The translations under genes and the position numbers were made by a program. Positions 1 through 34,622 of a DNA stretch of 34,622 bases are shown piece after piece (the first letter of the stretch is position 1; each line of letters starts with the position of its first letter). This stretch comes from Opitutaceae bacterium (lineage in GTDB: Bacteria; Verrucomicrobiota; Verrucomicrobiia; Opitutales; Opitutaceae): positions 1 through 34,622 of the forward strand of contig JACSRI010000116.1 of NCBI GenBank assembly GCA_014879845.1, read 5' to 3'. The notes under the pieces are model-generated. The model made no database searches, was not told the origin of the DNA, and saw only the letters and a program-made list of their open reading frames with translations.

Positions 1-1
1 C

Positions 2-658
2 ATCGCCTGGCTCGGCCCGCAGATCGAATGGCCGGCTATCTGGCCGCCACTCGCCGCCTGGGAGCGCAGCGCGGCCGCGAGCCATGCGATGCGCGGGGGC
101 TGGCTCGAGCTGGCCATGCCCGAGAGCGGATCCGGCTGGGCGACCGTGACCCGCGCGTATCGTTGGGACGGCGACACGCTGCTGTGCCGCGTCAGCTTGG
201 CCAGCGGCGCGCACGCGGCGCAGGTCATGCAGATCGTGCAGGTGCCGGCCGCGGCCATCGTGCGCGTCGCGCGGGCGAGGCCGAGCGCGGCGGCGCCGGC
301 GGGATTTTTCGTCCTGCGTGTCGGGCAGCAGGACCAAGTGGTGCGCGAGTTCGATTGGCCCGCGCACGCCACGCGCGAGGCCGACGGCGGACTCAGGTGG
401 CGGCCGACGGGCGCGGTCATCAAGGTCGGTTTCGCGCCGCAGCCGCTCGTCGCGACGATCGGTGCCTACGAACTCTCCGTGGCGCCAGCCGGCGAAACCG
501 GCGCGGTCGTGGGCGAGGTCGACGACGGCTTCACCACGCAGCTTTATCTCGGCCGCGAGGGCGTGCCTTTCATCGAGCTCGAGCAGTTGTCCTCACGGTT
601 TGCTGCAGGCGACGAGGCCAGCGCGACGATGCGCTTGAGCGCGCGGCGACTCCCGTAG
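2..658 (+). CDS. C-terminal part of a DUF4380-like (mutarotase-fold) protein, 5' end outside window
   Basis: The reading frame is open from base 2 with no start codon required, so the gene begins upstream; 218 residues are visible. The first residues contain WLGPQIEWP and WPPLAAW, which resemble the tryptophan/proline-rich motif (GGHRFWPAP...WPP) of DUF4380 proteins, a beta-rich family with a galactose-mutarotase-like fold. The rest is rich in alternating hydrophobic residues, as expected for a beta-sandwich, and ends with a strand-rich segment (ATMRLSARRL) typical of that fold. No catalytic residues can be assigned. The stop is followed 12 bases later by a perfect inverted repeat (671-736) that may end the transcript. 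The family assignment rests on a short motif and is tentative; it could instead be another aldose-epimerase-like domain. Confidence 0.6.
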   Translation: MAWLGPQIEWPAIWPPLAAWERSAAASHAMRGGWLELAMPESGSGWATVTRAYRWDGDTLLCRVSLASGAHAAQVMQIVQVPAAAIVRVARARPSAAAPAGFFVLRVGQQDQVVREFDWPAHATREADGGLRWRPTGAVIKVGFAPQPLVATIGAYELSVAPAGETGAVVGEVDDGFTTQLYLGREGVPFIELEQLSSRFAAGDEASATMRLSARRLP

Positions 659-670
659 GTCGCCCACGCG

Positions 671-736
671 GTAGCGCAGGCTTCCAGCCTGCCTTCCGTG
701 GACTGGGATGCGGTGCAGGCTGGAAGCCTGCGCTAC
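671..736. repeat. Perfect 22-bp inverted repeat made of two nested 15-base palindromes
   Basis: Bases 671-692 and 715-736 are exact reverse complements (22 of 22), with a 22-base spacer. Each arm itself contains CAGGCT-TCC-AGCCTG or its complement, so the element is a palindrome of palindromes. It lies between two converging genes, at 658 and 756. A single related half-unit is found at 3113-3136. The form fits a REP/BIME-like dispersed element, and the strong hairpin could also terminate transcription in both directions, although there is no U-tract. Confidence 0.85.
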
Positions 737-755
737 CTCGCGGGGCACCTGCAGC

Positions 756-1835
756 CTACGGCTTGCCCACCGGCCGCACGACCATCACATCGCCTGCGCT
801 TGCGCCAGCGGCCTCGGCGGCGTTGCCGCGGTTGATGGCGAAGAGGATCACGCCCTCGGCGCGCGGGAAGGCGACCCACGCCCCGCGTGCGGCGTCCGGA
901 TAGTCGGCGCCGTAGACGACGCGGAAGCTGCGGTCGTTGATCTCGAGCTCGAAGCGGTCGCCGCGCTGCAGGCCGAGTTTTTCGAAGTCGGCCGGGACGA
1001 AGGAACTGAAGAGGTTGCCGTAGCCGTCGGTGATCTCGGCCACGCGGCCGCGGGCCGCGCCATGGGCGAACTCGACGGTCGAGGCCGTGGTCGGTCCGGG
1101 CAGGGTCGCATCACGACGACGTTCGATCTGGTTGGTCGTGATCCATGTGATGAGGCCCTCGAGCGCCGCGGTGCGTTCGGCGGCGTTGACGTTGATGTGG
1201 CCGTCGCGGTCGATCGTCCAGTGGGCCGGCGGCACCGGGGCGCGCGCCGCACGCTCGACGTAGGCGGCCGGCTCCTCGAGCTCGGAGCGGTTGGTCAGGA
1301 AGATGACCGGGATCTTCGTGCGCGCGGTCAACGCGAGCGGATAGACGTCGTCCTTCGAGTAGAGCGCCGCGCCGATGGCGATAGCGCCCTGGTAGCGGCC
1401 GGGTTCGTTTTCGGCCATGAGCGTGACGATCGCGCCGCCCATCGATTCGCCGAGCAGGAGCGTGAGGTGCGGTGCGCCTTCGGTCGCGGCGATGTGGTCG
1501 CGCAGCGCGTTGAGGTCGGCGATGGCGTCGCGCAGGATCGTGCCGTTGCGACGATACCCGGAGGCGGCGACGATCCAGCCTTCGGCGAGGAGTCGCGCGT
1601 AGGCCGGGTCGTTGGCGTCGAGCTTGGCGGCGAGCGGGGCGCTCTCGGCTTTGAAGCCGTGGGCGTAGAGGAGGATGTTTTGGTTCCACCGCGCGGGTCG
1701 TGCGATGGTGTAGGGCGCCCCGCCGATTTCGCCGGTGAGCATTTCGACCGATTCGGCGGCGCGCAGGGGGGCGGCCAGAACGAGCACCGAGAGGGCGACG
1801 GCGATCCATGGGCAGCGGGCAAAAGGCGCGATCAT
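756..1835 (-). CDS. Secreted alpha/beta hydrolase fused to a SAM-hydroxide-adenosyltransferase C-terminal-like barrel
   Basis: This is a 359-residue protein. The start at 1835 is chosen because it gives a signal peptide (MIAPFARCPW, then a hydrophobic stretch ending near AAPLRAAES); the longer frame upstream is proline/arginine-rich and overlaps nothing useful. Residues 40-235 are an alpha/beta hydrolase: YAHG oxyanion region near 57-60, nucleophile elbow GESMGG with Ser131, and a probable catalytic His213 in DRDGHINVN. Residues 263-355 match the C-terminal beta-barrel of SAM hydroxide adenosyltransferases (DUF62): DGYGNLFSSF corresponds to the FGNlitN motif and AINRGNAAE to the vNrGnAA motif. 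The N-terminal catalytic half of that family is absent, so SAM hydrolysis is not expected. It is likely an exported esterase with an accessory barrel; the substrate is unknown. It stands alone, between convergent and divergent neighbours. Confidence 0.85.
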   Translation of the reverse strand: MIAPFARCPWIAVALSVLVLAAPLRAAESVEMLTGEIGGAPYTIARPARWNQNILLYAHGFKAESAPLAAKLDANDPAYARLLAEGWIVAASGYRRNGTILRDAIADLNALRDHIAATEGAPHLTLLLGESMGGAIVTLMAENEPGRYQGAIAIGAALYSKDDVYPLALTARTKIPVIFLTNRSELEEPAAYVERAARAPVPPAHWTIDRDGHINVNAAERTAALEGLITWITTNQIERRRDATLPGPTTASTVEFAHGAARGRVAEITDGYGNLFSSFVPADFEKLGLQRGDRFELEINDRSFRVVYGADYPDAARGAWVAFPRAEGVILFAINRGNAAEAAGASAGDVMVVRPVGKP

Positions 1836-1996
1836 GTGGGGCGAGGGGTTCGGTGGGCATGCATAGGCCAACCGGCGTCGGGCGAGAAGCCGGTTGTGGG
1901 GTGGGTGGCCGACTTGCCCAGGGCGCCGGTGTGGCCGTTCCACTCTTGGCAGGTCGGGGCGGGTGCGCTACCGCAGTCGCCTTTACCTTCGTTGCC

Positions 1997-3109
1997 ATGG
2001 CCTCCCTGGACATCTCCATCACCTCGCTCGCGCGCCCTTCGGTCCTCACCCAGCCGGTCTACGAACCGGGCAAACCCATCGAGGACGTCGCCCGCGAACT
2101 CGGCCTCGATCCGGCGACGATCATCAAGCTCGCCTCCAACGAAAATCCCCTCGGCGCCACGCCGCTCGGCATCGCCGCCGCCAAGGCCGCCGCCGAGCGC
2201 ATGGAACTCTACCCCGACGGCGGCGCCGTGCGCCTGCGCGCCCGGCTCGCGAAACACCTCGGCCTCGCGCCCGAGCAGGTCGCGGTCGGCAACGGCTCGA
2301 ACGAAATCCTCGAGCTGCTCGGCCACGTCTTCCTCGGCCCCGGCGACGAAGCCGTGATGGGCGAGCGCGCCTTTGCCGTCTACAAACTCGTGACACTCCT
2401 CTTCGGCGCGAAGGTCGTCGAGGTGCCGCTCGTGAACCACACGCACGACCTCGCGGCCATGCGCGCTGCGATCACGCCGCGCACGAAACTGGTCTTTCTT
2501 CCGAATCCCAACAACCCTACCGGCACCTCGAACAGCGCAGCCGAGATCGTCGCCTTCGCCGAGTCGCTCCCGCCGCACGTGGTCTTCGTCTACGACGAGG
2601 CCTACGCCGAGTATGTGGAAAACCCCGCCGACCTGCGCCCACTCATCGCCGCCGGCCGCAAGATCATCTGCACGCGCACGTTTTCGAAGATCTACGGCCT
2701 GGCCGGCCTGCGCCTCGGCTACGGCTACGCGTCGAAGGAGCTCATCACGCTGCTCAACCGCGTGCGCCAGCCTTTCAATATCAACGCCATCGCCCTCGCC
2801 GCCGGCGAAGCCGCGCTCGACGACACCGCGTGGGTGACGAAGAGCCGCGCCGTCAATGCCGCGGGCCTGAAGCAACTCGCCGCCGGCCTCGCCAGACTCG
2901 GCCTCGAGCACATCCCGAGCACCGGCAATTTCATCACCGTGCGCGTGGGCGAGGGCGCCAAGGTTTTCGCCGAGCTGCAGAAGCGCGGCGTGATCATCCG
3001 CCCGATGGCCAGCTACGCCATGCCCGAGTGGGTGCGCATCACCGTCGGCGACGAAGCGCAAAACGCCCGCTGCCTGCGGGAACTCGCCGCGGTGCTGGGG
3101 AAGAAGTAG
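1997..3109 (+). CDS. hisC: Histidinol-phosphate aminotransferase
   Basis: A 370-residue, PLP-dependent fold-type I aminotransferase that converts imidazole-acetol phosphate and glutamate to histidinol phosphate in histidine synthesis. Visible motifs: LASNENPLG (46-53), where HisC binds substrate; YPDGGAVRLRARLA (72-85); PNPNNPTGT (169-177); the VFVYDEAYAEY strand with Asp200 that pairs with the pyridine nitrogen; and TFSKIYGLAGLRLGYG with the Schiff-base Lys231. The length is normal for HisC. ATG at 1997 is preferred because homology begins within about 20 residues of it; the longer frame upstream overlaps the signal region of the divergent hydrolase. There is no clear Shine-Dalgarno. Other his genes are absent, so the gene is detached from an operon. 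Relatives acting on aromatic amino acids cannot be excluded. Confidence 0.93.
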   Translation: MASLDISITSLARPSVLTQPVYEPGKPIEDVARELGLDPATIIKLASNENPLGATPLGIAAAKAAAERMELYPDGGAVRLRARLAKHLGLAPEQVAVGNGSNEILELLGHVFLGPGDEAVMGERAFAVYKLVTLLFGAKVVEVPLVNHTHDLAAMRAAITPRTKLVFLPNPNNPTGTSNSAAEIVAFAESLPPHVVFVYDEAYAEYVENPADLRPLIAAGRKIICTRTFSKIYGLAGLRLGYGYASKELITLLNRVRQPFNINAIALAAGEAALDDTAWVTKSRAVNAAGLKQLAAGLARLGLEHIPSTGNFITVRVGEGAKVFAELQKRGVIIRPMASYAMPEWVRITVGDEAQNARCLRELAAVLGKK

Positions 3110-3112
3110 CGA

Positions 3113-3136
3113 GTGGCGCAGGCTCCCAGCCTGCGG
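3113..3136. repeat. Half-unit of the CAGGCT-nnn-AGCCTG dispersed palindrome
   Basis: Bases 3113-3136 repeat the arm of the 671-736 element with two or three changes. The core CAGGCT-CCC-AGCCTG (3119-3133) stays perfectly palindromic. It lies four bases after the hisC stop, again at a gene 3' end. Confidence 0.7.
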
Positions 3137-3262
3137 CTCCCTCGCTTGCCGCGTGCGACTGAATCGCGAGCACTCGAACCCGCGACCGGAAGTCTGCGCC
3201 ACGCCGATCTCCGCGCCTCCTTCCGCCTTTCCGCCGTGCCCGCGAGCGGTCAGCCTGCGTCC

Positions 3263-4585
3263 ATGCCCGAGGCCCCGGCTCTCTTCCCCCAGGACATCAT
3301 CCGCAAGAAACGCGACGGCGGCGCGCTCGATCGCCGTGCCATCGAGACCTGGATACGCGGCGTCGTCGACGGCGGATTCGCCGACTACCAAAGCTCGGCC
3401 CTGCTCATGGCCATCTTTCAGCGGGGCATGTCGCCGCGCGAGACCGCCTGGCTGACCGAGGCAATGATGCGCTCGGGCGAGGTGATCACGCTGCCGGAGA
3501 TCACTGCGCCCAAGGTCGACAAACACTCCACCGGCGGCGTCGGTGACAAGGTCTCGCTCATCCTCGGCCCGCTCGCCGCCGCGGCCGGCGTGTGTGTGCC
3601 GATGATCAGCGGCCGCGGCCTCGGCCACACCGGCGGCACGCTCGACAAGCTCGAGTCGATTCCGGGATTCCGCGTCGGTTTGAGCACGGACGAATACCGC
3701 CGCCAGCTCGCCGCCCTCGGCCTCGCGCTCGCCGGCCAGACCGCTTCGCTCGTACCCGCCGACCGCAAGCTCTACGCCCTGCGCGACGTCACCGCCACGG
3801 TCGAGTGCGTGCCGCTCATTTGCGCGAGCATCATGAGCAAGAAACTCGCCGAGGGCATCGACGCCCTCGTGCTCGACGTGAAGTTCGGCCGCGGCGCCTT
3901 CATGAAGTCGCTACCCGAGGCGCGCCGCCTCGCCCGCGCCATGGTGGCGATCGGCAAAGCCATGCAGCGCCCGACCGTGGCGCTGTTGACCGAGATGAAT
4001 CGCCCGCTCGGCCGCGCCGTCGGCCACGCGCTCGAGGTGATCGAGTCCATCGAGTGTCTCAAGGGCCGCGGCCCGGCCGACCTCATGGAGGTGACGCTCG
4101 CGCTGACCGAAAAGATGGTGTTGCTCGCGAAGCTGGAGAAGACGCCGAAGGCCGCCCGTCTCCGCGTGCAGCGCGCGCTCGATTCCGGCGCCGCGCTCGC
4201 GAAGTTCCGCGACACCATCCGAGCCCAGGGCGGCGATCCCGCCGTGATCGACGACTATGCCCGGCTCCCGCAGGCGCGGCGCATCGTCGAGATCCGCGCC
4301 GAATCAGCGGGCTACATCCGCGACGTCGACGCCATGGCCATCGCGCTGTCCGGCCTGCGCCTCGGTGCCGGCCGCGAGCGTGTCGAGGACCATATCGACC
4401 CGGCCGTCGGCCTGAGCGACCTCGCCCAAGCCGGCACTCGCATCGCGAACGGCGACCTCCTGGCCCGCCTCCACGTGAACAACGAACGCCACCTCGCCGA
4501 AGCCACCGCTCTCGCCCGCCGAGCCTTCACCATCAGCAAGTCCAAGCCCAGGCTTGCCCCGCTCATCCGCGAGGAAATCGCCTGA
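3263..4585 (+). CDS. deoA: Thymidine / pyrimidine-nucleoside phosphorylase
   Basis: A 440-residue protein that cleaves thymidine or deoxyuridine with phosphate to give the base and deoxyribose 1-phosphate in nucleoside salvage. Motifs are complete: KHSTGGVGDK phosphate-binding loop (87-96), the family signature SGRGLGHTGGTLDKLE (116-131), LYALRD with the substrate-binding Arg (170-175), CASIMSKK with Ser and Lys ligands of the base (187-194), and DVKFGRGAFM (205-214). A C-terminal beta-hammerhead-like domain follows (ESAGYIRDVDAMAIA onward). ATG at 3263 matches the usual N terminus; no Shine-Dalgarno is evident. The family splits into thymidine-specific DeoA and broader Pdp enzymes, which differ at single residues, so the exact specificity is not certain. 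No other deo genes are nearby. Confidence 0.93.
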   Translation: MPEAPALFPQDIIRKKRDGGALDRRAIETWIRGVVDGGFADYQSSALLMAIFQRGMSPRETAWLTEAMMRSGEVITLPEITAPKVDKHSTGGVGDKVSLILGPLAAAAGVCVPMISGRGLGHTGGTLDKLESIPGFRVGLSTDEYRRQLAALGLALAGQTASLVPADRKLYALRDVTATVECVPLICASIMSKKLAEGIDALVLDVKFGRGAFMKSLPEARRLARAMVAIGKAMQRPTVALLTEMNRPLGRAVGHALEVIESIECLKGRGPADLMEVTLALTEKMVLLAKLEKTPKAARLRVQRALDSGAALAKFRDTIRAQGGDPAVIDDYARLPQARRIVEIRAESAGYIRDVDAMAIALSGLRLGAGRERVEDHIDPAVGLSDLAQAGTRIANGDLLARLHVNNERHLAEATALARRAFTISKSKPRLAPLIREEIA

Positions 4586-4591
4586 AAAGGG

Positions 4592-4696
4592 AACCACGGA
4601 TGAACACGGATACACACGGATTCGATCTTCGAGCCCGGCGATACGAAGGGCATCCTCGGTTCGAAAATCTGTGTCCATCCGTGTCCATCCGTGGTT
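4592..4696. repeat. Inverted dispersed repeat of the CCACGGATGAACACGGAT class
   Basis: An arm beginning AACCACGGATGAACACGG (4592-4622) is answered by an inverted arm ending CCATCCGTGGTT (4664-4696) with a few mismatches. Each arm is itself built of imperfect ACACGGAT units. It fills the gap between the phosphorylase stop and the thioesterase start. From general knowledge, similar sequences recur in many verrucomicrobial and related genomes; only this copy is visible here. Confidence 0.8.
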
Positions 4697-4707
4697 AACC
4701 TCCTCCG

Positions 4708-5151
4708 ATGCCTTTCACGCCAAAAAAGATCGAATCCCTCGCGGACTACGAAGCCATGGGGCCGGGCACGGTCTTCGCCGCGATGAAGGTGAAGGTCGAG
4801 GCTGTCGACGACACCTCGATGACGATCAGCATGCCCGTCACCGACAAGGTGAAGCAGCCCTTCGGCCTGCTCCACGGCGGCATCACGATGTTTCTCATCG
4901 AATCGGCCTCGAGCATGCACGCGTGCTGGGGCGTCGACCTGACCAAGCGCGTGCCGGTCGGCACGGAGATCAACGGTTCGCACCTGCGCCCCGTCACCGA
5001 CGGACACATACGCGCCATCGCCAAGGTCGTGCGCCGCTCCCGCACGTTCGTCGTGCACACCATCGACGTCGTCCACGTCGAGAGCGGCAAGCTCGTCAGC
5101 ACCGGCCGGATGACCAACTACTTCATCCGTACCGGCGTCGAAGGCGCGTGA
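4708..5151 (+). CDS. PaaI/MenI-type hotdog thioesterase
   Basis: A 147-residue single hotdog domain that probably hydrolyses an acyl-CoA or aryl-CoA thioester in the cytoplasm. The active-site signature QPFGLLHGGITMFLIES (50-66) is nearly that of the YbdB/MenI (DHNA-CoA thioesterase) group: Gln50, His56-Gly57 and the catalytic Glu65. TEINGSHLRPVTDG (86-99) is the conserved central strand. The length is normal. It could act in menaquinone synthesis or in general CoA proofreading; no men, paa or ent genes are near, so the substrate is left open. It begins 11 bases after the inverted repeat and converges on the epimerase-like gene. Confidence 0.88.
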   Translation: MPFTPKKIESLADYEAMGPGTVFAAMKVKVEAVDDTSMTISMPVTDKVKQPFGLLHGGITMFLIESASSMHACWGVDLTKRVPVGTEINGSHLRPVTDGHIRAIAKVVRRSRTFVVHTIDVVHVESGKLVSTGRMTNYFIRTGVEGA

Positions 5152-5300
5152 CGTGGGCCGTCCGCTCGCGGACGCCTCCAGGCTCTCGCCGGTCGTTCAT
5201 GGCGCCTGCGAGCGGGTGACCCGCGCGGCCACTCTCCGCACGGCGCTTCCGTCGCCGAATCCGGTATCCGTCCTCCGTACTCTGGCCTCCGGCCTCGCGC

Positions 5301-6332
5301 CTACTCGAGCGGATAGCGAGGGCGCAGGTACTTCGTGACGTAGTCCTTCACGCCCTCCTCGAGCGACATCGGGGCCCGTCCGAAGCCAGCGCTGCGCAGC
5401 CGCGAGATGTCCGCCTGCGTCGAATACTGGAAGCCCGCATGTGCGGCATCCGTCATCTCGCCGTAGAGGATATCGGGCTCTTCGCCCACGGCGGCGAAGA
5501 CCGCGCGCGCCACATCGGCGAAGGTTCGTGCCTGGCCAATCCCGGCATTGAAGAGACCGACGGCCTCGGGCTTGTCTTGGAGGAAAAGCAGCATCGAGAC
5601 GACGTCCTTCACATGGATGAAGTCGTGCGCCTGGTCGCCGTCGGCCACATCCGCCCGGCGGCTCTTCGGCAGGCGTGCCTCGCCGTCGACGCGGATCTGG
5701 TGAAACACCTTCGCCACGAGCGAGGCGTGCTCTCCGCGGTAGTCTTCGCCCGGGCCGTAGACGTCGAACAGCTTCAACCCGGCGATCTTGGCGAAGTGCC
5801 CATTGCGCAACGCCCAGGCGTCGAAGAGTTGCTTGGCGAAGCCCTCGGGATCGAGCGGCTTGAGCTGCGGTGTGGTGTTGTCGTTGTCGAAGAATCCGAG
5901 TTCGCCGTCGCCGTAGGTCGACGCGCTGGACGTGTAGATCAACCGGGCGCCCGTCTTGGCGCAGGCCTCGCACAGCTCGCGTGCGAGCTTGCAGTTCCAG
6001 TCGATCAGTTCGCTCACATCGCCGGAGGGTGGCGGTTCCGACGGAGCCAGGTGAAACACGACGGAGCCGGCGGCGATGCCGCTCTCGCGCACCTTCTCAC
6101 GGAATTCCGCCGTGCTCACGATGTCGTCGAACTGGAGTCCCTGGAGGTTCTTCCATTTCTCGCCCGAGCCGAGGTCGTCGACGAGGAGCAGGTTTGTCTC
6201 ATCGCGCACATTGAGTGCCGCGACGAGATTGCGTCCGAGCAAGCCGGCGCCGCCGGTGATGATCGTCTGCTTCTTGCCCACGGACATGAGCGTCCGCGGC
6301 CGGAGCGAAGGAGTGGTTAGCGGGGTGGCCAT
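5301..6332 (-). CDS. HldD-family ADP-heptose 6-epimerase homologue with substituted catalytic residues
   Basis: A 343-residue extended short-chain dehydrogenase clearly related to HldD/RfaD, which makes ADP-L-glycero-D-manno-heptose for LPS core. Visible: NAD loop TGGAGLLG (26-33), VDDLGSGEKWKNL (51-63) matching HldD VDNLKDGTKFVNL, SSASTYG, LFDVYGPGE, HDFIHVKDV and FQYSTQADISRLRSAGF. The YxxxK motif, YGYSK in E. coli HldD, reads EGFAK: Lys167 is kept but Glu163 sits where the catalytic Tyr should be. The position of the second proposed catalytic residue (HldD Lys178) is Arg199. The chosen ATG at 6332 has GGGAG upstream at good spacing; a TTG at 6347 and an ATG at 6287 are alternatives. It is divergent from the glycan locus. 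It may be a heptose epimerase with altered chemistry or a non-catalytic paralogue. Confidence 0.85.
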   Translation of the reverse strand: MATPLTTPSLRPRTLMSVGKKQTIITGGAGLLGRNLVAALNVRDETNLLLVDDLGSGEKWKNLQGLQFDDIVSTAEFREKVRESGIAAGSVVFHLAPSEPPPSGDVSELIDWNCKLARELCEACAKTGARLIYTSSASTYGDGELGFFDNDNTTPQLKPLDPEGFAKQLFDAWALRNGHFAKIAGLKLFDVYGPGEDYRGEHASLVAKVFHQIRVDGEARLPKSRRADVADGDQAHDFIHVKDVVSMLLFLQDKPEAVGLFNAGIGQARTFADVARAVFAAVGEEPDILYGEMTDAAHAGFQYSTQADISRLRSAGFGRAPMSLEEGVKDYVTKYLRPRYPLE

Positions 6333-6355
6333 GGTTTGATCTCCCAAGTCCTATC

Positions 6356-6375
6356 GGTGGGGACTAGTCCCTACC
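6356..6375. promoter_or_regulatory. 20-base near-perfect palindrome in the divergent upstream region
   Basis: GGGACTAGTCCC (6360-6371) is a perfect 12-base palindrome, extended to 6356-6375 with one mismatched pair. It lies 24-43 bases upstream of the epimerase-like start, at the head of the 273-base divergent region before the glycan locus. Its form suits a dimeric repressor or activator site. No -35/-10 pair was convincing, and the rest of 6376-6605 shows no feature I can support. Confidence 0.35.
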
Positions 6376-6605
6376 TGAGATCACGCTGGGGAATGACCTT
6401 CTGCTTACAGAGGTTGGAGAACCTGTTGTGTGGTCTTTGCAGGCTTTTAACGATCGCAACCGCAAAGCGGATCGCGGGAAGCCGGATGTCCAACCCTCGG
6501 CCTTTTGGGAGGCTCGAATCCGCGCTCACGACGAGCTCGTGTCGCGGGGCGTGCTGGTAACAATGCTATTGTCGCTGCGAGCATGTCGGCGAACACTCGC
6601 GATCA

Positions 6606-8678
6606 ATGGGGACTGCCATCCTCTTGCATCATGCGTGTGCCCGAAGCGAACTTCCGCTCGCCGCAGGTCTGCTGAGCGACGAGTTGTTGGACTCGGGGAA
6701 GGCCGTGCTTTGTGCACCCTCTGGCAACCGGGAACCATGCGACCTCGCTGTCTGGTTGGGAAAAACTGCGCCGTCAGGGTCGTTGGCTGAGATCGCCACG
6801 GCTCATCGGTGGTTGGTCTACCCTGGGGATCCAGCCACCTGGAGGCCAGGTCTGAAGACGGCATTGCAGCAGGCGGGCGCTCACTATGTAGTCGCCGAAC
6901 GGTTCCCCGACGAATGGCCCGACAGTATCATCGAAGGGGAGCATGCATGGCTCGTCGAGAACTGGCTTCCACTCGGGTTTGTTGTCCCCGAGCCGACCTA
7001 CCTTCCGATGTGTGCGGACGAGGCCTTGAAGTGGGTCGTCATCACCCGACAGGGCGACAAGGAGGCAGCGGATTGTTTGAAGCCTTCGCCAGCTCTTGCG
7101 CTCGTGGAAACAGGGAGCGCGACGTTTGTGCGACTGGACGGTCCGGCCTGTACCTGGCCAGGCAAGATGCGAAGTATTCTTGAGGAGCACGATGTCGGGA
7201 TTGTTGCCGCGTGTGCTGATCCCGTTGTTGATACGTGGCTCGCTTCGTTGTGCAGCCAGACTGGTCATCGGTGTCTCGTGGCGGAGCAGACGGGCTCGCC
7301 CTTGCGGTGGGCAGACAGCGCGATCGGAACGCGAGCGCCGGGGTCTCGGCATGGCGGGCTACGTCAGTTCATGTCTGCTTGGATCCAGGGGGTCCGGGAC
7401 CGTGGACCTCGGCCCATCTCCCTTGTCGCGATGAAAGACATGGTCACCGGGCTTGCCGAGCAGTCGAATCTGCTGAAGGGCGACGCGTACGGAGCGATCT
7501 CGACGGTGCGACGCGCGTTTGGCGCTGGTGCGGAGCGAGACCATCCGGCAGGTGCGTTCTTGCGTAGTGATCGACGGCTTTGGTTTTGGACCGCGTTGGC
7601 GAGCGGGCAGCCGGAAGCGATTGAGGCGGCGCTGAAGCTGCCGACAAGGGCTGTTGCGGACGCTGCCGCAGTTCTGGCCGAGCGTGTGGGCCAGCCGGGT
7701 TTTGACTCCGTCTTCCGGAGAATCGAAACGGTGGCACCGCAGGCGTGGAGAGTCGTCGATGCTGCGCTGGCCAAGCACGAAGGCGGGCGTGATCGTCAGT
7801 TCATTCGCAAGGTTTTGGCTTCGGGTCTGTTCATGGGGGCGGCGGATGCGCTGGTTGGTGTCGGAAACGACCGCGTGCTGACGGAGGCGGCCGGGTGGTT
7901 TTCCGGCGCGCTCGAGATCGAGTGCGAGGATGCCTCTCCGGATCCCCGTTGCATCGCGATCCCGAGTCTCCTTGTGGCCGGTCGGGTTGAAGAGGCCGGT
8001 CGATTGTGGGAGCGTGCATCAGGGCGGGTGGCAAAGCCGGTTCTGGCTGGCGCACTCTGGCGGGTGTTCGGAGCCTGGTTGCCCGTCATCGAATCAGGAG
8101 GTGTCGTTCCGGAAAGTGTGGTGCTGTGGCTGGTGAACCGAGTCCGCGAGTTGCAGGGCGACGAAAAGTGGACGGCGCTTCTCGCGCTGCTGGCGTCGTG
8201 CCTTGGCCTCTACGGCTGGGATAAGCAGCATGAGCGTCGATCTTGGGCCGGTCTCCATCTGGATAAGGGAGTCGCTCCCGCCACTTCCGGGGCTTTCGCG
8301 TTGTTCTGTTGGCTGCGACAGGATCTTGAATGTGGTCGTCGCGTGCTCGATGCGATCGGAGAGGCGTGGCCGACCACGCCGGACGAACAGTTTCCCATTT
8401 TCTGCGCAATGGCTTTGTTCGCTCCGGAAAGGGCCCGGGTCTGGCGAGCGCACTTCACGGAACCCGACGCCAGTTTCCTGGCTCGCGGGACTCCGGCCCA
8501 CACCCGCTGTTTCTTCTGGTCGCTTGCGTTGGCCGCGATGGGTGACGGGCAGCGTGCCGACGCGCTCTGGCAACAGGCGCTGCAGGACGATCCGCTCTCG
8601 AGGGTTCGGGCGCACCATCGAATGCGCCTGATCTCCGAAGGCCGCCCTGGTGTTCTGCGTTCGACGCTTGAGTCATGA
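6606..8678 (+). CDS. Unrecognised 690-residue protein opening the glycan locus; helical C-terminal half
   Basis: I do not recognise a family. There is no signal peptide or membrane segment, so it should be cytoplasmic. Residues 1-275 alternate short hydrophobic strands and helices (AILLHH, YVVAERFPDEW, IVAACADPVVDTWLASLC, HRCLVAEQTGS), an arrangement that could be a degenerate GT-B glycosyltransferase fold, though no E-x7-E motif is present. Residues 300-690 are almost wholly helical, with alanine-rich pairs ending in LALAAMGDGQRADALWQQALQDDP, which resembles a TPR unit. ATG at 6606 is the only in-frame start after a stop at 6558; no Shine-Dalgarno is seen. It lies 19 bases before the phosphodiesterase fusion, so it is probably the first gene of the operon. 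Codon use is less G/C-biased than in the flanks. Confidence 0.75.
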   Translation: MGTAILLHHACARSELPLAAGLLSDELLDSGKAVLCAPSGNREPCDLAVWLGKTAPSGSLAEIATAHRWLVYPGDPATWRPGLKTALQQAGAHYVVAERFPDEWPDSIIEGEHAWLVENWLPLGFVVPEPTYLPMCADEALKWVVITRQGDKEAADCLKPSPALALVETGSATFVRLDGPACTWPGKMRSILEEHDVGIVAACADPVVDTWLASLCSQTGHRCLVAEQTGSPLRWADSAIGTRAPGSRHGGLRQFMSAWIQGVRDRGPRPISLVAMKDMVTGLAEQSNLLKGDAYGAISTVRRAFGAGAERDHPAGAFLRSDRRLWFWTALASGQPEAIEAALKLPTRAVADAAAVLAERVGQPGFDSVFRRIETVAPQAWRVVDAALAKHEGGRDRQFIRKVLASGLFMGAADALVGVGNDRVLTEAAGWFSGALEIECEDASPDPRCIAIPSLLVAGRVEEAGRLWERASGRVAKPVLAGALWRVFGAWLPVIESGGVVPESVVLWLVNRVRELQGDEKWTALLALLASCLGLYGWDKQHERRSWAGLHLDKGVAPATSGAFALFCWLRQDLECGRRVLDAIGEAWPTTPDEQFPIFCAMALFAPERARVWRAHFTEPDASFLARGTPAHTRCFFWSLALAAMGDGQRADALWQQALQDDPLSRVRAHHRMRLISEGRPGVLRSTLES

Positions 8679-8697
8679 AAAAGGCTGTCACCAGATC

Positions 8698-11046
8698 ATG
8701 ATCGTGAGCGGCTCGCATGACGCGGTGGTGTTCGTGCTGGTTGATGCGTTGCGGCACGACTACGTGGGGCGCACGCGATTCCTGGCCGACCTGGCACGGC
8801 GGAGCCTTACGGGGCGGCTCGAGGAGCCGTTCGGATTTTGTCCGCGAGGCGCCTACTTTGGCGGGCTGGATGTCGAGGAACAGGGATTCAGCAATCTCTT
8901 TCATTTCGATCCGGAAAACAGTGTGTTTCGTTGGACCCGACAGATTGCTGGGACCGGAAACGATGCGTGGGTCCGGCGAACCTTGCATGATGAGATCGTC
9001 CGGCGCGCTCGGCGGCAACTACCGGAGTTTTCGGCGGCCTATGTCGACCCGGTCCGGATTCCTTTGGAATGGCTCAACTTCTTCGATGTCAGTGAGCGTG
9101 AGGCGCCGTGGAGCCCACGTGTCGGGTATCGTTCGCTCTTCCACATTCTCGATCAGACGAAGCGGCCTTGGATGGAGGTATCTTGGCCCTTCGGCGGCCT
9201 GGACGGAGTCGTCAATGATCACTCGGTGACGAAGGCGGCTCTCGACCGGATGAACGGGGAACACGCCTTCGTGTTCTTGCACCTGCCCGACCTCGATGCA
9301 GCCGGACACTATCACGGTCCCGGTGGAGTCGGACTTCAACGCGCGCTTGAGGAGACGGATGCGCTTTGTGCGAGGATAGCGGAGCGCGCGATGGAGGTGT
9401 ATCGCAATCCGGTCGTTGTATTCTCGGGAGACCACGGCATGCTGCCAGTCATTCGGGCTGTAGACGCCGGGCGGGCGCTTCGTGATGCCGGTCTCGAGAT
9501 GGGGCTGGACTGCGCCTACTTCATCGATTCGACCATGGTTCGGTTCTGGTTCTTCCACGAACAGGCGCGAGCGCGGGCTTGGTCCGCGATGGAGAATGCT
9601 GGTGGAGGCCATTGGTTGAGCCTGCCAGAGAAGCAGCGCTGGAAGATTTCCGGACTGGCGCAGCGGAACGGTGAAGAACTCTTTCTAGCCGATCCAGGGG
9701 TCGTGTTCTCACCGAGCTTCTTCGACGATTCGGGTGCCGGGGTTCCCCGAGGGATGCATGGCTACGCACCGGACGTCATGGACAATCGCGCGGCATTCTT
9801 GGCCCACAGTCCGCGCTTTCATTGGTCCGGGGACGTTGGCGAGATTGAAGCCCGCCGCCTGTTTCCGTCGTTCCTGCGTTGGCTTGGTCTGCCTGGGCCG
9901 GAGCCGATGCGGGTGCCCCCCATCGTGGAGACGGAGGCGCATGTTGCATCCAGACGGTGGACGAAATCGGTGGCTCCCGGAGCCGATGAGGTCGTGAGCC
10001 TCCAGTTGGGTCGGGCGGTCGAGGCTATTCGAGGGCGCGCTCCGGAAACCAGGGCCGTCCTTGTCTACGGTTCGTTTGGCCGCGGCGAGGGAACGGTGGT
10101 CTCAGACGAGCAAGGAGTCCGCGCGGTGAACGACTACGACCTGCTTGCGATTGGCGCGCCCAGTGGGTCACTCGATGGTCTCGGGCCTGAGCTCGCCCGG
10201 GAATTTCGGATCGATTTCGTCGATGCAGGAGCATGTCGCGAACTCGCGAGCGCCACAAATCCCACCCAGCTTGAGTTCGATATCCGATATGGTTCGACGT
10301 TAGCTTGGGGCGACCTGTCCGTGCTGAACGATCTGCGGCACTATGCGCCGGCTGAGGTCGAGCGATCGGAAGGGACTTTTCTCTTCTGCAACCGGCTGGG
10401 TGGGTTGCTTCTCGGCCTGGCCGACGTGGCGGAGCGGCGGCATGATGCCACACGATTCCTCACCCATCAGGTGGCGAAGATCTACATCGCCGCGGCCGAC
10501 GCCTGGTTGCTCTCTATTGGCGACTATCACGCGTCGTACGAGGTCCGCCGGCGGCGGTTTGCGTCCTTGGCGCCAGCGGCCTCCTTCTCTCCCCAGGTGG
10601 TTGGCCGCATCGATGGGGCGTTTAATTTCAAACTCCGCTCGCAGGCGTTTGACCTAGGCGATGTCAACCAGGCCGTCATGGAGGTCAGGCAACTCATGAC
10701 GGAACTCGTGCGCGCGATGGCGTGGGGCGCCGATCTCAGCGCGCTTTGGCGCGAGTTGGCAGTGGCGGCGCGAATACACGTGCTGCCCTCGGAGCGCTGG
10801 TTGGCCGAGTCGCGCAGATTTGGCCTGGCCGCGAAGCTCCCTGCGGGCTCCGAAGGCCTGCCGCTGGTGGTCGCGCTATACCGGTCGATCGTGGCATTGC
10901 TTTTCTCGTGGACCGACGAAGCCTGCGTGCGGCGCGACGCTGTTGCGGCCTCGCTGTCGCCAGCTTGGGACCTAAGCGACGAGTGCAAGACTACCGAACT
11001 TCCTCGGGCGATCGGCACCGTCTGGTACTCCGTGTTCTTCGGCTGA
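8698..11046 (+). CDS. Fusion of a type I phosphodiesterase (alkaline phosphatase superfamily) with a nucleotidyltransferase
   Basis: A 782-residue cytoplasmic protein. Residues 8-400 are an alkaline-phosphatase-superfamily domain of the nucleotide pyrophosphatase/phosphodiesterase type, with all metal ligands in order: Asp16 (FVLVDALRHDY), Asp200 and His204 (DLDAAGHYHGPG), Asp245-His246 (FSGDHGM) and His354 (GMHGYAPD). The usual nucleophile segment (PTxTxPN) reads PFGFCPRG (44-51), without the Thr; Cys48 lies next to that position. Residues 450-510 are a polymerase-beta-type nucleotidyltransferase: GSFGRGEG (458-465), NDYDLL with Asp479/Asp481, and a third acid in RIDFVD. Residues 560-782 are helical. 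The start at 8698 is preferred to one at 8650, which would overlap the previous gene. Substrates are unknown; it may transfer or remove a phospho-nucleotidyl group on a glycan intermediate. Confidence 0.8.
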   Translation: MIVSGSHDAVVFVLVDALRHDYVGRTRFLADLARRSLTGRLEEPFGFCPRGAYFGGLDVEEQGFSNLFHFDPENSVFRWTRQIAGTGNDAWVRRTLHDEIVRRARRQLPEFSAAYVDPVRIPLEWLNFFDVSEREAPWSPRVGYRSLFHILDQTKRPWMEVSWPFGGLDGVVNDHSVTKAALDRMNGEHAFVFLHLPDLDAAGHYHGPGGVGLQRALEETDALCARIAERAMEVYRNPVVVFSGDHGMLPVIRAVDAGRALRDAGLEMGLDCAYFIDSTMVRFWFFHEQARARAWSAMENAGGGHWLSLPEKQRWKISGLAQRNGEELFLADPGVVFSPSFFDDSGAGVPRGMHGYAPDVMDNRAAFLAHSPRFHWSGDVGEIEARRLFPSFLRWLGLPGPEPMRVPPIVETEAHVASRRWTKSVAPGADEVVSLQLGRAVEAIRGRAPETRAVLVYGSFGRGEGTVVSDEQGVRAVNDYDLLAIGAPSGSLDGLGPELAREFRIDFVDAGACRELASATNPTQLEFDIRYGSTLAWGDLSVLNDLRHYAPAEVERSEGTFLFCNRLGGLLLGLADVAERRHDATRFLTHQVAKIYIAAADAWLLSIGDYHASYEVRRRRFASLAPAASFSPQVVGRIDGAFNFKLRSQAFDLGDVNQAVMEVRQLMTELVRAMAWGADLSALWRELAVAARIHVLPSERWLAESRRFGLAAKLPAGSEGLPLVVALYRSIVALLFSWTDEACVRRDAVAASLSPAWDLSDECKTTELPRAIGTVWYSVFFG

Positions 11047-11054
11047 CTCACTCC

Positions 11055-12305
11055 ATGGCTCGATTCTCTATCATCATTCCGTGCTTCAACGCGGCCCGGT
11101 GGATTGAGGCGACGATCGGGTCGTGCCTTGGTCAGACCTGCCGAGATCTTGAGGTGATCGTCGTAGACGATGGCTCGACCGACGGATCCGGTCAGGTGGC
11201 GGAGGCGATGGCAGCGCGCGACGGCCGGGTGCGGGTCCTCCGGCAGGGGAACCGTGGTCTGGGTGCCGCCCGCAATTCGGGTATCAAGGCCGCTTCAGGC
11301 GAGTATTTGAATTTCCTCGACGCTGACGATCTGCTGGAGCCGGAGAAGCTCGAGAGACAGGGCACCGTGCTCGATCGCAATCCCGATTTGGAGATGGTCC
11401 TTTGCGATGGGTGGCGGATCGATGCTGATGGCAGCGTTGTCGAAAACGGGCTTCTGGAGCGGCGGCGTTTCGGCGGCTTGCCTTCGCTTTTCGAGCTGCT
11501 CTTTTCGGGCGGCCAGTTTCCGCCCCTTGTTCCGCTCATCCGCCGCCGACTCGTTGATGCCGTGGGCGGTTTTGAGGTGGATCGTCGCGCGGCCGGGTGG
11601 GCCGATACCGGGTTCTGGTTGCGGGCAGCATTGTCGGGTGCGCGCTATGCGATTGTCTGTGAGCGCCTGTGCAGGTACCGCGTGCATCAATCCGCGATGA
11701 GTGCCGATCTCGGAGCGATGGAGGAGGCCGCTCAGCTGATCTACGCCCGGCTCATGGCGGAACATCCCACGGAATGCGCGCGTAGCTTGCGTGCGACACA
11801 GCGTCGGCTGGCCGAATGCGAAGCCGCAGCCGCGGCCTTGCGCATGGCCGTGGGCGCATCCGAGGCGAGCCGCTCAGCGCTCGCCGATGAATTGGCGGCC
11901 TTGCGCGCTTTGCGAGATGCAGATGCAGAGCGGCGCGAGGCGGAGGTCTTGAAGCGAATGCTTGCCTTCCTTGGCGCCCAAAGTGGGGCACAGGCGAGGC
12001 GAAAGGTATATATCTGGGGGGCGGGTTCAGGCGGACGCAGAGTCTTGGACCTGCTTCGCCGAAGCGGGGCTGAAGCAGACGGATTCATCGACAGCGATCC
12101 GCGAAAAACCGGACTGATCGTGGATGGCGTTGTCGTACTGGGCTCCGACGTGTTTTGTGGGGAGTCCGCGGTTCGACCGTTCGTGCTCGTAGCCTCCCAA
12201 TACTGCGATGAGATTGTCATTCGGATCAAGCGGCTTGGCATGATCGACGGCCGAGATTTCCTAGCGGTGGATTTTCGTGTCGTGGCCGCGCTCGAAGCCG
12301 GATGA
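11055..12305 (+). CDS. GT2 glycosyltransferase with coiled coil and C-terminal Rossmann-like accessory domain
   Basis: A 416-residue protein. Residues 1-235 are a GT-A family 2 glycosyltransferase: IIIPCFN (6-12), VDDGSTDGS (37-45), LGAARNSGIKAASGEYLNFL (69-88) and the metal-binding DADD (89-92), with GWADTGFWLR probably holding the catalytic base region. Residues 240-303 are an alanine/glutamate/arginine-rich coiled coil. Residues 317-407 form the locus-specific accessory domain: VYIWGAGSGGRRVLDLL, GFIDSDPRKTG, VLVASQYCDEI. It transfers a sugar from a nucleotide donor; the donor is not readable. It begins 8 bases after the previous stop and overlaps the next start by ATGA, so translation is probably coupled. 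ATG at 11055 is directly followed by the first GT2 strand. Confidence 0.88.
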   Translation: MARFSIIIPCFNAARWIEATIGSCLGQTCRDLEVIVVDDGSTDGSGQVAEAMAARDGRVRVLRQGNRGLGAARNSGIKAASGEYLNFLDADDLLEPEKLERQGTVLDRNPDLEMVLCDGWRIDADGSVVENGLLERRRFGGLPSLFELLFSGGQFPPLVPLIRRRLVDAVGGFEVDRRAAGWADTGFWLRAALSGARYAIVCERLCRYRVHQSAMSADLGAMEEAAQLIYARLMAEHPTECARSLRATQRRLAECEAAAAALRMAVGASEASRSALADELAALRALRDADAERREAEVLKRMLAFLGAQSGAQARRKVYIWGAGSGGRRVLDLLRRSGAEADGFIDSDPRKTGLIVDGVVVLGSDVFCGESAVRPFVLVASQYCDEIVIRIKRLGMIDGRDFLAVDFRVVAALEAG

Positions 12306-13489
12306 GCAGGGCAATCATCAATCTTCACTCCATGGAATGCACCCGCTCCATCCGCAGATTTTACAGGGATGCGCCTGAGATCATTTTCGTTTCGCACGAT
12401 GCGTCTGTCACGGGTGCTCCGATCCTGATGTTATCCCTTCTGGCGTGGTGGCGGAGCTCAGGCGGTGGTCCATTTCGAGTGATCCTTCGTCATGGAGGGA
12501 CACTCGAACCCCGGTTTCGGGAGTTCGGACGCGTTTGGAACCTCAACTGGCCGGGCAAACGGGTGTATCCGGATCCGACCTCGCAGCAGGACCTGCTGAG
12601 CTTCTGTGGCCCGGGTGTGCGGCTCATCTACGCCAACACTGGTGCGGTGGGCGATGTGCTCGAAGCGCTCGAGCCGCTCGGTGTGCCGGTGCTTGCGCAC
12701 ATCCATGAGCTCGAGACCATGCTGTCGCGCGGGATCGGGCGCGAGCGGTTCGATCTCGTCAAGCAGCGGGCGACGAGATTCGTCGTGCCGTCCCGGGCGG
12801 TCGCGGCCAACCTGATCGAGAACCATGGTATTTCCGCCGACATGATGGATCTCGTGCCGGAATATCTGCCTGACGACTACGCGAATGACTGGAGCGCAGC
12901 ACCACGCGGGACGGAGGCACCGAGGATGATCTTCGGTGCAGGGACGCTGGACTGGCGCAAAGGCCCCGATCTCTTTGTCCAAGTGGCGGCACAGGTGCGA
13001 AAATCGTGTAGCCATGATGTGCGTTTTGTCTGGGCCGGCGCCCCGACCGAAGTCGGCCAAAAGGAGGCGCTCCATGAACTCGCGGTGACGCACGGCGTGG
13101 GCGATGTGCTCACCTTTGTCGGCGAAAAGTCCGATTTGCGGCCCTACTTCCGCGAGGCCGATGTCATGGTCTCGAGTTCGCGTGAAGACCCTTATCCCGT
13201 CGTGTGCCTCGAGGCTGCGGCGCATGGTGTGCCGGTGGTCTGTTTCGATGGGGCGGGCGGCATGCCGGAGTTTGTGCAGGGCGACGCCGGACGGGTCGTG
13301 CCTCATCTCGATGTCGCGGCCATGGCTGCGGCGATCCTGAGCTTGCTCGTTGATCCGGCAGCCCGCCAGTCCGCGGGGCGATGCGCACGGGCTCGGATCG
13401 AGTCGGGTCACCGCATTTCGATCTGCGGCTCCCGACTGCGGGATATCGCCACGAGGCTCATGGGCATGGCGCAAGGAGTGGACACATGA
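12302..13489 (+). CDS. GT4 family glycosyltransferase
   Basis: A 395-residue, single GT-B fold retaining glycosyltransferase. The N-terminal domain has FVSHDASVTGAPILMLSLL, the glycine/alanine loop typical of this GT4 subgroup, and HIHELE. The C-terminal domain has FGAGTLDWRKGPDLFVQVA and VSSSREDPYPVVCLEAAAHG, in which an acidic residue and Glu spaced by seven contact the nucleotide sugar, then GGMPEFV. The length is normal and no accessory domain is present, unlike its neighbours. The start overlaps the upstream stop as ATGA, and its own stop overlaps the next start the same way. It probably adds one residue of the locus glycan; donor and acceptor cannot be told. Confidence 0.88.
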   Translation: MSRAIINLHSMECTRSIRRFYRDAPEIIFVSHDASVTGAPILMLSLLAWWRSSGGGPFRVILRHGGTLEPRFREFGRVWNLNWPGKRVYPDPTSQQDLLSFCGPGVRLIYANTGAVGDVLEALEPLGVPVLAHIHELETMLSRGIGRERFDLVKQRATRFVVPSRAVAANLIENHGISADMMDLVPEYLPDDYANDWSAAPRGTEAPRMIFGAGTLDWRKGPDLFVQVAAQVRKSCSHDVRFVWAGAPTEVGQKEALHELAVTHGVGDVLTFVGEKSDLRPYFREADVMVSSSREDPYPVVCLEAAAHGVPVVCFDGAGGMPEFVQGDAGRVVPHLDVAAMAAAILSLLVDPAARQSAGRCARARIESGHRISICGSRLRDIATRLMGMAQGVDT

Positions 13490-14370
13490 GCGCTGCACGC
13501 CCCTTCGTGTCCATCGTCATCCCTTCCTTTAACCACGCCCGGTATGTGGGAGAGGCGGTCGAGTCCGCGCTCGCGCAGGTGGGGGTGACCGTCGAACTCA
13601 TCGTCGTCGACGATGGTTCGCATGACGGGAGCCCGCGAATCGTGACCCAGGTGTTCGACCGGCGGGGATGTTCGGGGTGCGAACTGATCGTGCAGGACAA
13701 CCAAGGAGCGCACGCGGCGATCAACCGCGGCCTTGAGCGTGCCCGGGGAGAGTTTCTCCACATCCTCAACTCCGATGACCGGCTCCATCCTGGACGGTGC
13801 TCTCGGTTGATTGCGGCCCTCGGGCAACACGGCCAGCTGGCAATCAGCGATGTGCGTGTGATCGATGCGGAGGGCCGGGTCGCACCCACCGGGCATCCCA
13901 TGAGCGCCTGGTACCAGGCGGCCATGCGCGTGTTTCTTGCCCAGCCGTCGATCGGCTTCGGATTGCTAGCCATCAATTCCGCGGTGACCACGAGCAACTT
14001 CCTGTTTCGTCGCGACCTGCTCGACAAGACCGGCGGTTTCACTCCGGAAAAACTCTGCCACGACTGGCGCTTTCTCCTGCGCGCCCTGCGCTTCACCGAG
14101 CCCGTGCGCGTTCCCGAACCTCTGCTCGACTACCGGTTCCACGGCGGCAATACCGCGCCGCGAGTGATGACGCTGAGGCGCAGCGAAGGTGAGACCGCCT
14201 TGCGCGAATACCTATCCGCCGTTTGCAGCGATGCCCCCGTCAACCGTCTGGCGCCATCGCCCTTCTGGTGGCCGGGGTATTTTGATGTATTTGTCCGCTC
14301 GAGACGCAGCTGGTTTGCCAACCAGTTCATTTCCGAGTTTCTGCCGCCGCTCCCGAATGCAGCCCTCTGA
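13486..14370 (+). CDS. GT2 family glycosyltransferase
   Basis: A 294-residue GT-A family 2 enzyme. Motifs are VSIVIPSFNHARYVGEAV near the N terminus, LIVVDDGSHDGS, AAINRGLERARGEFLHIL, and NSDDRL where the divalent-metal DxD usually sits. CHDWRFLLRAL contains the likely catalytic acidic segment. There is no membrane helix or accessory domain. ATG at 13486 overlaps the upstream stop (ATGA) and has GGAG eight bases before it, the clearest Shine-Dalgarno in this part of the locus. Its stop TGA shares a base with the next ATG. The C-terminal half uses more G/C-rich codons than its upstream neighbours. Confidence 0.88.
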   Translation: MSAARPFVSIVIPSFNHARYVGEAVESALAQVGVTVELIVVDDGSHDGSPRIVTQVFDRRGCSGCELIVQDNQGAHAAINRGLERARGEFLHILNSDDRLHPGRCSRLIAALGQHGQLAISDVRVIDAEGRVAPTGHPMSAWYQAAMRVFLAQPSIGFGLLAINSAVTTSNFLFRRDLLDKTGGFTPEKLCHDWRFLLRALRFTEPVRVPEPLLDYRFHGGNTAPRVMTLRRSEGETALREYLSAVCSDAPVNRLAPSPFWWPGYFDVFVRSRRSWFANQFISEFLPPLPNAAL

Positions 14371-17300
14371 TGCCCATGAATGATCCGACCGACCCCAGGC
14401 TGATCGCTTTCTATCTCCCGCAGTTTCACCCGATCCCCGAGAACGACCTTTGGTGGGGCCGCGGATTCACGGAATGGAGCAACCTCACGCGCTCGCGGCC
14501 TCTCTTCCCCGGCCATGTGCAGCCGCGATTGCCGGCCGATCTTGGGTTCTACGACTTGCGACTGTCGGAGGTGCGCGAGGCACAGGCCGAGCTGGCGCGC
14601 CGCGCCGGGATTTCGGCCTTCTGTTATTATCACTACTGGTTCGGGGGGCGCCGGCTTCTCGAACGGCCGTTGGACGAGGTGGTGGCGTCAGGCTGTCCGG
14701 ATTTTCCCTTCTGTGTCTGCTGGGCGAATGAGAGCTGGACGCGCCGCTGGGATGGTCTGGAGCGCGAGGTCCTCATGGCACAGGAATACGCAGGTGTGGA
14801 GCCCGAGAGCTTCATCCGCGATCTCCTGCCGGCGCTTCGGGACCCGCGTTACGTCCGTGTGAACGGCAAGGCGTTGCTTCTCGTCTATCGGCCGGAGAGC
14901 ATTCCGGAAGCGCGGCGGTGGACCGATGCCTGGCGAGAATTCGCGCGCGCAAATGGTGTGGGTGAACTCCTGCTTTGCCGTGTGCACTCTTTCTCGCAGG
15001 AGGCTCCCGAGGTCTTGGGATTCGACGCGGCGGTGGAGTTTCCGCCGCTGGGCGGGCTGCTCGAACGCTCGCTGCTCGCGCCGACCGAGGTGACTGCACT
15101 CGTCGGAAGCGGCGCCAACTTCCAGGGCATGCTTGCGGATTACCCGCGTTTTGCGCGGATGGCAGCTGAGGCGCCGCCGCCTCCGTTTCGCCGTTTCCGC
15201 GGTGTCGCGCCGTCGTGGGACAATACACCACGTCGCCGGAACCGTGCGCTCGTGTTCACCGGGGCCAACCCGGACGACTATGAACGATGGCTTTCGGCGG
15301 CACTCCAGCATACCGTGAGAGAGCAACCCGCCGGCGAACGACTCGTCTTCGTGAATGCTTGGAACGAGTGGGCCGAGGGATGCCACCTCGAGCCGGATGT
15401 CGTGTGGGGCGACCGATATCTGCGGGCAACGCGCGCGGCGATCGCCTCGGCACGGCATCTTGGGGAGCACTTGGCGGGGGACGGGTCGGTGGGAGAACTG
15501 GTCGAACTGCTGGCGACGCGCGAGCGATCGATTCGCGCGCTCTCAGCCGAAGTGCAGGCCCGCGAAGACACCGTCCGGGACCTCAGGCGGCAGCTGGCCG
15601 CGGCCGATCTCGCCGCTCGCTCGGCATCGACTGCGTCCGCAGCCGATGCGGCCCATCCCGAGGCGGGCAGACTTCGTGTCTCCACGAGTGCGCTGGTCGG
15701 CGGCCGGCGGCCGACGGCGGTCATCTTCGGTGCGGGCAAGGGAGGCGAGCGGGTGTTTCGCATGCTGCGCGACTCGTGGGAGGTGGTTGCCTTCATCGAC
15801 AACGACACCGGGAAACACGGTTCCCTGATCGAGGGTGTGCGCGTGGTCTCTCCGGCGCTCGTCCAGGAGAACAAGGACGCTGTCGTCTTCCTGGCCAGCA
15901 TGTACGCTGACGAGCTGCAGGCGCAGCTTCTCGCCATGGGTGTGGCACGTTCGCGTATTCGACACGTCGACACCCAGATCCTGATTGGCGCTGCGGTGAC
16001 CGCGCCCGATTCGAACCGGAAACTGGACGTGATTCTCTTCGGTACGGGCAATGGAGGCCGTCGTGCTTTCGATAATCTGCCATCCGAATGTCGGGTGGTC
16101 GCGTTCGCCGACAACGATCCGGCAAAGATCGGGCAGTCGTTCTGCGGATATCCGGTCATCAATCCAGCGGAGCTTCTGGAGCGCGCCTACGACCACGTAA
16201 TCATCGCGAGCATGTATGCGGACGAGATCATCGCACAGCTCGAGGAACTGGGGGTGGCGCGACACAAGATCGAGGTCGCGCATCCATCGGTGTTGACCGC
16301 CGAAAGTGGGCCGGGCGCGACGACTGCAGCCGCACCCGTGAAGACTCCGGTTGTGGTGTTCGGCGCCAGCATGGGCGGGCGACGAGCCATGGGGGTCCTT
16401 CCCGAAGACTGGACGGTTGTCGCCTTTGCCGACAACGATCCAGCCAAGATAGGCGGAAGCCTCTGTGGCGTGCCCGTCATAGCTCCCGATGCGATCCGAA
16501 AATGGGCTGCTGCGGAGATCGTCGTGGCGACGATGCACGTGGAGCAGGTCCTGGCACAGTTAAAAGGTCTCGGCCTGCCCGAGGAGCGGATCTGGTTGGT
16601 GCATGCCGACGCCCTCGCCGGGAGGCTGCTGCTTGCCTCCGGCGCACGCGGGAGTGCATCTGTGCAGCCTCCAGCAGAGTGTGGCGAGTATCCACGATCT
16701 TGGCCTGCGCTTCAGCCATACATCCTCCAGTATGCCTCGGAGTTGCGTGTCTCGGGTGAAGTCCATCATGCCGACCACATATTCAGGTTCATCGTAGATC
16801 ATCCCGACCACGCAAACAAACCCCGGGATGCCGTCCGCTACTACTTCCACGACGGGGCGGGATCGGCGGACAAGCTGGCGGGCCTGCTCTTCGACGACCT
16901 GAAGCTTCCGCGGGCGCGGGGCACGAGCTTGCTTGAGTTCGCTTCCGGTTACGGGTGCTTGACGCGACACCTAGTGAACCGCCTGGCTCCGGTCCGGGTG
17001 GTCTCATGCGATATTCACAATGAGGCGGTGGCTTTCCTGCGCGATGTGCTTGGAGTCGAGGTCCAGCAGTCAGCCAGCCTGCCGGAGGAGTTGCAGCTTC
17101 CGTGCGCTTTTGACGCGGTCTTTGCGCTCAGCTTCTTCTCGCACATGCCCGAGCGCACGTGGGCCCGATGGCTTGGGCGACTGTATGCTGCGCTCAAGCC
17201 CGGCGGCTACCTTCTATTCACCACCATGGGGACGAGCAGTCGTAAGTTCGTCGGTGATCCTCAGATTCCTCCGTCGGGTATCTGGTTTCATCCGGCTAGC

Positions 17301-17465
17301 GAGCAAAAGGACCTCGATACTGCGGAGTACGGCACGACGCTCGTGACTGCCGAGTTCGTGCGCAAGCAGGTCTCCCGGCTGAACGAGGCGACATTGATCG
17401 ACGAGCGCATGGCCTACTGGTGGGGTCACCAGGATCTCTATGTCGTTCGGCGGACGCAGGCCTGA
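14370..17465 (+). CDS. WbsX-like glycan enzyme fused to three Rossmann-like domains and a methyltransferase
   Basis: A 1031-residue multidomain protein. Residues 10-360 are a WbsX/GH99-like domain: AFYLPQFHPIPENDLWWGRG (13-32), EWSN, FCYYHYWFGG (84-93), WANESW (118-123) and NAWNEWAEG (329-337), the hallmarks of that family, which occurs in O-antigen and rhamnan loci. Residues 375-412 are a coiled coil. Three copies of the locus accessory domain follow at about 449-538, 553-640 and 660-747. Residues 850-955 are a class I SAM methyltransferase with motif I LLEFASGYG (854-862), VVSCDIHN (877-884) for the ribose-binding acid, and LKPGGYLLF (942-950). The chain is cytoplasmic. It starts on the upstream stop (TGATG); an ATG six bases later is an alternative. 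It may hydrolyse or transfer glycosyl units and methylate the chain; the order of action is unknown. Confidence 0.87.
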   Translation: MPMNDPTDPRLIAFYLPQFHPIPENDLWWGRGFTEWSNLTRSRPLFPGHVQPRLPADLGFYDLRLSEVREAQAELARRAGISAFCYYHYWFGGRRLLERPLDEVVASGCPDFPFCVCWANESWTRRWDGLEREVLMAQEYAGVEPESFIRDLLPALRDPRYVRVNGKALLLVYRPESIPEARRWTDAWREFARANGVGELLLCRVHSFSQEAPEVLGFDAAVEFPPLGGLLERSLLAPTEVTALVGSGANFQGMLADYPRFARMAAEAPPPPFRRFRGVAPSWDNTPRRRNRALVFTGANPDDYERWLSAALQHTVREQPAGERLVFVNAWNEWAEGCHLEPDVVWGDRYLRATRAAIASARHLGEHLAGDGSVGELVELLATRERSIRALSAEVQAREDTVRDLRRQLAAADLAARSASTASAADAAHPEAGRLRVSTSALVGGRRPTAVIFGAGKGGERVFRMLRDSWEVVAFIDNDTGKHGSLIEGVRVVSPALVQENKDAVVFLASMYADELQAQLLAMGVARSRIRHVDTQILIGAAVTAPDSNRKLDVILFGTGNGGRRAFDNLPSECRVVAFADNDPAKIGQSFCGYPVINPAELLERAYDHVIIASMYADEIIAQLEELGVARHKIEVAHPSVLTAESGPGATTAAAPVKTPVVVFGASMGGRRAMGVLPEDWTVVAFADNDPAKIGGSLCGVPVIAPDAIRKWAAAEIVVATMHVEQVLAQLKGLGLPEERIWLVHADALAGRLLLASGARGSASVQPPAECGEYPRSWPALQPYILQYASELRVSGEVHHADHIFRFIVDHPDHANKPRDAVRYYFHDGAGSADKLAGLLFDDLKLPRARGTSLLEFASGYGCLTRHLVNRLAPVRVVSCDIHNEAVAFLRDVLGVEVQQSASLPEELQLPCAFDAVFALSFFSHMPERTWARWLGRLYAALKPGGYLLFTTMGTSSRKFVGDPQIPPSGIWFHPASEQKDLDTAEYGTTLVTAEFVRKQVSRLNEATLIDERMAYWWGHQDLYVVRRTQA
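15714..16611 (+). repeat. Three tandem copies of a Rossmann-like domain inside the WbsX fusion gene
   Basis: The copies are at about 15714-15984, 16026-16290 and 16347-16611. Each shows a hydrophobic strand plus GxGxGG or a variant (FGAGKGG, FGTGNGG, FGASMGG), then FIDND or FADND followed by a Lys-x-Gly, then a G-V-x-V strand, and a small-residue strand (LASMYADE, IASMYADE, VATMHVEQ) with an amphipathic helix ending in LGV or LGL. Copies 2 and 3 share FADNDPAKIG exactly, although their codons differ, so the duplication is old. Confidence 0.85.
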
Positions 17466-17578
17466 CATGGGCTGGCAACTGCGCTCAATCTAGCGAATCG
17501 AGATGCGGTCTGTCAGATGCCATGTCGTCCATGACATCCGGCGATTGTGGATGCTGAATACCCCAGGGGCCCAGACAC

Positions 17579-18613
17579 ATGTATAGACATCACGGGTACT
17601 GTCCGGCTTGCGATCACGACACGGTGTTCGAAATACGCGGCCCATGGCTGCGGGACCAGTATGTGTGTACCCGCTGTGGGTCCATCCCCCGCGAGAGGGC
17701 ACTCATGCATGTGCTCGGGACCGTTTGCCCGCACTGGCGTCGGCTGCGACTGCATGAGTCGTCGCCGGTCATGCGCGGCGCGAGTGTCCGTCTCTCGCGT
17801 GAGTGCCCAGGCTACGTGGGGACCCAGTTCTTTCCTGATGTGGCGCGCGGCGCGACGCGTGATGGCTGGCGTTGCGAGGATCTCGAGGCCATGACCTTCG
17901 CCGACGAGTCGGTCGACCTTCACGTCACCCAGGATGTGTTTGAACACATATTCCATCCGGACCGTGCGTTCCGGGAAATCGCGCGGACGCTCACCCCGGG
18001 AGGTCTGCATGTCTTCACGACGCCACTCGTCAACAAGTGCGCTCCCACCGAACGGTGTGCCGTCCTGCGTCCCGACGGCAGTATCGAGCATCTGAGGGTA
18101 CCGGAGTATCATGGAAACCCGGTGTCGTCCGGGGGAGCCCTGGTGACCATGCGCTGGGGGTACGACATCTGCGAGCAGATCCATCGCGAAAGTGGACTGT
18201 TCACCACCATGCATCATCTCGACCTGCATGAGATGGGGATCCATGCTGAGTACATCGAGGTCCTCGTCACTCGAAAGCCCGGTGTCGGACTGCCGGTGGA
18301 CCCCGGCGCGCATGCGGCGGCAGCCTCGAAGCGGGCGGTGATCTTCGGCGCCGGCCGGGGCGGGGAAAATGCACGACGGTTTCTGGCCGATGCATGGGAG
18401 ATCGTGGCATACGCGGACAACGACATAAGCAAACACGGTTCGTTTGTGGCCGGTATTCCTGTCGTGCCCGCTTCTCGGGTACTCACTTGGCCCGATGCGA
18501 CCGTATTCGTCGCGAGCGTCCATGCCTCTGAGATGGTGGCGCAGTTGCGAAACCTTGGCATTGTGAGCGAACGGATCAAAGTGCTCGGACACGAGATCAT
18601 AGCCGGCCGGTAG
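17579..18613 (+). CDS. Zinc-ribbon SAM methyltransferase with C-terminal Rossmann-like accessory domain
   Basis: A 344-residue cytoplasmic protein. Residues 8-33 have Cys8, Cys11, Cys30 and Cys33, a C-x2-C-x18-C-x2-C zinc ribbon. Residues 55-230 are a class I methyltransferase: LHESSP and FFPD before the core, WRCEDLEAMTFADESVDLHVTQDVFEHIFHP in two parts for motifs II and III, and REIARTLTPGGLHVFTTP for the post-core strand. Motif I is weak. Residues 252-337 are the accessory domain (VIFGAGRGGENARRF, YADNDISKHG, FVASVHASEM), closest by eye to copy 1 in the WbsX fusion, with which it shares the KHGS step. The gene starts 113 bases after the WbsX stop, one of the longest gaps in the locus, and ends 18 bases before the next gene. 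A sugar O- or C-methyltransferase is likely. Confidence 0.85.
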   Translation: MYRHHGYCPACDHDTVFEIRGPWLRDQYVCTRCGSIPRERALMHVLGTVCPHWRRLRLHESSPVMRGASVRLSRECPGYVGTQFFPDVARGATRDGWRCEDLEAMTFADESVDLHVTQDVFEHIFHPDRAFREIARTLTPGGLHVFTTPLVNKCAPTERCAVLRPDGSIEHLRVPEYHGNPVSSGGALVTMRWGYDICEQIHRESGLFTTMHHLDLHEMGIHAEYIEVLVTRKPGVGLPVDPGAHAAAASKRAVIFGAGRGGENARRFLADAWEIVAYADNDISKHGSFVAGIPVVPASRVLTWPDATVFVASVHASEMVAQLRNLGIVSERIKVLGHEIIAGR

Positions 18614-18631
18614 ACGGCGGAGAATCTGCAC

Positions 18632-20092
18632 GTGCTTCTCTACGTAGGACAGGATGGCGAGGCGCCGAGCGGCGTGACCACCTACGGCGGTACGATTCTG
18701 CGCCGTGTCAGGGGCAGCCGAATGATGCTCCTCAATGCCGAACGGCCGTCATCGATCGTGGTCCCGGACACCATGAAGGCGCTCCATTGCGTTCGGGCAT
18801 CGGAGAGTCACGACCCAATCAGGGTTTCCCGACATCTTGCGGCGATCGTCGGTCAGCATCAGGGTCCAGTTGTAGTCGCACCGAATACGGGAGACACACC
18901 TTGGGAGGCGACGCGGATGGTACTAGCGGGCATGTCAGCCTCCGAGCGCAGCCTGATCCGTGTCCTCGGCATCGTTCACAGTGACATGGAGACGCAGTAC
19001 GCGCTGGCCGAGCGCTACCTTGCGGTCGCGCCCATTTGGATCGGAGTCAGTCGGCGGTGTGCCGAGGGGCTGCGAAGGCGGATCGGCAGCAGGGACGGGA
19101 GCGTTTACGAACTGCCGTACCCGATCGAGTTGGCTGAAGTTCTCGCCCGCAAGCCGACACGGGCCAGGCCGTTGCGTCTGGCCTACGTTGGCCGGCTTGA
19201 GGAGCCGCAGAAACGCGTATCGCGCCTCGCCACCGTGCTGGAGCGCCTGACAGCTGCGGGTATCGAGTTCTCGGCGACCGTGGCCGGCGACGGGCCGGCG
19301 CGTGCCGACTTTGAGGAGCGGCTGCAGCGGGCGGGCGAGATCGTCCAGCAACGCGTCACCCTGGCCGGCGTGCTCGATGGCGCTGGTGTGGCCGACATCT
19401 GGCGCATGCACGATGTGTGCGTGCTCACCTCTGCCTATGAAGGCATGCCCCTGGCCCTGCTCGAAGCCATGGCGGCTGGCGTCTGCCCCGTCGTGATGGC
19501 TGTCGAGTCGGGGTTGCCTGAGTTGCTCGAGGATCGGGTCAATGCGCGTGTCGTGCCGCAGGGCGACATCGATGCGATGACCGCGGTCCTTCGCGAACTC
19601 GCCGCCGACCGCGAACAGACCGTGCGTCTCGGCGCGGCGGCGCGTGAGACTGTGCGGACGCGTTTTTCGCCTGAAGCGCACTTCGCCCGACTGGAGGCGA
19701 TCATTGGTGAATTGTGGGCGCTTCCTCCGCCCGACCCGACGGCGATCGCTCCGGATATCACGGGTGTCGCGGTGACGGCGATCGTCGCGCGACTTGAGGA
19801 GTCGGGCCGGCCGGTGGCCGTGTTCGGCGCCGGCATGTTCGGGAGGAAGGTGGTCGATGCGTGTCTCAACGCGGGACTCGCGGTGGTCGCGCTGGCCGAT
19901 TCCGATCCCGCCCGATCGGGGTGGATCTATCGTGGGCTCGTTTGTTCGGCACCGGAGAGCCTGCTTGCGCACGGTGAGTGCGCGATCGCCCTCGGCTCGA
20001 TGCAGTTCTCGGGCGAGATGGCCCGGAAAATCGCCGACCTCGCAGTGCAGCGCGGTGTGCCCATCCCGCCGCTGATTTCCTGCAGTCCATGA
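18632..20092 (+). CDS. GT4 glycosyltransferase with C-terminal Rossmann-like accessory domain
   Basis: A 486-residue protein. Residues 1-365 are a GT-B family 4 glycosyltransferase: an N-terminal domain with SGVTTYGGT; LRLAYVGRLEEPQKRV (181-196) at the start of the donor domain; AGDGPARADFEERL; and SAYEGMPLALLEAMAAG, holding Glu270 and Glu278 of the E-x7-E motif. Residues 394-475 are the accessory domain: VAVFGAGMFGRKVVDACLN, ALADSDPARSG and IALGSMQFSGEM; its glycine motif is GAGMFG rather than GAGxGG, the most diverged copy. The start is GTG at 18632 with GGAG eight bases before; no nearby in-frame ATG is better. The stop overlaps the next start as ATGA. Confidence 0.87.
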   Translation: MLLYVGQDGEAPSGVTTYGGTILRRVRGSRMMLLNAERPSSIVVPDTMKALHCVRASESHDPIRVSRHLAAIVGQHQGPVVVAPNTGDTPWEATRMVLAGMSASERSLIRVLGIVHSDMETQYALAERYLAVAPIWIGVSRRCAEGLRRRIGSRDGSVYELPYPIELAEVLARKPTRARPLRLAYVGRLEEPQKRVSRLATVLERLTAAGIEFSATVAGDGPARADFEERLQRAGEIVQQRVTLAGVLDGAGVADIWRMHDVCVLTSAYEGMPLALLEAMAAGVCPVVMAVESGLPELLEDRVNARVVPQGDIDAMTAVLRELAADREQTVRLGAAARETVRTRFSPEAHFARLEAIIGELWALPPPDPTAIAPDITGVAVTAIVARLEESGRPVAVFGAGMFGRKVVDACLNAGLAVVALADSDPARSGWIYRGLVCSAPESLLAHGECAIALGSMQFSGEMARKIADLAVQRGVPIPPLISCSP

Positions 20093-21252
20093 ACCTCACC
20101 ATCATCCTTTGTGCGCGGGACGCCGCGTCGACGATAGAACGTGCGATCGTCTCGGTGTTGCCAGAGGTGGATTGTCGGCTGCTGCTGGTGGATGATGGCT
20201 GTCGCGATGCGACTGTCGCGATCGCTCGACAGGCGGCAGGGGACAGACTGCGCGTGGTCGCCGTGCCTGCGCCCGGCGGTATTCCCCGCGCGCGGCAGAT
20301 GGGTCTGGAGGTATGTGAAACTGAATACGCGGCCTGGCTCGATGCCGACGACGCGTGGGTCCCGGGCCGTGCCGCGCGCATCCTCGCGGCGCTCGGGGGC
20401 GGTGCCGATGTGTTTTGTGAGTCGATAGATCTTGTCGACGGCGCGAGTGGGCGCAGCTTGCGGCGGCTCGATGTGCCGTCGTTTGTCCGGCGGGAGCGGA
20501 ATCCGGCGCGACTCTTTGAGCGGAATCATCTCCCCGGTGACACGCAGGTGGGGTTTCGTGTCGCTACATTGCGTGCGGCCGGCGGCTACGATCCGGAGGT
20601 CTACGGCGTGGAGAGCTTTGATTTGTTGCTGCGTGTGATCGCACGGGGAGCGGTCTTTGCTTACGGCGACGACGTGGGCTACCGGATGTACGCGTACTCC
20701 GGAAGCGTTTCGCGCCATCTCGCCCGGCAGCGTGCGTCGCTGGCCGCGGCTCTCAAGAAGCACGAGTATGCGCGTGTTCGCGCCTGGTGCCGCGCGGCGG
20801 GCGAGGCGGACCGGGTGGCAGCGTGGGTGCTTGTATCCATGGCGTTATTCCGTGAGGAGCCCGGTGCAGCGCTTCGATTCCTCGAGGAGGCGTCTCCCGC
20901 CGCGGCTGATCCGCGCGAGATCCTCGAGCCGGATGGCCCGTGGCCTTTTCGCGAGGGATGGCGCCGTGCCTTTCAGCGAGGGACTTGTCTGGCGCTCCTT
21001 GGTGGCCGCGACGAAGAAGCGATCGTCGAACTGCGGGCGGCGCGCTCGCTCGAGGTGACGGCCGAGGGAGACAATAATCTCGGCGTCGTCTTCGCACGCG
21101 CCGGCCGGGCGGAGGAGGCGCGCGGATGCTGGGAGCAGGCGCTGCAACGCTTCCCGGGTTACCTGGATGCGCGGATGAATCTCGAGGATCCGGGCGCCGG
21201 TCGGATCACCACGCATCCCCTCCGGCGTCAGGCGAGCCGGTCAGAGTATTGA
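20089..21252 (+). CDS. GT2 glycosyltransferase with C-terminal TPR-like helices
   Basis: A 387-residue protein. Residues 1-215 are a GT-A family 2 domain: LTIILCARDAASTIERAI, LLVDDGCRDAT, GGIPRARQMGLEV and the metal site DADDAW. The segment SFDLLLRVIARG takes the place of the acidic catalytic helix. Residues 215-387 are helical, with ALFREEPGAALRFLEEA and NNLGVVFARAGRAEEARGCWEQALQRFPGYLDAR, which reads as a TPR. Compared with the other GT2 proteins it carries TPR helices in place of the Rossmann-like domain. ATG at 20089 overlaps the upstream stop (ATGA). A 53-base gap separates it from the epimerase, where codon use returns to the G/C-rich style of the flanks. Confidence 0.87.
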   Translation: MNLTIILCARDAASTIERAIVSVLPEVDCRLLLVDDGCRDATVAIARQAAGDRLRVVAVPAPGGIPRARQMGLEVCETEYAAWLDADDAWVPGRAARILAALGGGADVFCESIDLVDGASGRSLRRLDVPSFVRRERNPARLFERNHLPGDTQVGFRVATLRAAGGYDPEVYGVESFDLLLRVIARGAVFAYGDDVGYRMYAYSGSVSRHLARQRASLAAALKKHEYARVRAWCRAAGEADRVAAWVLVSMALFREEPGAALRFLEEASPAAADPREILEPDGPWPFREGWRRAFQRGTCLALLGGRDEEAIVELRAARSLEVTAEGDNNLGVVFARAGRAEEARGCWEQALQRFPGYLDARMNLEDPGAGRITTHPLRRQASRSEY

Positions 21253-21305
21253 TTTGGGTCGCACGGCGGTTTCGTTCGGCGCAGACCTCTCGGACATCCT
21301 GTCCC

Positions 21306-22265
21306 ATGGCCCTATTCCTCCTCACCGGCGCCGCCGGCTTCATCGGTTCCCATCTCGTCGAGCGACTGCTGGCCGGCGGACATCGCGTGATCGGTATCGA
21401 TTGTTTTGATTCGTTCTACCCGCGCGCGGTCAAGGAGCGGAATATCGCCGGGCCGCGGGCGCATCCGCATTTCGAGCTGTGGGAGATCGACTTGCGGGAC
21501 AACGGTGCCCTGTCCGCGGCGATCGATCGCGCGGGCGTGCGCCTCGACGCCATCGTCCACCTCGCCGCCAAGGCCGGGGTGCGGCCCTCGATGGCGGATC
21601 CGGTCGGGTATCAGGAGGTCAATGTCGCGGGCACGCAGAATCTCCTCGAGCTCGCGCGCCGCCTGCGCGTGCCGCAGTTTGTCTTCGGCAGCTCGTCGAG
21701 CGTCTACGGGATCAGCCCGAACGTGCCTTGGCGTGAGGACGACACCGTGCTGCGCCCGATCAGCCCGTATGCGAGCAACAAGGTCAGCGCTGAGCTTATG
21801 GGGCACGTCTACTCGCACCTGCACGGTATCCGGTTTGTCGCCTTACGCTTCTTCACCGTCTATGGGCCGAGGCAACGGCCGGATCTCGCGATCCACAAGT
21901 TCGCGCGGTTGATTCGCGCCGGTCAGCCGGTGCCGTTCTTCGGCGACGGTTCGACGCGCCGCGACTACACATTCGTCAGCGACATCGTCGACGGCATCGT
22001 GGCGGCGCTCGGCTACACGCGCTCCGCCTACGAGGTGATCAACCTCGGCCACAACGAGCCGGTCTCGCTGGCCGAACTGGTGCGCGAACTCGAGTCGGCG
22101 CTCGGGCGTCGGGCGATCCTCGACCGCCAGCCCGAGCAGCCGGGCGACGTGCCGCAGACCTGGGCCGACCTGACGAAGGCGCGCGAGCTGCTCGGCTATC
22201 AGCCGCGGGTTCCGCTGCGCGATGGTCTCCGGGCATTTGTCGATTGGCTGGACCGCGAGGGTTGA
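21306..22265 (+). CDS. NAD-dependent nucleotide-sugar epimerase, UDP-glucuronate 4-epimerase type
   Basis: A 319-residue extended short-chain dehydrogenase. The NAD loop is TGAAGFIGSH; IDCFDSFYPRAVKERN and HLAAKAGVRPSM follow; the catalytic triad is visible as SSSSVYG and SPYASNK (Tyr-x3-Lys); LRFFTVYGPRQRPDLAIHKFARLI is the diagnostic stretch of the UDP-glucuronate 4-epimerase (CapI/LspL-like) group; DYTFVSDIVDGI is the C-terminal family motif. All catalytic residues are present, unlike the HldD-like protein at 5301. It probably interconverts UDP-glucuronate and UDP-galacturonate, supplying a uronic acid to the locus glycosyltransferases; a UDP-glucose 4-epimerase role is less likely. ATG at 21306 is set by the NAD-binding strand that follows at once. 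Confidence 0.88.
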   Translation: MALFLLTGAAGFIGSHLVERLLAGGHRVIGIDCFDSFYPRAVKERNIAGPRAHPHFELWEIDLRDNGALSAAIDRAGVRLDAIVHLAAKAGVRPSMADPVGYQEVNVAGTQNLLELARRLRVPQFVFGSSSSVYGISPNVPWREDDTVLRPISPYASNKVSAELMGHVYSHLHGIRFVALRFFTVYGPRQRPDLAIHKFARLIRAGQPVPFFGDGSTRRDYTFVSDIVDGIVAALGYTRSAYEVINLGHNEPVSLAELVRELESALGRRAILDRQPEQPGDVPQTWADLTKARELLGYQPRVPLRDGLRAFVDWLDREG

Positions 22266-22279
22266 GCGAGGCTGGCACC

Positions 22280-22849
22280 ATGCACGTCGTCGGATCGATC
22301 ATCGCGCGTCTCGGGAGCAAGCGCCTGCCCTACAAGAATCTGCTGCCGTTCCGCGGGAAACCCCTCGTGGGGCTCGGCATCGAGATCCTGCGCGGCGCGC
22401 GGCTCGTGAATGAGATCGTGGTGTCGACGGAGAGCGAATTGATCGCCCGCGTGGCGCGCGATTTTGGCGCCACGGTGCTGCGCCGGCCGGATGCGCTCGC
22501 GCAGGATAACATCCCGTCGGTGCCGGTGTTTCAGCACATTCTCGAGAACTTCCCGTGCGACGTGCACGTGAACTTCAACATCAACCTTCCGCTCTGCGAG
22601 CCGGCCGTGATCGATCGTGCGGTGGAGCTCGCGGCGGAGAAGGGCGAGGCGCTTTCGGTGCCCTACGCGGCCTGGGCGCAGACTGCGCATCGGCTGAGGA
22701 ACTACGGCGATCCGTGGGCGCCGGAGAAGAAGGCGTTTCTCTTCGAGGATTCGCGGGCCGGTCCGCTCGATGTGCACACGATCGAGGACCTGCTCGAGGT
22801 GTATCGCGCGAAACAGGGGACGCTGGAGGGCTGGAAACCTGAAAGCTGA
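22280..22849 (+). CDS. Short CMP-sugar (acylneuraminate-type) cytidylyltransferase
   Basis: A 189-residue nucleotidyltransferase of the NeuA/KdsB-like fold. The N-terminal motif IIARLGSKRLPYKNLLPFRG corresponds to the nucleotide loop IIPARgGSkgiPrKNi of CMP-sialic-acid synthetases; IVVSTES and RRPDALAQDN follow, and FNINLPLCEPAVIDRAVELA replaces the usual Q-x-TSPLR segment. It is about 30-40 residues shorter than typical NeuA, and its C-terminal dimerisation part is reduced. It should activate a sugar acid or sugar phosphate with CTP or another NTP. ATG at 22280 is chosen because homology begins two residues later; it lies 14 bases after the epimerase stop. The stop codon is formed inside a tandem repeat, which may have truncated the gene. 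Confidence 0.8.
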   Translation: MHVVGSIIARLGSKRLPYKNLLPFRGKPLVGLGIEILRGARLVNEIVVSTESELIARVARDFGATVLRRPDALAQDNIPSVPVFQHILENFPCDVHVNFNINLPLCEPAVIDRAVELAAEKGEALSVPYAAWAQTAHRLRNYGDPWAPEKKAFLFEDSRAGPLDVHTIEDLLEVYRAKQGTLEGWKPES

Positions 22850-22866
22850 AAGCTGAAAGCTGAAAG
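22839..22866. repeat. Four tandem copies of the heptamer CTGAAAG
   Basis: Units lie at 22839-22845, 22846-22852, 22853-22859 and 22860-22866 without a mismatch. The cytidylyltransferase stop (TGA, 22847-22849) is supplied by the second unit, so the last residues (PES) are encoded by the repeat. Because seven is not a multiple of three, unit gain or loss would shift the frame at the 3' end. Confidence 0.9.
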
Positions 22867-22868
22867 CT

Positions 22869-22892
22869 CCGCCGGCCACGTAGCGGTTTTTT
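22869..22892 (+). terminator. Weak candidate terminator at the end of the glycan locus
   Basis: CCGC (22869-22872) can pair with GCGG (22883-22886), and six T residues follow at 22887-22892. The stem is short, so termination would be inefficient. Nothing better exists in the 44 bases between the converging genes. Confidence 0.3.
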
Positions 22893-22893
22893 G

Positions 22894-23868
22894 CTACGAC
22901 GCGAGTTCGAGCTTCGTTCGCGCGGTCGACTTGCCGGCCTGCAGCGTGGCCGCGAGGTGATCGACGAAGCTTTCGAGCAGCGGGCTCGCGTCGGTCTCGC
23001 GCAGGGTGATGGCGTTCCAGGTGCGCTTGAACCCCCTGCGGCCCAGTCGCACGGCGACGAGCGTGCCGCGGTCGAGCTCGGGCTTGGCCGCCCACTCCGC
23101 GAGGAAGGAGATGCCGAGCCCCGCCTTGACCATCTCGATGATGCCCTCGGTCAGCCGCACGCTCGTGTAGCGGCGCGGCCAGATGCCGGCGGGCTTGAGA
23201 AACTCCACGCAGATGCCCGACTCCTCGGGCGTGGGCGCGTAGAGCAGGATGTGCTCATCAGCGAGGTGCACGGGCTCGACCGAGCGACGACGTGCGAGTG
23301 GATGGGTCGGAGCCACGACGAGGAAGATCTCGTCATGGAGAACCGGCCGTCTGCGCAGGCGCGGGTCGGAGATGTCCGACGCGGTGATGACCAGGTCGAC
23401 CTCGCGCGCCATGAGCGCGTCGATGGAGCGGTAGGTCGCCTCCGCGACCACGCGCACCTCGGCCTCGGGATGGCTGGCGCGAAAGGCATGCATCACGGCC
23501 GGCAGCCAGTGGTATCCAGTGTAGCAATGCGCGCAGAGCCGGATCGTGCCGCCTGATCCGGCGCGCAGCCGGGCGAGACGATCCTCGACGTCGTCGATCG
23601 CCGCGAGGGCGCGCGCGGCGAGTTCGAAGAGAATCTCGCCGGCCGTGGTCAGGCGCATGGCCTTGCGCTCACGGCGGAAGAGCGGGAGCCCGACGATGCC
23701 CTCGACCTGGCGCAGCTGGTGGCTGAGTGCGGAGGGCGTGAGATGCAGGCGCTGGCTGGCACCGGTGAGGCCGCGTTCCTCGGCGACGGCGCGGACGAGG
23801 CGGAGGTGGCGCAGCTCGAGCGTGGAGTACCGGTCGGTCGGAGCGGGGGTTGCTTGAGCCGTTTTCAT
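22894..23868 (-). CDS. LysR-family transcriptional regulator, MetR-like
   Basis: A 324-residue protein. Residues 17-80 are the winged helix-turn-helix: LELRHLRLVRAVAEERGLTGASQRLHLTPSALSH (written in E. coli MetR as a very similar LHQTQSALSHQ) and LFRRERKAMRLTTAGEIL. Residues 108-310 are the periplasmic-binding-like effector domain; CAHCYTGYHWLPAVMHAF and FLKPAGIWPRR match the MetR-type CHSCIQWL and FLQPAGVSP steps. MetR responds to homocysteine and activates methionine-synthesis genes; this protein may do so too, but no met gene is in the window. It is divergent from the lipoprotein gene, with 243 bases between. No clear TGAA-n5-TTCA MetR box was found there. The assignment to LysR is firm, to the MetR branch probable. 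Confidence 0.9.
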   Translation of the reverse strand: MKTAQATPAPTDRYSTLELRHLRLVRAVAEERGLTGASQRLHLTPSALSHQLRQVEGIVGLPLFRRERKAMRLTTAGEILFELAARALAAIDDVEDRLARLRAGSGGTIRLCAHCYTGYHWLPAVMHAFRASHPEAEVRVVAEATYRSIDALMAREVDLVITASDISDPRLRRRPVLHDEIFLVVAPTHPLARRRSVEPVHLADEHILLYAPTPEESGICVEFLKPAGIWPRRYTSVRLTEGIIEMVKAGLGISFLAEWAAKPELDRGTLVAVRLGRRGFKRTWNAITLRETDASPLLESFVDHLAATLQAGKSTARTKLELAS

Positions 23869-23972
23869 CGTGACGGCGCAGACGTTTAAATTCTCTCAGC
23901 CCGACGGCAATGGTAAGTTTCATCCGCCAACGCCGGCACCGGCGTCCTCCTCCCGGCAGGGGAGGGAGCCGG

Positions 23973-24035
23973 GCTGCATGCGGTCCCGCGGATCGGTTTC
24001 CTTCGGCTTGCTGGAACCGCGGGGCCGCATGCAGC
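23973..24035. repeat. 19-bp inverted repeat between divergent genes
   Basis: Bases 23973-23991 (GCTGCATGCGGTCCCGCGG) and 24017-24035 are reverse complements with one mismatch, around a 25-base loop. It lies 105 bases upstream of the LysR start and 77 bases before the lipoprotein start. Each arm contains the palindrome GCATGC. It may be a dispersed extragenic palindrome or a cruciform regulatory element; the location makes a simple terminator unlikely. Confidence 0.75.
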
Positions 24036-24111
24036 GCCGGACTCGCGTCCCTCACCCGGGTGCCCACGCACCTGCCCGTCCACGCAACCCTTCGCGCAGA
24101 CCAAACCGACC

Positions 24112-24891
24112 ATGAACACCACCTCCTCACTTCGTTCCTCCTCCGCCCTCTGTGTGGCGACTGTCGTCGTCGCCGGGTTCCTCTGTGGCTGCACGACCGG
24201 TGCCCGCTTCACGGTGCAGGCCGAGCGCCGCGACGGTGCGCCGGTCGCGGCACCGTCCTATCGGCTGAAGCCCGGGTCCGGACTCACCGCGTCGGGCGCG
24301 TCGCCGGCGTTGAGCGCCCAGGTGCAGCGCGATGTGCGCGCGGCGCTGGCGAGCCGCGGGCTGTATGCGGCGCCCGAGGGAGTCGTTCCGAACCTTGAGA
24401 TCACCGTCGACCTGGGACAGGGCCCGGCTCGGTCGAAGACGTTGAGGCACACGGCTCCGGTCTACGCCGAGGGCTCGCCACCGGTCTCGCGCAACGGCGA
24501 GTTGCGGCGCGACGGCGGCTCGGCCGCCTCGATGCCGCGCAAGATCGGTGAGCGTGAGATCGTGCAGGTCGTGACCGTGCATCCCAAATACCTGCGCCTC
24601 ACGGCGCACCCGTCCCGTTCCGGCGCCGGTCGACGCTCCGGCGAGTCCGCTGCGCTCTGGAGCGTCTCGGTGACGAACGAGGACGAGTCCTCCGATCTTG
24701 CGGGCTATGCGCGCCTCATGGTCGCGGCGGCGATGGACTGGATCGGCCGCACGACCGGTGCGCCGACCGAGGTCACGATGTCGCACCGCGATGAACGCGT
24801 GGTATTTCTCGCGCACGGCACCGGTCGGCCGTCGCAGGTCGCGGTCGATGCGGGCACGCCCTCGAGTGCCCGCTCGGGTATCGACGGCTGA
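24112..24891 (+). CDS. Predicted lipoprotein of unknown function
   Basis: A 259-residue protein with a lipoprotein signal: a hydrophobic stretch CVATVVVAGF then the lipobox LCG-C, making Cys27 the lipidated residue. Residues 65-85 (LSAQVQRDVRAALASRGLYAAPEGVVPN) and LEITVDLGQGP recall small outer-membrane lipoproteins of the DUF4136 sort, in which a predicted solute-binding fold follows the anchor, but the match is weak. A Gly/Ser/Arg-rich middle (PVSRNGELRRDGGSAASMP) looks disordered. SLWSV-like strands and a helix (RLMVAAAMDWIG) end the domain, with a loose tail. The gene is a single unit: a strong terminator follows 25 bases later. ATG at 24112 fixes the signal peptide. Confidence 0.8.
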   Translation: MNTTSSLRSSSALCVATVVVAGFLCGCTTGARFTVQAERRDGAPVAAPSYRLKPGSGLTASGASPALSAQVQRDVRAALASRGLYAAPEGVVPNLEITVDLGQGPARSKTLRHTAPVYAEGSPPVSRNGELRRDGGSAASMPRKIGEREIVQVVTVHPKYLRLTAHPSRSGAGRRSGESAALWSVSVTNEDESSDLAGYARLMVAAAMDWIGRTTGAPTEVTMSHRDERVVFLAHGTGRPSQVAVDAGTPSSARSGIDG

Positions 24892-24916
24892 CTCTCCGGA
24901 GACGGCGCGACTGCTG

Positions 24917-24955
24917 AACCCGTCGTGACGCTGCGGAGGCGTCGCGACGGGTTTT
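24917..24955 (+). terminator. Intrinsic terminator of the lipoprotein gene
   Basis: A 15-base stem, AACCCGTCGTGACGC (24917-24931) with 24939-24953, has one mismatch and a 7-base loop, and is followed by TTTT and then TTTGTTTT within 15 bases. It separates the lipoprotein from the next operon. Confidence 0.85.
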
Positions 24956-24981
24956 GACGTTTGTTTTACGCTGTTCGCGGC

Positions 24982-25019
24982 CCGGGTGTTTTACCCGGTT
25001 CGGTCGACGCCGAAGGAGG
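24982..25019 (+). promoter_or_regulatory. Two small hairpins and a strong Shine-Dalgarno ahead of the three-gene operon
   Basis: CCGGGT-GTTTT-ACCCGG (24982-24998) and TTCGG-TCGACG-CCGAA (24999-25014) are consecutive perfect hairpins. They end exactly where GGAGG (25015-25019) begins, seven bases before the ATG at 25027. This is the best Shine-Dalgarno in the window, and it decides the start over a TTG at 24961. Confidence 0.55.
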
Positions 25020-25026
25020 GGGAGTG

Positions 25027-25818
25027 ATGACTTTTCCAAGGAGGGAAAAGGTGGTCCGTCGCCATACACGGAAGGATCCGGGGCAAACGCTGTGCCGTGC
25101 CGGACTGCCTGCGCTCATCTTCATCTCTCTCCTTGTCGTGATTCTTTCCCCACAGTCTCACGCGGCCCCCAAGCAGGGACCGGCGTCGAAGTCCGTGCCC
25201 GCGCAGAGTGCCCAGGCCGCGACCTCGACCAAGAGCGTGGACGCCACCGAGCCCGCGTCGGGCCCGATCCATTTCAACCTCAACTTCCTGCCGTGGCGCA
25301 AGGAATCCGCCGCGCGTCAGTCCGTCGAGTCGGCTGTGGCCAAGTCCAAGCCGCCACCGCCGCCCGAGCCGAACGCGCGTGGATCGTCGTATCTCGCTTC
25401 CGGCGGATCGATCCCGTTGCGTTTCTCGTCGCCGCGCACCTGGCCCGAGCGGATGTCGCCGACCGACGAGGCCGCGCTCTCGATCGCCCTCGCGCCCGAC
25501 CCCGATCTCGCCATCCGGCGCGACGAACTGCTGGCCCAGCACGACGCGGGTGTGCCGGTCGTGCCGTCTGTGGTGGCTCCCGAGTCCGCGGCGGTCACGA
25601 CGACCGCCGCCTCGGCTGACGCGCAGCAATATCGCGAGCCGCAAATCATTCATCGCCCGCTTCTCTATGGTATGGGCGAGGCGATCCTGACCACCGACCT
25701 CGTCTTGCGCTCGCTGGATCAGACCTCGACCGACCGCGGTTCCGTGCCCGGTCAGTTCCGCCCGGCCGTGCCGCAGCAGCGATCGACGGATTCCGTGCCG
25801 GTGGCGACCGCGCCATGA
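25027..25818 (+). CDS. Exported or membrane-anchored Ala/Pro-rich protein of unknown function
   Basis: A 263-residue protein. A basic N terminus (REKVVRRHTRKDPGQ) leads into a hydrophobic helix (LPALIFISLLVVILS) and a possible cleavage site QSHAA, so it is secreted or anchored in the inner membrane facing the periplasm. The next 150 residues are low-complexity (Ala, Pro, Ser, Lys), with islands GPIHFNLNFLPWRKES and SGGSIPLRFSSPRTWPERMSP that look conserved in style. A later segment, QQYREPQIIHRPLLYGMGEAILTTDLVLRSL, may be a short folded helix. I recognise no family. It is the first gene of an ATGA-coupled operon with a TPR protein and a small helical protein, so a role in a shared envelope or appendage complex is possible but not shown. 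Confidence 0.75.
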   Translation: MTFPRREKVVRRHTRKDPGQTLCRAGLPALIFISLLVVILSPQSHAAPKQGPASKSVPAQSAQAATSTKSVDATEPASGPIHFNLNFLPWRKESAARQSVESAVAKSKPPPPPEPNARGSSYLASGGSIPLRFSSPRTWPERMSPTDEAALSIALAPDPDLAIRRDELLAQHDAGVPVVPSVVAPESAAVTTTAASADAQQYREPQIIHRPLLYGMGEAILTTDLVLRSLDQTSTDRGSVPGQFRPAVPQQRSTDSVPVATAP

Positions 25819-27443
25819 TCCTGCTCCACCTCTTCTACTCGGCGGTGCCGCGCGTGTTCGACACACCGCGTATACGACTCATGGCCCGCGCGGCCTGCGT
25901 CGCGCTCTTCGCCATCGTCCTGGCCGGCGCGGTCTCCCGCGGCGAGGACGGTGCGCCCACCGTCGAACCGGTGTCGACGGACACTCCGGCTGAGGCGCAC
26001 GCAGGCCGTGGCAATGTCTCGATCGTCCATGTCCAGGATGCTCCCGCGGTCGAAGCGCCCTCCACGCCGACTCCGACGACGGACAAAGTGACTGAGGCAA
26101 TCGACACCGAAGCTGGCGCGACCGCGGATCAACCCCTAGCGGAGCCGGAGGAGCCCGTCGCCCATGCGGAAGCCGGCGCGCCTGTCGCCTCCACCGACGA
26201 GGTGCCTGCCGAGCCTGTGCCGACGCCGGTTCAGGCGGCGCCCGCCCACGCGGCAGCCCTGGCTCCCACGCCCGATGCGCACGCGTCACACGACGCGGCG
26301 CCCGCGCACCTCCCGATCGAGGCGAGCCACGGTGCGGTGGCCGCCACCGCGGGCCACGCCCGATCGGACGCGGTCGACGACGCGGCCGAGTCGGCCCGGC
26401 GTTTCTGGCAGGCCGGTGACTACGCCGCCGCGGAAAAGGCCTTCACCCGTGCTCTCACGGCCAACGTTCCGGTCGAGAGCAAGCGCGGTCTCGTGCTCGA
26501 GATGGCCGGCCTCTACCGCGGTGCCGACCAACTCACCAAGGCAGCCGCCGTGCTCGAGAAGTACATCAAGACCTACCCAAGTGACCGCGAGGTGCCGCAG
26601 GTGCTCCTCGAACTCGGCGCGATCTATCGCGATCTCGGGGTCTATTCCATGGCCACGGCGCGGTTCTTCCAGGTGCTCAACAGCACGCTGCGCGTGAGCG
26701 ACGAGGACATCCCGCAGTATCGCCGGCTCGCCATGAAGGCGCGTCTCGAGATTGCGGAGACATATGCCGTCCAGGGCAATCTCGCCGAGGCGGAGAAATA
26801 TTACTCGCGCCTGCAGCTGCTCGAACTCGAGCCGGCCGATCGGGAGCGCGTGCTCCTGCGCGCCGCGCAGATGCAATTCACGCTCAAGCAGTGGCTTGCC
26901 GCCGAGAAGGCGCTGGCCGCCTTCGTCGCGGGCAGTCCGGAGAGTCCGCACCTGGCCGAGGTGCGCTACATGCGGGCCAAGGCGCTCGAGGAGCTGGGCC
27001 GCAAGCAGGAAGCCGTCGACGAGGTCGTCGCCCTGCTGCAGATGCCGGTCTCCGGCGACGCCGAGGTCGCGCGCAGCACTTCCTACTGGAAGCGCCGGTG
27101 CGCGAACGAACTCGCCAACACCTTCTACGAGCGCGGCGATTTTCTCGGCGCTCTCGCCATCTACCAGGCGCTCGCCCGCGCGAGCATGGATCCGACCTGG
27201 CGCTGGCCTGCGATCTATCAGATCGGGCTGTGTTTCGAGCGCATGGAGATGCCGCAGCGGGCGGCCGAGGCGTATGATGCGATCCTCGCGCCCGAGACGG
27301 CGCCGGCGCCTGGCGCGAGGCTGCCGGAGTCGCTCGTCTCGCTGCAGGACATGGCGCGCTGGCGCCGGTCGCATCTGGTTTGGATTGAGGACGCGGGCAA
27401 ACAGCTGCAGTCATTGACGGCGGAAAACTCCGCCGGTTCATGA
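25815..27443 (+). CDS. Exported TPR-repeat protein with a long Ala/Pro/His-rich linker
   Basis: A 542-residue protein. Residues 23-45 (MARAACVALFAIVLAGAVSRG) are a signal peptide or anchor; a start at 25881 (Met23) would give a more usual signal. Residues 45-190 are disordered, rich in Ala, Pro, Glu, Thr and His. Residues 190-520 are tandem TPR helices: ARRFWQAGDYAAAEKAFTRAL, AAAVLEKYIKTYPSDREVPQVLLELGAIYRDLG in two parts, EIAETYAVQGNLAEAEKYYSRL, ALEELGRKQEAVDEVVALL, ELANTFYERGDFLGALAIYQAL and QIGLCFERMEMPQRAAEAYDAIL. It probably serves as a periplasmic scaffold. It overlaps the upstream gene and the downstream gene by ATGA each, so the three products are likely made in step. Function is unknown. 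Confidence 0.85.
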   Translation: MILLHLFYSAVPRVFDTPRIRLMARAACVALFAIVLAGAVSRGEDGAPTVEPVSTDTPAEAHAGRGNVSIVHVQDAPAVEAPSTPTPTTDKVTEAIDTEAGATADQPLAEPEEPVAHAEAGAPVASTDEVPAEPVPTPVQAAPAHAAALAPTPDAHASHDAAPAHLPIEASHGAVAATAGHARSDAVDDAAESARRFWQAGDYAAAEKAFTRALTANVPVESKRGLVLEMAGLYRGADQLTKAAAVLEKYIKTYPSDREVPQVLLELGAIYRDLGVYSMATARFFQVLNSTLRVSDEDIPQYRRLAMKARLEIAETYAVQGNLAEAEKYYSRLQLLELEPADRERVLLRAAQMQFTLKQWLAAEKALAAFVAGSPESPHLAEVRYMRAKALEELGRKQEAVDEVVALLQMPVSGDAEVARSTSYWKRRCANELANTFYERGDFLGALAIYQALARASMDPTWRWPAIYQIGLCFERMEMPQRAAEAYDAILAPETAPAPGARLPESLVSLQDMARWRRSHLVWIEDAGKQLQSLTAENSAGS

Positions 27444-27850
27444 CGCCCGACCCATCCCCCGCCGACATCCTCCGCGCCCACGTGGCGATCTGCAGCGAGC
27501 TGCACACGCTCTTTCTCGAGGAGAACCGCGTGCTGCGCTCCACCGGCGCGCCGCCGTCCGAGGAGCTGCTCGCGCGCAAGCGGGAGTTTCTCCCGCGCCT
27601 CGACGCCTCGCTCGAGCAGCTCCGGCGCGTCAACGAGAACGCCTCGCGCTTCACGCCGGAGGAGCAGGCGCTCGTGCAGGAGGGCCGCAAGAAGCTCATG
27701 CAGCTGCTCATGCTCGACCGGGAAAACGAGCGGCTCCTGCTGCGCGCCTCGCTCCCGCCGCAGATCAAGACGGCCTACGCGCCGGTCATCCCCGGGAAGA
27801 TCGCCAAGGCCTACGGCAAATACGCGCCACGCGACGGCACGACGGCGTGA
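27440..27850 (+). CDS. Small helical protein, possibly FlgN/FliT-like
   Basis: A 136-residue protein, almost all helix. The layout is a long amphipathic helix (ILRAHVAICSELHTLFLEENRVLR), a linker (TGAPPSE), a second helix with ELLARKREFLPRLDASLEQLRRV, and a third (LVQEGRKKLMQLLMLDRENERLLLRA). This order, with a helix followed by ...ARKREFLPRL, resembles flagellar export chaperones of the FlgN/FliT group, and the tail (PVIPGKIAKAYGKYA) is basic. The resemblance is of shape rather than of clear motifs. It is the last gene of the three-gene operon, starts inside the TPR stop (ATGA), and ends 57 bases before the convergent kinase-like gene. Confidence 0.75.
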   Translation: MTPDPSPADILRAHVAICSELHTLFLEENRVLRSTGAPPSEELLARKREFLPRLDASLEQLRRVNENASRFTPEEQALVQEGRKKLMQLLMLDRENERLLLRASLPPQIKTAYAPVIPGKIAKAYGKYAPRDGTTA

Positions 27851-27907
27851 GCGGGCCGGGCGCCCGGCACAGGTGCCGCAAGGCAGGCTGGCGCACTGCG
27901 CCGCCGC

Positions 27908-28978
27908 TCACTCGTCAGGCGCGCGCGGCAGCGTGAGCGCGAAGGTGATCGTGCGCGAATCGTCGCGACGCACCTCGAGCGTGCCGCCGGATTCCGTGGC
28001 GAACTTGCGCGCCACGAACAGGCCGGCGCCGGACTCGTAGGCCGTGGTCGTGCGCCGTGTATCCAGGAGGAAAAGACCATCGATGCGGGCGCCGAGGAAC
28101 CCGTCGCCCGTGCCCGACACCTCGATGAGCGGTCCGGCCCCGGGCGCGGCCGCGCGCGCTCGGATGCGCAGCTTGCCGCCGTCGGCGCGCAGGTGCGTGC
28201 GCAGGAAGTTGGCGATGTTGAGCACGATCTGCTCGAGCGCGTGCCGGTCGGCCACGGTCCAGGGCGTGTCCTCCGCGAGTGAGAACTCCACCGGCAGGTT
28301 GCCCGGGAGAAAGGCATCGAGCAGGGAGTCGAGCTCCTGCAGGATCATCGCCACCGGCTGCGGCTCCACCACGCCCGTGCCCTTGCGGCTGAAACCCGAG
28401 AAGCGCCGCACCAGCAGCTTCGCGCGATCGATGCTGCCGCCGATGCGCTTGGCAAAGCCCTGCAACGGGCTGTCCTCGGGAAGGCGCAGGCTGATCAGCT
28501 CGGCGAGGCCGAGGATCGCGGCGAGCACGTTGTTGAAGTCGTGGGCCAGGCCGCCCGACATCGCGGCGGACACCTCGAAGCACTGGTTCGCCGCGATGTA
28601 GTCCTCGAGCTGGCGCTCGCGCGTGCAGTCGCGCGCGCACACGAGGTACCGTCCTTCGCCGGCCACGGGACGGGAGAGCCACTCCACCGGGATGGCCCGG
28701 CCGTCGGCGGCGGCGAGTACGCCGGGCAGGCCCGGGCAACCCGCGGGCGCGAGCAGCGCCTGGGCGACCTCGGCGGGCACGAGGGCCGCGAGCGGACGCT
28801 GGGCCGCCGTATCCGCCGTCCACCCACAGAGGGTGATCAGAGTGGCGTTGGCGGCCAGGATGGTGCCGTCGGCGCTGGCGAGAAGGGCCGGAAAGGGAAT
28901 CGCGTCGAGCATGCTCGGGGCGGGGGCCGTGGGCGTCGGCTTCCGGCTGGGTCGGGGTGTCGCGGTGGACGTTTTCAT
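27908..28978 (-). CDS. PAS histidine-kinase-like protein with degenerate ATP-binding domain
   Basis: A 356-residue soluble protein. Residues 22-120 are a PAS domain (IPFPALLASADGTILAANA, LITLCGWTADT, RPLAALVP). Residues 137-200 are a HisKA dimerisation domain with phospho-acceptor His146 in GGLAHDFNNVLAAILGLAEL, the form seen in hybrid NtrB-like kinases. Residues 240-352 are an HATPase domain: the N box LEQIVLNIANFL keeps Asn, but the G1 box DTGxG reads GTGDG (the Asp that contacts adenine is Gly289), the F box is unrecognisable and the G2 box is GAGLFVARKFA. Kinase activity is doubtful. ATG at 28978 gives the first residues before the PAS domain; the frame upstream is proline/arginine-rich and crosses a terminator. 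The single-domain receiver at 29182 is its likely partner. Confidence 0.85.
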   Translation of the reverse strand: MKTSTATPRPSRKPTPTAPAPSMLDAIPFPALLASADGTILAANATLITLCGWTADTAAQRPLAALVPAEVAQALLAPAGCPGLPGVLAAADGRAIPVEWLSRPVAGEGRYLVCARDCTRERQLEDYIAANQCFEVSAAMSGGLAHDFNNVLAAILGLAELISLRLPEDSPLQGFAKRIGGSIDRAKLLVRRFSGFSRKGTGVVEPQPVAMILQELDSLLDAFLPGNLPVEFSLAEDTPWTVADRHALEQIVLNIANFLRTHLRADGGKLRIRARAAAPGAGPLIEVSGTGDGFLGARIDGLFLLDTRRTTTAYESGAGLFVARKFATESGGTLEVRRDDSRTITFALTLPRAPDE

Positions 28979-29112
28979 CGGGAGCCGGCGATACAGCGAT
29001 TCGTGTAATCGCAAATCGACTGTGGCGTCGATGAGTTTAAACGGAATGTCAAAAACCTGCCGTGCCACCCGGCCCGGAGGATTCGCGGGGCGGGTGTGCG
29101 GCCCGTGGTGCC

Positions 29113-29154
29113 GAAAAACACACGCGGCGATCACCCCAGGGTGATCGCCGCGTG
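29113..29154 (-). terminator. Intrinsic terminator of the single-domain response regulator
   Basis: Bases 29121-29135 and 29140-29154 form a perfect 15-bp stem with a 4-base loop. On the minus strand it is followed by GTGTTTTT (the A-tract 29114-29118 on plus). It is 27 bases past the stop of the gene at 29182, so the kinase-like gene is transcribed separately. Confidence 0.9.
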
Positions 29155-29181
29155 GATGGGCGGTCTGCTTCTCGGCGCGGA

Positions 29182-29562
29182 TCAGTGCGCGGCCGCGGGT
29201 TGCGTCTTGGCGCCGACGCCCTTTTCCACGAGCGCGACGAGATCTTTCACGCTGAAGGGCTTGGACAGGCACGCGACCAGGTTGGGGAAGCGCATCGTGT
29301 CCTTCTCGAACTGGTAGCCGGAGATCAGGATGAACTTCGTCTTGATGTTCGACCAGTCGGCGAGGAACTCCAGGACCTTCTCGCCCGAGAGGCGCGGCAT
29401 CTTCCAGTCGATGATCACGAAGTCGAAGCCGTGGTTGGGGTCGGAGAGCACGCTGATCGCGTTGTGCCCGTCGCAGAGGAGCGAGACCTCGTGCTTGTCA
29501 CCGAACACGGTGAGCAGGAGGAAACGGATCGCGGGATCGTCGTCGACAACGAGAATTTTCAT
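29182..29562 (-). CDS. Single-domain response regulator (CheY-like)
   Basis: A 126-residue receiver domain with no output domain. MKILVVDDDPAIRFLLL gives the acidic pocket (Asp8, Asp9), FVIIDWKMPRLSG contains the phospho-acceptor Asp, FILISGYQ the conserved Ser/Thr, and CLSKPFSVKDL the conserved Lys. All active-site residues are present, so phosphorylation is expected. A short Ala/Lys tail (VGAKTQPAAAH) ends it. ATG at 29562 is chosen because the first strand follows immediately. It has its own terminator and lies between the kinase-like gene and a receiver-HD-GYP gene on the same strand. Its target is not apparent; the 246 bases upstream carry no clear promoter. Confidence 0.93.
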   Translation of the reverse strand: MKILVVDDDPAIRFLLLTVFGDKHEVSLLCDGHNAISVLSDPNHGFDFVIIDWKMPRLSGEKVLEFLADWSNIKTKFILISGYQFEKDTMRFPNLVACLSKPFSVKDLVALVEKGVGAKTQPAAAH

Positions 29563-29767
29563 GAGCGGTAAAGGGTCTGCTGGCACCACCGCCCCAGGTG
29601 TGTTCTCGGGCGGTCCTTGCCGGGTTTCTCCATCGGACTCGAGAGGATCAACTTTCGCCCCCGGGGTGATTTTGAGCGAATTTGTTACGCTGCAACGAAC
29701 CGCGCTTCGGCGCGCGTGCAACCCGCCGTGGCGCGAAGTTCACGCAAATGGGGGATCGCCCGACGGC

Positions 29768-29801
29768 GCGCGCGTGGGCTCCCTGAGGGAGCCGTGCGCG
29801 C
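29768..29801 (-). terminator. Strong hairpin after the receiver-HD-GYP gene
   Basis: A nearly perfect 15/16-base stem (29768-29783 with 29787-29801, one bulge and one mismatch) with a 3-base loop lies eight bases past the stop on the minus strand. No U-tract follows, so it may protect the 3' end or weakly stop transcription. Confidence 0.45.
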
Positions 29802-29808
29802 ACATCGC

Positions 29809-31086
29809 TCACGCGTCGCGCAGATACACGAGCAGGCGCTGCGTGATCGGCGTGACGGCGTTGTGTTCCTTGATTTTGCGGATGAGCGAATCGTCGAGCG
29901 CGCGATCCTCGGGTATGAGCAGCAGGCCCGATGGGCTGTAGATGCCGGAGGCGAGGACCTGGCCGGGACTCAACTCGAGCAGCGTCACCTCGCGCACCTT
30001 GCGCGGGAGATTCATCGAGTGCGACACCTTCAGGAAGAGCCGCACGGCCTCGGGATCGAAGGCACGGCCGGATTCCTGCAGGATCGTATCGAGTGCCTGG
30101 TCGCGTGGGTGGCTGCTCTCGACAAACGCGACGGCGACCGCGAGGTAGCGCGCCGGCCGCGGGATGTCCTCGCCGGCGATGCCATCGGGATAACCGCGGC
30201 CGTCGAAGCGCTCGTGGTGCGCGCGGATCGTCTCGCCGACATCGCGCAGCTCGTCGACGAACGAGGCGAGCGTCTGGCCGTAGATCGGGTGATGGCGCAG
30301 CAGGTCCTGCTCGGACGAGGACAGCCCGTCGGGATCGTTGAGCGAGCGCGTGACGAGGCCGCGCGGCAGGCCGATCATGCCGATGTTGTTGAGCCACGCG
30401 CTCGCCGTGAGCACGTGTTTCTCCTCGGCGGTAAACGGCCCGATATCAGCCATCTGGTGACAGATCGTCGTCACCGCCTTGGTCTGGCGGCCGAGCACGG
30501 GGTGGAACGTCTCGATCAGGCGATAGCACAGCTCGAGCGAGTGCTCGAAGTTGCGGCGCAGTGCCTCGTGGGCGTGGTCCAGGGCGGTCTTGCCCGCCGA
30601 GAGCTCCTTGAGGCGGTCCTCGAGGAGGTGGTTGGCGGCGACGAGCTTTTCATTGAGCTCGAGCGTGTCGCGGCGCAGGCGCTCGTTTTGCTCGAGCAAC
30701 TGGAAGCGGTGGACGCCGTTGCGCACGGTCGCGAGCAGTTCCTCGCGGATCCAGGGCTTGGCGAGAAAGCGGAAGATCTCCCCGCGGTTGACCGCCTCGA
30801 TCACGGTGTTGAGCGTGAGCACACCCGTGATGAGGATGCGCGAGGCGTGGGGCTGGTGCTGCTTGCAGGCCGCGAGGAAGTCCAGGCCGCTCATCTCCGG
30901 CATGCGCTGGTCGGAGATGATCACCGAGAATGGGGTCTTTTCCACCGCGGCCAGGGCGGCCTTGGCGCTGGAAAACACCGCCAGCTCGTAGTGTTCCCGG
31001 CTGAGAGTCTCCTTGATCGCGAGCAGGATGATCTCGTCATCGTCCAGCAGTAGAATCCTCGGGAGCGGTTCGTCGGCAGTGGCCAT
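29809..31086 (-). CDS. Receiver-HD-GYP response regulator with the HD pair replaced by NN
   Basis: A 425-residue protein. Residues 9-125 are a receiver: Asp15-Asp17 pocket in ILLLDDDEI, phospho-acceptor Asp59 in ISDQRMPEMSG, Thr87 in ILITG and Lys110 in FLAKPW; all key residues are intact. Residues 127-180 are a coiled coil. Residues 185-350 are an HD-GYP domain, normally a cyclic-di-GMP phosphodiesterase: HHERFDGRGYPDGIAG (290-305) is complete and LRHHPIYGQ is kept. The metal-binding LLHDIGKIGIP motif, however, reads WLNNIGMIGLP, with Asn233-Asn234 for His-Asp and Met for Lys. Loss of these ligands suggests no catalysis, so it may be a cyclic-di-GMP sensor. Residues 355-425 are a small C-terminal domain. 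It diverges from the CheX gene. Confidence 0.9.
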   Translation of the reverse strand: MATADEPLPRILLLDDDEIILLAIKETLSREHYELAVFSSAKAALAAVEKTPFSVIISDQRMPEMSGLDFLAACKQHQPHASRILITGVLTLNTVIEAVNRGEIFRFLAKPWIREELLATVRNGVHRFQLLEQNERLRRDTLELNEKLVAANHLLEDRLKELSAGKTALDHAHEALRRNFEHSLELCYRLIETFHPVLGRQTKAVTTICHQMADIGPFTAEEKHVLTASAWLNNIGMIGLPRGLVTRSLNDPDGLSSSEQDLLRHHPIYGQTLASFVDELRDVGETIRAHHERFDGRGYPDGIAGEDIPRPARYLAVAVAFVESSHPRDQALDTILQESGRAFDPEAVRLFLKVSHSMNLPRKVREVTLLELSPGQVLASGIYSPSGLLLIPEDRALDDSLIRKIKEHNAVTPITQRLLVYLRDA

Positions 31087-31225
31087 GGTTCTGTAAATGA
31101 TTGATCGGCCGGGACGGGGAGGATTTCAGCCTGATTCAGAGGGGCGGGGCATGCAATCCCACTCCGAAATCGGCGCCAATTCCGCACTGAATAATTCTGC
31201 CTAGGTGACGATACATGCCGTTACT

Positions 31226-31768
31226 ATGTCCGATACAGCGCTACCGGCCGCTCCCGAGGCCTTGCTTGCGGAGATGATGATCGATGCCGTCGAGAAGGTC
31301 TTTGGTACCATGGTTCGACGGAAGGCGAATCTCATCCGCCAATTCGTGTCGACGCGCGATCACTCCCATGCCCCGGACCTCGAAGGCACCGACATCTCGG
31401 TCGTCGTCGGCACGGTCGGTTTCATCGGCAAGATCAACGGCGTCATCTACCTCTATCTGCCCGAGAAACTCGCGACCCGGCTCGCGTGTGATATGCTCGG
31501 CCTGGAGCCGTCCGACCTCGGCGACGGCGATGCCGAGACAGTCAACGATGCCATCGGCGAACTCACCAACATGATCGTGGGCACGTTCAAGAACCAGCTC
31601 TGCGACCGCGGCCTGGATTGCCACCTGACGATCCCGTCGATCCTGCGCGGCTCGCACTTCAAGGTGCAGCCCGTCGCCAACGCCCTCCGCAGTGTTTTCG
31701 AATTTGAGACGACCGACCAGCGCTTCCTCGCCGACGTGCTCATCGATCCGTCGCACACCACCCTCTAA
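31226..31768 (+). CDS. CheX-family chemotaxis phosphatase
   Basis: A 180-residue protein. The GELTNMIVG motif (111-119) has Glu112 and Asn115, the E-x2-N pair by which CheC/CheX/FliY phosphatases dephosphorylate CheY-P; preceded by VNDAIG it is the single-motif form of CheX. VVGTVGFIGKINGVIYLYLPEKLATRLA (60-87) gives the CheX central strands. There is no membrane segment. ATG at 31226 is preferred to a GTG at 31205, because homology begins after MSDTALPAAP. It lies 11 bases before a receiver gene that could be its substrate, in the same operon. The 139 bases upstream are shared with the divergent HD-GYP gene. Expected role: lowering phosphate on a receiver to reset signalling. Confidence 0.88.
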   Translation: MSDTALPAAPEALLAEMMIDAVEKVFGTMVRRKANLIRQFVSTRDHSHAPDLEGTDISVVVGTVGFIGKINGVIYLYLPEKLATRLACDMLGLEPSDLGDGDAETVNDAIGELTNMIVGTFKNQLCDRGLDCHLTIPSILRGSHFKVQPVANALRSVFEFETTDQRFLADVLIDPSHTTL

Positions 31769-31779
31769 AAAGACTCCCG

Positions 31780-32910
31780 ATGCCGAAGAAGATCCTCTCC
31801 GTTGATGACTCGAAGACCGTGCGCCTCATCGTCCGCAAGGCGATGAAGCCGTACGACATGATCGTGTGCGAAGCGCAGAATGGCGAGGAGGGGCTCGCCG
31901 TCGCCCGCGCCGAGAAGCCCGACCTCATCCTCCTCGACGTCACCATGCCCGTGATGGACGGCGTGGAGATGCTCACGCGCCTCAAGGCCGATCCCGAGCT
32001 CAAGCAGATCCCCGTGATGATGCTCACCGCCGAGGCCGGCCGTGAGAACATCCTCAAGATCGCGAAGATCGGCGTGCGCGACTACATCGTGAAGCCCTTC
32101 ACCGAGCAGGTGCTCGTCGAGAAACTCTCGCGCATCATGACGCTCACCCCGGCTGCCGCCGCCGGAGCCGCCGCGCCTGCCGCGGGTGGCGCGCCCACCG
32201 GCCGCACGGTCTTCATCGTCGAGGACAAGCCCGCCATCGTGCAGGCCGTGACCGAGACGGTGAAGAACAGCGCGTGGACCTGGAAACATTTCACGACGTC
32301 GGCCGAGGCCTTCCAGGCCGCGGAGAAGACGCCGCCCGCCGCCGTCGTGGTCAGCCTCTCGCTGCCCGAGGGCGCCGCCATCGACCTGCTTCGCAGCTTC
32401 CGCGGCCGTCCCGCGCTCGCGGCGACTCCGTTCGTCGGGCTCGCCGTGAAGACGGCCTCCGAGGACATCCAGCGCGCGCAGGAGTCCGGCTTTGCCGGTG
32501 TATCCTCCAAACCGATCGACGCCGCCGACCTCGAGGCCAAGCTCCGCCGCGCGCTCAAGCTCGAGGGCGTGTTCCGCGCCGCCGAGCTGACCAAGGACCA
32601 CATGCTCGTGCGCATCTCCGAGGAGATGACTTCCGCGCAGCTCGATGTCGCGATGGCGCAGGTGATGGAGAAGGTCACCGAGGCGGCCGACTCCGGCCTG
32701 GGCCTCGCCGTCTTCGACCTCACGGCCGTCAAGACCTTCACTGTGGAGATCCTCAAGTTCCTCATCAGCGCCACGCGCAAGTGCGAGGACCTGGGCATGC
32801 GCTGCGTGCTCCTCGGCACGAGCGAACTCGCCGCCGCCGCGCGCACGTTCGACGAGTCGAAGGATTGGACCTTCCACGCCAAGCTCGAGTCCGCCATGGC
32901 CACGGCCTGA
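31780..32910 (+). CDS. Receiver / pseudo-receiver / STAS-domain signalling protein
   Basis: A 376-residue protein. Residues 4-120 are a canonical receiver: SVDDSK (7-12), phospho-acceptor Asp53 in LILLDVTMP, Thr83 in MLTAE and Lys105 in IVKPF. A linker (124-140) is Ala/Gly/Pro-rich. Residues 142-262 repeat the receiver fold with the catalytic Asp lost: FIVEDKPAI keeps part of the acidic pocket, but the acceptor position is Ser192 in VVVSLSLPEG; Lys244 is retained in SSKPID. Residues 272-376 resemble a STAS domain (MLVRISEEMTSAQ, AVFDLTAVKTFTVEILKFL, CVLLGTSEL), as in anti-anti-sigma factors. Being directly after the CheX gene, the first receiver is the probable CheX substrate. A strong terminator follows. 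The output is likely protein-protein binding, not DNA binding. Confidence 0.88.
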   Translation: MPKKILSVDDSKTVRLIVRKAMKPYDMIVCEAQNGEEGLAVARAEKPDLILLDVTMPVMDGVEMLTRLKADPELKQIPVMMLTAEAGRENILKIAKIGVRDYIVKPFTEQVLVEKLSRIMTLTPAAAAGAAAPAAGGAPTGRTVFIVEDKPAIVQAVTETVKNSAWTWKHFTTSAEAFQAAEKTPPAAVVVSLSLPEGAAIDLLRSFRGRPALAATPFVGLAVKTASEDIQRAQESGFAGVSSKPIDAADLEAKLRRALKLEGVFRAAELTKDHMLVRISEEMTSAQLDVAMAQVMEKVTEAADSGLGLAVFDLTAVKTFTVEILKFLISATRKCEDLGMRCVLLGTSELAAAARTFDESKDWTFHAKLESAMATA

Positions 32911-32947
32911 GGGCGCGCCTCGCGCTTTCAGTTCCGACCTTCTTGCC

Positions 32948-32983
32948 GCCGCCGTCCGGTTTGCCGGACGGCGGCTTTGTTTT
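32948..32983 (+). terminator. Intrinsic terminator of the CheX / receiver-STAS operon
   Basis: A perfect 12-bp stem, GCCGCCGTCCGG (32948-32959) with 32964-32975, closed by TTTG and followed by TTTGTTTT, 37 bases after the stop. Confidence 0.95.
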
Positions 32984-33236
32984 CCGGTCCCGTGAAGCCG
33001 TCGGTGTAGTCGCGTTTGCCAGACGCGGCGAAGACACGTCGGAGGCCAGCCCCACGGCTCGACCTTGCGCGAGGAGGTGTGTCGTGACTGGAGGCCGGGT
33101 CACCGAACCGGCGCGCCGCGAGGGGTCACGCGGCCTACAGGCAGACGCCTGCCATCACGTCCCGCTACACCTCGCCGCGGCCGTGCGCTGTTGTTGTCTT
33201 GCCGTGCGTCGCGGCATCGGCGTGCGTGGCGCGACG
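32984..33236. other. Gene-free stretch with one small palindrome
   Basis: Between the terminator and the next start (with the terminator, 326 bases without a gene) I see no coding sequence that I trust; long frames here are shadows reading into the next gene. An imperfect palindrome, GGCAGACGCCTGCC (33140-33153, 12 of 14), follows CTAC and resembles short dispersed GC-rich repeats. No convincing promoter is visible. Confidence 0.5.
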
Positions 33237-34289
33237 ATGGCGCAAACCTTCAAGGGCTGGATCGGCAGGGATCTCGACGAGCACGGCATGGCCTGGGCCA
33301 TCCTCGTGCGCGAGCGCACCGGGGGCTGGTGCGAACTCGGCGCGTTTCTCGTCGACGCCTGGTGCCTCGGCGTGAAGGACGCGTACTACGACGAGCTTCC
33401 GGCCGACGAGGTCCAGGCCTTCCTCGACGACCAGCTTCCGGCCGACATGCGCGAAGAGGTCGAGCCGGCCTGCGTGCGCGCGCTCGTCGAAGGCGCGGTC
33501 GCCTACGCGCAATCGCTGGGCTTTCTCCCGCACCGCGACTACCGCAAGGCGCGCAAGGTGTTCGGTCCACTCAAGGCAACCGACTGCACGCGCGTCTTCA
33601 CCTTCGGTCGCGGCGGCCGCCCGTGCTTCATGGCCGGGCCCGACGACGACGAGGCGCGCATCAATCGCGTGCTCGCTGTCCTCACCGCGCGTCTCGGCGC
33701 CGACGGGTTCGACTTCGTCGACCCGGCCGACGAGGAGGCCCGGGAGGACGAGGTCATCGAGCCGCTCTATCGCTTCATCGAGGACGGGCGCTGTCCGGAT
33801 CGGGCCTACAGCGGCCACGAGGCGTATGGGTTTCTCACCGGCACATGCCTTCTGCCCGACGCCGTGGAGCCCGCGGCCTGGCCCGTGGCATTCTGGGGCG
33901 GCGAGTCGGCGATCCCGGCCTTCCGCGACGCCGCCGAGGCCGAGGCGATCACGGCCGCCATCCTTGCGCTGCGCGAGCAGATCGCGCGCGACCTCGAGGA
34001 CGGGGCTTATGACATCGGCCTGCCTGAAGTGGGTGATGCGGACCGCGAGCGATTCGCGCGCCGCTGCTGCGCCGGTTTCCTGCGCGGCCTGGCTCTCGTG
34101 CCCAAGGTGCTCGCGTGGTTGCGCGGCCATCCCGAGGGTGCGGCCGCGGTTTCGTTGCTCGAGCGTACCGCCGGCGGCGAGGCGACCATCGGCGAATCGT
34201 GCGAGGACGAGATGGTCGATGCGATCCTCCGACTCGACGAGCTCGCGCGCGAACTGATCCAGGGATCCGATACGGTCGCCGGAGGTTGA
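33237..34289 (+). CDS. Two-domain conserved protein with C-terminal UPF0149 (YecA/YgfB-like) domain
   Basis: A 350-residue cytoplasmic protein. Residues 15-160 form a domain I know only as an uncharacterised conserved module: WAILVRERTGGW, FLVDAWCLGVKDAYY (38-51), AQSLGFLPHRDY (91-102) and FTFGRGGRPCFMAGPDDDE (121-139) are its landmarks. Residues 190-340 match UPF0149: HEAYGFLTGTCLLPDAVEP (194-212), WPVAFWGG and RFARRCCAGFLRGLALVP, the all-helical pattern of YgfB/YecA proteins. These families often carry a C-terminal SEC-C zinc motif, which is missing here. Function is unknown in both halves. ATG at 33237 begins just before the first domain. It is a single gene, converging 18 bases from the next one. 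Confidence 0.82.
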   Translation: MAQTFKGWIGRDLDEHGMAWAILVRERTGGWCELGAFLVDAWCLGVKDAYYDELPADEVQAFLDDQLPADMREEVEPACVRALVEGAVAYAQSLGFLPHRDYRKARKVFGPLKATDCTRVFTFGRGGRPCFMAGPDDDEARINRVLAVLTARLGADGFDFVDPADEEAREDEVIEPLYRFIEDGRCPDRAYSGHEAYGFLTGTCLLPDAVEPAAWPVAFWGGESAIPAFRDAAEAEAITAAILALREQIARDLEDGAYDIGLPEVGDADRERFARRCCAGFLRGLALVPKVLAWLRGHPEGAAAVSLLERTAGGEATIGESCEDEMVDAILRLDELARELIQGSDTVAGG

Positions 34290-34307
34290 AAAGCGCGACG
34301 GGCCAGC

Positions 34308-34622
34308 CTACTCGCCCGGGGCGGGCGAATCGGGCAGCGTGATCGGGACCTGCACCCGGGCGAGGATGCGGTCAAAGCGCGCATCGTCGCGCAGCACGGC
34401 GAAGGTCGGATCCATCGCTAGGTAACGCGGGTCGACTGCCGCCGGCACGTTGAGCAGACGCTCGAGCTCGGCGAAGAAGCGGTCGCGCTCATCGAGCACC
34501 GCGAGGATGATCAGGCGCCCCGGCGCGGTGAAGAACTCGTTGGCCCCGGCGTTGCGCGCCGCCTCCACGGCGTCGCCGGAGAATGGAGACGCCTCGACCG
34601 CGCCGTCGGCGAGCGCGAGGGC
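34308..34622 (-). CDS. C-terminal part of a TPR-type protein, 5' end outside window
   Basis: The frame is open to the window edge, so the gene starts beyond 34622; 104 residues are visible. The sequence is two helices (GDAVEAARNAGANEFFTAPGRLIILAVLDERD and RFFAELERLLN), then YLAMDPTFAVLRDDARFDRILARV. The last motif, DPxFxxLRxDxRFxxLL, is the common C-terminal end of TPR proteins attached to adenylate cyclases, protein kinases and winged-helix regulators. The catalytic or DNA-binding part is not in the window, so the function cannot be read. The short Pro-rich tail (SPAPGE) ends 18 bases from the converging UPF0149 gene. Confidence 0.7.
   Translation of the reverse strand, partial: ALALADGAVEASPFSGDAVEAARNAGANEFFTAPGRLIILAVLDERDRFFAELERLLNVPAAVDPRYLAMDPTFAVLRDDARFDRILARVQVPITLPDSPAPGE

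Follow-up and report, generated by a model that had tools for sequence, protein, structure and literature searches.

A surface-glycan locus encodes many soluble enzymes, and how they work in order on a membrane-linked acceptor is an open question. The N-terminal domain of PglD and the C-terminal domain of TcaB9-type enzymes hold the nucleotide part of their NDP-sugars. In the WbaP study (PMC10942596), the WbaP DUF was stabilised by uridine nucleotides and sat at the dimer interface, where the contact was almost wholly a β-hairpin at about residues 251–268. The same study proposed nucleotide-responsive, "one-size-fits-all" regulation. The WbaP DUF is the only tested relative of the module analysed here, and a distant one. 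A literature search, in which subscription journals were partly covered, found no function for the related protein CAC2185 and no published description of the module or its relatives. The lone forms of the module and its tandem-only form are new here.

Six module copies in the window

The window, that is, the whole 34,622-nucleotide stretch of DNA analysed, comes from a member of Opitutia (Verrucomicrobiota). A sequence-only reading of this DNA had placed six copies of one domain on four glycan enzymes, three of them in a WbsX fusion. Four module-bearing proteins, all on the + strand, were analysed. The first is a GT2-family glycosyltransferase (11055–12305; PF00535, 8.3e-35) with an ORF from ATG 11055. 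A linker with a weak coiled-coil-like pattern (heptad count) leads to its C-terminal module, copy 1 (12003–12254; residues 317–400, numbered from that ATG). The second, the WbsX fusion (14370–17465), is composed of a WbsX domain (PF14307, 3e-133, residues 11–353), a coiled-coil-like stretch (heptad count), three tandem modules and a methyltransferase domain. The tandem modules are copy 2 (15714–15956, residues 449–529), copy 3 (16026–16268, residues 553–633) and copy 4 (16347–16589, residues 660–740). The C-terminal methyltransferase domain (16911–17240, residues ~848–957) matched PF13489 at 3e-8 and Methyltransf_12 at 4.9e-12 (residues 855–948). The third protein is a methyltransferase (MT; 17579–18613; Methyltransf_11, 2.1e-11) with an N-terminal CxxC zinc-ribbon-like segment, as read from its cysteine pairs, and C-terminal copy 5 (18332–18574, residues 252–332). 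The fourth, a GT4-family glycosyltransferase (18632–20092; PF13692, 3.1e-25), ends in copy 6 (19811–20056, residues 394–475). The count of four was correct for the proteins but not for the enzymes: since the WbsX fusion holds an extra methyltransferase domain, the four proteins carry five catalytic domains.

For each copy, a profile of the other five was searched with 190 window ORFs as background. All six copies were recovered at the places first read, with i-E values of 1.1e-15, 5.7e-29, 1.3e-28, 2.6e-27, 5.8e-27 and 4.3e-11 for copies 1 to 6, and they grouped together as one domain type. The five-copy profiles gave no further match in the window (best other place E > 2 among the 190 ORFs), and the best of 2000 shuffled copies reached 9.7 bits. 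The module has about 85 residues. Pairwise identity of the six copies was 20–44% in amino acids and 37–52% in nucleotides. G9, G14, D33, D35, G40 and G45 were invariant in 6/6 copies. In a search of the 5.4-Mb genome with the six-row profile, the six copies, which had built the profile, scored E ≤ 2.2e-31. The next matches were at 2.1e-9 and 7.1e-4, the latter a PF13727 (CoA_binding_3) protein, and no lone copy of the module was found in the genome by this search.

Fold and related families

The three-dimensional structure of copy 3 was predicted with a pLDDT of 95.4. The model was Rossmann-like (strand 3–8, helix 12–19, strand 25–31), with a β-α-β start, a glycine loop at G9/G11/G14 and D32 just past strand 2. 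The full MT model (pLDDT 65.6, pTM 0.43) was confident over the module only (pLDDT 97–98), where copy 5 had the same order of strands and helices as copy 3. The nearest fold to copy 3 was 2g6t (VIA Z 13.6, rmsd 2.9 over 92 residues), which is probably CAC2185, the source of the PF22674 name C2185-like_N. The CapD-like domain 3nkl followed (VIA Z 12.2), then the WbaP DUF 8t53 (VIA Z 10.8, rmsd 2.5 over 86); 2g6t and 8t53 had the same fold as copy 3. Rex was also among the closest folds and sequences. In hhalign, the module matched the PF13727 set (9 rows) at 98.7%, PglD_N (8 rows) at 97.2% and PF08484 (7 rows) at 96.8%; one row of the PF08484 set, L111, was also a match of the six-copy profile (9.9e-4). 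Structure prediction and hhalign agreed with the kinship to PglD and CapD N termini suggested from the sequence. The six copies are one non-catalytic, Rossmann-like domain type of the WbaP-DUF/CapD-N/PglD-N/CAC2185 superfamily.

The described families were compared with the module individually. The N-terminal domain of CAC2185 (PF22674), the best fold match, was also the Pfam family matched most often (by 26 of the 104 copies, E ≤ 0.01), but the tested window copies stayed below its 27-bit cut-off (copy 3, 18.8; WbsX fusion, 16.1). GT2, MT and GT4 had no PF22674 match at E ≤ 1, and the window's genome had none at 0.001. Some relatives passed the cut-off; three places did so in a set of 12 genomes, where A4 had 109 matches, Rex or CapD relatives among them. 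The WbaP DUF and PglF-CapD N-terminal domain (PF13727) shares the fold and the link to glycan pathways, but a four-helix TM bundle precedes the WbaP DUF and its dimer hairpin is outside the shared fold. No window protein matched PF13727 at E ≤ 1, and 1/104 copies did at 0.01 (best E 0.0023). The PglD/NeuD N-terminal domain (PF17836) shares the GAGxxG and (F)xDD motifs, but is followed by a hexapeptide acetyltransferase, of which Pfam found none in the four window proteins. Against the PglD_N cut-off of 23.4 bits, GT2 scored 15.7 and GT4 16.3, and MT and WbsX had no match at E ≤ 1. For the C-methyltransferase C-terminal domain (PF08484, Methyltransf_14), L111 reads as an intermediate, but the KGNTLLN and PG(T/S)xIPI stretches common in alignment A5 were absent, by eye, from the window copies. 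There was no window match to PF08484 at E ≤ 1, and 15/104 copies matched at E ≤ 0.01. The Rex C-terminal domain shares the fold and the pattern GAGxxG...DxDPxKxG, whereas the Rex repressor has an N-terminal DNA-binding domain and the window modules instead follow GT2, WbsX, MT and GT4 domains.

Conservation was read from alignment A4 (104 of 105 rows, omitting the short row L096). The commonest residues were G9 (99%), D32 (92%), G11 (81%), G39 (78%), and N33 and K37 (72%). Conservation was thus highest in the glycine loop and at the Asp that closes strand 2, and the nucleotide-type loop is retained.

Spread of the module and its lone forms

The sequence-only reading had left the counting of co-occurring copies elsewhere to later work. 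At least two copies were present in 25 of the 42 named loci (match plus up to 9 kb either side), with one of the 25, L096, possibly being two frames of one gene. Related gene clusters in other bacteria held up to nine copies. The module occurs on at least 12 Pfam enzyme families, including LicD, FkbM, TylF, WbsX, PS_pyruv_trans, GT2, GT4 and GT-D; 11 of the 40 module proteins scanned with Pfam had no enzyme family above the cut-off. Its position was N- or C-terminal, depending on the protein. The position classes are approximate, with ORF starts taken as longest-ORF starts, and the C-terminal class includes L037_3663, a lone copy with an over-long ORF, as well as L082_14430 and L089_6758, in which only a hydrophobic segment and a short linker precede the module. 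The wide spread, the range of enzyme families, the lone, apparently membrane-anchored forms and the tandem-only form went beyond the original reading.

In the window's family (252 genomes, at most 19 candidates scored per genome), a copy at E ≤ 1e-12 was found in 13 genomes, 10 of which had at least two. In 10/10 of these, at least two copies were on one contig within 35 kb. The limit of 1e-12 was applied because matches from 1e-8 to 1e-12 include frames of 210–230 aa (probably Rex) and 620–690 aa (probably CapD/PglF-like). Five of the 384 genomes of the window's class matched at 1e-12, one of them (G012) with the complete lone form; two of the 244 genomes of Nitrincola's order matched, one with the lone form. 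A Lachnospiraceae genome (G272) gave 38–48 matches with 84 of 99 candidates scored, which may include a few Rex or CapD/PglF-like proteins. The profile found no module in L102, a locus fetched by tblastn. Five IMG/VR contigs that carry WbsX relatives had no module in their fetched DNA, searching viral contigs with MT or A3 gave no match, and one lone copy had no tblastn match in plasmids.

Lone copies of about 125–145 aa were rare among the genomes surveyed. Seven genomes of the family had one (G012, G013, G211, G212, G214, G216 and G223), and in 7/7 the same contig also encoded a larger protein with a further module. The larger proteins were enzymes by Pfam in G013 and G223, and unscanned or without an enzyme family in the other five. 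A hydrophobic tail (maxKD17 > 1.6) was present in 8/9 aligned lone proteins, whereas the fraction among 182 other long ORFs was 0.016. Since the nine were chosen as lone copies with a tail, 8/9 does not give the frequency among lone copies in general. The ninth tail was not hydrophobic (1.05). Among "standalone" proteins, 7/15 had a hydrophobic tail passing maxKD17 > 1.6. Shuffled tails attained the observed value in 125 (L039), 148 (L049), 303 (L052) and 520 (L045) of 1000 cases. An N-terminal hydrophobic segment was found in two of four related lone proteins (present in L082 and L089, absent in L086 and L090). L042_3473, L086_8586, L090_5554 and L090_15163 are lone copies with neither tail nor N-terminal segment. 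Judging from their sequences, lone copies may have a terminal helix that anchors them in the membrane. L038_6538 consists of three modules and no other domain. A neighbour of lone copies, of the L068_7451 type, was considered as a relative of L046_9100 and was rejected on comparison.

Proposed role and alternatives

Docking and the sensing of one nucleotide, both raised by the sequence-only reading, are the two leading explanations. We tentatively favour, at somewhat less than an even chance, a nucleotide-binding association module, which would bring the glycan enzymes of a locus together and might also gate them. The module would keep a nucleotide pocket. Copies on different enzymes of a locus would pair up, directly or via a hub copy, into one assembly, and nucleotide binding would probably stabilise or gate the association. 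The hub in relatives may be a lone copy, held in the membrane by its terminal helix, or a protein made up solely of tandem copies. The window lacks a lone copy, and there the WbsX tandem copies could take the hub role, with the single copies of GT2, MT and GT4 attaching to them. The WbaP interface does not transfer to the module because its hairpin is outside the matching stretch of the DUF (144–243). The clustering and the lone forms suggest an undescribed way to hold glycan enzymes together or to regulate them jointly. If the module joins enzymes, its presence predicts which ones work together, and lone copies would be small testable hubs. A wider, rather unlikely extension is a homotypic "docking Rossmann" system organising bacterial glycan assembly lines, with anchored lone or tandem copies as scaffold and nucleotide occupancy as switch; the WbsX triple copy would then hold GT2, MT and GT4, one copy each.

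A nucleotide sensor without assembly is plausible, if on balance somewhat unlikely. Each module would bind the same by-product or pool nucleotide (e.g., UMP or UDP) and tune its own enzyme, and all enzymes of the locus would answer one signal. Such behaviour is reported for the WbaP DUF, the closest tested relative (PMC10942596), and the loop residues are the most conserved. The copies also track the enzyme rather than the locus: the best relative was of the same enzyme type in 50/103 copies compared with 15.9 expected, GT2 and GT4 being combined in the largest catalytic cluster. A locus-specific docking code found little support, a point against the association reading, with the best relative in the same locus for 19/138 copies (19.9 expected). 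The tree (159 rows, 92 columns, 11/156 inner branches starred, copies with E > 1e-6 left out) gave a slight locus signal only, with 107 changes compared with 114.0 ± 2.3. L062, L063, L068 and L081, repeats of L044, L052, L039 and L047, were omitted from the tree, position and best-relative counts; L037_8679, actually a lone copy, was omitted from the tree and best-relative counts as a spurious frame. Lone and tandem-only copies, however, have no enzyme in cis to regulate, and several partner families, namely LicD, FkbM, TylF, WbsX and PS_pyruv_trans, are not expected to release a uridine nucleotide. If the module is a sensor only, the regulation proposed for WbaP would no longer be confined to the initiating step but would take in at least 12 further enzyme families.

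The module could also be an acceptor handle, gripping a nucleotide-linked sugar or glycan by its nucleotide for modification by the attached enzyme. This is consistent with the homology to PglD_N and PF08484 and with the domain order of the window MT, L088, L097 and L103 (Zn-binding segment, MT, module), which presumably resembles that of TcaB9-type C-methyltransferases. The explanation is improbable: the module is also carried by GT2, GT4 and GT-D enzymes, which should bind NDP-sugar donors themselves, it occupies either protein end, and lone forms exist. A structural or vestigial add-on with no ligand or partner, spread by domain shuffling, would fit the low identity and the use of both protein ends, but the retention of G9 and D32 across the 104 copies and the tight clustering in loci make it very improbable. 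Redox or NAD(H) sensing is slighter still in probability, for although Rex is close to the module in both fold and sequence, Pfam found no DNA-binding domain in the four window proteins, there is no evident redox link, and PglD_N, PF13727 and PF08484, which are at least as close, are relatives from glycan pathways.

The idea that the six window copies all arose by recent duplication was rejected on their best relatives. The GT2 copy was closest to a copy on a GT4 from another genome (L037_12036), the GT4 copy to one on L055_9733, which falls in the catalytic cluster of the glycosyltransferases, and the second WbsX copy to a lone copy (L044). The third WbsX copy was nearest to the second. The first WbsX copy and the MT copy were mutual best relatives (48% across the local match) and formed the only starred pair.

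Modules of the window and their fold

The window derives from the Opitutia (Verrucomicrobiota), with GTDB's Opitutaceae as the probable family. In its glycan locus, a GT2 (11055-12305), a GT4 (12302-13489), and a further GT2 (13381-14370) preceded the WbsX fusion (14370-17465). This was followed by a methyltransferase (17579-18613), a GT4 (18632-20092), a GT2 that matched TPR weakly (20092-21252), and an NDP-sugar epimerase/dehydratase (21126-22265). The sequence-only reading had assigned to four of these proteins six modules, each about 85 residues long; every one was recovered at 4.3e-11 or better by a profile built from the remaining five. Shuffled copies reached a maximum of 9.7 bits (n=2000). 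Beyond the six modules, these profiles gave nothing below E 2 among 190 window ORFs, and in the window's genome no further copy was better than 2.1e-9. Upstream of the glycan enzymes, two ORFs, 5439-6320 (293 aa) and 6606-8678 (690 aa), had no Pfam match at 1e-4. A single protein at 8650-11046 combined a type I phosphodiesterase domain (PF01663) with a C-terminal part carrying a GSFGRGEG...DYDLL motif, which we take to be nucleotidyltransferase-like.

The structure of WbsX copy 2 (WbsX residues 550-647) was predicted by AlphaFold2 with an alignment of 104 module copies (pLDDT 95.4, pTM 0.87). Among the nearest solved structures were 2g6t from Clostridium acetobutylicum, presumably CAC2185 (Z 13.6); the CapD-like domain 3nkl (Z 12.2); Rex repressors (Z up to 11.0); the WbaP DUF 8t53 (Z 10.8); succinyl-CoA synthetase alpha (Z up to 10.3); and the sugar N-acetyltransferases 4eaa and 4m9c (Z 9.6 and 9.3). 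The structural analysis covered two copies, WbsX copy 2 by comparison with solved structures and the methyltransferase copy by secondary structure; the latter was modelled confidently (pLDDT 97-98), and its strands and helices came in the same order. By sequence, the module profile matched 3nkl (3.5e-15), Rex (1.7e-9), and 2g6t (1.9e-9), and more weakly VioB (2.4e-5) and WbaP (1e-4). The proposed kinship with PglD/CapD-type domains was supported by profile-profile comparison with small reference sets, which gave 98.7% for PF13727 (9 rows) and 97.2% for PglD_N (8 rows); PF08484 (7 rows) gave 96.8%. The stretch L111:1501-1788 matched PF08484 (1.8e-15) and also resembled the module (VDSDPEKAGTFVPG); it is possibly an intermediate between the two families.

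Conserved residues in the 104 copies were G9 (99%), D32 (92%), G11 (81%), G39 (78%), N33 and K37 (72% each), D34 (67%), and G14 (62%). The remaining well-conserved positions were mainly hydrophobic and included L75 (79%), I71 (67%), Q74 (63%), and E70 (54%) on a single helix. This conservation corresponds to a nucleotide site of the Rossmann type in which strand 2 ends in an acid; such an acid is the usual ribose binder of the fold.

Distribution and partner enzymes

An iterated profile was run on 68 loci (the window, 20 from unnamed relatives, 5 viral, and 42 named). After loci repeating each other were left out, 64 loci contained 185 modules on 177 proteins. With starts being approximate, the module was N-terminal in 78 proteins, C-terminal in 70, internal in 14, and alone in 15. 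At least two modules occurred in 25 of the 42 named loci, with a maximum of nine (L086) and eight in L082, L089, and L090. The five IMG/VR viral contigs (L057-L061) encoded WbsX-type proteins and had no module within the DNA fetched.

Partners were identified by a Pfam scan of 40 module proteins, counting families above their cut-offs; 11 of the 40 had no such family. The partners were GT2, GT4, GT-D, TOD1_MUCI70, the methyltransferases FkbM, TylF, and Methyltransf_23, LicD, MptE-like, PS_pyruv_trans with Radical_SAM, Glyphos_transf, and Capsule_synth, and additionally WbsX in the window. One protein (L089:12688-15066) joined the module to Radical_SAM and polysaccharide pyruvyl transferase domains.

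Occurrence in the window's family was patchy: 13 of 252 genomes had the module at E <= 1e-12. In Sporofaciens musculi (Lachnospiraceae; G272, the genome of L090), the profile matched 48 times at 1e-5 and 38 times at 1e-8, including a few hits that may belong to Rex or other relatives; the matches were spread over several clusters of the 5.8 Mb genome. Across 12 genomes, PF22674 was above its cut-off at 3 places, compared with 109 matches of the new profile. The fold superfamily and single members of it are already known. Among the papers listed in literature searches on the module or its relatives, no description was found of a module common to glycan-locus enzymes, nor of lone anchored forms.

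Lone copies and possible role

Unexpectedly, there were also lone copies, proteins with one module and no enzyme domain. Nine of these could be aligned end to end; the window's family supplied eight of them and Nitrincola (Gammaproteobacteria) one. These nine were chosen as lone copies with a tail; eight had a hydrophobic C-terminal stretch (maxKD17, a measure of tail hydrophobicity, 1.69-2.99; the remaining copy, 1.05), whereas the fraction among 182 other long ORFs in the relatives' loci was 0.016. In the full list of standalone proteins, 7 of 15 had a hydrophobic tail by this measure. Four related lone proteins, from L082, L089, and L090 (Lachnospiraceae) and L086 (unclassified bacterium), were accompanied by 7-8 additional modules per locus; an N-terminal hydrophobic segment was present in two and absent in the other two. 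L070_10693 was a GT2 with a hydrophobic tail after its module, and L038_6538 consisted of three modules and nothing more. In three loci, a protein of about 505 aa with no clear Pfam family (L045:2141-3652, L049:7011-8531, and L068:7451-8974) lay directly upstream of the lone module.

The lone, tailed, and tandem-only forms fit a partner for the other copies, located at the membrane in some loci. The WbaP DUF is reported to be stabilised by uridine nucleotides and to lie at the dimer interface (PMC10942596). Its dimer contact is a hairpin, however, and this hairpin falls outside the fold common to that DUF and the module. A nucleotide-binding association module was therefore placed first, as a tentative preference. 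A nucleotide sensor acting in cis came second and is rather unlikely; purely in-cis tuning of the fused enzyme makes little sense, since lone, tailed, and tandem-only forms exist. A handle for the acceptor, ranked third, is improbable. With regard to association, the match in number between the three tandem WbsX copies and the three single-copy enzymes is suggestive and proves nothing.

Descent mostly with the enzyme

Label changes on a tree of 159 module copies were compared with 200 shuffles. Catalytic type required 43 changes (shuffled 61.3 +- 1.9), module position 34 (52.4 +- 2.9), and locus 107 (114.0 +- 2.3); in each case, the observed value was reached by 0 of 200 shuffles. The best relative was on the same catalytic type for 50 of 103 copies (expected 15.9) and within the same locus for 19 of 138 (expected 19.9). 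For the most part, then, the module has moved together with its enzyme. This argues against private docking codes, though not against a ligand or a promiscuous interaction that the copies have in common. Three of the window's six copies had their best relative within the window itself: the methyltransferase copy and WbsX copy 1 were reciprocal best relatives, and that of WbsX copy 3 was copy 2.
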